A stretch of DNA of 64,000 nt from Methylomarinum vadi (GTDB taxonomy: Bacteria; Pseudomonadota; Gammaproteobacteria; Methylococcales; Methylomonadaceae). Position 1 is the stretch's first letter. Each line of letters opens with the position of its first letter. The notes below the pieces were generated by a model. That model was not told the origin of the DNA. It searched no databases and saw only the letters and a program-made list of their open reading frames with translations. The stretch spans positions 620,001 through 684,000 of the forward strand of contig NZ_JPON01000001.1 of NCBI RefSeq assembly GCF_000733935.1. Reading direction: 5' to 3'. The position numbers were made by a program, and so were the translations under genes. Positions 1 through 64,000 of the stretch are shown piece by piece.

Positions 1-648
1 ACACTGCTGCGCGAATCCTGGTTGTGCAAACGCTACCGCTTGCAGCAAATCGTCGCTACGCTGGCGATACCGTCGGCCATTGACCAATTGCAGCGCCACG
101 CCGAAGCGCGTGCGCAAATGACTTGGGCCGACCTGTTGCTGTTGACTCACGCCGATCTGGCCAATACCGCGCAACAGGCGGAATTGATCGGCTACTTGCA
201 GCGTCATGCACCGGCCACGCCAACGTTGGCGGTTAGGCTGGATCAGTTCGACGCAGCCACTTTGCAAGGCTATGCGTATCCCGCTTTTCGACGGATGCCG
301 ACCGGCAAGCTTGTGGCTGAACACGGCTTTCGTAGCGTGTCGCTTTATCTGGAGCACATTCCGGATTGGCCCAGATTGCAAGCCACGTTGCAAACCTTGT
401 TGGCAAACCATGCCGATGACTTGGTTCGAATCAAAGGGCTGATTTATTTGCCTGACTGTGCGGCGCCGTTGGCCGTGCATGGTGTCGCCGGTCAATTGTA
501 TCCACCTGTACCATTGCCGGAACGTCCGAACCAGGACAGACGTAGCCGATTAGTGTTGATTACGGTTTCCAATCCGGAACTTTTGGCCAACGAATTGTTA
601 ATCCACTTGGGAGCGGAACCCAATCAGAGCCCGATACGGCTGCATTGA
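1..648 (+). CDS. CobW/P47K-family GTP-binding protein, C-terminal part
   Basis: The frame is open from base 1, so the gene begins before the window. The visible part holds the end of the G domain, where a TWADLLLLTHAD stretch sits at the usual (N/T)KxD position but is altered to THAD, followed by a CobW C-terminal domain with the pattern VRIKGL...LAVHGV...RSRLVLI. Members of this family are metal-linked GTPases or metallochaperones (cobalamin, nitrile hydratase, zinc homeostasis). Nothing visible identifies the metal. The altered G4 motif hints at a divergent member. The family call is firm, the role is not known. Confidence 0.8.
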   Translation, partial: TLLRESWLCKRYRLQQIVATLAIPSAIDQLQRHAEARAQMTWADLLLLTHADLANTAQQAELIGYLQRHAPATPTLAVRLDQFDAATLQGYAYPAFRRMPTGKLVAEHGFRSVSLYLEHIPDWPRLQATLQTLLANHADDLVRIKGLIYLPDCAAPLAVHGVAGQLYPPVPLPERPNQDRRSRLVLITVSNPELLANELLIHLGAEPNQSPIRLH

Positions 649-984
649 GGGTTAATGGAAATGGATGAGCATAGTCTTAGTCATCTGTTACCGTTCGGCT
701 GAGGTTACGCAAATATAACGTTCCCGGTGATCAAAAAACCATCAGATCACTTGTGTTTTGCAAAGGCAGATTCGACATCAGGTTTTTTCAGATTCTGCAT
801 CCTGCCATTTCAAGACTGGATTGGCAGATATATCATATACAGAGAACATAGCTGTTTGAAACAAATAAACGGCAGAAAGGGGGGCGAGTGTTGCTGACCA
901 GACGTGCCATACAAAATGCTTAGCGCCTTATTTTAGGTGCTAACTCGGTTTTCCGTTCGATTGCGTCCCAATTCAAATACAATT
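649..984. other. intergenic stretch, no gene seen
   Basis: Sequence between the CobW-type gene and the resolvase gene. I see no convincing coding frame, RNA gene or terminator. It probably includes the left border of the mobile region, but I could not identify a Tn3-type terminal repeat in it. Confidence 0.4.
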
Positions 985-1584
985 TTACGTTTTACCAGAG
1001 CCATTCCGTTTTTCTGCCACATAGGAGAAGAATTTTCGCCTCCCTACGCCGGTAATCTCACAAACCTCGGCGGCGGTTTTGTCCGAGTTTTCGTAGAGGA
1101 TTCTGGCATTCTCCAATTTTTCCGGGTCAGTTTTAGGTCTTCCACCCGTTTTGCCCCGCGCTTTAGCGGATGAACGTCCCGCTGCCGCCCGCTCTGCGCG
1201 AAGTTCCCGCTCCATTTGGTGAATAGCGCCCATCATCGACAAGAAACAACGACCCGTTGCGGATGTGGTATCGATATTTTCACGCAATGACACTAAGTTA
1301 ATTTGCCGCTGTTCCAGCACCTTTGCAGTGGTCAGTAAATCCATCAAAGAGCGCGTCATGCGGCTTAATTCGCTGACCACCAAGGTATCGCCTGGGCGAG
1401 CATATTCTAAAAGCTGATCCCAGCCGGGTCGATCCATGTGCGAACCGGTCATCTTGTCGGAAAATATTTTGCCGCCCCCGGCTTTTTGCAACGCATCAAT
1501 CTGAGAATCCAGATTTTGGTGAACGTAGAGTGCAAAAAGTGTACTTTCTGCACTCGCCGAAAAGCGGTGTCGAATGAACGTCAA
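985..1584 (-). CDS. serine recombinase (Tn3-type resolvase), active-site motif missing
   Basis: The body of the protein matches resolvase/invertase enzymes: QNLDSQIDAL, a DK-TGS-DRPG segment, GDTLVVSELSRMTRS, and a C-terminal helix-turn-helix around EVCEITGVGRR. In active enzymes the N-terminus carries Y-x-R-V-S-T-x-x-Q-N-L with the nucleophilic serine. Here the sequence reads ALYVHQNLDSQ, so about five residues holding that serine are absent. The start overlaps that of the divergent transposase gene by 11 bases, leaving no room for a normal res site between them. This suggests a deletion and a catalytically dead resolvase. The family is certain, the exact start is not. Confidence 0.8.
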   Translation of the reverse strand: MTFIRHRFSASAESTLFALYVHQNLDSQIDALQKAGGGKIFSDKMTGSHMDRPGWDQLLEYARPGDTLVVSELSRMTRSLMDLLTTAKVLEQRQINLVSLRENIDTTSATGRCFLSMMGAIHQMERELRAERAAAGRSSAKARGKTGGRPKTDPEKLENARILYENSDKTAAEVCEITGVGRRKFFSYVAEKRNGSGKT

Positions 1585-3082
1585 TTCGCGCCGCCTGTCT
1601 ATCCTGACGAAAAGTGAGATCGATGATCTTTACGGGTTGCCTCGTTTCAGCGAAGACGACCGCAGTCTCTTCTTCGATTTAAGCGCGGTTGAACAGGGAG
1701 CTGTCGATGCCGTTCATACCTGCTCGTCGGCAGTCCATCTAATCCTTCAAATCGGGTATTTCAAGGCCAAGCAACAGTTTTTTGTTTACGGGCGGGAGGC
1801 TGTGCTCGACGACCTACACTATATTCTCCAGCGGTATTTCCCCGACCAGGCATTAGATAAGATCAAAACCCTTTCCAAGCCGACCCGGCTCGAACAGCAA
1901 CAGATCATCCTCCAATTATTCGACTATCGCCTATGCGACGGCGAAGCCAAGGCGGCACTGGAACGGAAAGCGCAACGGGTCGCCATGCTGTCGACACAGC
2001 CGATTTACATCCTACGCGAAACCTTACAATACCTGACAAACCAACGCCTAATTGCTCCAGGCTACACCTATCTACAGGACATGGTGAGCCGAGTCGTGAC
2101 TGGCGAACGTCGGCGGATTACGGGCTTACTGGAAAAAGCCATGACGCCGGATGTCGACAAGCAACTCGACGCCTTGCTTAAGTCTGAGGAAGGCATGTAC
2201 CGCATCAGCCTTCTCAAGCACGAGCCTAAGGATTTCAGTTACCGCGAGTTACGCCAGGAGGTTGACCGCCGCAAATTTTTCCAGCCGCTGTATGAATTCG
2301 GGCAAAGCTTTCTGGGTACTGCCGGCCTGTCCAATGAGAGCATAAAATACTATGCCTCATTGGTTCCGTTCTACTCCGTCTATAAGCTTCGGCGCATGGC
2401 GGAACCCACAACCCGCCTGTATTTGCTGTGTTTCGCCTTTCATCGCTTTCGGCAAATCAACGATAATTTGATTGAAGCCCTGATTTGTCTCATTGGCCAA
2501 TACGAGAAACAAGCCAAACTTGCCGCCGATGAAGCCATGCAGCAAGCCATCGACGAGGCCGGCGCGAATCTACAGGCGGCAGGCCAAGTTCTGGAACTGT
2601 TCATCGACGATTCAATCCCTGACGAAACACCGTTTGCGTCCATTAAGGAAAAAGCTTTCGAGCTACTCAACATCGAGAGCTTTCCAGTCGTATCGGATTT
2701 TATGCGTAACATCGAATTCGATAAAACCGCTTTTGAATGGTCGTATTACGGTACGCTGCGGCACAAATTCAAGCTCAATTTACGGCATTTGTTCTGTAAT
2801 CTCGATTCCGTCTGCCTGGTGTCGGATGAACCGCTGCTGGAAGCCATTTTGTTTCTACAGGAGCTGCTGCGCCAGGGCAAGACGCCACGACAAATGAACC
2901 CGGCCAACTTCCCGACCGGAATCATCGCCAAGAATTTGCAGCGGTACTTGTATACCAGGGCGGAAGAACAAAAAAAGAAAACCCTGGAGGTTGATCGCTA
3001 TGAGTTCCTGGTATACCGCGAGCTACGGAAGGCGCTTGCCCGCCTCTATCATGAAATATTCGGCCTAATACTGCTTACTTAA
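1574..3082 (+). pseudogene. tnpA: Tn3-family transposase, truncated to its N-terminal half
   Basis: The first roughly 490 residues resemble the N-terminal region of large Tn3 transposases: RRLSILTKSEIDDLYGLP near the start, and EVDRYEFLVYRELRKAL near the end. Full-length members are about 1000 residues and carry the DDE domain in the second half, which is absent. Similarity stops abruptly at base 3034, where a 29-base segment related to the right end of the IS1380 element at 7892-7920 begins, and translation then runs into a chance stop. The element cannot move by itself. It is oriented away from the neighbouring resolvase gene. Confidence 0.85.
3035..3063 (+). repeat. IS1380-type right-end remnant
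   Basis: Bases 3035-3059 are identical to 7892-7916 (25 of 25), and 28 of 29 match to 3063. At 7.9 kb this sequence is the inner and terminal part of the IS1380 right end. Here it is fused directly to the broken Tn3 transposase. I read it as the scar of a second IS1380-type copy, most of which has been lost by deletion or recombination. Confidence 0.6.
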
Positions 3083-3207
3083 TAAAAATCCCTTATAAAC
3101 TAATAGCGTCACAGGCTTGATTTCTAGGCTTTGTTAACAACCGGTAGGTTTTCGGACGGCGCTTCACTGCACGAGCTCGTGCTGATGAACACCACCGAGG
3201 GGCTTGA

Positions 3208-3408
3208 CTACTCAAAGATCTTAATCGTTGTACGCTCGTCTGCCGCCAGTTCACTACGTGCCGTGACGACCCGCGGCTCCGACGTCATGTCGATTAGATA
3301 GCGATCAAACCAGGGCAGGAATTGCCAGAGAATCAGGATCAGTACGACAGACCCGGTCACCCAGCGCAGACGTCGCAAGACAGGGTCGAGTTGATGGTTC
3401 GTTTGCAT
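3208..3408 (-). pseudogene. N-terminal fragment of a DegP/HtrA-like membrane-anchored protease
   Basis: This 66-codon frame has one hydrophobic segment (about residues 16-32), then a region ending in ELAADERTTIKIFE. That ending resembles the stretch just before the trypsin-like domain of HtrA/DegP proteins (AADE-x-x-TI-x-x-FE followed by SPSVVYI). The protease domain is missing, so this appears to be a 3'-truncated gene. It lies 87 bases downstream of ftsH on the same strand. DegP-type genes close the transmissible stress-tolerance islands that also carry ftsH and trx, which supports the reading. With so little sequence the call remains an inference. Confidence 0.5.
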
Positions 3409-3495
3409 AGATAAGACTTCCGTAAAAATATAATATCATCCCGCCCAGTTATGACGACAGGCTAATTTATCGATACCCTGACAAGGTGATCGAGG

Positions 3496-5472
3496 CTATT
3501 CGCGGGCGTTGCCTACATCGTAGCCCGCAACTAAACGGGTCACGTCGTCACCACTCAAGGTCTCCTTGTCCTCGAGTTCACTTGTCAGCTTATCCAAAGC
3601 AGGTCGGCAACGGGTCAGGATCTCCCGAGTACGGTTCCTACCCTCTTCCACCAGGGCCTTGACCTCGGCGTCGATGGCCTGCGCGGTAGCCTCACTGAAA
3701 TTGCGTTCCTCGACCGTCTGCGCACTGTTCAGGTACTGCAACTGCTGCTGGCGCCCATAGACCACCGGCCCGAGGCTATCGCTCATACCCAGACGTGCGA
3801 CCATGGTGCGGGCGATCTCCGTGGCGCGTTCCAGATCGTTGGACGCGCCGGAGGAGATACTGCCGAGCACCTGCTCCTCGGCAACCCGGCCACCCAGCAG
3901 GATGGCGATCTGGTCCTTCATCTCTTCGGTGGTTGAGAGGTACTTCTCTTCCACGGGCAGTTGCAGGGTAAACCCGAGGGCACCGATGGCGCGCGGAATG
4001 ATGGTCACACGATGCACCGGCTCCCCGGTCGGTACCGCCACCGCGACCAATGCGTGACCCGACTCGTGGACGGCGACACGGTGCTTTTCCTCCGGACTCA
4101 AGGCCCGCTGTTTCGCCTCGGGGCCGGCGATCACCCGATTGATGGCCGCTTCGAAGTCGGCCATCTTGACTTGGCCGCGGTTCTCGCGCAGGGCATGGAT
4201 GGCCGCCTCGTTGCAGATGTTTTCAAGATCGGCGCCGACAAAGCCGGGCGTGCGTTTCGCCACCACTGCCAGGTCCACATCCGGCGCCAGTTTCATCTTG
4301 TTCGCATAGAGCTGCAGGATGCCCTGCCTGGCGACAAGATCCGGTTTGTCCACCAGAACCCGGCGGTCAAAACGCCCGGCGCGCAACAGGGCCTGATCGA
4401 GGATTTCCGGTCGGTTGGTCGCCGCCATCACCACCACGCCGGTGGAGGAGTCGAAACCGTCCATCTCGGTGAGCAGCTGATTAAGGGTCTGCTCGCGCTC
4501 GTCATGACCACCCATGACAGGCCCGCCGCTGCGGGAACGGCCGATGGCATCGATCTCGTCGATAAAGATGATGCAGGGCGCCTTCTGGCGCGCCTGGTCG
4601 AACATCTCGCGCACCCGCGCCGCGCCGACGCCGACGAACATCTCGATGAATTCCGAGCCGCTGATATTGAAAAACGGTACCTGTGCCTCGCCGGCCACCG
4701 CGCGGGCAAAGAGCGTCTTGCCCGTACCGGGCGGCCCAACCAGCAGGACACCCTTGGGACTACGTGCGCCCAAAGCCTTGATCCGCGCTGGGTCCTTGAG
4801 AAACTCGACGGTCTCGCGCAGCTCCTGTTTTACATCTTCGTAGCCCGCGACATCGTCGAACGTGACCTTAGGCCGCTGGTCGGGATGCACTCGTACCCGG
4901 TTACCGATGTTGAGAAAACCTCTACCCATGGTGCCCATGCGCCGGGCCATCCACCCCCAGAGCAGAAACGACACGCCGAACGGCAGCACCCAGTTGAACA
5001 GGAAGTTGCTCAGCCAGTTGTTTTCATAGCGCACCGTGTAACGAACGCCCTGGCTGGCGAGCTTGTCGGCCAGCTCCTGGTTCCACAGCGGAATCGTGAC
5101 GAACTGCTGTGGCCGACCCGTTTGTGGATCGCTGATCGTCAACTCACCCATAATGGCCTTGTCGGTCACCACGGCCTCGGCCACCTCCTGTTTCTCCACG
5201 TGTTCGAGGAAGGCGCTGTACGGGATCTCCATTTGCTTGGTCTCCTGCATCGCCCCCCAGAAGTGAAACGACACAAAGATAAACAGCAAATAGAGAATCA
5301 GGTTGAATTGCGGGTTCTGCCAGAAAGATGGCTTGCTGGTTTGGTTGATCTCGATGTCCGGTCCATCCTGCCCATTGCTTTGCCGATAACCATTTTTGTT
5401 CATATGATTATCCACTTCAGTGATTCTTTTAAATACTCTCCATAACCTTTGCAAATAGTCATTTTTGTTCAT
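3496..5472 (-). CDS. ftsH: ATP-dependent zinc metalloprotease FtsH
   Basis: Membrane-bound AAA+ protease that extracts and degrades damaged or unassembled proteins. Counting from base 5472 (658 aa), transmembrane segments lie near residues 55-72 and 155-173. Walker A GPPGTGKT is at 246-253, Walker B around 301-307, the second region of homology includes [10 protein letters not shown], and the zinc site HESGH is at 469-473. The 5' end is duplicated: two ATGs at 5472 and 5403 sit in near-identical contexts, so the true start could be either one. The next gene upstream is thioredoxin. Neighbours and flanking IS remnants suggest this is an acquired stress-island copy rather than the housekeeping ftsH. 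Confidence 0.93.
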
Positions 5473-5532
5473 ATGCTTATCCTGTCGTTCACGAATTTAT
5501 TCAACTTCCGTTACCCGGGCGATACTTTGCTA

Positions 5533-5973
5533 CTATCCAGAGATCTTCCCGCTGACCCAACGGATGATGTCCGCGGCCCCCATCGCCCCTGGCTGACGGG
5601 CGACCTCTCGCCCACCGTGGAAAAGCACCAGGGTCGGAATGCTGCGGATGCCGAATTGCGCGCCTAGCATCTGTTCCTCCTCGGTGTTGACCTTGGCCAG
5701 GCGCACGCGGGGTTCCAGTTGCGCCGCCGCTTGCTCGAACTGCGGCGCCATCATCCTGCACGGCCCGCACCAGGGCGCCCAGAAGTCCACCAGCACCGGG
5801 ATGTCATTGCGACTGATGTGCTTCTGAAAGTTCGCGCCGCTAAGCTCGATCGGGTGCGACTCAAACAGCTGCCGATGACATTTTCCGCATTTGGGCTTTT
5901 CAGCCAGTCGCACGGCGGGAATGCGGTTGACCGCGTCGCAATGCGAACAGACGATGTGCATGGAATCTTTCAT
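5533..5973 (-). CDS. trxC: thioredoxin 2 (TrxC-type, zinc-binding)
   Basis: Protein-disulfide reductase of the cytoplasm, 146 aa from the ATG at 5973. The N-terminus has a zinc ribbon with two Cys pairs (CSHC and CGKC), followed by a thioredoxin fold with the active site FWAPWCGPCR and the cis-proline region IRSIPTLVLF. This matches the TrxC rather than TrxA type. The start lies two bases after the stop of the upstream ATPase fragment, so they were cotranscribed. Thioredoxin genes of this type occur in transmissible heat/oxidative-stress loci next to ftsH, which fits the neighbourhood here. Confidence 0.9.
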   Translation of the reverse strand: MKDSMHIVCSHCDAVNRIPAVRLAEKPKCGKCHRQLFESHPIELSGANFQKHISRNDIPVLVDFWAPWCGPCRMMAPQFEQAAAQLEPRVRLAKVNTEEEQMLGAQFGIRSIPTLVLFHGGREVARQPGAMGAADIIRWVSGKISG

Positions 5974-5975
5974 AT

Positions 5976-6339
5976 TTATATTCTCTCGAATGCAATGTTC
6001 ATGTCTTGTTGTTTCCGTTGTCCATTCTCGCGGATCAGGCGGCCGACCGTTACCTTCACCAGGTCGTCGATCAGTAACCAGACCATGGCATAGCCCCAGA
6101 TCATCAAAGCATAGGTCCAACCGATGGGCGTCATTAGCCAGCCCTCGGCGGCGAACACAGTGCCCACCACCTCGGTACCAAAGGTGGCTAAAAACAGCAC
6201 CGGCGCTGGCCAAGGTTTTTGCCAGAACCAGCCACGCGCCCGGGTGACATAAAGGGTGCTGTGCCCCGCCACAATGAGCTTCAGGAACAGGAAGGTCCGA
6301 ATCTCATCGTGGGAAAACTGCCATTGCTGCAATAAGTAG
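5976..6339 (-). pseudogene. C-terminal tail of a P-type (H+-type) cation ATPase
   Basis: The last roughly 120 residues resemble the membrane tail of plasma-membrane-type proton ATPases: FLFLKLIVAGHSTLYVTRARG, then GWLMTPIGWTYALMIWGYAMVWLLIDDLVK. These enzymes are about 800-900 residues long. Everything upstream is cut off by the IS1380 element, whose terminal repeat starts at about 6340. The apparent ATG at 6353 lies in IS sequence. The remaining fragment has no phosphorylation or ATP-binding domain and cannot pump ions. Confidence 0.7.
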
Positions 6340-7921
6340 CCCGGATATTTCATCAGTCCCTTGAAACCCTATCGAAACCCTCGTTTGTTTTAAAACATGC
6401 GATCGTAAGGAGAAATTGAGCGGTCAAAAAGGGAATTAAGCATTGATTTCCGTTTTTCAGGCGCAACTTCCCCTTACCCCATTGTTTATCAGCGTGCCGG
6501 GCACAGCACTCTGTTTGTACTAATCAGGGCACAGGCGCTGACAAACGGATTTAAACAGGGATTGAAACGGATACTGACTGCTGAACAGCAGTCGAATACG
6601 ACGGGTGTTACGAATGATGACGGCACCGATTTTAAACAATTTCAGGCGAATGGTGGCGCAAGTGGCTGTCGCTAGTTCGGTGTTATTGAGGGCGATTCGG
6701 CGAATCGCCTGGATCAGGGTATAGGCCAAGGTGGATAACAGCAAACGAAACTGATTCGGCCACCACAGGCTGCAACTGGTGCGGTCGGCAAACAGATCCA
6801 ATTGTTGCTCTTTAATCCGGTTTTCCATGTCGCCTCGCGCACAGTAAACGGTTTCATAGAGTGTTTGTGCATCGCCGTCCAGATTGGTTACGACATAGCG
6901 GGGATTACTCCCTTGGCTCATGTGTTCGGCCTTAAGAATGACACGGCGTCGGCGTTTCCAGGTGCCGGCTTTATAGTGGAAATCGGTAAAGAGACGCTGT
7001 TTCTGCTGTTCGCTTTGGAACTGTTGCCGGGCTTGTTCAATCCAGGGTTGGCTTAAGCGCGTTAAGCGTTTATTTTTGGCCAACCCGACAATATAGTGAA
7101 CGCGATGCCGCTCGCACCAACTCAGCATCTTATGGCGACAAAAACCGCCATCGCCGCGAAACGTGATGTCAACGTCCGGCCAAGCCTGACGCAAGCGCCT
7201 GACCAGCAAAGCCAGAATAGCCCAGCTGTGCTTGGCGCCATCAATATTGCTGGGACGTAGATAACTGACCAAGCAGTGATGGCCGCAAAAGACATACAAC
7301 GGCAGGAAACAATAGTGCCGATAGTAGCCATGAAAAAAACGTCCGTCCTGTTCGCCATGAACCGGATCATCGGTGGCGTCGAAATCCAGGATCAACGATT
7401 TCGGCGGTGTCTCATACGAAGCGATAAACTGTGCCAGCAACTCCTCATGAACTCGCCACATCAAGGCGCGATCCGCCTGCTGCTCAAACCGGCACAAGGT
7501 GGATCGGCTGCCCAATGTCTGATCCTTTTCCACCGCCGTCTGAAAGGCGATATCATTTCTGAGCGTGTCATGATCATTCAAATCCTCATAACCACAGGCC
7601 AACCCATAGACTCGTTGCCGTAGCAAGTCGACACCGGCATGTTGGATTTTGGCCGGATCGCGAGGATCCGGAATGTGTTGAGCAATCCGCTCCGTTAATC
7701 GTAACCGTTGATCCACCGCTCTTAACAACAACACGCCGCCATCGCTGGTGATCGCTCCACCACTGAATTGGGCGTCTATTTTACGGCGTTTTAAGGGGGG
7801 AAATTCTATTTGAGATGGAGTACAATTTGTCATGGGCAAGTTGTTGGTTAAATTCAATATAAGCAACTGAATTTTATCAAATATCAACAAACTTGCCCGC
7901 CTCTATCATGAAATATCCGGG
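6340..7921 (-). mobile_element. IS1380-family insertion sequence
   Basis: About 1.58 kb. The ends are inverted repeats: the left begins CCCGGATATTTCAT at about 6340, and the complement of the right end (7908-7921) is the same string. The flanks GTAG (left) and TTAG (right) share TAG, which may be a decayed 4-base target duplication or a sign of recombination. The element contains one transposase gene and truncates the P-type ATPase gene on its left. Confidence 0.75.
6520..7833 (-). CDS. IS1380-family DDE transposase
   Basis: The protein opens with MTNCTPSQIEF and KIDAQFSGGAITSDGGVLLLR, the characteristic IS1380 N-terminus, followed by LILDFDATDDPVHG, ITFRGDGGFCR and YCARGDMENRIKEQQLDLFADRTS, which carry the conserved acidic residues of the DDE/RNase H-like fold. 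An in-frame start exists at 7890, but the Met at about 7833 matches the usual family start better. The frame is uninterrupted, so the transposase may be active. Confidence 0.88.
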   Translation of the reverse strand: MTNCTPSQIEFPPLKRRKIDAQFSGGAITSDGGVLLLRAVDQRLRLTERIAQHIPDPRDPAKIQHAGVDLLRQRVYGLACGYEDLNDHDTLRNDIAFQTAVEKDQTLGSRSTLCRFEQQADRALMWRVHEELLAQFIASYETPPKSLILDFDATDDPVHGEQDGRFFHGYYRHYCFLPLYVFCGHHCLVSYLRPSNIDGAKHSWAILALLVRRLRQAWPDVDITFRGDGGFCRHKMLSWCERHRVHYIVGLAKNKRLTRLSQPWIEQARQQFQSEQQKQRLFTDFHYKAGTWKRRRRVILKAEHMSQGSNPRYVVTNLDGDAQTLYETVYCARGDMENRIKEQQLDLFADRTSCSLWWPNQFRLLLSTLAYTLIQAIRRIALNNTELATATCATIRLKLFKIGAVIIRNTRRIRLLFSSQYPFQSLFKSVCQRLCPD

Positions 7922-8106
7922 TTAGGTTCAAAAACATGCCTGATTACGTCAGCGAATCCAGTCAGCAGTAACATACCCCCTTTTTATCGGTCGCGCTACA
8001 GTCACTATTGCTCCCTAACATCTTTATTAATAGATTGTTTTTTGAGATCGGTACAACTCCCCTTTTTAAAATTCAAAAATTTCTCCAGCTTGAAAGGTTT
8101 TTGTAA

Positions 8107-8126
8107 GGTAGTATCGATACAATACC
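8107..8126. promoter_or_regulatory. palindromic operator-like site upstream of the carbon-uptake genes
   Basis: The sequence contains the perfect palindrome GTATCGATAC (8111-8120) inside a looser dyad GGTA...TACC. A related palindrome, GTATCGATTCGATAC, lies before mlaA at 12269. Both are preceded by a TGAAAGGTT string. They could be sites for the same regulator. No regulator is assigned. Confidence 0.35.
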
Positions 8127-8209
8127 ATCTCAAGATAACACGTAACTGATTGCGCTGAGTTTAGGAACAGGCGATCTCTATTTTTTAATGGGCTGGATCC
8201 GAGGCTGAT

Positions 8210-8632
8210 ATGAACTTTTCAACAAATATCAAATGGCTTTTGTTACTGACAAGTATCGCGATTTTGTTTATTACCCCCGACCTTGCGCTCTGGTTGATCC
8301 ACACTTTATTTGAGCTCTTGCACGCGCTGTTCGAGCTTATCGAAGTAACGCTCGATGAAATCGTCGAACATCTGTTTCATACAGACCGGCATACCACTCA
8401 GATCATTGTTTTTTATCTGATGTGGGCGATGGTTCTTTATCCGGCTTACCGGATGTTTCGTTACTGCAAAAGACGCGTCATTGAATTGAAGCAAACCATT
8501 CCTTGCTGGTGCCAGGACAAAAAGGAACTGGCCAAAAGCATGTGGCAACAACAATCGTTTATTAAGAAATGCAAGTTTATCTCCGGTTGTTTTTTGGGTG
8601 CGTTAGGGCTCAGTTATTTAGTTTTTTCGTGA
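8210..8632 (+). CDS. small membrane protein of unknown function
   Basis: The product has 140 aa with a hydrophobic N-terminal segment (about 9-30), a second around 63-80 and a third at the C-terminus (about 122-139). Between them are acidic helical stretches and a basic Cys-containing loop. A GAGG ribosome site precedes the ATG. It lies 79 bases before the carbonic anhydrase gene on the same strand and may belong to its transcript. I do not recognise the family. A role beside bicarbonate handling is suggested only by position. Confidence 0.65.
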   Translation: MNFSTNIKWLLLLTSIAILFITPDLALWLIHTLFELLHALFELIEVTLDEIVEHLFHTDRHTTQIIVFYLMWAMVLYPAYRMFRYCKRRVIELKQTIPCWCQDKKELAKSMWQQQSFIKKCKFISGCFLGALGLSYLVFS

Positions 8633-8711
8633 TGCAAAGACGAGCCAAGATACAGCTAGCCGGCGCCGCGAAAAGTTAGGCATGAAGTCAATTGAGAGAA
8701 AGGTATTGACT

Positions 8712-9431
8712 ATGAAATCGTTCGAAAAATTATTAGCACAAAACAAACAATGGTCATCGGCAAAAAAGGCGGAAGATCCAAATTTTTTCAATAAGCTATC
8801 GAAAAGCCAGACACCGGAATATTTATGGATAGGATGCTCCGATAGCCGTGTGCCGGCGGAAATTATCGTCAATGCCGAACCGGGCGAAATTTTCATCCAT
8901 CGCAACATCGCCAATCAAGTCGTACATACCGATTTCAATTGTCTCAGCGTGTTGCAATACGCGGTCAATGTACTCAAGGTTAAGCATATCATCGTCTGCG
9001 GACATTACAACTGTGGTGGCGTACAGGCCGCGTTGCAACAACAATCCGCCAATCTAGTCATCACCAATAAATGGTTGATGCATTTAAAAAATACCTACCG
9101 CCTTCATCAACATGAGCTGGATAACATCCACGATAAAAGTAGAAAGGTAAATAGACTGGTCGAACTCAACGTTATCGAACAGGTTAATTCTTTGGCGCAC
9201 ACTTCGATCATCCAAAGTGCATGGCGACATGAGAACAGCCCAACCATCCATGGCTGGGTCTATGGCTTACAGGATGGTCTCCTAAACCCGCTGATCACCC
9301 TATCCCCGAATGAGGATTTAATCCATCCGATTTTTCAATACGAAAATCCAGACTTGGAATCCGTAGATCTGTCAGGGATAGAGCACGTGATGAATCATCG
9401 CAGCACGGACGATCGCTTAGAAGTGTGTTGA
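8712..9431 (+). CDS. can: beta-class carbonic anhydrase
   Basis: Interconverts CO2 and bicarbonate using a zinc ion. With the start at 8712 (239 aa) the zinc and catalytic residues are Cys42, Asp44 and Arg46 in CSDSR, and His98 and Cys101 in the CGHYNCGG motif. The ATG at 8712 has an AAAGG site nine bases upstream; an in-frame ATG at 8682 lacks one. The gene is followed after 13 bases by a SulP-type transporter, a pairing known in many proteobacteria for bicarbonate supply. Length and motifs are complete. Confidence 0.94.
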   Translation: MKSFEKLLAQNKQWSSAKKAEDPNFFNKLSKSQTPEYLWIGCSDSRVPAEIIVNAEPGEIFIHRNIANQVVHTDFNCLSVLQYAVNVLKVKHIIVCGHYNCGGVQAALQQQSANLVITNKWLMHLKNTYRLHQHELDNIHDKSRKVNRLVELNVIEQVNSLAHTSIIQSAWRHENSPTIHGWVYGLQDGLLNPLITLSPNEDLIHPIFQYENPDLESVDLSGIEHVMNHRSTDDRLEVC

Positions 9432-9444
9432 TGAGGAGAAGACA

Positions 9445-11055
9445 ATGATACATAAACATGTTGCCTATTATCTGGGTCACCTGAAACACGATATTCCCGC
9501 CGGGCTAGTGGTTTTTCTGGTTGCATTGCCGTTGTGCCTGGGGATAGCCCTCGCCTCCGGGGCACCATTATTTTCCGGCCTCATTGCCGGTTTAATCGGC
9601 GGCCTCGTCGTTTCCTGGGCCAGCGGTTCCCAATTGAGCGTTTCAGGGCCTGCGGCCGGATTGACCGTAATCGTCTTTACCGCGATCGAACAATTGGGAA
9701 GTTTTGCCGGTTTCCTGGTCAGCCTGGTGTTAGCCGGGATTATTCAGTTACTCCTTGGGTACCTACGCGCCGGCATCATCGGCGCCTTTTTCCCTTCCGC
9801 CGTGATAAAGGGTATGTTGGTGGCGATCGGCCTGATTCTGATCATCAAGCAATTGCCGCATGCGGTGGGCTATCACCAGGGGTATGAAGGCGACGAAAGT
9901 TACATGAACGAAACCGCCGCGATGAGTTTTCAAGAGCTAATCGACTCTTTAAACGCATTTACCTATGGCAGCGTCATCATCACCGTGGTCGGATTATTGA
10001 TTCTACTGTTATGGGAATCACGCTGGCTAAAACGATTTTCGCTGGTCAAACTGATACCAGGTCCATTGGCCGTAGTGGCTTGGGGCATCGCATATCACCT
10101 CTTGTCACAAAAATGGCTGCCGGATTTGACAGTTCATGATGCAGATCTGGTGAGCTTGCCTGCCACAGAAATAGCCGGCGATTTTCTCAACCTGTTTATC
10201 ATGCCGGATTTCAGTTTCCTGGCCAATCCTCAGATTTACTCGATTGCCATTACCCTGGCGATCATCGCCAGCCTGGAAACACTGCTAAGCCTCGAGGCGG
10301 TCGACAAGCTGGACCCGTTGAAACGCAGCGCTCCGACCAATCGGGAACTGAAAGCGCAAGGCTTGGGCAATCTGATCAGCGGTTTGATTGGCGGATTGCC
10401 CATCACCGCCGTGATCGTACGCAGTTCGGCCAACATCAACGCGGGCGGTCATACCAAAGTCTCCAGTTTCGTCCACGGCCTATTCCTGCTGTTGAGTATT
10501 TTGTTTTTTACCCAGGTCATGAATCTAATACCGCTGGCCTGCTTGGCGGCTATTTTGTTGCAAACCGGCTATAAATTGGCGAAACCGCAGCAATTTTTTG
10601 CCCTCTACCGCCAAGGTTGGAACCAATTCCTGCCGTTTATCGCAACGGTCGTGTTTATTCTGATCACCGACTTATTGCAAGGCATCGTCATCGGTATCGC
10701 CTTCGGCATGGTTTTCGTCATGATTTCGAATTATCGCGAATCGATCCTGCTGCACCGCGAAGATAACCACTACACGCTGATATTGAACAAAGATGTCTCT
10801 TTTCTGAATAAAGCGCTGCTCAGACGCCTGCTGAACAGCATTGACGAAAACAGCACCGTGGTCATCGACGGTACTCAAGCCAAATTCATCGATCATGATA
10901 TCCGAGAAACCTTGCAAAATTTCTTGAAAACGGCGCCCGACGACAATATTCAAGTCGAACTCGACAGTGTGTTGCAAGTCAAGCTGCAACCTCCGGCGTC
11001 TGGGTCGGTGCGGGAGCCTGCCTTTACCAAGCTGGTCGCGACGGCAACGGGATGA
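9445..11055 (+). CDS. SulP-family anion transporter, probable bicarbonate transporter
   Basis: A 536-aa inner-membrane protein with about ten to twelve hydrophobic segments, the SulP motif region GLVVFLVALPLCLGIALASGAP near the start and a cytoplasmic STAS-like domain at the C-terminus (about residues 440-510). SulP proteins move sulfate, bicarbonate or other anions. The close coupling to a beta carbonic anhydrase gene (13 bases, GAGGAG ribosome site) argues for bicarbonate. The substrate is an inference. No gene for a sodium-dependent partner is visible. Confidence 0.85.
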   Translation: MIHKHVAYYLGHLKHDIPAGLVVFLVALPLCLGIALASGAPLFSGLIAGLIGGLVVSWASGSQLSVSGPAAGLTVIVFTAIEQLGSFAGFLVSLVLAGIIQLLLGYLRAGIIGAFFPSAVIKGMLVAIGLILIIKQLPHAVGYHQGYEGDESYMNETAAMSFQELIDSLNAFTYGSVIITVVGLLILLLWESRWLKRFSLVKLIPGPLAVVAWGIAYHLLSQKWLPDLTVHDADLVSLPATEIAGDFLNLFIMPDFSFLANPQIYSIAITLAIIASLETLLSLEAVDKLDPLKRSAPTNRELKAQGLGNLISGLIGGLPITAVIVRSSANINAGGHTKVSSFVHGLFLLLSILFFTQVMNLIPLACLAAILLQTGYKLAKPQQFFALYRQGWNQFLPFIATVVFILITDLLQGIVIGIAFGMVFVMISNYRESILLHREDNHYTLILNKDVSFLNKALLRRLLNSIDENSTVVIDGTQAKFIDHDIRETLQNFLKTAPDDNIQVELDSVLQVKLQPPASGSVREPAFTKLVATATG

Positions 11056-11251
11056 CAAAAGTCATCAATGCCTCTCGAACCCAAAAGGAACCACACTGTT
11101 TTTATTTGAATTTGTTATTAGGATGGCTTTTACATCCAACCAGCTAAGTAAATTAGAATCTTTAACTGAATCGATGATTAGATAGTGAATGCTCTCAAGT
11201 AAACATTGATTGTACGATAATGATTGATTCCCCCGCACATTGCGGGTCCCT

Positions 11252-11279
11252 AGCGCCAACTGTTTTGGCGCTTTTTTTT
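11252..11279 (+). terminator. rho-independent terminator
   Basis: Stem AGCGCCAA / TTGGCGCT with a five-base loop, followed by a run of eight T. It lies about 200 bases after the SulP gene and just before the DUF2490 gene, so it excludes starts for the latter upstream of about 11290. Confidence 0.8.
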
Positions 11280-11297
11280 GCCAATTGCCAAGCGAAA

Positions 11298-12023
11298 ATG
11301 ATGACATATTATCCATATAATGTGATGAATCTAAGCAGAATTTTCTTATTGATAAGTGTTATTTGCGGGCCCAGTATTGGATTAGCCGAAAAAATCAAGG
11401 ATGACATTCAATCCTGGGGCAATGTAACGGCTATTACGTCGTTAGACCGATTTGATCCAGCTTTAGCAAACGTGAAACTCTGGTTAGAGGGCCAAGGGCG
11501 TTTCGGTGACGATATTTCACGGTTTTCGCAAGCGATTCTGCGTACCTCATTGGGTTATTCGCTATATGATAATTTGAGCATCTGGTTAGGTTATGCCTGG
11601 ATCCCCAATGAACCGACCGATTCGGATTCGTTTGATGAGCATCGTTTATGGCAACAACTGTTATGGACCGAATCTTTTTCCGGTGGGAAATTTATGTCTC
11701 GTTCTCGATTGGAGCAACGTTTCGACGAGCGTGGCGACGATACCGGCTGGCGGTTCCGCCAATTTTTAAAATATTATCGCCCCTTCAAAACAACGCCCAA
11801 ATTAAGCTGGGTTGTCTGGAATGAGATATTTGTCGACCTAAATCAACCAGACTGGAAAAGCGATAATGGCTTCGACCAAAACCGCGCCTTTATCGGCTTG
11901 GGGTTTCAAATGGACGAACAGGTCAGAACCGAATTCGGCTACATCAACCAATACATTCGCAGGCCGTTTGTTGACGATGCCATGAATCATATCATTTCGT
12001 TTAATCTTTTTTTGAGCTATTAA
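11298..12023 (+). CDS. DUF2490 outer-membrane-like protein
   Basis: A secreted protein of about 240 aa. A signal peptide is visible (MNLSRIFLLISVICGPSIGLA, preferring the Met at 11325). The mature part has alternating aromatic and polar residues with patterns such as RLEQRFDERGDDTGWRFRQFLKYYRPF, typical of DUF2490 beta-barrel-like proteins. A terminator at 11252-11279 rules out the longer frame from 11220. The function of the family is unknown. It ends in a Phe-Leu-Ser-Tyr terminus compatible with an outer-membrane barrel. Confidence 0.7.
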   Translation: MMTYYPYNVMNLSRIFLLISVICGPSIGLAEKIKDDIQSWGNVTAITSLDRFDPALANVKLWLEGQGRFGDDISRFSQAILRTSLGYSLYDNLSIWLGYAWIPNEPTDSDSFDEHRLWQQLLWTESFSGGKFMSRSRLEQRFDERGDDTGWRFRQFLKYYRPFKTTPKLSWVVWNEIFVDLNQPDWKSDNGFDQNRAFIGLGFQMDEQVRTEFGYINQYIRRPFVDDAMNHIISFNLFLSY

Positions 12024-12356
12024 AATTGAACCAGCAATTCCTAATATCAATAACAAAGAGCGCGCTTGAAGCATCGCGGAAAGCGGAACCTCGGAACAAC
12101 CCCATTCCCCTGATTCCGCTACGCTGCATCCTGACTACGAACTACCGCAGCGGAAAACCTGCAAGAGTCTCCCCGGCATAGTCGGGGGGTTACCCAATGA
12201 TTAATTACTTATTCTTCCCTCGGCATCTTGTCGTGAAAGGTACATGAAAGGTTGGAGTGCTATATTGTGTATCGATTCGATACTATTGGTACGGCATGAC
12301 TTAACTTCCTATCCTTAACATGAAAACAACAGCGAACAGTAACTGAGTGGTGAGTG
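12024..12356. other. intergenic region with palindrome and repeat
   Basis: It contains a copy of an interspersed repeat (about 12109-12138, compare 24383-24414), a short CCCCG/CGGGG dyad at about 12171-12187 without a T-tract, and the palindrome at 12269-12283. No coding frame is convincing. Confidence 0.5.
12269..12283. promoter_or_regulatory. perfect palindrome upstream of mlaA
   Basis: GTATCGATTCGATAC is a perfect odd palindrome about 75 bases before the mlaA start. It resembles the site at 8111-8120 before the carbonic anhydrase cluster. It is probably a protein-binding site, but the regulator is unknown. Confidence 0.35.
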
Positions 12357-13310
12357 ATGATGTCTACCCGATCATGTTCAAACAAAAAGCGTCCATCTTT
12401 AGCACATGTATTTTTGGCTGTCATTCCATTGATGGTAATTGGATGTGCGCATACTGAAAAACACGCAGAAAATTCGGCGGCAATTGTTTCTGCCAAACCA
12501 AGCGAAATCGACCCTTATGAGGACATTAATCGTAGCATCTACAGATTCAATAACGGATTGGATCAATATGTATTAAAACCGGTCGCGGACGGGTACAAAT
12601 TCATCGCCCCTGATTTTGTTGAAATCGGCGTTAGTAATTTTTTTAATAACCTGAAAGGCATCAATGTTGTATTAAATGACATTCTGCAAGGAAAATTCCG
12701 GCAAGGTGCTGCAGATACCAGCCGTTTCCTAACCAACACAACGCTCGGAATCGGCGGCTTGATTGATGTCGCGAGTGAATTCGGACTCCAACAAAACGTC
12801 GAAGACTTCGGACAAACTTTAGCCGTTTGGGGTGTCGATGAAGGTCCCTATCTCGTGTTGCCCATTTTGGGACCGACGACGATTCGCGACGGGGGCGGAA
12901 GTATCTTAGACAGAGCGGCTAATCCGGGCACGTATGTTCCCTTCACGAGCATTCTAGAAGGTATCAATGATCGCGCTAATGCCGAGAAATCGCTGAGCTT
13001 TATCGAGGAAGCAGCATTGGATCAGTATGTGTTTATCCGAGAAGCTTATCTGCAACATCGCCGTTATTTGATAAATGACGGACAAAGCGACAACAATAGA
13101 CTCGACCTTGATATCGAGACCGCTTTAACGCTGGAGGCTACGCCTGACTTCGAGGCGGAAGAAACACAAGACATCGATGATGAAAGACAGTTATCCATTG
13201 CTGTTTCCGATAGCCTCACGGCCCAGAGCTCGACATTTGACGATATGCTTCTTTCTTTTGATCAAGCCTGGATCAAAGTCGATCAATTGAGCAATCAAAC
13301 CATACCTTAA
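12357..13310 (+). CDS. mlaA: MlaA/VacJ phospholipid-recycling lipoprotein
   Basis: Outer-membrane lipoprotein that removes misplaced phospholipids from the outer leaflet and passes them to the Mla pathway. It carries a signal peptide with the lipobox VIGC (Cys about 30), then the family signatures DPYEDINRSIYRFN, LTNTTLGIGGLIDVAS, EDFGQTLAVWGVDEGPYLVLPILGP and RDGGG. At about 317 aa it is longer than typical (250-280) because of an acidic C-terminal tail. It stands alone here, without mlaBCDEF. The consecutive GTG-ATG-ATG codons at 12354-12362 leave the exact start open by one or two codons. Confidence 0.9.
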   Translation: MMSTRSCSNKKRPSLAHVFLAVIPLMVIGCAHTEKHAENSAAIVSAKPSEIDPYEDINRSIYRFNNGLDQYVLKPVADGYKFIAPDFVEIGVSNFFNNLKGINVVLNDILQGKFRQGAADTSRFLTNTTLGIGGLIDVASEFGLQQNVEDFGQTLAVWGVDEGPYLVLPILGPTTIRDGGGSILDRAANPGTYVPFTSILEGINDRANAEKSLSFIEEAALDQYVFIREAYLQHRRYLINDGQSDNNRLDLDIETALTLEATPDFEAEETQDIDDERQLSIAVSDSLTAQSSTFDDMLLSFDQAWIKVDQLSNQTIP

Positions 13311-13602
13311 CGAGTATTAGGCTCTACTAGAGTTGCACTTTCCCAAAACAACGCCTAAGTGACAGAGAGTGTCGAGCCGGCTCCACCTGTCGTGATTGAT
13401 CTCGGCATGGCGGCGGCCGGCAACAGGGTGCAGGCCAAAGTTTACAGTTGCAAGCTAACAGGTATGGTCGGAAATTTAGAATGCCTGATGCTCGATAAGC
13501 AAACTCTGCTTGTTTTGCGCCAATGTCTGTCGAAAACAACGGTTAACGAAATTGCATTTTCCTGACCCTCGTCCTCTCCAGCAATGTTGCGATTTATATA
13601 AT
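13311..13602. other. intergenic region upstream of the nif promoter
   Basis: Small overlapping frames exist on both strands (for example 13359-13565 on plus), but none has a convincing start, ribosome site or recognisable product. I treat the stretch as non-coding. Confidence 0.4.
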
Positions 13603-13618
13603 TGTCGGCTTTCCTACA
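13603..13618 (+). promoter_or_regulatory. NifA upstream activator site
   Basis: TGT, ten bases, ACA: the NifA consensus. It lies 82 bases before the -24/-12 promoter at 13700-13717, a usual distance for NifA acting through DNA looping. It implies NifA control of the nifV operon. Confidence 0.75.
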
Positions 13619-13699
13619 ATTCGTGTAACCCTTCTCCCCTATTGTGCCGTCATGGGCCGAACAAATTCCTTAAGCCCTTGATTTCTTGAACCTAACAAG

Positions 13700-13717
13700 T
13701 TGGCAAGTCTTTTGCTT
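13700..13717 (+). promoter_or_regulatory. sigma-54 (-24/-12) promoter of the nifV operon
   Basis: TTGGCAAGTCTTTTGCTT has GG at 13702-13703 and GC at 13714-13715 with exactly ten bases between. Transcription should start near 13727, about 50 bases before nifV. Together with the NifA site upstream this makes a complete nif promoter. Confidence 0.8.
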
Positions 13718-13775
13718 CGGATAAAGCAAGATGTCGATGACATCGCAAAGATCCTGGTTTCCTTAGAGTTCACAG

Positions 13776-14900
13776 ATGAAAGCCGACACACGCAACATCA
13801 CCATCGACGACACCACATTACGCGACGGCGAACAGTCCGCTGGCGTGGTGTTTTCGCTGGAGGAGAAGTTGGCCATAGCCTCCAGTCTCGCGGCAATGGG
13901 GGTTCCGGAGCTGGAGATCGGCATTCCGGCGATGGGGGCGGAAGAATGCGAGGAAATCAACGCCATCGCCGCCTTAAGTCTGCCCTGCCGGCTACTGGTC
14001 TGGTCCAGGATGACGGAGCAAGATCTGGCCTCATGTCAGAACCTGAACGTTGACATGGTCGATCTGTCGATCTCGGCCTCCGACCAACACATCAAACACA
14101 AGTTGCGTAAAAGCCGTCGCTGGGTCTTGCAAAGCATCGACCGTTTCGTCGCCAAGGCATTGGATTATGACCTGGAAGTTTGCGTCGGCCTGGAAGACGC
14201 CTCGCGCGCCGATCCCGACTTTCTCGCCCGCATGGCGGAAACGGCCGAACGGGCCGGCGCCAAACGTGTTCGATTCGCCGACACGGTTGGCGTAATGGAA
14301 CCTTTCGGCGTATTGGAGGCAATCCGAAGACTAAAATCGGTCACGGGCCTTGAGATCGAAATACACGCCCACGACGACCTCGGTCTGGCTACGGCCAATA
14401 CCCTGGCGGCGGCATTGGGCGGGGCGACCCATGTCAACACCACCGTCAACGGTCTGGGGGAACGCGCCGGCAATGCTCCGCTGGAGGAAATCGTCGTCGG
14501 CCTGAGGCAACTATACGGTATCGAAACTGGTATCGATCTGCACGATTTCAGCAAGCTGTCGGATCAGGTCGCCCAAGCTTCCGGCGACACCATCGGCAGC
14601 CGCAAGAGCCTGATCGGACGCGATGTGTTCAGTCACGAAGCCGGCATCCATGTCGACGGCTTGCTGAAAAACCCACTCAACTATCAAGGCATCGACCCGG
14701 CCGTCGTCGGCCGCACGCATCAATTAATTTTAGGCAAACATTCGGGCAGCAAGGGAATCATCCATGCCTACCGGCAAATGGGCGTCGAACTGAACCGTCT
14801 ACCGGCACAGACGTTATTGCCGTTAGTGCGCAACTTCGTCAAGCAACATAAAAGGGCGCCGCTGGACCAGGAACTGAATCAGTTTTTACTCTCACTTTAG
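13776..14900 (+). CDS. nifV: homocitrate synthase NifV
   Basis: Condenses acetyl-CoA with 2-oxoglutarate to homocitrate, the organic ligand of FeMo-cofactor. The 374-aa product starts with [14 protein letters not shown], the metal- and substrate-binding signature of the DRE-TIM family, and has the [12 protein letters not shown] and [16 protein letters not shown] motifs of the isopropylmalate/homocitrate synthases. It is the first gene after a NifA/sigma-54 promoter. The nif context makes NifV more likely than LeuA or a lysine-pathway homocitrate synthase, and the length fits NifV (LeuA is longer). Confidence 0.95.
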
Positions 14901-14911
14901 AGGTGATCATC

Positions 14912-15067
14912 ATGAAAAATTCCCAGCAAAAACTTCAACCGGCCACAGTCGAAACCAAAAAACATTCCTACAAAGATGTGCCTTACGAAGACGACCGCTA
15001 TCCAGGATCGTTCTTCAAAGTGCCGGGGGTACCGCGTCCCGGCAAAACCGCATGGCGTTCATCCTGA
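14912..15067 (+). CDS. small nif-operon protein of unknown function (51 aa)
   Basis: An ATG-initiated frame preceded by AGAGGTGAT only 11 bases after the nifV stop. The product is hydrophilic, rich in Lys, Pro and Tyr, with a central KDVPYEDDRYPGSFFKVPG patch. It has no signal or membrane segment. Its position between nifV and cysE and its good ribosome site support it as a real gene. I do not recognise the family. Confidence 0.6.
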   Translation: MKNSQQKLQPATVETKKHSYKDVPYEDDRYPGSFFKVPGVPRPGKTAWRSS

Positions 15068-15140
15068 CGCACTCCTACTAAGAAACGTCGAAGCGTAATA
15101 TCGCGCCATTTCAAACGCATTCATCGTGGAGAGCAATACC

Positions 15141-15902
15141 ATGCAACAGCATTCGAACAGCCTGACACTTTGGCAACAGTGGACAGAGGACATCCGCTGC
15201 GTGTTCGCCCGTGACCCGGCGGCCCGTAACACACTGGAAATTCTGTTGACTTATCCGGGCGTCCATGCCTTGCTGGTACATCGTGTCTGTCACCGCTTGT
15301 GGCTGGCCGGCTGGCATATCGCGGCGAGAATCCTGTCATTCCTCAGCCGCACAATCAGCAATGTCGACATTCATCCCGGCGCGACGATAGGCCGTCGCCT
15401 TTTTATCGACCACGGCGCGGGAGTCGTGATCGGCGAAACGACGATCATCGGCGACGATGTTACGCTCTATCACGGCGTGACCTTGGGCGGAACCACCTGG
15501 AACAAGGAAAAACGCCACCCTACCCTCGGCAATAAAGTGCTGATCGGCGCAGGCGCCAAGATTCTCGGCAATATCACCCTCGGCGACAGCGTCAGGGTCG
15601 GCGCTAATTCGGTCGTAGTCAAGGATGTCGCCCCTTGTTGTACCGTGGTCGGCATACCCGGCCGTGTTATTCAGAGTAAAGGAGTAAAAATCCAGTTGCA
15701 AGACGGCATCGACCTGGATCACCATTTGGTGCCGGACCCGGTGGGCAAGGCCATACAATGTCTGATAGAGCGCATCGAGCAATTGGAAGCGACGCAAAAA
15801 ACGTTCGCCCTGAATTCCGAAGAATCCTGCCACGATTGCGAGGCGGACGATGTCTGCCAACCACACCCGAAACAAATTCAATTGAAAAAGGCGGTCGGTT
15901 AA
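15141..15902 (+). CDS. cysE: serine O-acetyltransferase (NifP/CysE type)
   Basis: Makes O-acetylserine for cysteine synthesis, which in nif clusters is thought to boost sulfur supply for iron-sulfur clusters. The protein has the short N-terminal helical domain (compared with enteric CysE) and the left-handed beta-helix hexapeptide repeats, including [25 protein letters not shown] and the catalytic-site string [13 protein letters not shown]. The C-terminus ends in a Cys/His-rich tail ([14 protein letters not shown]), an uncommon addition. An in-frame GTG at 15126 exists, but GGAGAG is well placed for the ATG at 15141. Confidence 0.92.
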
Positions 15903-15906
15903 AACC

Positions 15907-16425
15907 ATGGATTTACTTGATTTCGAAGCCAAAGACTTGTACTTCCAGCAACAAGACAGCGAGGAAGTTCAACACCTGATCCTGCAGGCCAGTAGCGACT
16001 ATCTGCACGGCGGTTCCGAACTTCCGTTACTGAAGGCATTTCTCCGCGCCCCCGAGTCTTTGAATGTGTTGGTTGCGCTGAACCGTTTTTATTATTACCA
16101 GCACCGTTTGGCCGAAGCCTTACTGATTTCGGAAAAGGCATTGGAAATCATCCGCTGCCGGCTGCAATTTCCCCAAGATTGGCGGTTATTGCAACTCGAG
16201 CATATCCATGCCGCTCCCAGAGAGCAACTGACCTGGGTCAGATTGTATCTGTTTACCCTGAAATCGATCGGTTTTTTAAAAATGCGGCAGCATCAACTGC
16301 AACCGAGCAAACATATTTTCGAAAAACTGGTTGCCCTGGACAGCGAGGACAGAATTGGTGCCGAGGCCTTGCTGGAATTGGTCAACCGTAAAATTGAGGA
16401 AACGACACAAGAGCAATTGACGTAA
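15907..16425 (+). CDS. TPR-like nif-associated protein, paralogue 1
   Basis: A 172-aa soluble helical protein with tetratricopeptide-like features (LNVLVALNRFYYYQHRLAEALLISEKALEI). It is clearly related to the protein encoded at 44949-45452 in the nifE operon: both share the order YxFYYQxRLAEA, a tryptophan segment, LYLxTLKxxxFxKxRQ and ALDxEDRxGAxxLxxL. It starts four bases after cysE. Such proteins probably act as scaffolds, possibly in nitrogenase assembly, but no activity is known to me. The paralogy is visible in the sequence; the role is inferred. Confidence 0.7.
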   Translation: MDLLDFEAKDLYFQQQDSEEVQHLILQASSDYLHGGSELPLLKAFLRAPESLNVLVALNRFYYYQHRLAEALLISEKALEIIRCRLQFPQDWRLLQLEHIHAAPREQLTWVRLYLFTLKSIGFLKMRQHQLQPSKHIFEKLVALDSEDRIGAEALLELVNRKIEETTQEQLT

Positions 16426-16527
16426 TTCAAAACAAGCGTCAGTGTGCCATGGATGTCGCTGTTATGGTCGACATCCGCTTAGGGACAAATAGTAATTAAC
16501 CCATAAACTGAAATTGGAGGCCATGTC

Positions 16528-16635
16528 ATGAAACCGATCCAAGAAACCCTAAGATTATTTGTCCCAGCCATTTTATTCTTGATTTTTACCATTTACCTGA
16601 TGGCCAGCGACGCCAATATTGTTGGCCCTTATTAA
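16528..16635 (+). CDS. small single-pass membrane protein (35 aa)
   Basis: An ATG with a strong TTGGAGG ribosome site eight bases upstream. The product is a short N-terminal amphipathic stretch (MKPIQETLRLF) followed by one hydrophobic helix (about residues 11-26) and a short tail ending in VGPY. It lies between the TPR-like gene and nifW, 11 bases before the latter. Length and architecture resemble small membrane subunits such as those of oxidases, but no specific family is recognised. Confidence 0.6.
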   Translation: MKPIQETLRLFVPAILFLIFTIYLMASDANIVGPY

Positions 16636-17146
16636 AGGCGGATAGCATGATGACTTTCGAAGAAGACCTGGAAGAATTAGAATCGGCGGAGGATTTTCTG
16701 CAGTATTTTGAACTGGATTACGATCAACGCGTCGTCCATGTCAACCGGCTGCATATCTTGCAACGTTTCCACGATTACATTGCGCAAGCCGGGGAAGAGA
16801 TTCCCGATGATCCCGATATAAAAAAAGCGGTGTATAACGAATAAGGTTAGATTGTAATCGCGGAGCGAGCCACAATCTGAACCGTTTGTTGGACAAGCCC
16901 GGTATTCGGAGGGAGCGTTATATAAGAAAATAGCTTTTCGAAGGATTGGGGGATGTGTTGGCCCATTTCAAGCGTTGACGTCGATAAACGGGCTGAAATG
17001 GGCGTGATGCTGATCATCACACCCGGAATTTCGGATTTTAGCGGCATTTTGCCCTGAATTCAGACCGAACGAAAGCCTCGGTGCTAAAATGCCCGATGAT
17101 CGGTTTGGGTCAGTGAGAAATGCCGCTTACATAACCGGTTTTGCCT

Positions 17147-18244
17147 CTACGCTTTGGTCGAATTCAATGCCATGACAGCCGAAGAACCGAGAATGCGCGT
17201 TTTGATAATCTGCAGGGTTCCACCACAACATGGGCATTGGAGTTTCGGGCGGGGCCTGAGCCAAGCGATAGCACGATTGGGATTGACGCCGAGCAAGACT
17301 TGCAGCAGACGAATCAGCCGTTTGCTGTTGGGGTGCAAAAAGCCGAAGTTGCGAGTCCGCCTAAAGCCTTTGGGCAGAACATGGCGGAGCATCAGCCACA
17401 GAAACTTCACGCCGGGTAGTGTTCGAGTCTGCCACTTTTTGGTTTTGCTGTCCTGGTAACGGAAGGTTACTTGGCCATCTCGGCAGGCAATAATGTCCTT
17501 TTCCTGGATAACGCCCTTATAGAGATAACGTCCCAGATAAACCAAGGCTTTATCGCCGCGTCCGACCGACTTGACGTCAACGACCCATTGTTGCGGATAG
17601 TAGTCAGGCAATGTCAAACCGGCCTGCGAGATCGCTTCAAGCAATTTGGCCCGAAACACTTTGGCCACTGCCTTGTGATTGAACAAATAGCCTTTCCGGC
17701 CCTTTTTACCCTGTTTGGTGCGCCACAGTCGTTTATCAGGATCGATGGCGGCCGCCGGCATCACCAAGTGTACATGCGGATGGTAATCCAATCGGCGGGA
17801 ATGGGTATGCAACACAGCAATAGCACCGGCATTGCCCTGAAGCTGTTGATCGTTGCGGGTGAAGGTGTTGACGGTATCCCAACTACAGCGGATCAGCAGA
17901 TCATACAACGTACGTTGCTGTTGCCAGGCCAACGGCCTGAGTTCTTTGGGCAAAGTAAACGTCAGCAAAAAATATTCGGCCGGCACCTGCTTCTGCAACT
18001 GCCTTTCCAGCCATTGTTGCGATTCGTGCGACTGGCAATGCGGGCAGCTGCGATGGCCGCAGGAATGCGGCACCAAGCGTTGCCGATCGCAATCATCGCA
18101 TTGCGCCAACATCACAGGGCCTTGCGACGTGCGGCAGTGTTTCATCGCGGCCAGCGCCTGACGCTGACTGGGTGACAAGCGACCCTGGTAAGCGACCAGA
18201 AACTCGGCTTCGAAGGTTTGGATGATGGCGGAAAGCAAGATCAT
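17147..18244 (-). CDS. IS91-family transposase, copy 1
   Basis: A rolling-circle (HUH) transposase of 365 aa. The N-terminus has a zinc-binding cluster ([23 protein letters not shown]), the HUH motif is in [11 protein letters not shown], and paired tyrosines stand in [10 protein letters not shown]. The C-terminus ends with a second cysteine pair (CPCCGG). The start codon overlaps the stop of the frameshifted integrase gene as ATGA, so the two are translationally coupled. Confidence 0.9.
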
Positions 18245-19148
18245 TTGACCGCCCCCCAGTCGATGTCGAAGCCATTCATTAAGGCATTAATCAACTGGCC
18301 GGTATTTTGATTCGTGCCGTCGGTCAGGTGAGTATAGCGGGCAGTGGTGAGGATACTGTGGTGACCGAGGATTTTCTGCACTTCCAGTAGATCGACGCCC
18401 GCTTCAATCAAATGTGTGGCATAGCTATGCCGCAGACAGTGCGGGGTAATCTTTTTTTTAAACCGCAGTCTTGCGCGACTTGGCGCAGAGCCTTTTGCAC
18501 GCCACCGCGATCCAAAGGGCTCTGCGCGCGCTGCGCGCCCTTCAAACCGCCATGGCGATTGGGAAACAACATGACCGGATGCCGGTGAACTTGCCAGAAG
18601 CGGCGTAGCAAATCCAGGGTGGCAGCCGGCAACGGCACCAGTCTATCCTTATTGCCCTTGGCATCTCGGATATGCACGCGTTGGCGACCGGCATCGATAT
18701 CCCCAACCTCAAGACGCAATCCCTCGCCGAGGCGCAAACCTAGACTGTAGAGCGTGAAAAAGAACACCCGGTAACTGAGAATACGCGTGGACTGGAAGAT
18801 ACACCGCGCCTCGTCGACAGTGACGATATCCGGCAAACGTTGCGCCTTCGGCGGCTTGACCAACTGCGGCGCGACCCAAGGCTTGCGCAGTACATGGGTG
18901 TAATAAAACTTGAGACCGTACAGGTCCAACTTGACCGCACTCCAAGAATGCGACTCCAGCAAATCGGTGAAATAATCGGTCAGTTGCTGTTCGGTCAACG
19001 CATTGATGTCTTCGTTGAAATACTGGCCGATACGTCGAATCGCACGGGCATAGGCCTCGATCGTCTTGGGCTGCAACCCTTTAAGTTTGAGGTGTTTCAG
19101 ATGGCTTTGATAGTTTTGCTTGAAATGGGATTCGAATGATGTTGTCAT
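18241..19148 (-). CDS. tyrosine recombinase of the IS91-type element, split over two frames at an A8 run, copy 1
   Basis: The first frame (19148-18408) gives a phage-type integrase N-terminal SAM-like domain and the first catalytic Arg region ([15 protein letters not shown]). It then passes an A8 run (complement of 18452-18459) and reads into noise ([15 protein letters not shown]). In the -1 frame the protein continues without a break as [18 protein letters not shown], then [15 protein letters not shown] with the catalytic His, Arg and Tyr, to a stop overlapping the transposase start. A -1 slip would give a normal 302-aa integrase. Whether this is programmed or a mutation is open, but both copies share it. 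Confidence 0.8.
18452..18459 (-). promoter_or_regulatory. A8 slippery run in integrase gene, copy 1
   Basis: Read on the minus strand as TTA AAA AAA AGA. A -1 slip turns it into AAA AAA AAG ATT and links the N-terminal and catalytic halves of the integrase. The run is the same in copy 2 (30208-30215). Confidence 0.5.
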
Positions 19149-19387
19149 TGTCGCGTAACCTCATGATTCGTCATGGAATAATCCCTCTTAAAAGAGGGCG
19201 TGAGATTACATTTTATAAATTACCGGCTACTGCCGCTTTTCTCCGCGTTAGCGGCTTCGTCCAACAAACTATTGCAGCGCGCCTACCAGGATTTTGTCGA
19301 ATCAGACGCCCAAACGGAAAAGGTGTTCAAGGTATTCAAAATGGCCGAGCCGCAAACCGTTTTCGTCTCCTTGAACGACATTCAGTC

Positions 19388-19870
19388 ATGAATCCGGATC
19401 GCTACGACGAAGAGCGCTTCGACTTCGGCGAAAGAGTCCGGGTCACGCGCAATGTCCGTAACGACGGCACCTATCCCGGCAAGGCCATCGGCGACCTGCT
19501 GGTCAGGCGGGGCAGCGTGGGCAACGTCGTCGAGATGGGAACGTTTTTGCAGGACCAGGTTATCTACACGGTCCATTTTCTCGATCAGGGCCTGATGGTC
19601 GGTTGCCGCGCCGAGGAATTGATTCCCGCCGAGGCTGCCTGGAACCCCAGCCGTTACGAATTCAGGGATAAGGTCAAATGCGAACTCGATCTGGCCATAG
19701 CCGGCGAAGTCATCGTCGAAAAAGGGAGCGAAGGAGAAATTCTGAAAGTACTCCGCGACAACGATCCCGTGCACTATCATGTGCGTTTTCCCGGTCGAAC
19801 CCTGCAAGTCCCCGAATCCGCCTTGTCACCTTGCGAAACCGATAAACAGGATGCCATGGAGGAAACATGA
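19388..19870 (+). CDS. nifZ: nitrogenase maturation protein NifZ
   Basis: NifZ assists P-cluster maturation on the MoFe protein. This 160-aa product has the duplicated NifZ pattern: FDFGERVRVTRNVRNDGTYPGKAIGDLLVRRGSVGNV with IYTVHF, then a second weaker unit starting RYEFRDKVKCELD and ending YHVRFPGRTLQVPE. The ATG at 19388 overlaps the end of nifW (ATGA), and its own stop overlaps the nifM start. A longer in-frame start at 19136 lies in IS sequence and is rejected. The IS91 insertion upstream separates this gene from the nifV promoter. Confidence 0.92.
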   Translation: MNPDRYDEERFDFGERVRVTRNVRNDGTYPGKAIGDLLVRRGSVGNVVEMGTFLQDQVIYTVHFLDQGLMVGCRAEELIPAEAAWNPSRYEFRDKVKCELDLAIAGEVIVEKGSEGEILKVLRDNDPVHYHVRFPGRTLQVPESALSPCETDKQDAMEET

Positions 19871-20742
19871 ACCATTGCGCCACCGTCATTGAAATCGACC
19901 CTTATAGCCTGCTGCGTGCGTCGTTGGCTTTATTTCAAAAAACACCGTCCGAACTGGATGAACGACAACTGACTCAAGCCCGCGATCAGGCATTGAAGGA
20001 GCACGCAATCGAAAACCGAGTGTTGCGCTCGCCCGAAGCGGCCGCCGTTATCGTCAGCGAACGAACGTTAGCTAAAGCCGTCCAGGAGATTCGCGAACGC
20101 TTTCCGGACGAGCAAAGTTTCGTCGCAGCGCTGGAGCACAACGGGCTGGATAAACACTCCTTGCAAAGCGCAATGTTGCGCCAATGCAAGGTGGAAAACG
20201 TCCTGGAAAAAGTTGCGGCCAGGGCCAGCACGGTGTCGGAAGTGGAAATCGGCATTTATTACCACCTGCATCCGGAAAAATTTCACCGTCCCGAACAGCG
20301 CGGCGCCAAACACATCCTGATCACGATCAACGAGGAATTTCCGGAAAATAGTCGCGCCAATGCCTGGCAACGAATTTGCGACATTGCCGCCCGGCTCAAA
20401 CAGAAACCGCATAAATTCGCCGATCTGGCATTGAAATATTCGGAATGCCCCACCGCCCTGCAAGGTGGCGAATTGGGCACTTTCGGCCGGGGCCAACTGT
20501 TTCCGCAAATCGAGGCCGTGCTGTTCGGCATGAAGGAAAAACAAATCAGCGATGTCATCGAAACCGAGGCCGGTTTTCACATCGTTCAATGCGGCAAGAT
20601 ACACGGCGCCGAAACGATTTCGCTGAAAAAAGCGCAATCCAAGATTCGCCAACTGATGCAGGAGCGCGCCCGGCGCACTTGCCAGCGGACCTGGCTGGCA
20701 AGCCTGCCGGTCGACCGGGACACTCTCTCCACAATCAACTAG
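19867..20742 (+). CDS. nifM: peptidyl-prolyl isomerase NifM
   Basis: NifM is a parvulin-type isomerase needed to mature the Fe protein NifH. The N-terminal helical domain (residues 1-140) is followed by a PpiC domain with [46 protein letters not shown] and [18 protein letters not shown]. The 291-aa length is normal for NifM. It overlaps nifZ by four bases and precedes a nif-linked clpX, the same order as in Azotobacter vinelandii. Confidence 0.93.
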
Positions 20743-20753
20743 AGGACCTCGCC

Positions 20754-22037
20754 ATGGCGGAAAAAGACAGCAAGCACTGTTCCTTTTGCGATATCGAACA
20801 ATCACCTTCGGTCCCGCTCATTGCCGGAACCAACGGTTATATCTGCGAAGCCTGCGTCTTGTTGGCGAGCCAGGTCGTCAGCAGTTGGGGCCGTAAAAAG
20901 GCGCTCAAGGAAATGCAGGGGCCGCTGCCAAAGCCTAAAGAGATCAAGGACAAACTCGACCATTACGTGATCGGACAGGACTTGGCCAAGGAAATTCTGT
21001 CCGTGGCCGTGTATAACCATTACAAACGCTTGAAATTCGAAAGCGGCGAAGCCGGACTCGGCAAGTTGGACCAGGAGGTAGAAATCGGCAAGTCCAATGT
21101 GCTGCTGATCGGTCCGTCCGGTACCGGCAAGACCTTGTTGGCCAGCACCCTGGCCAAAATCGTCGGCTTGCCCTTCGTCGTCGTCGACGCGACGACATTA
21201 ACCCAGGCCGGCTATGTTGGCGACGACGTGGAGAATATCCTGGTACGCCTGTGCGATATCGCCGAAGGCCATGTCGGCAAGGCCGAATGGGGCATCGTCT
21301 ATATCGATGAAATCGACAAGATAGCGCGCAGTCCGGAACAGCAATTCGGCACCCGCGACGTGTCCGGCGAAGGGGTTCAACAGGCGTTGTTGCGTCTGGT
21401 CGAGGGAGCGCAGGTCAAGGTGCCCAATAAAGGCCGGCGCAAGGACGGCGGTAATGCCGATCATACGCTCGTCGATACCCGCAATATCTTGTTCATCGCC
21501 GGCGGCGCCTTTCCGGGCCTGGAAAAACACGTGCAGAAGAGATTACTGCCGAAGGATACCGCTATCGGTTTCCACGCCGCGGTCAGCAATCCGGAATTGA
21601 AACCGGAATTGGAGGACATGCTGAACGCCACCGAACCCGACGATCTGAAACGTTTCGGCCTCATTCCGGAATTTATCGGCCGTTTCCCGATTCTGGCACC
21701 GTTGGAACCCTTGGATGTCGACGCCTTGATCCAGGTGTTGACCGAACCGAAAAATGCGTTGGTCAAGCAATATCAACAGTTGTTCGCCTATGAAGGCGTT
21801 ACGCTGGATTTCGACCGCCCTGCCCTGGTCGCCATCGCCGAAAAAGCGATTGCACGCAACACCGGCGCCCGGGGGCTGCGTAGCATCATGGAACAAATTT
21901 TACGGAAAACCATGTTCGAATTGCCGTCCTATGAAAACCTCGAGCGATGCCTCATCAATGAAGCGGTCGTCAACGGAACGGCGGAAATCGAGCTTTTCAG
22001 CCACCCGCAAGAAAACCGGCAACAAGCCGGTCAGTAA
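20754..22037 (+). CDS. clpX: nif-linked ClpX ATPase
   Basis: AAA+ unfoldase that feeds substrates to ClpP. The 427-aa product has the zinc-binding domain (Cys 9, 12, 31, 34), Walker A GPSGTGKT at 120-127, the pore loop GYVGDD near 153, Walker [10 protein letters not shown] near 181-189, and an IGF loop at 271-273 for docking on ClpP. It lies 11 bases after nifM, with AGAGGACC as ribosome site. A second clpX beside nifM is known in Azotobacter, where it is linked to turnover of NifB and NifEN. A clpP lies only 3 kb away in the opposing nif operon. Confidence 0.93.
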
Positions 22038-22059
22038 AGTTATTGACCAGGAACATAAC

Positions 22060-22683
22060 ATGAGCACAGAAGATCGCATCCGCAAGCAACTGCAGGACCA
22101 TTCCATCATCCTCTATATGAAGGGGGTTCCGGACAACCCGGAATGCGGATTTTCCGCCAAGGCGGTGTCGGCCTTGAAGGCGACCGGCATCCCGTTTACT
22201 TACGTCAATGTACTGGAGTCGCCCTTTATTCGGGAAAAACTACCCAAAGTCTCCAAATGGCCGACCTTTCCGCAATTGTTCATCAACGGCGAACTGATAG
22301 GAGGCAGCGATATTATCGAAGCGATGGCCGAACAAGGCACGTTGCTTCCGGCCTTGCAGTCCGCGAAATTCAGCCGACCAAGCGAAGAAAAAAACGGCAC
22401 GGTTACCCACACTGAAGTCGAACGACTGATTAAAGGCGACTTTGCCGATGCGGAGATACATATCGAAGGGGAAGGCTGCGATCTGGAAATCACCGTGATC
22501 AGCGAGAAGTTTAACGGCTTGAGCATGCTCAAGCAGCAACAAGGCGTCATGGCCAGCTTGGCCGAACCGTTGAGCAGCGGCCGTTTGCATGCCGTCACCG
22601 TCAAATCCTTTACCCCGCAACAATGGCAAGAAAAGCTGGCATCCAGTAAAACGGCTAACGATTTATTGCAGATCCAGGTTTGA
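22060..22683 (+). CDS. monothiol glutaredoxin fused to a BolA domain
   Basis: Residues 1-105 form a Grx4/GrxD-type monothiol glutaredoxin, with MKGVPDNPECGFS (the CGFS active site), WPTFPQLFINGELIGGSDI. Residues about 120-195 form a BolA domain (VERLIKGDFADAEIHIEGEGCD, FNGLSMLKQQQGV, SGRLHAVTVKSFTPQQW). Separate Grx and BolA proteins bind one 2Fe-2S cluster together and traffic it. Here they are covalently joined in 207 aa inside a nif operon, so a dedicated role in delivering clusters to nitrogenase proteins is likely. Longer in-frame starts run back into clpX and are rejected. Confidence 0.92.
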   Translation: MSTEDRIRKQLQDHSIILYMKGVPDNPECGFSAKAVSALKATGIPFTYVNVLESPFIREKLPKVSKWPTFPQLFINGELIGGSDIIEAMAEQGTLLPALQSAKFSRPSEEKNGTVTHTEVERLIKGDFADAEIHIEGEGCDLEITVISEKFNGLSMLKQQQGVMASLAEPLSSGRLHAVTVKSFTPQQWQEKLASSKTANDLLQIQV

Positions 22684-22710
22684 GAAGGTTCCTTATTACG
22701 AAAGGAGTTG

Positions 22711-22727
22711 CCGGAATCCTGGTTGCT
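22711..22727 (+). promoter_or_regulatory. possible sigma-54 promoter of nifF
   Basis: GG at 22713-22714 and GC at 22725-22726 are ten bases apart, and the -12 part is TTGCT as in the consensus. The -24 part (CCGGAAT) is weak, and I find no NifA site just upstream. Confidence 0.4.
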
Positions 22728-22757
22728 GTACCCCAACATTAATTATTCGGAGGCTTT

Positions 22758-23297
22758 ATGACTAAAGTCGGCATTTTTTTCGGTACCGATACCGGCACGA
22801 CCCGTCGCATCGCTAAAACCATCGCCAAAACCCTGGGTCCAGACATGGCCGACAAACCGGTCAATATCCGTAATGCGACGGTGGCGGATTTATTGAACTA
22901 CGATGTTTTGATCCTCGGCACGCCGACTTACGGCGACGGCGAATTGCCAGGACTTTCCACCGGCAACATGACCGAAAGTTGGGAAGAATTCCTGCCTAAA
23001 CTGAATGGCGCGGATTTTGCCGGCAAGAAAGTCGCGTTGTACGGCGCAGGCGATCAGCAAAAATACAGCGGTAATTTCGCCAGCGCCCTGCGTTATCTGC
23101 ACGACGCCTTCAGCGAATGCGGCGCCCAAATCATAGGTCATTGGCCGATCGCCGGCAATGACTACGATTTCAAACATTCCGAATCGATGTTGGACGACCG
23201 GTTCGTCGGCTTGGTGCTGGACGAGGACAACCAAAGGGATTTGACCCCGTTGCGACTACAAAGCTGGCTGGACCAGTTGGCACCCGCCTGGAGTTGA
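22758..23297 (+). CDS. nifF: flavodoxin NifF
   Basis: FMN-containing electron donor to the nitrogenase Fe protein. The 179-aa product is a long-chain flavodoxin, with the phosphate-binding loop GTDTGTT at 9-15, GTPTYGDGELP around residues 54-64 and ALYGAGDQQKYSGNFASAL later. A TCGGAGG ribosome site precedes the ATG. The nif context and length support NifF rather than a housekeeping FldA. Confidence 0.92.
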   Translation: MTKVGIFFGTDTGTTRRIAKTIAKTLGPDMADKPVNIRNATVADLLNYDVLILGTPTYGDGELPGLSTGNMTESWEEFLPKLNGADFAGKKVALYGAGDQQKYSGNFASALRYLHDAFSECGAQIIGHWPIAGNDYDFKHSESMLDDRFVGLVLDEDNQRDLTPLRLQSWLDQLAPAWS

Positions 23298-23300
23298 CCG

Positions 23301-23714
23301 GTGCTGGAGCAACAGGCCTTGGTCACCCGTACCGACGAGCAAAAAGTCTTTATCAAAAGCCTGCAAGGCAGCGCCTGCGGCCATTGTCTGAAACGCCAGT
23401 CCTGCGCGACGACCCACTATGCCCATCTGTTGCCTGACCGGGAAATGGCTTTGTCCAGCCCTCTGCCATTGCAAGCGGGCGACTGGGTCATCGTCGGCAT
23501 AGAGGAAAACCAACTATTGCGCGCGTCGTTTATAATGTATCTATTGCCTCTGTTGCTATTGCTCGGCATCGTCGGGTTAAGCGGAGGCGACGACCAAACG
23601 ACCGTGCCGCTGGCGGTTGCAACCCTGTCTGTCTCGTACTATTTGTTCTATCGTTTACAAAACGGTTTTATCCGCCACCTGATCTCGCCGCCGCAAATAC
23701 TTCGTAAACTCTGA
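23301..23714 (+). CDS. rseC: RseC/RsxC-associated SoxR-reducing-type membrane protein
   Basis: A 137-aa protein with a GTG start right after nifF. The N-terminal cytosolic domain has a cysteine cluster (SACGHCLKRQSC), followed by a GDWVIVGIEENQLLRAS segment and two transmembrane helices (about 72-90 and 96-114), which is the RseC architecture. RseC proteins are often linked to Rnf complexes and to SoxR reduction. Linkage to nifF may point to electron supply for nitrogenase, but this is inference. Confidence 0.75.
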   Translation: MLEQQALVTRTDEQKVFIKSLQGSACGHCLKRQSCATTHYAHLLPDREMALSSPLPLQAGDWVIVGIEENQLLRASFIMYLLPLLLLLGIVGLSGGDDQTTVPLAVATLSVSYYLFYRLQNGFIRHLISPPQILRKL

Positions 23715-23720
23715 CAGTCC

Positions 23721-24026
23721 ATGAATGTCTGGTCCATCGAAAAAGATTTCGCCCTGAAACATTTTTTGATCGAACTGGTGCATCGCCACGGCGAGAACAC
23801 CTTTTCCCTGCACGAACATCCCGACCAATTTCGGGCGGTGGAAATTTATCAAAGCGGACTTCCGGAACTGAGCGCCTATATCTATACCTTCGCGCAAAAC
23901 GAAAACAGCTATGCCGTCGACCTGAAATACCCTTTGCCAGAACATAACATCATCGGCGCTAACGAAAACCTGAATATGGAACAGTTGTTCGCTATTCTCA
24001 ACACCCATTTCGATTTATCATCATGA
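23721..24026 (+). CDS. nif-linked protein of unknown function (101 aa)
   Basis: A soluble acidic protein, MNVWSIEKDF at the start, with a central YQSGLPELSAYIYTFAQNENSYAVDLKYPLPE segment. It starts six bases after the rseC-like gene and overlaps the next gene by four bases (ATGA), so it is clearly part of the operon. No family is recognised. Confidence 0.6.
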   Translation: MNVWSIEKDFALKHFLIELVHRHGENTFSLHEHPDQFRAVEIYQSGLPELSAYIYTFAQNENSYAVDLKYPLPEHNIIGANENLNMEQLFAILNTHFDLSS

Positions 24027-24307
24027 AAGAACAATATCAAATACGTTGTTACACCAGTTACAGCGGCGTTAGCCTTCCGTTAAACCTGGTCTGCGAAATC
24101 AGCGAACAGGACCTGCGCAACCGCAACATCTATTTTCAGGGCTGCTACGATAAGGACAATCGCTTAAGCATTTGCCTGAAAATCGTTTACGGCGAAACCG
24201 AATTCGAGCATCGTTACAGTTACTACGAGGATGGCCGGCTTAAACAAGCATTGATCAGTGAAGAGGAAAATGAATTGACGACCCTGAACTTCGACGGTTC
24301 AGGTTGA
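24023..24307 (+). CDS. nif-linked protein of unknown function (94 aa)
   Basis: A small soluble protein that opens QIRCYTSYSGVSLPLNLV and has a compact beta-rich pattern (NIYFQGCYDKDNRLSICLKIVYGETEFEHRYSYYEDGRLKQA). It is the last gene of the nifV-to-here unit. The well-ordered sequence suggests a real conserved domain, but I cannot name it. Confidence 0.6.
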   Translation: MKEQYQIRCYTSYSGVSLPLNLVCEISEQDLRNRNIYFQGCYDKDNRLSICLKIVYGETEFEHRYSYYEDGRLKQALISEEENELTTLNFDGSG

Positions 24308-24382
24308 AGGAATGACTTAATGACTTAGCTCGTAACCCGCCTGTAACCCTGCGAAATGCGGTGCATTGGGGACACGAACATC

Positions 24383-24414
24383 CCGGATTCCGCTTTGCTG
24401 CACCCGGGCTATGG
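24383..24414. repeat. interspersed GC-rich repeat
   Basis: CCGGATTCCGCTTTGCTGCACCCGGGCTATG-like sequence, also seen in altered form at about 12109-12138. It resembles the short intergenic repeats (CCGGATTCCGCTNCGCTNCATCCGGGCTACG) common in gammaproteobacterial genomes. It lies between two convergent operons. Confidence 0.5.
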
Positions 24415-24423
24415 CTTCCATAA

Positions 24424-24885
24424 CTACGATTCCGACAAGCGCTTCCTCAGCCCGATCAGATCGGTCCCGTGCCACTTCTTTCCATGGTAGAAATTCAATG
24501 CCGATCGATTGTTGCGATCGGCCAGTAGTTGCAAACGAGTTAAGCCTCGAGTCTGCGCACAGGATTCCATGGCCGCAAGCAAGGCGCTACCCAAGCCCTG
24601 GCCACGAAAAGACGGCTCGACAATCACATCCTCGATCAAGCCGACATAGGCGCCCTCGGCGGTGGAAACCAGTTTTTGCAGAGAACACATCGCCACTACC
24701 CTGCCTTGATGCTCGGCCACATACACTTGCGCATCATGTTGCCGGGCCAACAACAATTGCAGACCTTGGCGTTGCTTAGACGGATGGCAACTAAAATCCT
24801 TCTCTACCCCAAACAGGTCCTGCAATAAAACGACCATGGCGTCGATATCGTCGGCCCTTGCCTGCCTGATCGCGACATCCCTCAT
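24424..24885 (-). CDS. GNAT-family N-acetyltransferase
   Basis: A 153-aa protein from the ATG at 24885 (an in-frame TTG lies at 24900). It has the GNAT fold signature: IEDVIVEPSFRGQGLGSALLAAMES, where RGQGLGS is the acetyl-CoA pyrophosphate loop, and LLADRNNRSALNFYHGKKW at the C-terminus. It begins about 30 bases after clpP, so it is probably cotranscribed. The substrate is unknown. Confidence 0.85.
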   Translation of the reverse strand: MRDVAIRQARADDIDAMVVLLQDLFGVEKDFSCHPSKQRQGLQLLLARQHDAQVYVAEHQGRVVAMCSLQKLVSTAEGAYVGLIEDVIVEPSFRGQGLGSALLAAMESCAQTRGLTRLQLLADRNNRSALNFYHGKKWHGTDLIGLRKRLSES

Positions 24886-24915
24886 GATAGACGATTTCAA
24901 CGCGCTGTCGCCGTA

Positions 24916-25563
24916 TCAGACGTTATTAGGATCGTCGCCGGGCAAGCGGCTGCTCAGAACCTTGTCGATAAGACCGTATTCGACGGCATCCGCGGAACTG
25001 AGAAAATTGTCGCGGTCGGTATCCTGGCGGATTATCTCGATCGGTTGTCCGGTATGTTCGGCCAGCACTTTATTCAATTTTTCGCGGATACCGAGTATCT
25101 CCTTGGCATGAATGGCAATATCGGAGGCTTGTCCCTGAAAACCGCCGAGAGGCTGATGGATCATCATGCGCGAATGCGGCAAGCTGTATCGTTTACCCTG
25201 GGCGCCACCGGTCAGCAATAACGCCCCCATGCTAGCGGCCTGGCCGATGCACATCGTGCAGACATCGGGCTTGATAAACTGCATGGTATCGTATATCGCC
25301 ATGCCGGCCGTGACCGAACCGCCGGGCGAATTGATATATAGATGAATATCTTTGTCCGGATTCTCCGATTCCAAAAACAGTAATTGGGCGACGATCAGAT
25401 TAGCCATGTGGTCCTGAACCTGGCCGACCAAAAAGATGACCCGCTCCTTAAGCAGGCGGCAATAGATATCGAAAGACCGTTCCCCGCGGGCGGTCTGTTC
25501 GACGACGATGGGCACCAGGCCGGTGGCCATCGGTTCGTTCATGGCTGGTTGAATTTCATTCAC
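24916..25563 (-). CDS. clpP: nif-linked ClpP protease subunit
   Basis: Serine protease barrel that works with ClpX or ClpA. The 215-aa protein has Ser111 in [11 protein letters not shown], His136 in MMIHQP and the Asp of DTDRDNF (185), so the triad is complete. The N-terminus is ClpP-like without the usual long propeptide. A GTG start follows an AGAGGAGAA ribosome site 25 bases after the nafY-like gene. Its partner ClpX is encoded in the opposing nif operon. This suggests a proteolytic pair dedicated to the nitrogen-fixation programme, in addition to a housekeeping clpP presumably elsewhere. Confidence 0.92.
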
Positions 25564-25587
25564 TCGGCTTTCTCCTCTTGTTGGCGA

Positions 25588-26301
25588 TTAAGCCTCTAAG
25601 GAATAGTTAAAGCGTTTGCGTTGTTCGGCGGACACGCCCAATAGTTTGGCGAACCACGGCGGCGGCGCATCGAAAACGGACTGAAACTCGCGCAGCTTTT
25701 CCTCCGCTTCGACCACATCCGGCACCTTGATCGGATATATATCGGCCCGAATAACTTTGGCGGCGGCCGGGCCGCCGATCGACTGTACAAACAACACGTG
25801 GCAATCCTTGATCAAATCGGCCCGGAACAAGTTTCGGTCTTCCGCGCTGTCCGCCTTGAGGGTGGAACGGATGTCGATCAGGCGCATATCGTCCCTGGCT
25901 AACTGATAAACCAAAAAGCGGATGCAGGAACCGAAATGACCGTTAAGCGTTGCCCCGCTGTTGGAAGCCATCGCCACCCGGATCGACCCCGGCATATCGC
26001 CGTCGCGATAGGTTTGGATTTCGGGCAGATGTTCGTCCTCGGCTTCCTCGCCCCATAGATATCGCACCGCCTGTTTGATATTGGCCAAGCCGATGCCGAT
26101 GTCCTCGCCGTCTTCTTCGCCGTCATGGCTGCCGATGCCAGTTTTCAGATTGGTCACCGTAATCGCCTTCAGCTTTTCGTCGTCCAGGGGCGAACCAAGC
26201 CGGTCGTGCAGGATTTCAAGCAACTCGCCGACGGCGACTCCCGGCAGCATGCGGGAAGCCAAGGCGATGCGCAAGGCCAAATTACGATCTAATTGTTCCA
26301 T
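25588..26301 (-). CDS. nafY: NafY/NifX-family FeMo-cofactor-binding protein
   Basis: A 237-aa protein in two parts. The N-terminal helical domain (to about residue 100) resembles the NafY apo-nitrogenase-binding domain. The C-terminal half is a dinitrogenase iron-molybdenum-cofactor domain: IRVAMASNSGATLNGHFGSCIRFLVYQL and LFVQSIGGPAAAKVIRADIYPIKV. This family carries the cofactor or stabilises apo-NifDK. The length matches NafY (about 240 aa) rather than NifX (about 155 aa). A true NifX is encoded separately at 46959-47444. Confidence 0.85.
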   Translation of the reverse strand: MEQLDRNLALRIALASRMLPGVAVGELLEILHDRLGSPLDDEKLKAITVTNLKTGIGSHDGEEDGEDIGIGLANIKQAVRYLWGEEAEDEHLPEIQTYRDGDMPGSIRVAMASNSGATLNGHFGSCIRFLVYQLARDDMRLIDIRSTLKADSAEDRNLFRADLIKDCHVLFVQSIGGPAAAKVIRADIYPIKVPDVVEAEEKLREFQSVFDAPPPWFAKLLGVSAEQRKRFNYSLEA

Positions 26302-26478
26302 GATTGAACCTCAGGTATTGGTTGATAATGAAAAGGCATCCAGCCGCTAACGAGACAATTCGGCATAAGCTAGGTTGGATGGAATAAAACCACCTTACCG
26401 CCTATTATCATCACAAGGACTCGCCAGCGGCGCGCAGACATCGCAATGAACCGAGGCTGGCGGCCAAATCCAATGCCG

Positions 26479-26865
26479 TCATGCCGTCATGCCGTCCTGG
26501 TTTTGCAATCTTGGATCGGCGCCCAACTTAAGCAGTAACCGGACCATGTTATCCTTGCCGCTCGATGCGGCATAAGCCAACACGGTGTTGCCGGCGGGAT
26601 TCTGATAATCGATATCGGCCTCGCTTTTCACCAGCAAGCGCAGACACGCCTCGCTATCGGCGTAACAAGCCGCCCACAAGGCGTTATTGCCAAAACGATC
26701 GAGACAGTCCGGGTCGGCGCCTTGCGCGAGCAACCTTTGCACCAGATCATAGCGGCCCTGGTGGCTGGCCAGAATCAAGGCATAATCGCCATCGGTATTG
26801 GCCGACAGGGGCTCCCGCTCGCTGAATCCATGTTCCTTAAACCATTTTTTATAATCCAGGATCAT
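26479..26865 (-). pseudogene. ankyrin-repeat protein with C-terminal frameshift
   Basis: A 128-codon frame from the ATG at 26865 encodes about three ankyrin repeats (DGDYALILASHQGRYDLVQRLLAQGADP, FGNNALWAACYADSEACLRLLVKSEADI, AGNTVLAYAASSGKDNMVRLLLKLGADP). It stops early after NQDGMTA. The cause is an eight-base tandem duplication (GCCGTCAT twice at 26475-26490). With one unit, the frame would go on to ALDLAASLGSLRCLRAAGESL and a natural end. The loss is about 20 residues, so the protein may still fold. It lies in a nif-controlled operon. Confidence 0.75.
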
Positions 26866-26876
26866 AAAATCGCGGT

Positions 26877-27191
26877 TCAACCGGTTATGGCCCCATTTTC
26901 CTTCCAGGCGGCATAGCCGCCCTCCAAACTGTAAACATGCTTGAAACCGAAATCGCCGAACATTTCCGCCAGATGCTCGCTGACATGTCCGTAATAGCAA
27001 TAAATAACCAATTTTATATTTTTGTCGCCTTTTGTCAGCAAGGTTTCCTTTAACCCTTCATGGACATGCATGGCGTTGTCGATATTGCCGCTGCGGTAAT
27101 CCTTAAGATCACGGCAGTCGAGCAACATCGTGCGCTCATCGACGAGTAAATCCCGCATTTCGGCCAAAGAGACGGTCTTGAATTTCTTCAT
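26877..27191 (-). CDS. rhodanese-type sulfurtransferase
   Basis: A 104-aa single rhodanese domain with the active-site loop IYCYYGHVSEHLAEMF (catalytic Cys) and the family patterns LLDCRDLKDYRSGNIDNAMHV and YSLEGGYAAWKE. Such GlpE-like enzymes transfer sulfane sulfur. Azotobacter also has a nif-linked rhodanese (rhdN). It ends 11 bases before the ankyrin gene. Start chosen at the Met of MKKFKTVSL. Confidence 0.88.
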   Translation of the reverse strand: MKKFKTVSLAEMRDLLVDERTMLLDCRDLKDYRSGNIDNAMHVHEGLKETLLTKGDKNIKLVIYCYYGHVSEHLAEMFGDFGFKHVYSLEGGYAAWKENGAITG

Positions 27192-27217
27192 AATCTTGAT
27201 TCCATTCGATATTGGAC

Positions 27218-27787
27218 TCAAACCGGGCCCGCGGACAATTCCTTGACCACTTCGATCGTTTGGGCCAATGCGTCATCAAAACCGATAGCCGTCGTTTTGG
27301 TGTCGAAATCCTTCGCCGCCTCATAGGCCGTGACGACCTTTTCTTCCGCCGATTGTCCTTTCAAATCGCTTTTTTCCAGATAAAGCGTTTCCAGCAATTC
27401 GTTCCAAACCATGCCGCCGGGATAAGGCAATAACAGCAAGGTAAGCCCGGCATGGGCGACTTTCATGTTCTCGGCGATATCCTCGACATAAAACAACAAG
27501 ACGGTATCGCTGGTCATATCCGACTGATATTTGTCGAAAAACAGCGACAAGTCGGCCAACGCGTAAATCAATCCGCCGACGAATAACAATTTGTCGTTGC
27601 CGGCCAAAACAATCGCTTGATGAATGACCACCTCGGGCGGTTTGCGGTCGCGCTCCGATCCTTCCCGCAACCCACCTTCCTTCAAAACCAGATCGCCGCG
27701 AAAAGCGTATTGTCCAGTAGTCCCCGCCTGCCCCAACACCGACGTGATCGACAACATACCTTTCTCGTTATAGTTCGCTACCAACAT
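27218..27787 (-). CDS. nif-linked protein of unknown function (189 aa)
   Basis: The ATG at 27787 has a good AAAGGTG site; an in-frame GTG lies three codons upstream. The protein starts MLVANYNEKG and has a hydrophobic centre (VVIHQAIVLAGNDKLLFVGGLIYALADLSLFFDKY) and LTLLLLPYPGGMVWNELLETLYLE. It seems soluble or peripherally membrane-bound. It is the second gene after a NifA/sigma-54 promoter, so it is probably made only under nitrogen-fixing conditions. I cannot assign a family. Confidence 0.6.
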   Translation of the reverse strand: MLVANYNEKGMLSITSVLGQAGTTGQYAFRGDLVLKEGGLREGSERDRKPPEVVIHQAIVLAGNDKLLFVGGLIYALADLSLFFDKYQSDMTSDTVLLFYVEDIAENMKVAHAGLTLLLLPYPGGMVWNELLETLYLEKSDLKGQSAEEKVVTAYEAAKDFDTKTTAIGFDDALAQTIEVVKELSAGPV

Positions 27788-27798
27788 CCTAATCACCT

Positions 27799-28215
27799 TT
27801 ACTGTAATGAAACACCGTTATTGACGCTGAGCTTATCGATCAGATTCAAATATTCGTCTCGCAGAAACGTCATTTGCTTTATTGCAAAACAATTGTGCGC
27901 CCCGTCTACCGCATCTTGCATTGCGGCAACGACAAAATCCTCGGCATGAGTGGATTGAATCAACTTTTTAGGTACCGATGACTCAATTCTCAATGTGTTG
28001 GAAGAAGTATCGAAAGAATGTAGCCTCATGCCCTGAAATTCCGGCATTTCATCCTTGCCCGGCATTAGAAAATACAAATCCAGATTTGGCTTACTTGTTT
28101 GTAACGGATGTTGCCGGTATTGGGCCAAATCGATCGCCACCTTTGTCAACGCCTTGCAAAACGCGCTATCGTCGAGTTGTCGATCGGGCAAAAACGCCCC
28201 GATAAATAAAGCCAT
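27799..28215 (-). CDS. nif-linked protein of unknown function (138 aa)
   Basis: First gene of the operon controlled by the promoter at 28306-28321. Soluble, mixed alpha/beta in character, with patterns such as LFIGAFLPDRQLDDSAFCKAL and LDLYFLMPGKDEMPEFQGMRLHSF. The family is not recognised. The stop is separated by only a few bases from the start of the next gene, so the two are likely coupled and may act together. Confidence 0.6.
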   Translation of the reverse strand: MALFIGAFLPDRQLDDSAFCKALTKVAIDLAQYRQHPLQTSKPNLDLYFLMPGKDEMPEFQGMRLHSFDTSSNTLRIESSVPKKLIQSTHAEDFVVAAMQDAVDGAHNCFAIKQMTFLRDEYLNLIDKLSVNNGVSLQ

Positions 28216-28305
28216 GTAGTCTCCCCTAAGACGAAGCCGCCACGATCTTTGTTTTCTTCATCCCGATCGAACAATGGCGCAATATTGAACAGATATGGGT
28301 TAGAT

Positions 28306-28321
28306 AGCAAAACCTTTGCCA
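28306..28321 (-). promoter_or_regulatory. sigma-54 (-24/-12) promoter of the rhodanese-nafY-clpP operon
   Basis: Read on minus: TGGCAAAGGTTTTGCT, with GG at 28320-28319 and GC at 28308-28307, ten bases apart. It is almost the same as the nifV promoter and lies about 90 bases upstream of the first gene. Confidence 0.8.
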
Positions 28322-28450
28322 TAATGTTGTTGTTTGTCCGCAATCGGCCACAAGACAGGATGAAACCTCAAATTTCAATGACTTACAAAATAATTGAAAA
28401 ATGATGCCATCTTGTCTTCTGCGGACTGCTGATCGTCACCGCGTCGTATT

Positions 28451-28466
28451 TGTCGCAAACCCGACA
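28451..28466 (-). promoter_or_regulatory. NifA upstream activator site
   Basis: TGT-CGCAAACCCG-ACA, an exact TGT-N10-ACA dyad about 130 bases upstream of the -24 element at 28320. It implies NifA control of the 28.2-24.4 kb operon. The IS91 copy 2 starts 124 bases further upstream and leaves this control region intact. Confidence 0.75.
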
Positions 28467-28902
28467 AAAGCGAAAAACTTTTTTGCCAATTTGGTTGGAA
28501 TTGCAACGAATCGCTAACGGCCATGAGCGGTTCGATCCGCTGATTATTATCCCGTATCCCTCTTTGTTTCGAGGTTACCGGCCAAAAACATAACGAATAA
28601 GGTTAGATTGTAATCGCGGAGCGAGCCACAATCTGAACCGTTTGTTGGACAAGCCCGGTATTCGGAGGGAGCGTTATATAAGAAAATAGCTTTTCGAAGG
28701 ATTGGGGGATGTGTTGGCCCATTTCAAGCGTTGACGTCGATAAACGGGCTGAAATGGGCGTGATGCTGATCATCACACCCGGAATTTCGGATTTTAGCGG
28801 CATTTTGCCCTGAATTCAGACCGAACGAAAGCCTCGGTGCTAAAATGCCCGATGATCGGTTTGGGTCAGTGAGAAATGCCGCTTACATAACCGGTTTTGC
28901 CT

Positions 28903-30000
28903 CTACGCTTTGGTCGAATTCAATGCCATGACAGCCGAAGAACCGAGAATGCGCGTTTTGATAATCTGCAGGGTTCCACCACAACATGGGCATTGGAGTT
29001 TCGGGCGGGGCCTGAGCCAAGCGATAGCACGATTGGGATTGACGCCGAGCAAGACTTGCAGCAGACGAATCAGCCGTTTGCTGTTGGGGTGCAAAAAGCC
29101 GAAGTTGCGAGTCCGCCTAAAGCCTTTGGGCAGAACATGGCGGAGCATCAGCCACAGAAACTTCACGCCGGGTAGTGTTCGAGTCTGCCACTTTTTGGTT
29201 TTGCTGTCCTGGTAACGGAAGGTTACTTGGCCATCTCGGCAGGCAATAATGTCCTTTTCCTGGATAACGCCCTTATAGAGATAACGTCCCAGATAAACCA
29301 AGGCTTTATCGCCGCGTCCGACCGACTTGACGTCAACGACCCATTGTTGCGGATAGTAGTCAGGCAATGTCAAACCGGCCTGCGAGATCGCTTCAAGCAA
29401 TTTGGCCCGAAACACTTTGGCCACTGCCTTGTGATTGAACAAATAGCCTTTCCGGCCCTTTTTACCCTGTTTGGTGCGCCACAGTCGTTTATCAGGATCG
29501 ATGGCGGCCGCCGGCATCACCAAGTGTACATGCGGATGGTAATCCAATCGGCGGGAATGGGTATGCAACACAGCAATAGCACCGGCATTGCCCTGAAGCT
29601 GTTGATCGTTGCGGGTGAAGGTGTTGACGGTATCCCAACTACAGCGGATCAGCAGATCATACAACGTACGTTGCTGTTGCCAGGCCAACGGCCTGAGTTC
29701 TTTGGGCAAAGTAAACGTCAGCAAAAAATATTCGGCCGGCACCTGCTTCTGCAACTGCCTTTCCAGCCATTGTTGCGATTCGTGCGACTGGCAATGCGGG
29801 CAGCTGCGATGGCCGCAGGAATGCGGCACCAAGCGTTGCCGATCGCAATCATCGCATTGCGCCAACATCACAGGGCCTTGCGACGTGCGGCAGTGTTTCA
29901 TCGCGGCCAGCGCCTGACGCTGACTGGGTGACAAGCGACCCTGGTAAGCGACCAGAAACTCGGCTTCGAAGGTTTGGATGATGGCGGAAAGCAAGATCAT
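28903..30000 (-). CDS. IS91-family transposase, copy 2
   Basis: Identical in translation to the 365-aa transposase at 17147-18244, with the zinc cluster, the HPHVH motif and the tyrosine pair all intact. The absence of amino-acid differences between the copies shows that the duplication is recent. Confidence 0.9.
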
Positions 30001-30904
30001 TTGACCGCCCCCCAGTCGATGTCGAAGCCATTCATTAAGGCATTAATCAACTGGCCGGTATTTTGATTCGTGCCGTCGGTCAGGTGAGTATAGCGGGCAG
30101 TGGTGAGGATACTGTGGTGACCGAGGATTTTCTGCACTTCCAGTAGATCGACGCCCGCTTCAATCAAATGTGTGGCATAGCTATGCCGCAGACAGTGCGG
30201 GGTAATCTTTTTTTTAAACCGCAGTCTTGCGCGACTTGGCGCAGAGCCTTTTGCACGCCACCGCGATCCAAAGGGCTCTGCGCGCGCTGCGCGCCCTTCA
30301 AACCGCCATGGCGATTGGGAAACAACATGACCGGATGCCGGTGAACTTGCCAGAAGCGGCGTAGCAAATCCAGGGTGGCAGCCGGCAACGGCACCAGTCT
30401 ATCCTTATTGCCCTTGGCATCTCGGATATGCACGCGTTGGCGACCGGCATCGATATCCCCAACCTCAAGACGCAATCCCTCGCCGAGGCGCAAACCTAGA
30501 CTGTAGAGCGTGAAAAAGAACACCCGGTAACTGAGAATACGCGTGGACTGGAAGATACACCGCGCCTCGTCGACAGTGACGATATCCGGCAAACGTTGCG
30601 CCTTCGGCGGCTTGACCAACTGCGGCGCGACCCAAGGCTTGCGCAGTACATGGGTGTAATAAAACTTGAGACCGTACAGGTCCAACTTGACCGCACTCCA
30701 AGAATGCGACTCCAGCAAATCGGTGAAATAATCGGTCAGTTGCTGTTCGGTCAACGCATTGATGTCTTCGTTGAAATACTGGCCGATACGTCGAATCGCA
30801 CGGGCATAGGCCTCGATCGTCTTGGGCTGCAACCCTTTAAGTTTGAGGTGTTTCAGATGGCTTTGATAGTTTTGCTTGAAATGGGATTCGAATGATGTTG
30901 TCAT
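29997..30904 (-). CDS. tyrosine recombinase of the IS91-type element, split at an A8 run, copy 2
   Basis: Same arrangement as copy 1: an N-terminal frame from 30904, an A8 run (complement of 30208-30215), then the catalytic HSYATHL and LTTARYTHL region in the -1 frame, ending at a stop that overlaps the transposase ATG. Recurrence in both copies means that the shift predates their separation. Confidence 0.8.
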
Positions 30905-31021
30905 TGTCGCGTAACCTCATGATTCGTCATGGAATAATCCCTCTTAAAAGAGGGCGTGAGATTACATTTTATAAATTACCGGCTACTGCCGCTTTTCTCC
31001 GCGTTAGCGGCTTCGTCCAAC

Positions 31022-31332
31022 CCTCTGTTTTATTAGATAAAACTTTTTTATTAAGATCTTTCAATGTCTTGGGCAAAAATGATCCGCCTAGCGAATTTTT
31101 CCAAAACAACAGGTAAATTTTTTATGGCCTGCTTTTTGCTTTCATGGTGATAAACGCATAGCCAATAAGCGACAACGGTTTTTCGTTGTCGTGGCTATCG
31201 TTATATACTAATTCTTTATAACGCTTGCTTAACAACAGGAATAGCAAGGCTTTCGCCATGGCAAGCGCTATAAAGTAGCACTACATAATTAATATCGGAT
31301 TGGTGATGAGATTGAGGTAGCGGGAGAACACG
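31022..31332 (+). other. leader region of the mod operon
   Basis: Non-coding region with a hairpin at about 31160-31196 (AGCCA-ATAAG-CGACAACG, loop GTTTTT, CGTTGTCG-TGGCT), the ModE box at 31199-31223, and a second dyad CGCTTGC (31221-31227) / GCAAGCG about 30 bases on. The hairpins could be RNA regulatory structures. A Moco riboswitch was considered but cannot be recognised by eye. Confidence 0.5.
31199..31223. promoter_or_regulatory. ModE operator
   Basis: CGTTATA, eleven bases, TATAACG: a perfect dyad matching the ModE box known from enterobacterial modA (CGTTATA...TATAACG). It lies 110 bases upstream of modE-modABC, so the operon is probably repressed by molybdate-loaded ModE, as in other bacteria. 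Confidence 0.8.
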
Positions 31333-32112
31333 ATGAAACAAATGAGTAAACAAAACCTGCTCGGCAGCGGAAGAAAACACAATCATCTTGAATTGCTGGA
31401 ACGCATCGATGCCAGCGGTTCCATCAGCGCTGCCGCCAATGCCTTAGGCATGAGTTACAAGGCGGCCTGGGATGCCGTCGAAAACATCAACAACCTGTCC
31501 GCGCAGCCGCTGGTAGAGCGCCGAGTGGGTGGTCGCAACGGCGGCGGCGCGGTATTGACGACACACGGCAGGCGCCTGGTGGCCGCTTACCGCAGACTGG
31601 ACAAAGAGAGAGAACGTGTTCTGGCCCATCTCAACCAGGTCGTGGACGACTTCGACACCTATTACGAAATCATTAGGAGATTTGACATGAAGACTAGCGC
31701 GCGCAATCAATTCTTAGGAAAGGTCGTCAGGATCAAAGAAGGAGCGGTTAACGCCGAAGTCGTCCTGGATATCGGCGGCGGCGATGAATTGGTCGCCGGC
31801 ATCACGCTGGACAGCCTAAACCACTTGAAGCTTGTCGAAGGCACGGAGACTTACGCCTTGGTCAAGGCACAATGGATCATCCTCTGCACCGACAATGACC
31901 TAAAAACCAGCGCCCGTAATCGCTTGTGTGGCACCGTTGCCCGCTGCCAGGAAGGCGCGGTCAATTCGGAAATTATCCTGGAACTTCCGGGCGGCAAGCA
32001 CTTGACCGCCATTGTCACTAATGACAGCTACCATGATCTCGGTCTCAAGCCGGGCATGCGCGCTTGCGCCTTGATCAAGGCCTCTCATGTCATTCTGGCC
32101 GTATCATCCTAA
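31333..32112 (+). CDS. modE: molybdate-dependent transcriptional regulator ModE
   Basis: A 259-aa regulator with a winged helix-turn-helix N-terminal domain (LLERIDASGSISAAANALGMSYKAAWDAV) and two Mop/TOBE repeats (about 122-190 and 194-259), each with the pattern SARNxxxGxVxxxxEGAVNxEVxLxxxGGxxLxAxIT that binds molybdate. GGGAG precedes the start. It heads the mod operon and has its own binding site upstream, so autoregulation is likely. Confidence 0.94.
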   Translation: MKQMSKQNLLGSGRKHNHLELLERIDASGSISAAANALGMSYKAAWDAVENINNLSAQPLVERRVGGRNGGGAVLTTHGRRLVAAYRRLDKERERVLAHLNQVVDDFDTYYEIIRRFDMKTSARNQFLGKVVRIKEGAVNAEVVLDIGGGDELVAGITLDSLNHLKLVEGTETYALVKAQWIILCTDNDLKTSARNRLCGTVARCQEGAVNSEIILELPGGKHLTAIVTNDSYHDLGLKPGMRACALIKASHVILAVSS

Positions 32113-32141
32113 CCGTTTTATTCATTAGTAAAAGGAAATAA

Positions 32142-32906
<765 letters not shown>

Positions 32907-32915
32907 GACATAGCG

Positions 32916-33596
32916 ATGCTCACCGAAGCGAATCTCACCGCCATCCTGCTGACGCTGAAGCTGGCCACGATCGTTACGATTTTATTGCTGTTGATCGGCA
33001 CGCCGATCGCCTGGTGGCTGGCTCGAACCCGGTCGCGGCTGAAGGCCCCTATCGCGGCATTGGTGGCATTGCCCATCGTGCTGCCGCCGTCGGTACTCGG
33101 TTTTTATTTGTTGCTGGCCATGGGGCCTAACGGGCCGGCCGGACAATTCACCCAGGCATTGGGATTGGGTACGCTGCCGTTTACTTTTCCCGGTCTGGTC
33201 GTGGCATCGGTATTTTATTCGCTGCCCTTCGTCGTGCAACCGATCCAAAATGCCTTCGAAGCGATCGGCGAAGGCCCCTTGGAAACGGCCGCGACACTCC
33301 GCTCCAGCCCCTGGGACTGTTTTTTTAGCGTCGCAATTCCCCTGGCCTGGCCGGGATTCTTGACCGCCATGGTATTGGGGTTTGCCCATACGGTCGGCGA
33401 ATTCGGCGTCGTCTTGATGATCGGCGGCAATATTCCCGGCGTCACCCGCGTGATCTCGGTGCAAATATACGATTATGTCGAGGCGCTGGAATATGGCTCT
33501 GCCCATGAACTGGCGGCAGTGATGCTGGCGTTCTCCTTCCTGGTGTTGTTGGCGTTGTACACCTTGAATCCGGGCAAGGTAAAGACCGGAACATAA
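32916..33596 (+). CDS. modB: molybdate ABC transporter permease ModB
   Basis: Inner-membrane channel of the molybdate importer: 226 aa, about five transmembrane helices, with the EAA-type cytoplasmic loop [33 protein letters not shown] that contacts ModC. It starts nine bases after modA. Confidence 0.94.
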
Positions 33597-33661
33597 AAAA
33601 TCAAACAGCCTGAGATAGTTCGGCGATCAGGCATCTCGCTGCAAAGTAAAGAAGGATTGAT

Positions 33662-35054
33662 ATGAAACAGATAATACGTCTATTAGCTGTACTGGCATTA
33701 TTGCTCAACGCAAACTTATCAAGAGCCGGAGAGACTTCCGCTGCTCCATGGAATGTCCATAATGCCGCCGGACTTCCCGATTGGTTGACGTTTTCGGTGC
33801 AACAGCGCACTCGCTACGAAACCCTGAGTAATACCTTCAATAAAAACGGTAATGGCGGCGACCAGGTCATCGCCTTCAGAACCAATGTTTTCGCCGAAGC
33901 CGCCTATGAACAGTTCCGCCTAGGCGCCGAATTCATCGATTCACGCTTGGAGCTGGAAGACGAGGGAACGCCGATCAACACGACCCACGTCAATGAAACG
34001 GAGTTGCTGCAAGCTTATTTAGCCTGGCAAAGCGATAATTTTCTCGACTCTGGCCTGAATGCAGAAATCAAGTTCGGCCGCCAAACGATGGATGTCGGCA
34101 GCCGCAGGCTGGTGGCGAGAAACCGTTTCCGCAACACCATCAATAGTTTCAACGGTATCCACTTCGAGTTGAAAAACGCCCATTGGCAATGGCGCAATTT
34201 CGCGGTACTGCCTATCTCTCGCCTGCCAAACGATGCGGATTCGCTACGCCGTGGCGTCGTCGAATTCGACGAAGAGAATTTCAAGGTACTGTTCGCCGGC
34301 TCTTTTCTCAGCGTCAGCCAGCTGCCTTTCGACAGCACGGGCGAACTGTATTTCTTTCAATTGAGCGAGGAAGACACCGCCACTACCGCTAGCAAAAACC
34401 GCAACTTGTCCACGCCGGGTATGCGATGGGTTCGCGCTCCGCAAAAGAATCGCCTGGATTTCGAACTGGAAGCGGCATTGCAAACCGGCACCTCGCATGC
34501 CAGCAAGGATGCCACTGACACCACCAAACTCGACCATTTCGCCTATTTCGGCCATGTCGCTTTTGGTTATACCTTCGATCTGCCCTGGTCGCCCCGCCTG
34601 CTGCTGCAATACGATTACGCCAGCGGCGACAAGGACCCTAACGACGGCAAAAACGGCCGTTTCGAAACCCTTTATGGCGCAAGACGCTTCGAATTCGGGC
34701 CGACCGGTATTGGGCGCCTTTGCCCGGGTCAACATTCAATCTCCTGGCATCCGCCTGCAGTTCAAACCGCGCTCGAATGTCAGCGGTTTCATCGCTCATC
34801 GCGCCCACTGGCTAGCGCAAAAACGCGATGCCTGGGCGAATACGAAATTGCGCGACACCACAGGCCAATCGGGCAGTTACATAGGCCAATTGCTCGAAGC
34901 CAGACTCAGATGGGAGGCCGTTCCCAAGTTGGTTAAACTGGAAACCGGCTGGGCCCATTTGTTCAAGGGCGACTTTGCCAAGAACGCGCCTGGCGCGCCC
35001 GAGGATAAAGAGGACGCGGATTATTTCTATGCCCAATCCACATTGACGTTTTAA
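33662..35054 (+). pseudogene. alginate-export-family outer-membrane porin, frameshifted
   Basis: The first frame (from 33662) has a signal peptide (about 1-22) and beta-barrel strands typical of the Alginate_exp family (QQRTRYETLSNTF, LLQAYLAWQ, EIKFGRQTMDVGSRRLVARNRFRNT). After RFEFGPTGI, near 34710, homologous sequence continues in another frame as GAFARVNIQSPGIRLQFKPRSNVSGFIAHRAHW to a barrel-like end (YFYAQSTLTF) at 35054. A net +1 (or -2) change at this point truncates the barrel. Placement between modB and modC suggests an outer-membrane channel for molybdate uptake, which is an inference. Confidence 0.75.
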
Positions 35055-35109
35055 TTTAGGTTGATTGAAATAACAAATTGACCAACGAAAAGATAAACAC
35101 GCAGCTTCG

Positions 35110-36237
35110 ATGAAAACGACACTTTTCACTAACGGTATCCATGAAACGCCAACCTTGACTGACGGAGATGCGATCGAGGCCCGTTTCAAACTCGATTATG
35201 CGGAGTTTTCGCTGGATGTCGATCTTTGTCTTCCCGGCCGGGGCGTCACCGCGCTGTTCGGCCATTCGGGGTCCGGCAAGACGACTCTGCTGCGCTGCAT
35301 CGCCGGACTCGAACGGCCCATGGGCCGGCTCTCGGTCAACGGCGCAGTCTGGCAAGACGACAAACTGTTTCTGCCGACCTACCGGCGCCCGCTAGGCTAT
35401 GTGTTCCAGGAAGCCAATCTGTTTCCGCACCTGAGCGTCCGCGGTAATTTGACCTATGGACTGAAACGAACGCGCTTCAAGGACAGTAAGGTTCTCCTAG
35501 ATCAGGCGATAGACTTGCTGGCTATCGGCCATTTGCTGGAACGCAAAACCACGCGGCTTTCCGGTGGCGAGCGCCAACGCGTCGCCATTGCCCGTGCCCT
35601 GGCGGTCAACCCGAAAGTATTATTGATGGATGAGCCCCTGGCGGCGCTTGACCAGGCGCGCAAACGGGAAATCCTGCCGTTCCTGGAGACATTGCACGAC
35701 GAATTGGAAATCCCGCTTCTTTACGTGACCCATTCCAGCGACGAAGTGGCACGGCTGGCCGATCACTTGGTCATCCTGTCGCAGGGCAAGGCGGTCGCTA
35801 GCGGTCCCTTGACGGAAACTCTTGCCCGCCTGGACTTGCCGGTCCGACCCGATGAGGAAGCGGCGGTCGTCTTGAAGGCGCGGATTATAGAACAGGATCT
35901 GGATTGGCATCTGGCTCGCGCCGAGTTCGCCGGCGGCAGCGTCTGGGTGAGAGATTTGGATTTCAACTTAGGTGAAGCGGTCCGTTTGCAGATTTTGGCG
36001 CGGGACGTCAGTTTGACCAAAGAACTCCCTGCCGTATCCAACAGTATATTGAATCGATTGTCGGCTGTGATCCAGGATATCGGCGCCGGGGAACACCCAG
36101 CCATCAAAATAGTGCTATTGCAGGTGGGAGACTCTCCCCTGCTATGCCGTTTGACCAGCCGTTCCGCCCAAATGCTGGCAATAAAACCCGGACAAAAGGT
36201 ATGGGCCCAAATCAAGTCTGCGGCGATTATCGAATAA
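35110..36237 (+). CDS. modC: molybdate ABC transporter ATPase ModC
   Basis: Energises ModB. The protein has Walker A GHSGSGKTT near residue 52, the Q-loop region, signature LSGGERQRVAIARAL, Walker B VLLMDEPLAALD and a C-terminal TOBE/Mop domain (about 310-372) that binds molybdate in the ModC family. 375 aa. An N-terminal extension of about 25 residues precedes the ATPase fold; the start may lie slightly downstream. Confidence 0.94.
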   Translation: MKTTLFTNGIHETPTLTDGDAIEARFKLDYAEFSLDVDLCLPGRGVTALFGHSGSGKTTLLRCIAGLERPMGRLSVNGAVWQDDKLFLPTYRRPLGYVFQEANLFPHLSVRGNLTYGLKRTRFKDSKVLLDQAIDLLAIGHLLERKTTRLSGGERQRVAIARALAVNPKVLLMDEPLAALDQARKREILPFLETLHDELEIPLLYVTHSSDEVARLADHLVILSQGKAVASGPLTETLARLDLPVRPDEEAAVVLKARIIEQDLDWHLARAEFAGGSVWVRDLDFNLGEAVRLQILARDVSLTKELPAVSNSILNRLSAVIQDIGAGEHPAIKIVLLQVGDSPLLCRLTSRSAQMLAIKPGQKVWAQIKSAAIIE

Positions 36238-36244
36238 CGTTGTA

Positions 36245-36736
36245 TTAATTCTTGGCGAGTTCCGGCGAATGCGGCTTACAGTCACTGAGAATCAAGTGAG
36301 CGGGATCCACCGAGAGCGCAAACGGGGCGACTTTTCTCAAGGCGCTTAAGCCGAGGATCTGGCGCTCGGTTCCTTCGAACACTGCCGCCTCCACATCATG
36401 GAGAATACAACAACAACCGATATTTAGTTTCGCGATGCGATAAATCGGAACGATAATGTCCATACCGTTAGCCATCGTACCTCCGACTTGCTTGACATAG
36501 TCAACCTTGCCGCGTTCCTTCAATAAATCGAGAGTGGCTTTGTTAATGGTGACATAGTCGGAACCGGTATCGACCATCAAGTGGTTGCCGGCTACCCCGT
36601 CAAATTCGACGGGCACATAGTAGGTAGCGGTTCCTTTCTTACTCATCGGAACCGTGGTGCCGAATTGGGCGGCTTGGATGGATGGCGCCAAAAAGCACAG
36701 GCTAACAAATGCCAGGGTCGAAATATGTGCAAACAT
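36245..36736 (-). CDS. secreted retropepsin-like aspartic protease
   Basis: A signal peptide (MFAHISTLAFVSLCFLAPSIQA) is followed by a single-domain aspartyl protease of retroviral type: MVDTGSDYVTI with the catalytic Asp in DTGS, and the partner segment ILGLSALRKV (flap-hydrophobic ILGxxxL). Dimerisation would build the active site. 163 aa. It is convergent with modC and separate from the mod operon. Function in the periplasm unknown. Confidence 0.75.
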   Translation of the reverse strand: MFAHISTLAFVSLCFLAPSIQAAQFGTTVPMSKKGTATYYVPVEFDGVAGNHLMVDTGSDYVTINKATLDLLKERGKVDYVKQVGGTMANGMDIIVPIYRIAKLNIGCCCILHDVEAAVFEGTERQILGLSALRKVAPFALSVDPAHLILSDCKPHSPELAKN

Positions 36737-37028
36737 AACGATCTCCGAAAATTGGCTTAATACATGCCTAGTACGCGAAGCACATCGTATGCCATTAATG
36801 GATATCGTTGATTTTCAAAATAGTTAGGGATACAAGTTTGTGCGGCTCAGGTTCTGTACGCACCAAAACAGACCATGGCGGATTGAAATGCACCAAATTA
36901 GAGCAGCATAAAATAAATCACGCTAGAACTTGCACGGCTAATTTCGATTCAATACAATCAGGCTCTCTGTGAGACAAATGGAATGGTGTGTGGAGTAAAT
37001 TTTTTTATAACTAAAGAATATCGGGACT
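36737..37028. other. intergenic region
   Basis: AT-rich sequence between two divergently arranged secreted-protein genes. I see no RNA gene or clear regulatory motif. Confidence 0.4.
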
Positions 37029-37190
37029 ATGAAAATGAAAAAAACAACTCAAGTTGCAAGTCTGTGTATTACCTTGGGAGCGGCCACGCTCTCATCAACC
37101 GCTTTTGCGGACGTCAATAACTGTAGAAGCTACTACCCAAAAGCTCCTTATAATTGCGTGGTGACGAAAGCCAAGAACCTTCCCTCATAG
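37029..37190 (+). CDS. small secreted peptide (53 aa)
   Basis: A short frame with a good signal peptide (MKMKKTTQVASLCITLGAATLSSTAFA) and a mature part of about 26 residues with two cysteines (NNCRSYYPKAPYNCVVTKAKNLPS). It ends at TAG directly at the left end of the IS1182-type element, but the same stop would be present without it. Too short for family assignment. It may form a disulfide-bonded peptide. Confidence 0.5.
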   Translation: MKMKKTTQVASLCITLGAATLSSTAFADVNNCRSYYPKAPYNCVVTKAKNLPS

Positions 37191-38935
37191 GAGGCTGTCG
37201 TAAAACCCCAATTTCTTTGATTTACCACTGGAAACCGGCCGTATTTCCCACGGCCGGCGAAGCTGGCAAGTCAGTAGTTTAACCATGACAAATGTCGAAC
37301 TTTCGGTCAAACGAGCTCATAAACCGGCTAAGCCAATGATATAAAGCGCGAAAAAGAGCTGCCACTAATGCGCGGCTCAGATTGTAGGCCATGGCGTGCA
37401 AGGCGAATTCCACTTTGACGCCCGCCAAACCTTTACGGCGAAAGCGATTCAAGCCTTGGCGACCGCGTAGCTGACTGAAGACTGGCTCCACCATGGCCTG
37501 CCGCTGCCGATAGCGTTGCCGAGGTTCGGGCTGGGCCATTTTCAGGCGCAGGGCTTCTTTTTGTGTATCGCTGTCATAGCGTTTGAGGGTGCGACCGCTT
37601 TCGCTACGCGTGCATTGGGATTTCAGCGGACAGTCTGAACAGGCATCGCAGGCGTAGACGGTATAAGCATGGCCACTTTTACCGCCTTTGCAGGTGTGAC
37701 GGCGAGTCAAGCGTTGTTGCCCCGGACAGCGATAAGTGTCGTCGTCGGCCTGATAAATAAAGCGGCTTTTGGGGATTTGTTTGTTGGATTGTTTGTTCCA
37801 ATCGTCTCCTTCACTTTGGCCTTCCGGACAAAGCAATTCGATGTTGTGTTGCTCAGCAGTATCCAAGACGCCATTGCTGAAATAGCCAGCATCGAACAGA
37901 GCTGTTTCGACGCCTCCCAGGGCTTGGGCGCGATCCAGTAAGCCCGGCACCACCTCGGTTTCACTGGAAGGATGAACGTCGCAAGCCACGATCACTCGAT
38001 TGTCGTTCGCCAATACCGACGGTTTATAACTGCTGCGAAAGTCTTTGGAGTTCTTTTGCGGCTGTAATACCGCCTCCGGCTCGTTGCTTTGTACTTGGGT
38101 CTTGGCCGGATCTTTGCCTTTGGCGGCTTGTTTTTGCTGGCGAGACTTTAGCTCGGCTTGGGCTTGTTCCAGACCGTTCAAACGCTTAGTCGCAGCCGCA
38201 TCGTTTGGGTTGGCTTGCGCGGCTTCCTTCGCTTGCGCCAAGGCTTGGTTGAGCGCTTCTTCCTTCATCAATCGAAACCGGGAGGACATGGCTTCGATCA
38301 CGGTACCGTCACCCGCCAACGCCGTCGTGCCGGAGCCGGTGACTTTCAAAGTACGACGCGTTAGTTGATCGAAAAATTCGGTCGTCAATGAGTCGGCATG
38401 CTGATGGACGAAACGGCCAATGACGGAGTGATCCGGCATGATACCGCCACTTAGCCACCAACACCCCACATCGGCTCGAGCTAAACGCTCCAAGTCGCGC
38501 AGGCTGCTGATGCCTTGTAACAGGCCGTAGAGAATGATCCCCACCATCGCACATGGCGCATACGGCGGACGCCCGCCGGGCCGATAACGGGCTTCGAACT
38601 CGGCGAAGGATAGCGATTGCAAGAAGGGGCGCAATTTCAACGGGATGGTTAAGCCGGCGTGCTCCAGATGTTCGCCGAGCGGTTTACCGTTGATCGATAA
38701 GCCGCGCGGGTCGGGCGCTTCAAAACGGGCCATCGGTTCGCTTGAGATCGATTGAGCGATCAACTCAGGTAACGGTTCAACCTCGCATTCATCGAATAGC
38801 GAATATTGCTTGGCGCTATACAATGTCTTGACGGGTCTAATGTTCGCTTCGGCTGCCATTGATCTATTTCTAATAGGTTTGGATAGGGTTATTTTACCGT
38901 ATGTGTAGCTGGTTGGGGCTTTTACGACACCCTCC
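37191..38935 (-). mobile_element. IS1182-family insertion sequence
   Basis: Inverted ends GGAGGCTGTCGTAAAACCCCAA (left) and its near-complement ending CGACACCCTCC (right), about 1.75 kb. The flanks share ATAG, a probable target duplication. Encodes one DDE transposase. Confidence 0.8.
37279..38859 (-). CDS. IS1182-family DDE transposase
   Basis: A 526-aa protein from the Met of MAAEANIRPVKTLY (longer in-frame starts lie at or outside the IS end). It has the N-terminal DUF772-like domain (LSFAEFEARYRPGGRPPYAPCAMVGIILYGLLQG), the DDE core (TALAGDGTVIEAMSS, ALFDAGYFS) and a Cys-rich insert (YACDACSDCPLKSQC). The C-terminal RQRQAMVEPVFSQLRGRQGLNRFRRKG carries the final Glu. Intact. Confidence 0.88.
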   Translation of the reverse strand: MAAEANIRPVKTLYSAKQYSLFDECEVEPLPELIAQSISSEPMARFEAPDPRGLSINGKPLGEHLEHAGLTIPLKLRPFLQSLSFAEFEARYRPGGRPPYAPCAMVGIILYGLLQGISSLRDLERLARADVGCWWLSGGIMPDHSVIGRFVHQHADSLTTEFFDQLTRRTLKVTGSGTTALAGDGTVIEAMSSRFRLMKEEALNQALAQAKEAAQANPNDAAATKRLNGLEQAQAELKSRQQKQAAKGKDPAKTQVQSNEPEAVLQPQKNSKDFRSSYKPSVLANDNRVIVACDVHPSSETEVVPGLLDRAQALGGVETALFDAGYFSNGVLDTAEQHNIELLCPEGQSEGDDWNKQSNKQIPKSRFIYQADDDTYRCPGQQRLTRRHTCKGGKSGHAYTVYACDACSDCPLKSQCTRSESGRTLKRYDSDTQKEALRLKMAQPEPRQRYRQRQAMVEPVFSQLRGRQGLNRFRRKGLAGVKVEFALHAMAYNLSRALVAALFRALYHWLSRFMSSFDRKFDICHG

Positions 38936-39062
38936 ATAGCGTGCGGAATTTTCTGCCTTCGAAACAGGTGCGGTGAAAGTTTCGGATAGCGCGGCCGACA
39001 ATACACAACACAGGTTACGCTCCGTGCCGAGAGCTGTCGCGAGAAAATTACGCTCTCAAAGC

Positions 39063-39654
39063 ACTAAACAACCACCCGCTCAAGCGGGTGGGTTCCAATA
39101 ACGGACTGAAAGTCCGGATACGCGTCGACTAAACGACGCGTCTTAGTCGGGCTCCATCTTGAAATTATCGTTTGGATTAGGTTCAAAGTGATGCTCCAAA
39201 TATTGCTTTATCATCTCATCAGTCATTTGCCCCACTGTGGCGCAAAAATAACCGCGGGCCCAAAAATGTCGACCCCAATATCGCTTTTTCAAGTGCGGGA
39301 ACTCTTCGAACAGATAGCTCGAAGTTCGTCCCTTGATTCGCCTCATGATTTCGCTTGGGGCCATAGTCGGCGGCGCACTCACCAAAATGTGCACATGATC
39401 TTTGCTCACGACACCTTTGATAATCCGTATCTCAAAGGCTTCGCATGTCTGCCGCACCAAGTCTCTCACTCGTTCGGCTATTTCATCCTTCAGCACTTTA
39501 TAACGATACTTCGTAACCCAAACAAAATGATACTCAATTTGGTAAACCGTATGGCTGCCGTATCTATAGTCCATCGCCACCTCCTTGGGCAAATTATCGC
39601 AGCTAAAGCTGACCGGCTAAAGCCGGTGGTTTAAACCTTATGATGGATAATTAA
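39063..39654 (-). mobile_element. IS200-type element, copy 1
   Basis: 592 bases, matching 47981-48572 with an offset of 8918. The left side carries hairpins CCACCCGCT/AGCGGGTGG, CGGACT/AGTCCG and ACGCGTCG/CGACGCGT; the right side carries ACCGGCT/AGCCGGT. These are the subterminal structures used by Y1 transposases. No target duplication, as usual for this family. Confidence 0.85.
39143..39574 (-). CDS. tnpA: IS200-type Y1 transposase TnpA, intact copy
   Basis: Single-strand transposase of 143 aa from the ATG at 39574, preceded by AAGGAGGTGGCG. The HUH motif is in KDHVHILVSAPP and the nucleophilic tyrosine in MIKQYLEHHF. The alternative TTG at 39592 is less likely. This is the intact member of the pair and could act in trans on the copy in nifN. 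Confidence 0.9.
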   Translation of the reverse strand: MDYRYGSHTVYQIEYHFVWVTKYRYKVLKDEIAERVRDLVRQTCEAFEIRIIKGVVSKDHVHILVSAPPTMAPSEIMRRIKGRTSSYLFEEFPHLKKRYWGRHFWARGYFCATVGQMTDEMIKQYLEHHFEPNPNDNFKMEPD

Positions 39655-40240
39655 ATTAACGACTTAGGCTTTTGAGCGGCCCGATGAATCGAATTTTAGG
39701 CATCTTTCCTGATTGTTTGTATCAAATTTAAGCAAATTGGGTGGAGTCATGCAAAATCAGTACTAAACAGGCCGCCGAAAGCACTATCGCCAGTTACTAT
39801 TTCGTTGCCGAATTCGGCAGATATCATCTCACAACGGTAGGTGCAATAATTGAAAAAATTGCACTGAATGAGACTTAATCCTTTCAACTAGATTATGTTT
39901 CCGTTCCTCCTGCTCAACTCTCCGCTTCAGTAAATAACGCATCACGATCCGGCATCGCCTAATTTAGTCATTACAAATTGCGCCTAACCGCATTGTGAGC
40001 TAGCATTTGGAATAATTCCATTAGTGCATTTGTGGTAACAGGTTCTATATGTCGGTAACCAGGAATTGACACCATCATTCCGGCAAAACATTAACCGATT
40101 TGGACCATGCAATATACGTCACGGTGAATCTGGGAATTCTAGTCAGCCTCCAAAAGCCAACGCCGAGGCCAAAAATAACGTGAGGTCTGTACTAATAGGA
40201 AATTAAAAGCAATTGTAGAGAATGATGGGCAGACAAAACT
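39655..40240. other. intergenic region, no gene seen
   Basis: About 590 bases between the IS200 copy and the 396-aa membrane protein gene. AT-rich towards the right. No convincing frame, RNA gene or terminator was found. Confidence 0.4.
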
Positions 40241-41431
40241 ATGGATACTATAAATAATATAAAAGACCTATTCTCAGCCAATATTGATGCGTTAGCTCCA
40301 ATAATAACACTTACTCTTATTATTTTATTTATCAAAATACCTTATATTAGGTCACTAATAAACAAGAGTAATGAAGATGATTCATACATAAGCCCTAAAG
40401 ACAAAGAAGAAAAAGAAAAGCGCAGACAAAAACGAAAAATCCTTAATCAGGCTCTAAGAGAACTAAGAGCTGAAATCAGCGATCTTAACTCCTCTTTCGA
40501 TGATATTAAGCAAGGCAAAACCACCGTCACTACAATTGCCGACTATATTCAAAAAACAAATAAAGACGTAAAAAAATTATTTTCCACAATTAATGATCTT
40601 AACGAAGACTTTCACAGCGATACCATTCGGAATATCAATAATTACTGGGAGCAAATGAAATACAACCCGATCTTAGTCGACCCTTCCCAATCGATGTCTC
40701 CTCAAGATCAGCTTCATCATTTAAGCATGCTTGAAGCTAAGGCCAAAAAAATGATTTTGGCTATCTGTTTTCTCACCATTCCTCACCGCGTCAATATCTG
40801 GTTGCAACAGAGTAGACCCGGATACTATTTACCCTTCCACTTATTATTTGAAGAAGACCTACCATCCGCAGAAGACAGACAAAGAGTTATTAACACGATG
40901 GCTTGGGCGCCTAAAGCAATGGAGTCGGGCATTATCAATATAGAATCAGGCCTGATTTACCGTTACGACCCAAGAAGATCTGCCCAATATTGCGGTTTTT
41001 TGTTTCTTTTGTTGATATTTTATACCTTATCTGTTGGCATTTGGCTCTTTGGAAAGCATGCAACATATTTCGGCCTCACCGATATAACGCCAAAGCTTAT
41101 CTTGTTAGCCTGGTTAGCCGTGCTAGCCGGGATGTTTATTCACATCATAATTGGAAAATTTAAGCGCAGTCAGGAAACTGGTTTGCCTCAGGTTGTCGCT
41201 ACCAGCGATTGGTTGATTTATGTTAGCGCTCATAAAGGCGATATTACATTAAAATTACTTACCGCTTTATTTGGTTTATTCGCTTTTACTTTTTCATCAG
41301 GAAGTATAACAATGATCAGTTCATTTTTGCTAGGCTATAGCTTGGATAGTTTTATAGGAGTATTTGGTTCATCACTAGAAAAAAAAGCGGAGGCACAATA
41401 TTCATCCTTGTACAAAAAGATTCAAGGGTGA
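40241..41431 (+). CDS. membrane protein with coiled coil, unknown function (396 aa)
   Basis: An N-terminal transmembrane segment (about 17-33) is followed by a long charged helical region (about 45-130) likely to form a coiled coil, a soluble middle domain (PFHLLFEEDLPSAEDRQRVINTMAW), then three or four transmembrane helices (about 250-270, 283-305, 335-375). The gene is AT-rich compared with neighbours, which suggests transfer. It is followed after 47 bases by a small soluble protein gene. I do not recognise the family. The architecture is compatible with a membrane effector or signalling protein. Confidence 0.6.
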   Translation: MDTINNIKDLFSANIDALAPIITLTLIILFIKIPYIRSLINKSNEDDSYISPKDKEEKEKRRQKRKILNQALRELRAEISDLNSSFDDIKQGKTTVTTIADYIQKTNKDVKKLFSTINDLNEDFHSDTIRNINNYWEQMKYNPILVDPSQSMSPQDQLHHLSMLEAKAKKMILAICFLTIPHRVNIWLQQSRPGYYLPFHLLFEEDLPSAEDRQRVINTMAWAPKAMESGIINIESGLIYRYDPRRSAQYCGFLFLLLIFYTLSVGIWLFGKHATYFGLTDITPKLILLAWLAVLAGMFIHIIIGKFKRSQETGLPQVVATSDWLIYVSAHKGDITLKLLTALFGLFAFTFSSGSITMISSFLLGYSLDSFIGVFGSSLEKKAEAQYSSLYKKIQG

Positions 41432-41478
41432 TAAAACATATATAAAATAACCCCATAGTAACAAAAAAGGTTATTACA

Positions 41479-41793
41479 ATGAGTGATATATCATGGGAAG
41501 AAGAAGCTCGTAAAATCGTAGAGCATACAATCAAAAACCTTGACAAAGATAATCAAAACAATCTATGTGAGATAGTTAACGAGACAATTATTGTAATCAA
41601 TAAAAAAGCTGGAATAACACTGAACAACCAAGAAAAAATAGATTTATTTCAACATGAAGCCAGCCATAAAATATGTAAAGACAAAGAACTTTATAAAGCG
41701 TTAAAAGAAAATCAAACTGTTGCTAGAGGACCTGGCGGAGAACCTTGGTGGGATACTTGCAACTTGGATGGCAGTGAGGATTGGTGGGATTAA
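41479..41793 (+). CDS. small acidic protein of unknown function (104 aa)
   Basis: Soluble, AT-rich gene like its upstream neighbour, with an AGG ribosome site. The helical N-terminal part (WEEEARKIVEHTIKNLDKDNQ) leads to an unusual C-terminus rich in Trp, Gly and Asp: RGPGGEPWWDTCNLDGSEDWWD with two WWD units. It probably works with the 396-aa membrane protein. No family is recognised. Confidence 0.55.
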   Translation: MSDISWEEEARKIVEHTIKNLDKDNQNNLCEIVNETIIVINKKAGITLNNQEKIDLFQHEASHKICKDKELYKALKENQTVARGPGGEPWWDTCNLDGSEDWWD

Positions 41794-41898
41794 AATTCCC
41801 GCCATGCATCAATCCTCCAGTCCTTGGCTAATCGTCCGTCCATTCCTTTGTTTCACCGGCGAGAACGATTGAGCCTTTCTGCTAGAACAGTAAAACTA

Positions 41899-43164
41899 TC
41901 ACATTCGGTCGGCGATCAGCCGGATCGGATGCACGACAGCGAGCTGTTTTTCCCGGTTTGAAACTCCGTTTAAATGTAAGGCGCAACCGATGTTGGTGGT
42001 AACCAGCATATCCGCCCTGCTCTCTATATGCCCCAATTTCTGCTCGCGTATTTTTTCGGCATTGTCGGGATGTGTCAGCATATAGCTTCCGCCAGCGCCG
42101 CAGCATAAATGATTGTCTTGCAACTCTTTAACATTCAAGCAAGGTATGCGTTGCAGTAACTTATAAACCGCTTGCGGGTTTTGCAGTACATTGCGCTGGG
42201 TGCACGGTTCATGGACCAATACACTGGCGTCGCTGGGTTGCAAAGTTAATCGTTCCGGCCAATGCCGCTCGACAAAATCGCAAATTTCGAACAGTTTGTC
42301 GTTAAACGCGGCCGCAACCCCCTGATCGTCGGCAACAAGGCGCGAATAGTCCCGCATCTGGCTGCCGCAACCGGTGGCGCAATAGATGACCGCATCGACT
42401 GGCAGAGCGGAAAACACTTCGATATTATGCCGTAATAATCGCTCGGCGGTGTCCCGGTCCCCGTTATGCAGATGAATGGCACCGCAACAGTTCTGCCGGC
42501 CGGGCACCACTACGCTGTATCCGATTTGGTTCAGAACCTGAATGGCGGCTAACAGCGTGGCGCGGTCGAAACGGTCGCTGATGCAGCCGCTAAACAAGGC
42601 TACGGTTCCTTTTGCATCGGCAGCAGGATAAAAGGGTTTCAAGCCCTGCAAAACCGGATGCGGCGCCAGTCTATCGGCATGTTCCAGCCCTATGAATTTC
42701 AGTAGTTTCAACTTGCGCAGCAACCATCCCAAGCCGCTGGCCTGATAAAACCAAAGCAAAGGTATTAGCGCTTTCATCCCGTTCGGACGAGCGACAAGGT
42801 ATAAGGCGAGCGCCGCCCACACACTTCGTATACGCATTGCTTGGCATTGGCTTTGGGCTTGTTCGAACAATTCGGCATAGTTCATCCGGCTGGGACACAC
42901 AGCCTCGCAGGTCCGACATTGCACGCAATTTTGCAGATGCCGCAATGCCTCTGAGGTCACCGGCTGCTTTTCTAGCAGCAAGCGGCCGAGGGTGCGAATA
43001 CGCTGCCTTGGACCTTCCTGCTCGTCCCCGCTTATTTGATAGGTAGGGCACGAACGCAGACACAGCCCGCAACGCATGCAATCCATTGGCTCGGGAACGA
43101 TCGGTCCGCACGGTTCGTTAATTTCGCCCATCGAGCCGCCGTCGAAATCCATCATATCGAACAT
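41899..43164 (-). CDS. glcF: GlcF-like iron-sulfur oxidoreductase subunit
   Basis: A 421-aa protein with two 4Fe-4S motifs (CMRCGLCLRSCPTY and CVQCRTCEAVCPSRMNY) and two CCG domains (GRQNCCGAIHLHNGD, DNHLCCGAGGSYM), the heterodisulfide-reductase-like arrangement of the glycolate oxidase iron-sulfur subunit GlcF. The ATG at 43164 has GGAG eight bases upstream. The FAD subunits GlcD and GlcE are not nearby. It is the last gene of the nifE-led series and may be either part of it or separately transcribed. Confidence 0.85.
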   Translation of the reverse strand: MFDMMDFDGGSMGEINEPCGPIVPEPMDCMRCGLCLRSCPTYQISGDEQEGPRQRIRTLGRLLLEKQPVTSEALRHLQNCVQCRTCEAVCPSRMNYAELFEQAQSQCQAMRIRSVWAALALYLVARPNGMKALIPLLWFYQASGLGWLLRKLKLLKFIGLEHADRLAPHPVLQGLKPFYPAADAKGTVALFSGCISDRFDRATLLAAIQVLNQIGYSVVVPGRQNCCGAIHLHNGDRDTAERLLRHNIEVFSALPVDAVIYCATGCGSQMRDYSRLVADDQGVAAAFNDKLFEICDFVERHWPERLTLQPSDASVLVHEPCTQRNVLQNPQAVYKLLQRIPCLNVKELQDNHLCCGAGGSYMLTHPDNAEKIREQKLGHIESRADMLVTTNIGCALHLNGVSNREKQLAVVHPIRLIADRM

Positions 43165-43247
43165 AGTCAAGACTCCATCAGCAAAGTATAAGCACGCCGC
43201 AGTAGCTCCATTTCGGCCGGCGGCCGCCCGATCAAACCGGTTAATGG

Positions 43248-43589
43248 CTACATTCTGCATTGTCTGGCTTCCATCAATCGGTGCGGCGGATCAAGTAACT
43301 GAAAACGCGCCAGATAAACCATGGCGATGCCTTGCGGCGTTTCCACCTGTTCGTAAAAGCCGGTTTCGGCCATCAGCAGATCGTTATCGAGCCGAAGCTG
43401 GCTATTGACCGCCTTGATCGACTGCGTGGGAAATAGATCGACCGGCTGCGGAGTACGCTGGTCTTCGTCGACCGCCACGGACAGTTTCGGCAAGGGAGGA
43501 AAACACACCGAACCGTCGGCCTGTTGGCAAAACAGCGTCAACGCGCTGATATCCCCTTTATAGTAAAGAATGAGATGATTATGCTGCAT
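43248..43589 (-). CDS. nif-linked protein of unknown function (113 aa)
   Basis: A soluble protein beginning MQHNHLILYYKGD, with a Pro-rich centre and C-terminal VYLARFQLLDPPHRLMEA. It starts 11 bases after the DUF364 gene, so it belongs to the operon. No family recognised. Confidence 0.55.
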   Translation of the reverse strand: MQHNHLILYYKGDISALTLFCQQADGSVCFPPLPKLSVAVDEDQRTPQPVDLFPTQSIKAVNSQLRLDNDLLMAETGFYEQVETPQGIAMVYLARFQLLDPPHRLMEARQCRM

Positions 43590-43600
43590 AAATCAACGGA

Positions 43601-44566
43601 TTATTGCCGCCGGGCATCCCATAGCGTTTTATAGGCGCTGTCCAGCCGGGACAGGCGGGTGTTAGCGTCATGAAGGTCGGCGTATTGAGGAAAACGGCTG
43701 GAATTTCCCTTGAGGTACCATTGCTCCATCGTTTGCGTTAGCCTTTCCTTGTTGTCATAGGTTTCTGCGATGCTTTTCTTGAGCCAGGCCAGACTGTTTT
43801 CCTCACCGAGGGCCACGACTTTGTAACGCACGCCTGTCTCGAAAATACGCACGCCGCCGCCCTCGGCCGCAGTCCGAAACAGCGCGTCGGCATCGACAAC
43901 CTCAGCACCCGCCAGATAATCGATACCGAAATGATACATTTCCGGCATCCAGGGAACGGACGGCCCCATCAATACCGTTTTTGCCCCGGACGATAATTCG
44001 GCCAAGCGAGGAAAGGTCTTGTTGGGGATAGAGCTGGCCGATATAAACACCCAATCGGCTTCCGGCAGCAAATACTCGCAAGCCGGGTCGGGATAATCGC
44101 CAGGCTGCGGCGCCCGTTCCAACACTCGCCAACCGTATTGTTCGACATACTGTTCGATACCGGGGTAATGGCCGACCACGACCACTTTTTTATCCCGCAG
44201 CCGGGGCAGGAAATGCTCGAATACCGTTAAATTAGCGGCGCCAGGCTTAACCTCCAGCAATTCGCCGTCTGGTATCGGGCCGGCATTGATGCTGCAGTTG
44301 ACGGCAGCCATGCCGACCGTGGCCTGGTAGGGTTCCCATTCCATGATCCATTTGCCGACCTCCTTCAGCGCTTTACCGGTCAAGGTGCCCGGCCATCGCA
44401 AGGTGCGCGTCGGCATAAACGGCGTCATGGCGAGCCCCGAATTCAACGTTTGATAGGGTTGGCTTTGGCAAACTGTCCAGACTAATCCGATGCTCAGACG
44501 GGCGATGGTCTGCGTGCTGCTGCAATAATCCAACAGACATTCATAAAGGCGCTTAGGATCGTCCAT
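43601..44566 (-). CDS. DUF364-family protein, possible metal-chelate handling
   Basis: A 321-aa protein with the DUF4213/DUF364 signature: LNSGLAMTP, a Rossmann-like KKVVVVGHYPGIEQYVEQ segment, EADWVFISASSIPNKTFPRLAELSSGAKTVLMGPSVPWMPEMYHFGIDYLAG. The family has been proposed to bind metal chelates, and members occur in nif regions of diverse bacteria. A role in iron or molybdenum handling for nitrogenase is plausible but unproven. The start overlaps the stop of the preceding gene by one base. Confidence 0.75.
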   Translation of the reverse strand: MDDPKRLYECLLDYCSSTQTIARLSIGLVWTVCQSQPYQTLNSGLAMTPFMPTRTLRWPGTLTGKALKEVGKWIMEWEPYQATVGMAAVNCSINAGPIPDGELLEVKPGAANLTVFEHFLPRLRDKKVVVVGHYPGIEQYVEQYGWRVLERAPQPGDYPDPACEYLLPEADWVFISASSIPNKTFPRLAELSSGAKTVLMGPSVPWMPEMYHFGIDYLAGAEVVDADALFRTAAEGGGVRIFETGVRYKVVALGEENSLAWLKKSIAETYDNKERLTQTMEQWYLKGNSSRFPQYADLHDANTRLSRLDSAYKTLWDARRQ

Positions 44567-44949
44567 TATTCCAACGCCGGCAATAGTTTCGCTTCGGTTT
44601 TGATATGCCCTTTCCTACCCCAGGCATTGACGGCCTCGACGAACCAGCGCTTCTTGAGCGGATGCGGTTTGATGACATCGTATTCGGCATAAAACGAACC
44701 GTCGCTGAGAAATTGAATATTGCCGATGCGTTGTCTTTTTCCGTCATACCAATATCCGGTCAGGTTTTCATCGCAGGTATAAGGATCTTTCTTGAGAGAA
44801 AATTCGGCCTTGTCGAATTCGGGCAAGTGTTCTATTTCGTTTTTGGGGAAACCCAGCTTAACGATGGCCTGACTCATTTCCCGGCAGATCTGCCGCCCCA
44901 ACAGACGATGCATTTCCAATTGATGATCGATCAGAACTTGCATGGACAT
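44566..44949 (-). CDS. nif-linked protein of unknown function (127 aa)
   Basis: Begins MSMQVLIDHQLEMHRLLGRQICREM, then LTGYWYDGKRQRIGNIQFLSDGSFYAEYDV and HPLKKRWFVEAVNAWGRKG. The beta-rich second half suggests a small folded domain. Start and stop both overlap the neighbouring genes by one base, so translation is tightly coupled. I do not recognise the family. Confidence 0.6.
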   Translation of the reverse strand: MSMQVLIDHQLEMHRLLGRQICREMSQAIVKLGFPKNEIEHLPEFDKAEFSLKKDPYTCDENLTGYWYDGKRQRIGNIQFLSDGSFYAEYDVIKPHPLKKRWFVEAVNAWGRKGHIKTEAKLLPALE

Positions 44950-45452
44950 TAACTTTCCTCCCGCAATGCTTGGGCCAGCGCCATGATCACCGAGGCACCG
45001 GCGCGGTCTTCAGGGTCCAGCGCCTGCAGTGACAACAGAATATCCTGGCCCTGTTCCAGATGACCCTGGCGCAACTTGATGAAGGCCAACGCTTTCAACG
45101 TATACAAATAAAACAATGACGCCTCATCGGCATAAAGATTCCAGCGTTCCTTTTCCCGATAGAGACGGCGGTAATCCGGCGGAAAACCGCCCTGCCTGGC
45201 CGCTTCCTCCAATCCTGCCCGGACAAAACACTCCGCTTCCGCCAGCCTGGCCTGGTAAAAATAGAATTTGTACAAGGCGAAATAAGTTTGCAGACAAGCT
45301 TTGTCTAACTCGTATGCTTGTCGGAAAAGTTCCTCGGCCCGCGCCTTGTCCTTGCGGCTGGCCACGACCGCCTGTTGCAAGAGCGCATTGACCGCTTGCG
45401 GCATGTCCGGACTGAACAGCACCGTCTCGTCGATAAGATCGACCGCTGTCAT
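44949..45452 (-). CDS. TPR-like nif-associated protein, paralogue 2
   Basis: A 167-aa helical protein, paralogue of the product of 15907-16425. It has a TPR-like core (ELFRQAYELDKACLQTYFALYKFYFYQARLAEAECFVRAGLEEA), a tryptophan loop and FYLYTLKALAFIKLRQGHLEQGQDILLSLQALDPEDRAGAS. It follows the 2Fe-2S ferredoxin gene by a few bases. Probable protein-protein scaffold. Longer in-frame starts overlap the ferredoxin gene and are rejected. Confidence 0.75.
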   Translation of the reverse strand: MTAVDLIDETVLFSPDMPQAVNALLQQAVVASRKDKARAEELFRQAYELDKACLQTYFALYKFYFYQARLAEAECFVRAGLEEAARQGGFPPDYRRLYREKERWNLYADEASLFYLYTLKALAFIKLRQGHLEQGQDILLSLQALDPEDRAGASVIMALAQALREES

Positions 45453-45454
45453 CG

Positions 45455-45778
45455 CTACCAGACCTCTTTGGGCACCTGTAGGCTGGCTACCGGTTCGCCG
45501 CCGAGCAAATGTTGTTCGATGATGGTTTTGACATCGTCCTTGCCGACCCTGCCGTACATGATCCCCTCCGGGTAGACCAATACGCTCGGCCCCATCATGC
45601 ACGGCCCCATGCAGCCGGTGTTGGTCAGGCCGATTTTCTCAAACAGGTTGCGCGCCTGGATTTCGTTCATGAACTCGTTCATGACCTCGGCGCACCCGCT
45701 GCTGGCGCAGGAACCGCGGGGATGGCCCTGGGGACGGTTTTGAGTACAAACGAAGACATGTTTCTCTGGTCTTGGCAT
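45455..45778 (-). CDS. thioredoxin-like 2Fe-2S ferredoxin
   Basis: A 107-aa protein matching the thioredoxin-fold ferredoxin I of Azotobacter vinelandii: VFVCTQNRPQGHPRGSCASSGCAE and LTNTGCMGPCMMGPSVLVYPEG, which provide the four cysteine ligands (positions about 11, 24, 56, 60). It lies between the nif-specific ferredoxin gene and the TPR-like gene, so it is probably an electron carrier for the nitrogen-fixation system. Confidence 0.9.
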   Translation of the reverse strand: MPRPEKHVFVCTQNRPQGHPRGSCASSGCAEVMNEFMNEIQARNLFEKIGLTNTGCMGPCMMGPSVLVYPEGIMYGRVGKDDVKTIIEQHLLGGEPVASLQVPKEVW

Positions 45779-45789
45779 GGCGGGACTCC

Positions 45790-46107
45790 TTATGCAGCCT
45801 GTTTATGTTCGTGGGTAAAACAATTTTTCGGACAAACCTTGGAACAAGCCTCGCAACCGATGCAATCGTTTCGATTTTTCAGGCTCATGACCATGCTGTT
45901 ATCGTCCTCGTCCTCGAAATCGCCGTAATCGTCGTCGAAGTTCTCGGGATCGAGCACCGAGTCCTTTTCCACCAGATCGAAGACATCGCGCGGACAAACC
46001 TTGAAACAACGTCCGCAGCCGATGCACGTGACTTGATTCAAATCCGCGACATAGGATGGCGTCCATTCGCTACCGCCGAAAGTCACACCCGTTACCAGTT
46101 CAGTCAT
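45790..46107 (-). CDS. fdxB: nif-specific ferredoxin III (FdxB)
   Basis: A 105-aa ferredoxin with two 4Fe-4S motifs: [16 protein letters not shown] and [16 protein letters not shown], separated by an acidic spacer (about residues 45-65) typical of the nif-specific family. The Met at 46107 ([12 protein letters not shown]) fits the family start. Probably an electron carrier in FeMo-cofactor synthesis or to nitrogenase. Confidence 0.93.
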
Positions 46108-46117
46108 ATCTACACTC

Positions 46118-46333
46118 CTATGCGGTTTCCGCCTGGGCGGCCTGCAAAGCCTTGTTGGCATCATCCCAGGCCTTGCAAGCCTCGAAAGTTTCTTCGGCGA
46201 CGGCCATCAAATCCAGATAACCGGCGGGGAGCTTATCCTCGACCAGATCGTGCAGCTCCATCGCTTTCTCGCCGGCCAGACGCTTGTTTTTTTTCACAGT
46301 TTTTTCCAGTTTTTTCAGTTCTTCGGGACTCAT
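46118..46333 (-). CDS. CCE_0567-family nif-associated metalloprotein
   Basis: A 71-aa helical-hairpin protein: [39 protein letters not shown], then [17 protein letters not shown]. This small family is nearly always found between nifX-associated DUF269 genes and ferredoxins in nif clusters, and a cyanobacterial member was solved as a metal-binding protein. The ATG at 46333 has AGGAAGG at a good distance. Confidence 0.85.
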
Positions 46334-46388
46334 GATAGACACCTTCCTATTTCATTCGTCGTACGCGCTATCGCTCGGTACGCACCAA

Positions 46389-46865
46389 TCAATCTCTGGC
46401 CGCTTCGTTATATTTCTCGATCAGGCCTTTCGCCTTGGCGATCATCTGACCGCTTTGTTCGCACATTTTTTCCAGGCTGGGAAAACCGAAGCGGTGAATA
46501 TCGCGCAACGTCTTATCGACGACGATCAGTTTGCCGACCAATACGAACGCCCGGCCGAAACCTTCATGGGTGATATTGATGACCGGCACCGCCATCAATC
46601 CGGTTTCGTTTTCTATCGTCGAAGCAATGGCGTTGTAATAGGCCTTGACTCGTGCCAGCGTGATTTCGTCGGGATCGCCGATGACCGGAATCTCTTTCTT
46701 ACCCTCCTTGGTCAGTACCAAAGGATCGATGATTTTCTCCTTAGACCACCCCTCGTAGGTATCGTAGGTATCCAAGGCCCTCAATTGCTTGACCATTTCG
46801 TTGACGAAGTCGTTTTCCAGATACGGGTCGCTTTCCGCGACCACTAATTCGGCTGCACTGCTCAC
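46389..46865 (-). CDS. NifX-associated protein (DUF269)
   Basis: 158 aa with the DUF269 patterns LVVAESDPYLENDFVNEMVKQLRALDTYDTYEGWS and INITHEGFGRAFVLVGKLIVVDKTLRDIHRFGFPS. GTG start with AGGAG six bases upstream. Always linked to nifENX in nitrogen fixers; its biochemical role is not settled. Confidence 0.92.
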   Translation of the reverse strand: MSSAAELVVAESDPYLENDFVNEMVKQLRALDTYDTYEGWSKEKIIDPLVLTKEGKKEIPVIGDPDEITLARVKAYYNAIASTIENETGLMAVPVINITHEGFGRAFVLVGKLIVVDKTLRDIHRFGFPSLEKMCEQSGQMIAKAKGLIEKYNEAARD

Positions 46866-46958
46866 ATGATTCTCCTGTTAGTTTTTAACTGATAATGTCG
46901 GGATACGGCTATCGCCAAACCCCGGCCTACACTGATTCGATTTAAACCCATCACGCCA

Positions 46959-47444
46959 TCATTCCTGCCAATCCTCGTCGGCCATTTCGTCGTAATGTTT
47001 GTCGTCGCCGCCGCCTTGCTGCTTGATCGCCCGCGCTAGCCAACTGGATGGACCGGACCGCAATTCCTGTTGCAGATCCTCGACCAATTTCTGGATCGGA
47101 CTGCCCTCCTGGACCTTGACCGGCTGTATACCCAATGCCACCAATTGCTTAACCGCCGATGCGCCGACCGCCTGGCAATACACGGCAACGCAATCCTTCA
47201 GTAGATCGAATTTGACCGCCAGCTTGTCTTCGTTGCCATCCTGAACCTGTTGGCCGAACTCGGCCGCCTCGACGAACTGTGTCTGCTCCGGATTGACCGC
47301 GTAATTGGCGAAGGATTTGGCCGAACCGAAATGCTGGTTGACATGTTTCATGTCGGTGGTCGCGAAAGCGATTCTTAATGATGTGTCCATAAGCGCCTGC
47401 TGTTGTTCGCACTGCACGACGTGCATGCGTCGGGTTAATGACAT
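46959..47444 (-). CDS. nifX: FeMo-cofactor carrier NifX
   Basis: A 161-aa protein with the dinitrogenase iron-molybdenum cofactor domain: LRIAFATTDMKHVNQHFGSAKSFANYAV and CVAVYCQAVGASAVKQLVALGIQPVKVQEG. NifX binds NifB-cofactor and VK-cluster and shuttles them to and from NifEN. The ATG at 47444 overlaps the end of nifN by ten bases. The IS200 insertion in nifN may reduce its expression by polarity. Confidence 0.92.
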   Translation of the reverse strand: MSLTRRMHVVQCEQQQALMDTSLRIAFATTDMKHVNQHFGSAKSFANYAVNPEQTQFVEAAEFGQQVQDGNEDKLAVKFDLLKDCVAVYCQAVGASAVKQLVALGIQPVKVQEGSPIQKLVEDLQQELRSGPSSWLARAIKQQGGGDDKHYDEMADEDWQE

Positions 47445-47980
47445 GACGGTTTCACTTCGTCGGCCGGTTTTTGCGCATAAACCGAGTGGAATACCGGGAT
47501 CTCTTCGTGCGCGAAATTGATCACCAGATTGGCCAGGTCGAACAAGGCCTGGCGCGAGCCGCGATAACCGACCCAGGTTTTCTGATAACCGCCGATAATG
47601 TCGTATTGCGGGAAACCGGCCCGCAATATCGGCACGTTCAAGCGCTCGGCCGTGTCGGTCGCGTGCGAGTTGCCGATCAATAATTGCGCCCCGTTATCCC
47701 GGGCGATGATTTCCAAGTCTTCCAGATCGCCGATCTTGACCTGCGCAAGTGGCATCGCCGCCAAACAGGCCGCAGAACTGGGCGCCACTGCGGCGACCAC
47801 TTCTGCCCCCATTTCACTCAGTAGATGGGCAAAGGCGTTGAGCTGGTCGGGATCGGACGCGACCGCAACCCGCAGTTGGCCGAGCATGAAGTGGGTATCG
47901 AGCATCGCATCCTGCAATTGCATGCGCTGGCGTTCGATCTTGGCCGGTACTTCCTGCCCGCTGATCTCGTGCAAGGCTGA

Positions 47981-48572
47981 ACTAAACAACCACCCGCTCA
48001 AGCGGGTGGGTTCCAATAACGGACTGAAAGTCCGGATACGCGTCGACTAAACGACGCGTCTTAGTCGGGCTCCATCTTGAAATTATCGTTTGGATTAGGT
48101 TCAAAGTGATGCTCCAAATATTGCTTTATCATCTCATCAGTCATTTGCCCCACTGTGGCGCAAAAATAACCGCGGGCTCAAAAATGTCGACCCCAATATC
48201 GCTTTTTCAAGTGCGGGAACTCTTCGAACAGATAGCTCGAAGTTCGTCCCTTGATTCGCCTCATGATTTCGCTTGGGGCCATAGTCGGCGGCGCACTCAC
48301 CAAAATGTGCACATGATCTTTGCTCACGACACCTTTGATAATCCGTATCTCAAAGGCTTCGCATGTCTGCCGCACCAAGTCTCTCACTCGTTCGGCTATT
48401 TCATCCTTCAGCACTTTATAACGATACTTCGTAACCCAAACAAAATGATACTCAATTTGGTAAACCGTATGGCTGCCGTATCTATAGTCCATCGCCACCT
48501 CCTTGGGCAAATTATCGCAGCTAAAGCTGACCGGCTAAAGCCGGTGGTTTAAACCTTATGATGGATAATTAA
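47981..48572 (-). mobile_element. IS200-type element, copy 2, inside nifN
   Basis: The same 592 bases as 39063-39654, same orientation as nifN. The only difference I noticed between the copies is at 48178 (T, versus C at 39260), which creates a stop codon in tnpA. The subterminal hairpins are intact, so it could still be moved in trans. Confidence 0.88.
48061..48492 (-). pseudogene. tnpA: IS200-type TnpA with nonsense mutation
   Basis: Identical to the intact TnpA at 39143-39574 except that the Trp codon after GRHF has become TGA. The protein would stop before the catalytic tyrosine in MIKQYLEHH, so this copy cannot transpose by itself. Confidence 0.88.
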
Positions 48573-49410
48573 TGCGTCGTTGGCCGATAAACCGTAGAGG
48601 TGGTCGAAACTGTAGCTGGGCACGCCGGTTTTTTCCGCCAGCCATTCACCGGCCTTGGCCATCGAGGGTCCGATCACCAGAGTCGCGTTGGCATCGCCCA
48701 GCGTCGCCATTTCCGAGATCGGCGTGCCGCCGATCGTGACCGGCGAAAATTCCTCTTCGGTCAACGAACCGTCCAGCGAATTGGCGATATCGGGTACGAA
48801 AACGGGCCGCAAAGCGAAGGCCTCGATGATATCGGTCAGCGCCTCGATATCTCCAGGCGTCAGCATGGCGCTACACAATACGTTGACCTGGCGCTTGCGC
48901 TTGCCGGGCTGCGTGCCGGCTTGTTCGGCCTTCGGCACCAGCGCCTTGATGATTTCGGCCACGGTCAAGGCATAACCGCTTTCGACGCAGCCGTTAAAAT
49001 CCGGAGTATTGACCGCGACCACCGCGACATCTTTATATTCCGGATATTTTTCGCGGAATTCGCGGACGTTGCGCTGCACGTCGGCGCCCTGGGTTTCCGC
49101 CAGTCCGGTCGTCAGCACGGTGATCAGCGCCGGTTTGCTTTTTTCGGCGATGTTCTTGATGCCTTCGACGACGTTCTCGTCGGCCCCCATTACCGAGCTG
49201 CCCTGGTCCATCGCCGTCGTTTGCAAGGGAATCGGCTCGCGGAAATGGCGCACGAAAAACACCTTGGCGAAGGCTGTGCAGCCCTGGGAACCATGCAGCA
49301 TGGGCATGGCGCGGTTGAAGCCCAAGGTCGCCAACGAACCGCCGACCGGCTGGCTGGCTTTCAACGGATTGACCGACAAGGCCTTTTTGCGTTTGATGAT
49401 GTCGGCCATG

Positions 49411-50802
49411 TCACGCCACCTTTTGGGTTTTCCACGGTGCCGGCGCACGTACCGCCGGCCAAACCGGGCTTTCGATCGTCAACGCGAGTTGCCGAACCAA
49501 TTCCAGCATGCCCTGGTAACCGGCGTAACCGAATTCGCGTTCCTGGTTGATATCGAGGAACGGAATCTTGGCCTTCAAGGCCGTGTACATATTGCGGCCG
49601 CCGGCGATCAGAATGTCGGCCTTATAGTCGCGCACCACTTTCAACAAGGCTTTAGGGCTGCCGTCTTCGATCATCAGCGCATCCTCGCCCATCAGTTCGC
49701 GAATACGGGCCTTATCTTCCTCGGTCGACTTCTTGGTGCCGGTCGCGACTACGACCATACCCAGATCGTGCAGGGCCGAGATCACCGACCAACTTTTCAC
49801 GCCGCCGGTAAACAACAGCACCCGCTTGCCGTTCAGCCGTTCCTTCCATGGCTCCAGCAAATTCTTGATACGGGCCTCTTCGCGGGCGATCAACGCCTCG
49901 GTCCGGGCCGTCAAATCGCCGTCTCCGATCAAGCGGGCGAAATCGCGCAAGGCCTGGCTGGTGTCGGTGATGCCGTAGAAACTGCCTTCGAACCACGGCG
50001 TGCCGTAGGATTGTTGCAGCTTGCGGGCGACGTTGACCATCGCCTTGGAGCACACCATCATGTTGACCTCGGCCTTGTGCATCGTCTGCACCTCGCGGAA
50101 ACGGGCGTCGCCCGACAACGTGCACAGCACCCGTAAACCCAATTCGTCCAGCAACGGCAGCACATGCCAGAATTCGCCGGCGATGTTATATTCGCCGACC
50201 AGATTGACATCATGAACCTTGATATTCTCACGGCTTGAAGTCGCCGGCAGCGGATCGGGATCGCGGGTGCCGATCACGTATTTGACCATCGCGTCGCCGG
50301 CGATCCGGTTGCCCAGGTTCTTGGTGCCGTAAAAACCGGCGCAATCGATCGGTACCACCGGCACGCCCCATTTCTGTTCGGCGGTCTTGCACACCGCGCT
50401 GATGTCGTCGCCGACCAACGCCGGGACGCAGGTGTTATAGATAAACACCGCAGGCGGTTGGTAAGTCTCGATCGCCTGCTTGATCGAGTGCAGCAAACGT
50501 TTGTCGCTGCGTCCCATGATCACGTCCTGTTCGGTCAAATCGGTGGTCATGCCGATCCGGTACAATTGGGAGCCTGACGAACGCGTGCCGCGATTGTCCC
50601 AGGAACAGCCGGCGCAGGCGATCGGTCCGTGCACGATATGAGCAACGTCGGCAATCGGCAATAACGCGATCTGGGCGCCGTCAAAGGCGCAACCGCCTGC
50701 GGCGGAGCCGGGCTTCGGCTTCGCGCAACCGGATTTTTCCTTCTTGTTATGCTCGCAGGCCGGTTCGTCCAGCAATTCGGCAATGTCTTTGTTCGATTTC
50801 AT
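49411..50802 (-). CDS. nifE: FeMo-cofactor scaffold subunit NifE
   Basis: Alpha-like subunit of the NifEN scaffold. 463 aa with the cluster-ligand regions [50 protein letters not shown] and [16 protein letters not shown], and the ending [16 protein letters not shown] typical of NifE. The start lies 33 bases after a perfect -24/-12 promoter, so the 5' leader is short. First gene of the operon. Confidence 0.96.
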
Positions 50803-50834
50803 GGCGCAACATCCGATAGTTTTACTGGCTTTAC

Positions 50835-50850
50835 AGCAACTGTTGTGCCA
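50835..50850 (-). promoter_or_regulatory. sigma-54 (-24/-12) promoter of nifE
   Basis: Read on minus: TGGCACAACAGTTGCT, which matches the consensus TGGCAC-N5-TTGCT at all fixed positions. It lies about 33 bases upstream of the nifE ATG. Confidence 0.9.
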
Positions 50851-50894
50851 TACACTAATTGTTTGATTTATTTGAACTATAACTAAAATTGTTT

Positions 50895-50910
50895 TGTAGC
50901 ATTTGCTACA
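50895..50910 (-). promoter_or_regulatory. NifA upstream activator site of nifE
   Basis: TGTAGCATTTGCTACA, a TGT-N10-ACA site that is also a near-perfect palindrome. It lies about 45 bases upstream of the -24 element, closer than the other two nif units. The divergent gene at 51038 shares this intergenic region, but I find no -24/-12 promoter facing it. Confidence 0.85.
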
Positions 50911-51037
50911 AAATTCGTATTCCTGATACGGGGAACGACAATTTCCGGACCATTATGACGGTCAGAATTATGAGGACGCCGAACGACAAAAGCCTTATTA
51001 TCTCGGTTAGGCTGATTCACTTGCTGTCAGCCGTCTT

Positions 51038-51568
51038 ATGTCCGATACGCAAGAGCAACGATCGATGAACCCGAGAATGCTGGAAAAAATAAAATTAGAG
51101 CACGAGGCGGCCCGTCTGTTCATGCGGCTCTACGAGCAGAATTTCGGGATTAAAATGCGGCATATTTGGCATAACGAACCGAAAAAACCGGATGTCTCCT
51201 GCTATCTCGACGGGGAACGCCTTGACCTTGAAATTGCCCATCTCTACGGTAGCGAAGAAGAAGCGCAATTGATCCTCGGCCGCGAAATCACGCTCCGCAC
51301 TCTGGACGCGCTCCACCGTTTGATCAATGTGCCTATCGACCATCGCCTGTTGAACGCGCTGAATGCCATCCTGGCCAGTAAGGCCGAAAAGTCCTACCAC
51401 AGCGACCGGGTTTGGCTGGTATTGCGCAACGCCAACCCGCTGTGGAGCCGGCATGACCTGGAAGCCAATCTTCATCAGGTGACGTTACCGGAACGGCATC
51501 CGTTCGAACAGATTTGGGTGGTCGGCGATATGAAAGGCGTATCAGGTATATTGCGGCTTTTTCCTTGA
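51038..51568 (+). CDS. protein of unknown function next to nifE (176 aa)
   Basis: A soluble protein, divergent from nifE. It contains NFGIKMRHIWHNEPKKPDVSCYLDGERLDLEIAHLYG, whose PD-x-DLEIA pattern recalls PD-(D/E)xK nuclease-like folds, though no clear catalytic Lys is seen. Starts are possible at 51038 or 51065 (MNPRMLEK). The family is not recognised and the nuclease resemblance is weak. Confidence 0.55.
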   Translation: MSDTQEQRSMNPRMLEKIKLEHEAARLFMRLYEQNFGIKMRHIWHNEPKKPDVSCYLDGERLDLEIAHLYGSEEEAQLILGREITLRTLDALHRLINVPIDHRLLNALNAILASKAEKSYHSDRVWLVLRNANPLWSRHDLEANLHQVTLPERHPFEQIWVVGDMKGVSGILRLFP

Positions 51569-51571
51569 ACA

Positions 51572-51882
51572 TGAGTGGCGATTATGCCATCTTCAACCAT
51601 GGAACTCCGGCCAATCTTAGGGAGGATGCTCGCAGAGTGGTCCGCCAATCAATGTTCATATTTTCTATTGGATGTCAATTTCCCTTAGTGGCTTGCATTT
51701 CATTCGTCGGAACCAAATTAGGTTCCAACCCAGGCAGGCTAAAATGGTCCCAGGCCCGTCTTATTATCCAGTACGCGGAAGTTCTCCAAAGCGAAGTAAA
51801 ATCACCATTCCTTATATCAAATTTTTATTTTATGTAGCATAATTCCTATCAGACTGGATTTAAGCTTTTTGCAACCTACTTA
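51572..51882. other. degenerate stretch left of the IS
   Basis: A frame begins MSGDYAIFNHGTPANLREDARRVVRQ at about 51571 and soon loses coding character before the IS starts at about 51883. It may be a fragment of a disrupted gene, but I cannot link it securely to the gene remnant on the other side of the IS. Confidence 0.35.
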
Positions 51883-53616
51883 GAGTCTACTCAGAAAATA
51901 TAACCTACTGATTATAAATATTTATTAGGTGATATTTGCTATAATTAATGCACAAAAAACATGCCTTTGACTTCAAAAACCGTGCAGAGATGATTCGAAC
52001 CACCAGCGCAAAACAACTGACGATAGCCGAATTCGACTGGCCCTTTGAGACGGCCCTGGATAAGAATAATCGCTGGGTCAAGCTCAGTGACTGCATTCCG
52101 TGGGACGAACTGGCGGAGAGCTATTATCAAGGCCTGCCGACTGATAGAGGCCGTCCGTTGAAAGACGCGCGCCTGGTGATCGGCGCCGTGATCATCAAAC
52201 ACAAGCTATGCCTGTCTGACGTAGAAACCGTGCTGCAGATCCAAGAAAACCCGTACCTGCAATACTTCGTAGGCCTGCCGGGTTATCAGGCAACGGCACC
52301 GTTTCCCCCGTCGTTATTGGTCGAAATCCGCAAACGCATGGGCGAGGCGGTGTTCGAAGGCTTTCATCGGGCCATTATCGAGGCGCATGAAGGCAAAAAG
52401 CCGGTCAAGCCTGAACCGCAAGCACCGCTTGATGCGGCCCTGGGTTCCAAGTCTGACACCGGCCCAACCGAAGAAAAGCCCAGTGCTTCCGCGGATGCCG
52501 CCTCTGAGCAAACTGGGCCAGAAGGCATGGCGCCTGCGCATCGCGGCCAATTGATTTTAGATGCCACCGTGGTCGAACAAGCCATCCGTTTTCCCACTGA
52601 CTTGAGTTTGCTGAACGAAGCGCGTGAATTCAGTGAACAAATCATCGACACCCTGTGTGTCCACCTGAAGGTTGGCACTAAACCCAGAACCTATCGCCGG
52701 AAAGCCCGCGCCGCGTATCTGGCCATCGCCAAACAAAAGCGTCCTGGCCGGAAAACGTTGCGCCGGGGCATCAAGCAACAATTACAGTATCTGCGCCGCA
52801 ATCTGGGCCATATCGAGCAACTCTTAGCGCCGATTCCGGAGGGCCAGCCGCTGCCGCTACCCGGCTGGCTGCTTCATCGTTACTGGGTGATCCAGCACGT
52901 GTACCAGCAGCAATGGGAGATGTATCAAACCCAGACACGCCGCTGTGACCATCGCATCGTCAGCATCAGTCAGCCCTATGTGCGGCCCATGGTGCGCGGC
53001 AAACAAGACCAGCCGGTCGAGTTTGGTGCCAAGCTCAGCGTCAGTTTAACCGGCGAGGGCTTGGCCCATGTCGACCGCCTGCGTTGGGATGCCTTTCATG
53101 AAGGCTTAGACCTGGCAGCACAGGTTGAGGCCTACCGCGAGCGATTCGGCCACTATCCGGAACGGGTGATCGCCGACCCCATCTATGGCACGCGCGCCAA
53201 CCGCGACTACTTGAAACAACGCAGCATCCACTTTGCCGGCAAGCCGCTCGGCCGCCCCAAACAAGTCACCGACGCCAATCGCGAACAACTCAAGCAAGCC
53301 AAGGCCCAACGCAGACAAGACTATTTGCAACGCATCCCCATCAAGGGCAAATTCGGCCAGGGCAAGAATGGTTACCGGCTCAATTATATCCGGGCCAAGC
53401 GTGCCAACACCTCATTCGCCTGGATCAACACCATCTTCCTGGTCATGAACCTGTTGATCCTGGAAAGGATCTTTTTTGGCCTTAGTCAATGCGGCCTTGC
53501 TAGTTTGATGAGGGCAGTTGCACAGGTCTGGGAACAAAGGGTTTTAACTCAGCGCGCTCAGCTCCACTTAGCCGTCCGGCTTGTACATAACTATGGCTGA
53601 TTTACTGAGTAAACTC
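51883..53616 (+). mobile_element. insertion sequence with IS5-superfamily-like transposase
   Basis: Inverted ends: GAGTCTACTCAGAAAAT on the left (from 51883) and the complement of the right end, GAGTTTACTCAGTAAAT (ending at 53616), with two differences in 17. About 1.73 kb. No clear target duplication. It truncates the gene to its right. Confidence 0.78.
51948..53600 (+). CDS. DDE transposase (IS5-superfamily-like)
   Basis: A 550-aa protein. The N-terminal region WVKLSDCIPWDELAESYYQGLPTDRGRPLKDARLVIGAVIIKHK resembles IS5/IS1182-type DUF772 domains; the core includes GQLILDATVVEQAIRFPTDLSLLNEARE and RVIADPIYGTRANRDYLKQR; the C-terminal KFGQGKNGYRLNYIRAK carries the last acidic region. A Pro/Ser/Ala-rich insert lies around residues 145-195. 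Intact; the exact IS family name is uncertain. Confidence 0.8.
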   Translation: MHKKHAFDFKNRAEMIRTTSAKQLTIAEFDWPFETALDKNNRWVKLSDCIPWDELAESYYQGLPTDRGRPLKDARLVIGAVIIKHKLCLSDVETVLQIQENPYLQYFVGLPGYQATAPFPPSLLVEIRKRMGEAVFEGFHRAIIEAHEGKKPVKPEPQAPLDAALGSKSDTGPTEEKPSASADAASEQTGPEGMAPAHRGQLILDATVVEQAIRFPTDLSLLNEAREFSEQIIDTLCVHLKVGTKPRTYRRKARAAYLAIAKQKRPGRKTLRRGIKQQLQYLRRNLGHIEQLLAPIPEGQPLPLPGWLLHRYWVIQHVYQQQWEMYQTQTRRCDHRIVSISQPYVRPMVRGKQDQPVEFGAKLSVSLTGEGLAHVDRLRWDAFHEGLDLAAQVEAYRERFGHYPERVIADPIYGTRANRDYLKQRSIHFAGKPLGRPKQVTDANREQLKQAKAQRRQDYLQRIPIKGKFGQGKNGYRLNYIRAKRANTSFAWINTIFLVMNLLILERIFFGLSQCGLASLMRAVAQVWEQRVLTQRAQLHLAVRLVHNYG

Positions 53617-54163
53617 CAATTATGTCGTCGACATCAACCGCGATACGCAGTTGCAGCTAAGTTACGCCGACGAAGAACATACCCTGATTTGCGGTATCGC
53701 CCGCATCAGCGCCAGCGAGTTTCGTTTCCGCCTGTATCAATTCGACGGCAAGGAATATTTCGAAATTATCCAGGAACAAGTCGATCCATTACTTCCTATC
53801 CTGTTCAAACCGATGGGAACGCCGCTGCCCGAAGCGAATTTCATCGCTTCAGACGCCGATTACGTCGATTACATCACCGAGTTGATGGGCGGTTTCGCGA
53901 TTCCCTCCTTTTTAAAGGAATACCGCAAAGACAAGCAATACTTATTACTCGGCATGCCCTTGAACCGCGACTCCGAACGCATGGTCATGAGCGATATCAT
54001 CTTCGGCGCCAAGGAAGATCCCAAAGGCTGGGTGTTGAACAAGAAACCGACCGCCAAGGAGCAACGTTTCTGTAACCGATTGGGACTGGAAATCATCGAT
54101 ATGGATGTCGAAGAATTTCTGGATGCCGTCGGCTTCAAGCGCGAGCTGCAACAAAGCGCGTGA
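53617..54163 (+). pseudogene. SIR2-like-domain protein, 5' end lost to an IS
   Basis: From the IS edge the frame reads NYVVDINRDTQLQLSYADEEHTLICGIARIS, continuing through the Met at 53651 to 54163. The C-terminal part FLKEYRKDKQYLLLGMPLNRDSERMVMSDIIFG resembles the end of SIR2-like domains in which the last strand is (F)LFLGxxLxDxxxR. The N-terminal half is missing. The coding frame runs past the ATG at 53651 up to the IS, showing that this start is not original. Family assignment is tentative. Confidence 0.55.
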
Positions 54164-54339
54164 AACCCAGAGAGATTGGAAAGCCGGCCATTCAATTCAT
54201 AACCTCACAGCCTATAAAGGGGGACGAATAACGGGCCAACAGAAAAGTATCTTTGCTGATCGACGACTTTGCCAATGCCAGGCAATGAATTAGATTAAGA
54301 TAGTTACCCATTGTGAAAATCGCAAAACCGGGAGCTATC

Positions 54340-54888
54340 ATGGGAAATCAGCAACAGACTTTGGCCGAATTTATCAAGGCAGTGGCTTTCGCCGCCGAAA
54401 AACACCGCCATCAAAGACGCAAGGATGCCGCCGCTTCGCCCTATATCAACCATCCGATAGGACTGGCCAATGTCCTGTGCCACGAAGCGGGCATCACGGA
54501 CGTCGACGTGCTATGCGCCGCCGTTCTGCACGACACGATCGAGGATACCGAAACGACGGCGGCCGAATTGGAAGCGGAATTTGGCCCACGAATCGCTGCG
54601 GTGGTTCTGGAAGTCACCGACGACACATCACTGAAAAGAGCCGAACGCAAGCAACGCCAAATCGAGCACGCCCCACATATTTCTTACGAAGCCAAACTGG
54701 TCAAACTGGCCGATAAAATTTGCAATTTGCGTGACGTTCTCGATTCACCGCCTGCCGGTTGGCCGGTTGAGCGCAAGCGTGAATATTTCGATTGGGCCAA
54801 GAATGTGATCGATGGGTTGCGTGGCACGCATTCAGGCTTGGAAGCCATTTTCGATGCGTTATATGCCCGGCAACCTGACCTCGATTGA
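54340..54888 (+). CDS. HD-domain protein of the MESH1/SpoT-hydrolase type
   Basis: A 182-aa protein resembling stand-alone (p)ppGpp hydrolases: AFAAEKHRHQRRKDAAASPYINHPIGLANVL, CAAVLHDTIEDTETTAAELEAEFG (the HD metal site), VTDDTSLKRAERKQRQIEHA and AKLVKLADKICNLRDV. MESH1-type enzymes hydrolyse ppGpp, and human MESH1 also acts on NADPH. GGGAG precedes the ATG at 54340; an in-frame GTG lies at 54313. Activity inferred from the motifs. Confidence 0.88.
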   Translation: MGNQQQTLAEFIKAVAFAAEKHRHQRRKDAAASPYINHPIGLANVLCHEAGITDVDVLCAAVLHDTIEDTETTAAELEAEFGPRIAAVVLEVTDDTSLKRAERKQRQIEHAPHISYEAKLVKLADKICNLRDVLDSPPAGWPVERKREYFDWAKNVIDGLRGTHSGLEAIFDALYARQPDLD

Positions 54889-55498
54889 AGCCTCTTAGCG
54901 CTTAATACCGCACAACCCGGCAACAAAAGAAACTTGTCCTCCCCATCAGGAATAAAAAAAACTCAGTTCTGTAACAAATAACTAATTGATTTAGTAACAA
55001 AGAACTGACTTTTTATTTGTAATCAATTAGATTGTAGTAGTTCGAACTTGACCAGACAAGAATTAGTCTCGACTAGATCTGGCAAATCGACTTGAAAAGA
55101 AAAGAGTTACACGTTTTGATATATGGTGTTGAATCTTAAATCAAAACAACAAGATTGAAGGTATTGAGTGACGCGACCGATGTGCCTCCTAACGTCGGCA
55201 CATCCTATCTGGGGCACCTAATCGCGTTTGATTGTGCACCGACAGGTCGTTATCGACCCGTAAGCGACAATCGCTCTAGTTTTATTAATGTCTGCAAATG
55301 ACGATAAGCCGATGTTGGGTTTGCAGAAGATCGGGTCGGGCTAAAAACGATGTGCCATTCTTGCCACAATGATAAAAAAGACAGGAAAACCCGATGGTTT
55401 TTTGGTTGAATGTATCTCAGTCTAGGTATCAGTTTTTCATCGCAATAGCGGTTAAATGAAGGCTATAATGTTGGGTATCTGTCATTAAGAGATTCGCT
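54889..55498. other. intergenic region with dyads and a 95-base repeat
   Basis: About 610 bases. TCAGTTCT / AGAACTGA inverted repeat around 54965-55010, with GTAACAAA present twice in the loop region and a short T-tract after it (possible terminator). A 95-base unit at 55249-55345 recurs at 56408-56503. No coding frame seen. Confidence 0.45.
55249..55345 (+). repeat. accessory-region repeat, unit A
   Basis: Begins GTTATCGACCCGTAAGCGAC and matches 56408-56503 at roughly 85 percent. It lies upstream of a toxin-antitoxin pair; the second unit lies upstream of a RAYT gene. The two bracket the toxin-antitoxin module. Confidence 0.65.
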
Positions 55499-55783
55499 AT
55501 GAAAACAACGACAATCGCGGATGCAAAAAATCATTTATCGAATTTGATTCATCAGCTTGAGAATGACGAGCCGGTTCACCTAACCCGTTATGGTAAGCCT
55601 GTCGCGGTGATGATGTCGGAAAACCAATACCAAAAGCTCATGAAGCCTCAGAAAAGTTTACATGCCGCCATACAAAATTGGCGCAGTCGCCTGAGTTGCG
55701 ATGAGGAAAGCGCTTTCAATGCTGATGAACTGAAAACACTCAGAAAAGAAAGCCAAGGACGCGAGTTCTCATGGGAGGAGTAA
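55499..55783 (+). CDS. Phd/YefM-family antitoxin
   Basis: A 94-aa protein with the Phd N-terminus (TTTIADAKNHLSNLIHQLENDEPVHLTRYGKPVAVMMS), which binds DNA and represses the operon. The C-terminal region neutralises the toxin. It overlaps the next gene by 13 bases, as is usual for such pairs. Confidence 0.88.
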   Translation: MKTTTIADAKNHLSNLIHQLENDEPVHLTRYGKPVAVMMSENQYQKLMKPQKSLHAAIQNWRSRLSCDEESAFNADELKTLRKESQGREFSWEE

Positions 55784-56195
55784 CCTATTTGCTGGACACC
55801 AATATTCTTTCGGAACCGGCAAGGAAAAAGCCCAATGACAACGTCATGCAACACTTTGCTGAAAAGGACGGCCAATATGCAACCGCCGCTATCGTCTGGC
55901 ATGAACTCTGTTATGGCTGCGAGTGTTTACCGGATTCCAAACGTAAATCGCAATTGCAATCCTATTTGGCGATGCTGGAAGAAAATGGCTTGATCATTCT
56001 GCCATACGATCAAGCCGCGGCGGAATGGTTTGCCGGCCAGCGGGCCGCTTTGAAATCTCAGGGTAACACACCGGCTTATGCCGATGGCGAATAGCCGCTA
56101 TAGCAGTAGTCAATCAGCTGACCCTAGTCACGCGTAATATTTGTGACTTTTTTGACTTTCAAGGGTTGGAACTAGCGAACTGGTTTGAAGAATAG
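55771..56195 (+). pseudogene. VapC-type PIN-domain toxin, frameshifted near the C-terminus
   Basis: The first 107 codons give a PIN-domain RNase: YLLDTNILSE with the first catalytic Asp, IVWHELCYGCE with the Glu, and YADGE. Then a one-base deletion (GAATAG at about 56088-56093) brings in a stop. In the next frame the expected end continues as IAAIAVVNQLTLVTRNICDFFDFQGLELANWFEE to a stop at 56195, including the last acidic cluster of the PIN site. The toxin is therefore probably inactive. Confidence 0.85.
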
Positions 56196-56407
56196 AGGCT
56201 CTCTAGGTTTTTTACGTGGTTTCCAGAATATGTGGTGGTACCTTGTGAAGCAATCGAATTATAGGATGTGATCGATGCAGGCAAATCCTAAATTGGAGTG
56301 GCGGGAGCATTTGAATAGAACCTTACGGTTTCAACACAATCCCGCTATGTAAAATTTCTCTAAAGCGGCCGCTGGAAAGGATTCATTTCAAATAAGCGAG
56401 CCATCAG

Positions 56408-56503
56408 GTTATCGACCCATAAGCGACGATCTCTTTAGTTTTGTTAATGTCCGCAAATTGATAATAAGCCGAAGTTAGGTTTGCAGAAGTAGGCTGGGTT
56501 GAA
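56408..56503 (+). repeat. accessory-region repeat, unit B
   Basis: Second unit of the repeat at 55249-55345. It runs directly into the REP-like palindrome left of the RAYT gene, which unit A lacks. Confidence 0.65.
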
Positions 56504-56520
56504 TGATAATGAAACCCAGC
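56493..56520 (+). repeat. REP-like palindrome left of the RAYT
   Basis: GCTGGGTT, 12-base loop, AACCCAGC, preceded by GTAG. Inverted relative to the copy at 57076-57102, as in a REP-RAYT-REP unit. Confidence 0.75.
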
Positions 56521-56537
56521 TTATGAATGAATAAATT

Positions 56538-57068
56538 ATGCGCACTTACATTCGTAGCCATGCAAAAGGCGGCGTTTATTTCTTTACCGTCAATCTTGCT
56601 CAACGAAAACAAAATGACTTGCTGGTTCGGCGTGTCGACGATTTACGCCAAGCATTTCGCTATACGAAACAACGCCATCCTCTGGTCATCGAAGCCATAG
56701 CAATATTACCGGAACATTTACATTGTATTTGGCGATTACCAGAAGGCGACGACGATTATCCGATGCGCTGGCGTTTGATCAAATCGCATTTTTCCAGGTC
56801 TATCGAGAAAGGCGAAAGAGTATCCGGCAGTCGATTGCGTAACAAAGAACGCGGCCTATGGCAACGCCGTTATTGGGAGCACCAAATCCGCGATGATAGA
56901 GATTTTCAGCGGCATTTTGAATATATTCGTTACAATCCAGTAAAACATGGGCTTGTAACGAAAGTGAAGGAATGGCCTTTTTCATCCTTTCATCGTTGGG
57001 TTAAATTAGGGATTTACAGTGAAGATTGGGCTGCCGCACCGGACTTAATCGAACAGGATTGGGAATAA
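56538..57068 (+). CDS. REP-associated tyrosine transposase (RAYT)
   Basis: A 176-aa HUH enzyme of the TnpA_REP type: HAKGGVYFFTVNLAQRK at the start, HLHCIW in LPEHLHCIWRLPEGD as the HUH motif, RWRLIKSHFSR and the Tyr region FEYIRYNPVKHGLVTKVKEWPFSSFHRWV. RAYTs are domesticated transposases that mobilise or maintain REP palindromes. The gene is flanked by inverted REP-like palindromes. Confidence 0.9.
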   Translation: MRTYIRSHAKGGVYFFTVNLAQRKQNDLLVRRVDDLRQAFRYTKQRHPLVIEAIAILPEHLHCIWRLPEGDDDYPMRWRLIKSHFSRSIEKGERVSGSRLRNKERGLWQRRYWEHQIRDDRDFQRHFEYIRYNPVKHGLVTKVKEWPFSSFHRWVKLGIYSEDWAAAPDLIEQDWE

Positions 57069-57075
57069 TTGTAAT

Positions 57076-57102
57076 GCTGGGTTTCTCGTTGTTCAACCCA
57101 GC
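57076..57102 (-). repeat. REP-like palindrome right of the RAYT
   Basis: GCTGGGTT, 11-base loop, AACCCAGC, followed by CTAC. Reverse complement arrangement of the left copy. Confidence 0.75.
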
Positions 57103-57252
57103 CTACGGCCCTCACCTAACAATGCAAATTCACGCGGACAAATTTCCGCGACGTTCGTTTGTGGCAAATGCCACAAGCTTCTCGTTGCTCCAATTTGCCG
57201 GTGATTTGTGGAGCTACCTTGAATATCATGGAAGCCGTGCTATCATGATCCC

Positions 57253-57546
57253 ATGATTGTATCGTTCAATGATAAGGCGACAGAAGATATATTTAATGGG
57301 GTCAATTCCAAATTGGCACGAAAGGCTTGCCCACAAACTCTATGGCGAATTGCAGCAAGGAAATTAGATCAATTAGACTCTGTTCAATCCCTAGAAGAAT
57401 TGAAAGTTCCTCCTGGGAACCGGTTAGAAAGTCTTTTGGGAAACAGAGCTGGTTCGTACAGTATTCGTATCAATGAACAATATAGAATTTGTTTTTCATG
57501 GGAAGAATTAGGCCCAGCAAATGTAGAAATAACTGATTATCACTAG
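57253..57546 (+). CDS. higB: HigB-type (RelE superfamily) toxin
   Basis: A 97-aa ribosome-dependent mRNA interferase of the HigB/GraT group: IVSFNDKATEDIFNGVNSKLARKACPQTLWRIAARKLDQLDSV, then LKVPPGNRLESLLGNRAGSYSIRINEQYRICFSWE. Toxin-first order, typical for higBA. Confidence 0.92.
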   Translation: MIVSFNDKATEDIFNGVNSKLARKACPQTLWRIAARKLDQLDSVQSLEELKVPPGNRLESLLGNRAGSYSIRINEQYRICFSWEELGPANVEITDYH

Positions 57547-57557
57547 AGGCAAATATT

Positions 57558-57872
57558 ATGAGAGTCCCAACCCATAGAGAACCAACTCATCCTGGAGAAA
57601 TGCTCCGTGAAGAATTTCTTGTTCCTATGGAAATTACGCAGCGTGAACTTGCAGAGGCGATTCATGTTCCCTATCAACGCATCAATGAGTTAGTTAATCA
57701 AAAACGAGGGGTTACCCCAAGTACAGCTTTGCGGCTAGGGAAGTTTTTTGGAGTCTCGCCTGATTTTTGGCTAAATCTGCAAATGAGGTGGGAGCTGTAT
57801 AAAGCGCAAAGTATTGAAAAAAAAGAAATTGAGTCAATACAAGATTATAAGCACGTACAAAAAATGGCATGA
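57558..57872 (+). CDS. higA: HigA-type antitoxin
   Basis: A 104-aa helix-turn-helix protein: PTHPGEMLREEFLVPMEITQRELAEAIHVPYQRINELVNQKRGVTPSTALRLGKFFGVSPDFWLNLQMRWEL. It sits 11 bases after higB and is expected to bind the toxin and repress the operon. Confidence 0.93.
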   Translation: MRVPTHREPTHPGEMLREEFLVPMEITQRELAEAIHVPYQRINELVNQKRGVTPSTALRLGKFFGVSPDFWLNLQMRWELYKAQSIEKKEIESIQDYKHVQKMA

Positions 57873-58074
57873 CCATAAAATTCGCTTGACCCGCTAACGC
57901 GGGCCGGTGATTTTGGCGTTATGCGACTGGTTTCGGTTTTATTGCAGTCATACATTGAAATCTTTGAATGTCGCAAAGTGGCCGAAACCAGTTACTCAAA
58001 AAATGGTACGATGTGATTGTGATCTAATTAAAAATTGCCAGATCGGGTCTGTGTCGCTACACATTAGCAAAGGT

Positions 58075-58785
58075 TTATTGTTTCCATAAACAGTTGCCGC
58101 TGATCTTTTCCAGCAGTTGTAAGTGATTTTCATGAGCTTGCAATTCCTCCTCGCTGCATTGAATCACTTTCAATTTTGGTCTATCGGCAGATAAACGAAC
58201 AATTTGTTGAGCGCTTTGGGGTCCGCCGATTTCCTCTTCCTCCAATAACGACGCCTGGCCGCCGGTCATCAATAAATAGACATCGGCCAGAATCTCGGCG
58301 TCGAGCAAAGCCCCGTGCAGTTCCCGGTGGCTGTTATCGATGCCATAGCGTTTACACAAGGCGTCCAGGGTGTTACGGGCTCCGGGATGCTTTTTACGCG
58401 CGTACTCCAAGGTATCGAACACTCCGCTGATTGTCTCGACCCGCCGCTCTTCCCCATCCAGAAGGGAAAGTTCGTGATTCAGGAAACCGACGTCGAAGGG
58501 GGCATTGTGGATGACCAGTTCGGCGCCGCGGGTGAATTCGATATAATCCTCGACAATATCGGCAAAACGCGGTTTGTCTTGCAGAAACTCATTGGTAATA
58601 CCATGAACTTCTATCGCCCCGTCATCGATGATACGATCGGGATTGATATAGACGTGAAACCGGTTATTCGTCGGCCGTCGGTTAATCAATTCCACGCAAC
58701 CGATTTCGATAATCCGGTGCCCTTCCTTGGGGTTCAGGCCCGTGGTTTCGGTATCGAGTACAACTTGTCTGTTTTTCGCTTTCAT
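58075..58785 (-). CDS. dnaQ: DNA polymerase III epsilon subunit (3'-5' proofreading exonuclease)
   Basis: A 236-aa DEDDh exonuclease. ExoI VVLDTETTGLNPKEGHRIIEIG, ExoII VIHNAPFDVGFLNHEL and ExoIII HGALLDAEILADVY with the catalytic His are all present, followed by a C-terminal alpha-subunit-binding tail. The Met of MKAKNRQVV is chosen; longer frames overlap gltA. Confidence 0.94.
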   Translation of the reverse strand: MKAKNRQVVLDTETTGLNPKEGHRIIEIGCVELINRRPTNNRFHVYINPDRIIDDGAIEVHGITNEFLQDKPRFADIVEDYIEFTRGAELVIHNAPFDVGFLNHELSLLDGEERRVETISGVFDTLEYARKKHPGARNTLDALCKRYGIDNSHRELHGALLDAEILADVYLLMTGGQASLLEEEEIGGPQSAQQIVRLSADRPKLKVIQCSEEELQAHENHLQLLEKISGNCLWKQ

Positions 58786-58789
58786 GAAC

Positions 58790-60088
58790 TCATCTGTTGG
58801 CAATCGGTACGACATCGCGTTTCGGCGCACCCTTATAGATTTGTCTGGGACGACCTATTTTTTGTTCGCTGTCGGTAATCATTTCGTCCCATTGCGCGAT
58901 CCAACCGACGGAGCGGGCCATGGCGAAGATGGCCGTGAACATTTCGGTGGGAATGCCCAAGGCGCGCAATACGATACCGGAATAGAAATCGACATTCGGA
59001 TACAATTTTTTCTTGATGAAATATTCATCTTCCAGGGCTATCTTTTCCAACTGCATCGCCAGCTTGAACAATTTATCGTCGTGTAAGCCCAAGGCATCCA
59101 GCACTTCATGGCAGGTTTGCCGCATCAAAATCGCCCTGGGGTCGAAATTTTTATAAACTCTGTGGCCGAAGCCCATCAGTTTAAAGGAATCCTCCTTGTC
59201 TTTCGCTCTTTTGATATATTGATTGATGCGCGACACATTGTCTATCTCCTCCAGCATCACCAATACCGCTTCGTTGGCGCCGCCATGCGCGGCGCCCCAG
59301 AGGCAAGCGATGCCGGCCGCGACGCAGGCGTAGGGATTGGCGCCGCTGGAACCGGCCAAGCGCACCGTCGAGGTAGAGGCATTCTGTTCATGATCGGCAT
59401 GCAGGATCAAAATGCGGTCCAAAGCCCGGGTCAAAACCGGATTCGAAACATACTCCTCGCATGGCGTCCCGTGCAGCATGCGCAAAAAGTTTTCGCTGTA
59501 ACCGACGGTATTTTTCGGAAACATGTATGGGAGCCCGGTACTGTATTTATGACACATCGCCACGATCGTCGGCATCTTCGCGATCAAGCGTATCGCCGAC
59601 AATTTTCGAAACTCCTCGCACTCCACGTCCATCGATTCGTGATAAAAGGCGGACATGGCGCCAATGACGCCGACCAAAATCGCCATAGGATGGGCGTCAC
59701 GACGGAAACCGTTGAAGAAACTGGTCAGTTGTTGATGCACCAATGTATGGTTGGTGATCAGGCTGACGAATTCTTTCATTTCCCGGGGATGCGGTAATTC
59801 GCCGTTCAACAACAGATAACAGACTTCCAGGAAATCGCATTTTTCCGCCAATTGTTCGATCGGATAGCCCCGATACAGCAAAATTCCTTGCTCGCCGTCA
59901 ATGAAGGTGATTTTAGAACTGCAACTGGCGGTCGAGGTAAACCCCGGATCATAGGTAAACATGCCGGTTTGTTTATGCAATGTTCTGATATCAACCGCAT
60001 CGGGCCCGATAGTTCCTGACACTACCGGCATTTCACACAGTTTGTTATCGCCGTTCAAGGATAAGACTGCTGTTTTATCATCGCTCAT
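58790..60088 (-). CDS. gltA: citrate synthase
   Basis: First step of the citric acid cycle. The 432-aa protein of the hexameric gram-negative type has [33 protein letters not shown], the active-site [59 protein letters not shown] and the C-terminal [11 protein letters not shown]. It precedes dnaQ on the same strand. Confidence 0.96.
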
Positions 60089-60239
60089 GGCTAAATCCCT
60101 TCTTGGTTAAATAGTTTAGAGACATATTAATATGCTAATGCAATTACCGAGCCAGCTGTTTTGACAGCATTTGTTCCCCGATTTGATGATTGAAGTGACT
60201 CTTTTTGGTGCGCCCCTTTTAAATCGGCACATCTTCGGT

Positions 60240-61277
60240 TCACGTATTATTGTAATCCTTGATGAGCCGTTCCGATACTCTCCGATAGGAGCTGTTATGC
60301 CATTTTACCCATAGATTCGTGGCAAAATAACCGCAAGGCATTTCCGGCCCTTGTTCCAGATAGGGTATTTCGGGAAAGGTTTTTTGCGCATGACGATGGT
60401 GACCGATATGTTTGGACAACCCGACCAGTGCATATTGCGTCAACCAGGAACGGTTGACCCAAGCCAGTTCTTGTTTGCCCTGTCGCTGATTCAGACCCCA
60501 ATGCTGAAAATAATTGATGGTCTCCAACAAGCGAACCGCGGCCAGAGCCTGATAAAGAAAGATGAAGGCCGCCACCCAACCGAATATATAAACAATTGCG
60601 GCCACGAATAAAATTTCGATCAGAACGCCCTGCAAGACCCGATGCCGGAACCATAGCCAGCGTGATTTACCGCCATCGAGCAGACCCAGCCGTTTTGTTT
60701 CATAACGCCAGGCATAGCAAAAGTTTTCCCGGACCACTCGCTTCCAATAGCTGTCGAAACTTTCTCCCCGTCTGGCGGTAACAATGTCATCCGGCGTTGC
60801 CACTTGTTGATGGTGGCCATGTAAATGGGCGATGACGAAATGATCGTAACACACCGTGTAAAGCAACAGATGCCCCAACAGGCGCATCGCTTGTTGCCGG
60901 CGATGGATCAATTCATGGGCGACGATGATGGCCGAGCTGCCGGAACTAGTCCCGACCAGAATGCGTAGAACGATCAGGTTGACGATACTAACGACCGCAT
61001 CATCCAACGAGTACCATTGCAACCGCTCCGCATAAAACAGCAGCAGCACGATGTTGACGAATTGGATCAGCGCCAACAGCACCAGCATTAAGTCGAAAAG
61101 GCCATGGTGCCGCATGGCGTGATCATGGCCCGACCGCAATTTAGGACTAAATAAATCGGCCAGGCAAAGCAACCACAACGGCATCGTCCATAATAAGGCG
61201 TTTGCAATACCGTGCGGGCCGTGATAAAGAAACAGCAGCACACAAAGAGGAAAAACGAAACTGAACAAATATTTCAT
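60240..61277 (-). CDS. AlkB-like membrane diiron enzyme (hydroxylase or desaturase)
   Basis: A 345-aa integral membrane protein with the eight-histidine pattern of the alkane-monooxygenase/desaturase superfamily: HELIHRR, HLHGHHQQVATPDD, NYFQHWG and HIGHHRH. Six hydrophobic segments fit that fold. The PDD after the second box and the NYFQHWG element match AlkB more than fatty-acid desaturases. The neighbours (a large diiron-type protein and a carbamoyltransferase) suggest that it hydroxylates a biosynthetic intermediate rather than growth alkanes. The substrate is unknown. Confidence 0.82.
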   Translation of the reverse strand: MKYLFSFVFPLCVLLFLYHGPHGIANALLWTMPLWLLCLADLFSPKLRSGHDHAMRHHGLFDLMLVLLALIQFVNIVLLLFYAERLQWYSLDDAVVSIVNLIVLRILVGTSSGSSAIIVAHELIHRRQQAMRLLGHLLLYTVCYDHFVIAHLHGHHQQVATPDDIVTARRGESFDSYWKRVVRENFCYAWRYETKRLGLLDGGKSRWLWFRHRVLQGVLIEILFVAAIVYIFGWVAAFIFLYQALAAVRLLETINYFQHWGLNQRQGKQELAWVNRSWLTQYALVGLSKHIGHHRHAQKTFPEIPYLEQGPEMPCGYFATNLWVKWHNSSYRRVSERLIKDYNNT

Positions 61278-61290
61278 GGTTTCAGACTTT

Positions 61291-63435
61291 CTATTTATTG
61301 TTGTTATCTGAATGGGCGGTTAGGCGAAAAAATAATTTATTTCGCATATACACCATCGGCACCGCCAATTTGAAACGCCAGCATACCATTTTCAGCGAAC
61401 AGTAGCCGATGTGGATTCTACGCCAATGTTGCTGCATCGCTCGCTCTCCCTGAGCGGCAAGCACCTCGTCCAAGTAGCATTGTATGGCCCGTTTCGCTTG
61501 GGCCGCGTGGCCGTCGGCAAAATTGTCGATCGTGATATGCAGGCGCGCGATAGTCGAGTCGATTTGCCAATAATCCAGTTCATCGACCATATGCATATAA
61601 ACATTGCCCAGTCCGCTCAATTCTATGGCCAAGTTCAAGCCCAACAACTCCGGCAAATAGCGTTGCGGGTAATTGGCCAGGCTCAGCATAAAAACCGGTA
61701 AATCGAAGGCACCGTCGACAAAGCGCTGCCGTTCGCTGAAGTCTTTGCTATGTATCGGCGGCATATCCAGTCCCAACTGTTGCATGAGTTTACGAAAAAC
61801 GACCGGATGGCTTTGTTCCATTTTGCCGTTGCCCAACTCATCGGCATAAATACGAAACAAAATAGCGCTTATCTCGGGATAGCGATATTTCAGCCACTGG
61901 CAGTGTTGCAACCAGGCGCCATCGATTAACACCGTCGGCGCAAATTGCTCCAGCCCCCAGACATAAGCTTGCCTTGAAATTTTCGGTTTTCCGGTTAACG
62001 GTTGATACGCGGCCATTTCACGCCGATAAAGGGTCTGTAAATAATGCTCGAACGCCTCATGGGTATAAATCTTAATGGGCGAATCGGCGAGTATTTTGCA
62101 CACGGCAAGTTGCCGTTTGAGTTTGAGTTTGGTTTCGGCCTGAGGCAATACTTCGGGATAACGCTCTGAGTTGATCAAATAATAAAACAACTGGCGGTTG
62201 GAAAGTCGCTCAAAACGGCTTTCCGGAACCGGACTCTTATTCACCTGAAAACAGAAACTCCCGCTTGTTGGCGTAGCCAAGCCGATTTTCGGCTGGCTTT
62301 GCGCACCACTGCATAGCCAGTTTCGGACAATAGCCACTTCGTCCGGTTGTAAAATGCCGAACATCGGCCCTTCAAAGCTAAACAGACGCAACAGTCTACT
62401 CTTTTCCGGACTGTCGATATCGACATAGGGAGATTGGCGTAACGCCGTCAAAAATGCCTCACCGTTTGTCGACAACCGGTCAAACCAGTCGTCCAGACTG
62501 CGCCCCGCCAAAACGATTCGGCCATGATGCCCTGTTGCCGCCGCTGCCTTGCGCTGAAGCAGCTTCAGCATCGCCTGTGCCGGAGACATGTGCTGGGTTA
62601 ATTTATCGTGAAGCTGCGCGGTCGTTTTACTGAATAGGTATTGGTACAACCAAAAACCGGATTGAATCCGTTTCCAGCGCCGCTCTCTTTGCACCGAGTT
62701 ATCTTGCAGATATTGCTCGATCGATTTTTCGATCAGATCCGTTTGCCGTGCCAACAGCTCCCGACGTTGAGAAAAAAAATCGATATTTTGTACCTTTCCG
62801 GGAAAATAATGTTCGCATAAGGTGTGAGAGCGACAAAATGCCAAGGTAAATCCCAGAATTTCCGCCGACATAGACCGAGGCATGTAGGCCAAAGCCAGTT
62901 GTACCGCGGCAAAGTCGAACACGCCGTCCAATAAACCGTCCTTTCCGCAGTAACTTTTTGCATAAATGGGAGGCGAAGCAATGCCAAAGCGCGCCAGCAG
63001 GTTCCGGTAGGAGCCGGCATAATCGGCTTCGTGAAAGGCCAAATAGACCCGAAACAACGCGGCGCATAACGCTTCCTGGTTACTGGCGGCGATATAAATA
63101 TCCTGCAGCCAGCAAGGTTCGGTCAGAATCAACGGAGCCGACAGTCTCAGGGCTTCCTTGAATTTATCCGTGCCGGTCAACACGCAATCGGAAGACTTCG
63201 TAACATGCAATGACGCAATCGCCGTCGGGCAATACGGTTTGAATTGCGGCAGAAAATAACGCTCGGCTTCATCAAGATAATGTCGTAAATAGGCCTGAGC
63301 CAGGCTGCAATTGTCATGATATTCATGAAAATGCAACAGACGGTAAAACACCTCCCTGCCCGTAACAGCAATTTTCCCGGAATCGGGACATTCCTTCGCA
63401 GACAGCGATGTGGCGGCAGAGGGCATCTTACTCAT
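61291..63435 (-). CDS. large protein with haem-oxygenase-like diiron oxidase (HDO) domain, duplicated
   Basis: 714 aa. The C-terminal half (about 430-700) has the HDO pattern: YADELGNGKMEQSHPVVFRKLMQQLGL, FVDGAFDLPVFMLSLANYPQRYLPELLGLNLAIELSGLG and LHITIDNFADGHAAQAKRAI, where Glu, His and Asp residues can bind two irons. The first half (about 95-250) repeats the layout in altered form (FRVYLAFHEADYAGSYRNLLARFGI, LLDGVFDFAAVQLALAYMPRSMSAEILGFTLAF) with ligands apparently degenerate. It lies between AlkB-like and carbamoyltransferase genes, with short gaps. Confidence 0.75.
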   Translation of the reverse strand: MSKMPSAATSLSAKECPDSGKIAVTGREVFYRLLHFHEYHDNCSLAQAYLRHYLDEAERYFLPQFKPYCPTAIASLHVTKSSDCVLTGTDKFKEALRLSAPLILTEPCWLQDIYIAASNQEALCAALFRVYLAFHEADYAGSYRNLLARFGIASPPIYAKSYCGKDGLLDGVFDFAAVQLALAYMPRSMSAEILGFTLAFCRSHTLCEHYFPGKVQNIDFFSQRRELLARQTDLIEKSIEQYLQDNSVQRERRWKRIQSGFWLYQYLFSKTTAQLHDKLTQHMSPAQAMLKLLQRKAAAATGHHGRIVLAGRSLDDWFDRLSTNGEAFLTALRQSPYVDIDSPEKSRLLRLFSFEGPMFGILQPDEVAIVRNWLCSGAQSQPKIGLATPTSGSFCFQVNKSPVPESRFERLSNRQLFYYLINSERYPEVLPQAETKLKLKRQLAVCKILADSPIKIYTHEAFEHYLQTLYRREMAAYQPLTGKPKISRQAYVWGLEQFAPTVLIDGAWLQHCQWLKYRYPEISAILFRIYADELGNGKMEQSHPVVFRKLMQQLGLDMPPIHSKDFSERQRFVDGAFDLPVFMLSLANYPQRYLPELLGLNLAIELSGLGNVYMHMVDELDYWQIDSTIARLHITIDNFADGHAAQAKRAIQCYLDEVLAAQGERAMQQHWRRIHIGYCSLKMVCWRFKLAVPMVYMRNKLFFRLTAHSDNNNK

Positions 63436-64000
63436 GTCGGAGCTTGCTAATCAGATAATCGTTGATCACCAAATGGTCGAGACCGCTGGTTAAAAACACC
63501 GCAAGCGCATCTTCCAGCGTGTGCACCATCGGTTTACCCATGACATTGAAGCTGGTATTCAGCAACGCCGGGACGCCACTGATCCGGTGAAATTGTTCGA
63601 TCAAGTGGTAAAAACGCGGATTAAACTCCCTAGTAACCGTTTGCAAGCGTCCGGTTCCGTCGACATGACAAACCGCCGCCAGCCGATCGCGCCGCTCCGC
63701 CTTGATCCGCAACGTTTTGTCCATGTAGGGAGAAGACTGGTGATTTTCGAAATATTTCTCGGCGTATTCGGCCAAAATGGATGGCGCGAAAGGCCGGAAT
63801 CGTTCCCGAAACTTGATCTCGGCATTGATCCGGTCTTTGGTTGCAGCGTGTCGCGGATCGGCCAGGATCGAGCGATTGCCCAACGCCCGCGGGCCGAATT
63901 CCGCCCTACCCTGTACCCAGGCGACCAAAGCTCCGTCCGCCAACAATTGCGCGGTCGTTTCGCAAATCCGCCCCGGCAAATGACTAATCTTTAATCCCCC
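63428..64000 (-). CDS. NodU/CmcH-family carbamoyltransferase, C-terminal part
   Basis: The frame stays open to the window end, so the 5' part lies outside. The visible 190 residues carry the C-terminal domain: GRAEFGPRALGNRSILADPR, RFRPFAPSILAEY and VPALLNTSFNVMGKPMVHTLEDAL, typical of O-carbamoyltransferases such as NodU, CmcH and TobZ. These enzymes transfer carbamoyl from carbamoyl-phosphate via carbamoyl-adenylate to natural products. It overlaps the HDO gene by 8 bases, so the two are cotranscribed. Confidence 0.88.
   Translation of the reverse strand, partial: GGLKISHLPGRICETTAQLLADGALVAWVQGRAEFGPRALGNRSILADPRHAATKDRINAEIKFRERFRPFAPSILAEYAEKYFENHQSSPYMDKTLRIKAERRDRLAAVCHVDGTGRLQTVTREFNPRFYHLIEQFHRISGVPALLNTSFNVMGKPMVHTLEDALAVFLTSGLDHLVINDYLISKLRHE

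Follow-up and report, generated by a model that had tools for sequence, protein, structure and literature searches.

A recently multiplied IS200/IS605-type element with a truncated transposase splits nifN in a Methylomarinum vadi genome assembly that lacks nifHDK

Introduction

Lineages that once fixed nitrogen have lost the trait through deletion and insertion sequences, and heterocystous cyanobacteria have programmed excision elements in nif genes, such as the nifD element. Among insertion sequences, IS608 from Helicobacter pylori and ISDra2 from Deinococcus radiodurans encode a Y1 HUH transposase, have hairpins near both ends, and insert 3' of a short target. In the passages of the literature that deal with it, this target is TTAC for IS608 and TTGAT for ISDra2, and it is kept at the left flank (PMC5934647, PMC2806898).

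We analyzed a stretch of 64,000 nucleotides from the genome of the gammaproteobacterial methanotroph Methylomarinum vadi, referred to as the window, in which nifN is interrupted by a mobile element. As in the nif losses of former diazotrophs, the state is patchy among close relatives and the leftover genes are useless alone. Unlike those losses generally, this one has been caught part-way, with nifHDK gone, nifN split, and nifE, nifX, nifB and nifA still open. The locus also resembles the cyanobacterial nifD element, in that a mobile element sits within a nif gene whose reading frame would be restored by removing it exactly. However, the element here is an ordinary insertion sequence present in 43 copies, its own transposase is truncated, and the nitrogenase genes are missing. 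We consider it very likely that a recently multiplied, stop-bearing insertion sequence in nifN and the loss of nifHDK together make the nif genes the leftover of a lost trait, nifN being one casualty and not the sole reason. The split of nifN is part of ordinary gene loss, and the locus captures trait loss at an intermediate stage, nitrogenase-type genes being kept by some genomes of the genus and absent from others.

An IS200/IS605-type element interrupts nifN

The nifN gene (47435-49409, minus strand) is interrupted by an IS200/IS605-type element, a second copy of which lies in the window:

48567..49409, minus strand: 5' part of nifN, 279 codons plus the TTAATT target, matching TIGR01285 positions 1-278 (E 2e-113); junction taken from the comparison with 79 relatives.
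47981..48566, minus strand: element in nifN, 586 bases, lying 3' of TTAATT at 48567-48572; part of a shared 592-base block, with 43 copies in the genome and a tandem step of 586 bases.
47435..47980, minus strand: 3' part of nifN, 182 codons including the stop, matching TIGR01285 positions 276-430 (E 1e-59).
39063..39648, minus strand: the other copy of the element in the window; its tnpA is open over 149 codons (39143-39592).

NifN is a scaffold subunit for the FeMo-cofactor. Against the NifN equivalog model TIGR01285, the 5' part alone scores 379.6 bits (cut-off 326.8), and the 3' part scores 202.6 bits, in register with the 5' part. An earlier note on this DNA had proposed that an IS200-type element splits nifN into parts of 279 and 182 codons, and both proposals hold, given the Y1 transposase family matches described below and the consecutive placement of the two parts on the model. 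The element's length, put at 592 bases in that note, needed correction. Two 592-base blocks (39063-39654 and 47981-48572) do indeed differ at a single base (39260 vs. 48178) and have unlike flanks, but six of these bases, TTAATT, belong to the target.

This boundary follows from the other copies of the element. The organism's own genome (one contig of 4,335,162 bases) contains 43 full-length copies, including the two in the window, and one piece of 63 bases. The left flank reads TTAATT in 39 of the 43 and ATAATT in one, while in the remaining three, the second units of tandem dimers, it is the end of another element; the dimers repeat with a step of 586 bases. From the 39 flanks and the dimer step, we take the element to be 586 bases long and TTAATT to be a retained target, with the ends ambiguous by one base (a shared T). 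Since the 43 copies occupy separate genome sites and fall into just two alleles over 586 bases, the presence of this block in nifN is not due to chance.

When the 586 bases were removed in a script, a NifN of 462 residues was obtained, and the 18 columns around the junction aligned gap-free with 79 of 79 relatives (80 loci were compared, with L030 excluded for an internal stop). Removing 592 bases also keeps nifN in frame, but the product lacks two residues found in all 79. Thus, the earlier statement that removal restores the frame exactly is right as to the frame and a normal NifN, with the boundary shifted by six bases. Both the flanks (39/43) and the empty nifN site, in register with 79/79 relatives, point to an element that inserted 3' of a short fixed target and did not duplicate it.

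The same two observations bear on whether the insertion is an artefact of assembly. Multi-copy repeats are typical sites of misassembly, and one of 43 near-identical copies might have been misplaced in nifN. We judge this extremely improbable, as the nifN copy has the left flank seen in 39/43 copies and the empty site is in register with every relative compared. In addition, the published genome of M. vadi IT-4 was assembled from PacBio and Illumina data into 1 contig of 4.33 Mb (PMC4722281), which also argues against an artefact if, as we infer, the genome studied here is that of IT-4. A mixture of occupied and empty nifN sites may exist, which would count against our preferred explanation. 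Splicing of the insert by a structured RNA or intron was rejected, as no Rfam family reached threshold in 46000-54500.

The tnpA product of the intact copy scores 157.7 bits with PF01797 and 167.3 bits with NF033573 (cut-off 55), and its HVH motif and Tyr131 align with those of solved transposases, ISHp608 among them. Hairpins are found close to both element ends, with DNA fold z scores of -2.48 and -7.03 relative to shuffled sequences, consistent with subterminal imperfect palindromes. The Y1 HUH transposase, the hairpins near both ends, and the placement 3' of a short target, which stays at the left flank, are all shared with IS608 and ISDra2. In contrast, the target here is TTAAT(T), compared with the TTAC or TTGAT given in the passages on those elements; tnpA is the sole gene within the 586 bases, and a stop codon is found in 28 of the 43 copies. 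The nearest relative among the matches listed is 92% identical and comes from another genus of the same family. No match was obtained at E 1e-20 in five other genomes of the genus, with at most three candidates scored per genome.

The three head-to-tail dimers are located at 159365, 1086207 and 1092589 of the own contig, and one of them joins the two alleles described below. Their end-to-start junctions are suggestive of transposition through a single-strand circle. At 1012373-1013021 of the own contig, an element copy seems to have inserted at an ATAATT inside a fragment of a further copy. The copies are unevenly distributed: 41/43 lie between 97 kb and 1.77 Mb, all in the first 1.8 Mb of a contig that measures 4.34 Mb, with runs of one orientation.

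A truncated tnpA allele outnumbers its intact parent

The single base that distinguishes the two copies in the window falls within the transposase gene:

48178..48492, minus strand: tnpA of the nifN copy, with TGA at codon 111, matching positions 1-96 of the 121 in the Y1_Tnp profile.

Codon 111 is here counted from an upstream TTG at 48510, while the ATG at 48492 is the start that aligns with solved transposases. The difference at 48178 changes this codon from TGG to TGA, and the TnpA of the nifN copy ends ahead of the catalytic tyrosine, which corresponds to Tyr131. We take Tyr131 to be the equivalent of Tyr127 in IS608, the counterpart in ISDra2 presumably being Tyr132. A passage on IS608 describes its Tyr127 as the catalytic residue and places it on the last helix (PMC5934647).

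Across the genome, 28 of the 43 copies carry TGA and 15 carry TGG, and they are otherwise identical over 586 bases. The 28 TGA copies have 27 distinct 12-base left flanks, and every one of them begins below 1.32 Mb on the own contig. Codon 111 could be compared in 23 related stretches, which came from 22 of the 24 loci in other genomes; because it reads TGG in 22 of these and GGG in one, TGA is the derived allele. The occurrence of a derived, truncated allele in 28/43 copies suggests that the dead element was probably moved in trans, with the 15 TGG copies as the presumed source of transposase.

A stronger proposal is that the TGA form had a one-off origin, is immobile alone, and as a successful parasite of its intact parent reached 28 of the 43 copies, including the one in nifN. 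On present evidence we would give this even chances. If true, a one-base mutation would have been the origin of a trans-mobilized element. The truncated HUH protein would then perhaps even modulate the intact transposase, in which two subunits share the active site. The TGA in tnpA may be read through. As it stands, a truncated insertion sequence allele is commoner in this genome than the intact parent.

The genes for nitrogenase itself are missing

On either side of the split nifN are two open nif genes:

49411..50802, minus strand: nifE, uninterrupted and without stops; TIGR01283 706.1 bits (cut-off 505.1).
46959..47444, minus strand: nifX, uninterrupted; TIGR02663 117.9 bits (cut-off 112).

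Two further genes, nifB (647.1 bits) and nifA (651.1 bits), are adjacent and free of stops, ~127 kb away. A search of the single-contig own genome with PF00148, to which NifD, NifK, NifE and NifN belong, returned nifE and the two nifN pieces only, and hence no nifD or nifK. A search of the same genome with the NifH family profile PF00142 returned six matches, the best at 37.5 bits, and no nifH; for comparison, the NifH of a relative scores 434.7 bits with this profile. A functional Mo nitrogenase calls for nifH, nifD and nifK together with nifE, nifN and nifB, and here nifHDK are absent from the assembly and nifN is split. Subunits of the V and Fe-only nitrogenases also belong to PF00148. As nifE and the two nifN pieces are the only PF00148 matches in the genome, rescue by an alternative nitrogenase or by a second nifN was rejected; the NifN model, run on the own genome, likewise found just the two pieces.

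These results change the reading of the locus. The earlier note had regarded most other nif genes as intact and the loss of nifN as the probable reason for an inability to fix nitrogen, subject to rescue by a second nifN or by precise excision, and had proposed a genome search for a second nifN. That search yielded nothing beyond the two pieces, and the rest of the argument gives way with the absence of nifH, nifD and nifK and with the probable deletion scar upstream of nifE described below. In principle, precise excision by a copy with an intact transposase could restore nifN alone. It should not restore nitrogen fixation, since the genes for the enzyme and its reductase are missing from the assembly, and the strain is presumably unable to fix nitrogen. 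Could the nif system nevertheless be complete apart from nifN, with one new insertion silencing it and precise excision able to revive it? The uninterrupted nifE, nifX, nifB and nifA would fit, as would the normal NifN obtained on removal of 586 bases. But with nifD, nifK and nifH absent from the genome and a probable deletion scar near nifE, we find this very unlikely. A location of nifHDK on a replicon missing from the assembly could be raised against our preferred explanation, a lost trait. The conspicuous broken nifN thus does not explain why nitrogen fixation stopped, and a plausible inference is corrected: the enzyme's own genes are missing.

A probable deletion scar upstream of nifE

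Another insertion sequence, separate from the element in nifN, starts about 1.1 kb upstream of nifE and abuts a gene fragment:

51881..53616, plus strand: DDE-transposase insertion sequence (DDE_Tnp_1_2, DUF772), with three further copies in the genome.
53617..54163, plus strand: 3' remnant of a SIR2-like gene, 76% identical to the L138 homologue over its residues 136-304.

Homology to the SIR2-like gene begins right at the right end of the insertion sequence (53616/53617). The remnant is 76% and 70% identical to homologues from two genomes of the same genus, although its SIR2_2 Pfam match is below the cut-off. In 9 of 10 relatives examined, both same-genus genomes included, a near full-length SIR2-like gene stands divergent beside nifH. 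In L136, 2.5 kb and another reading frame lie between the two genes, and in L173 the SIR2-like gene was not found within the 10 kb taken. The nifH-neighbor gene is thus cut at the right end of the insertion sequence, an end that reads ACTCTA in the three other copies and ACTCCA here, running into the gene. Searching the own genome did not recover the first ~125 codons; the sole SIR2-like match there (own contig 673591-674160) covers residues 117-304, contains one TGA, and has its first residues inside the insertion sequence end. Given this single match, we rejected the possibility that the N-terminal half was relocated rather than deleted.

Judged from the sequence, the junction probably marks a scar left when nifHDK were deleted. 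The simplest account is that a deletion adjacent to the insertion sequence removed nifHDK, which would formerly have been at this place, along with the start of the SIR2-like gene. In eight named relatives, nifDK and nifEN are separated by distances of about 7 kb to megabases, so a rearrangement besides the deletion may be needed to bring nifE and the SIR2-like remnant so close.

Our preferred explanation for the whole locus runs as follows. A recently multiplied IS200/IS605-type element with a truncated tnpA inserted 3' of TTAATT in nifN, most likely using the transposase of one of the 15 stop-free copies. The genome also lacks nifHDK, most likely through a deletion bounded by the separate DDE insertion sequence, and the remaining nif genes are remnants of the lost trait.

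Distribution of nitrogenase-type genes among relatives

Each of the eight named methanotroph genomes has four whole-profile PF00148 matches. In the family as a whole (n=179 genomes at least 90% complete, own genome included), 113 have a PF00148 match. Counted by eye, 26 relatives have such a match and an assembly of 10 contigs or fewer, and all of them have four matches; the eight named genomes appear to be included among these 26. One to three matches were seen in 12 relatives, all of them assemblies of at least 80 contigs. By the same count by eye of the family list, our genome is the only few-contig one whose set is partial. Within the genus, PF00148 genes are present in two of the five other genomes (four and five matches) and absent from three.

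Two Methylobacter genomes have been credited with a full set of nitrogen-fixation genes, while IT-4 has not (PMC4722281). Two further papers gave no match to nifH (PMC4950536, PMC10538026), and the second gave none to nitrogenase either (PMC10538026). Literature searches on disruption of nifN by insertion sequences, on nif in Methylomarinum or methanotrophs, and on nif loss gave no title on the present case among the matches listed.

Decay of the remaining nif proteins and the order of events

We compared the remaining proteins with those of relatives at near-invariant alignment columns. NifN is changed at 2 of 237 such columns, where relatives have a median of 1 and up to 7. NifE (3/312) and NifX (4/60) are at the high end, the relatives' median being 0 in both cases. 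The NifX-associated protein (1/54) and the protein of 43601-44566 (0/75) were likewise set against medians of 0. For NifE, NifX and these two proteins, the sets were made up of the rows that were free of stops and covered to 85% or more (71, 79, 76 and 43 sequences, respectively, own included). As a clock, these changes give no clear signal, with NifE and NifX high and NifN similar to many relatives. As NifE and NifX exceed the median relative, decay may have begun earlier than one would conclude from NifN by itself.

The 2/237 columns in NifN and the two alleles among 43 element copies support the earlier view that the insertion is recent. The accompanying claim of a fresh loss fits the insertion; for the trait it depends on the order of the insertion and the loss of nifHDK. 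A finer version of our preferred explanation would have the insertion in nifN come first, removing selection on the system, with the deletion of nifHDK following later. This order fits all the data, and the protein changes do not reveal which event preceded the other. However, an earlier deletion fits equally well, and the absence of PF00148 genes from 3/5 other genus genomes suggests that selection may have been lax beforehand. We put the insertion-first order at slightly below even.

Two other features of the window may be mentioned. The Mo nitrogenase genes are missing, yet 31333-36237 holds genes for regulating and taking up molybdate: a modE-like gene alongside modA, modB and modC. Two direct repeats, at 16834-19148 and 28590-30904, have at least 300 identical bases in common; each is followed by open reading frames of 365 and 246 amino acids, the latter a tyrosine recombinase, and the repeats flank nifM, clpX, flavodoxin and clpP genes.
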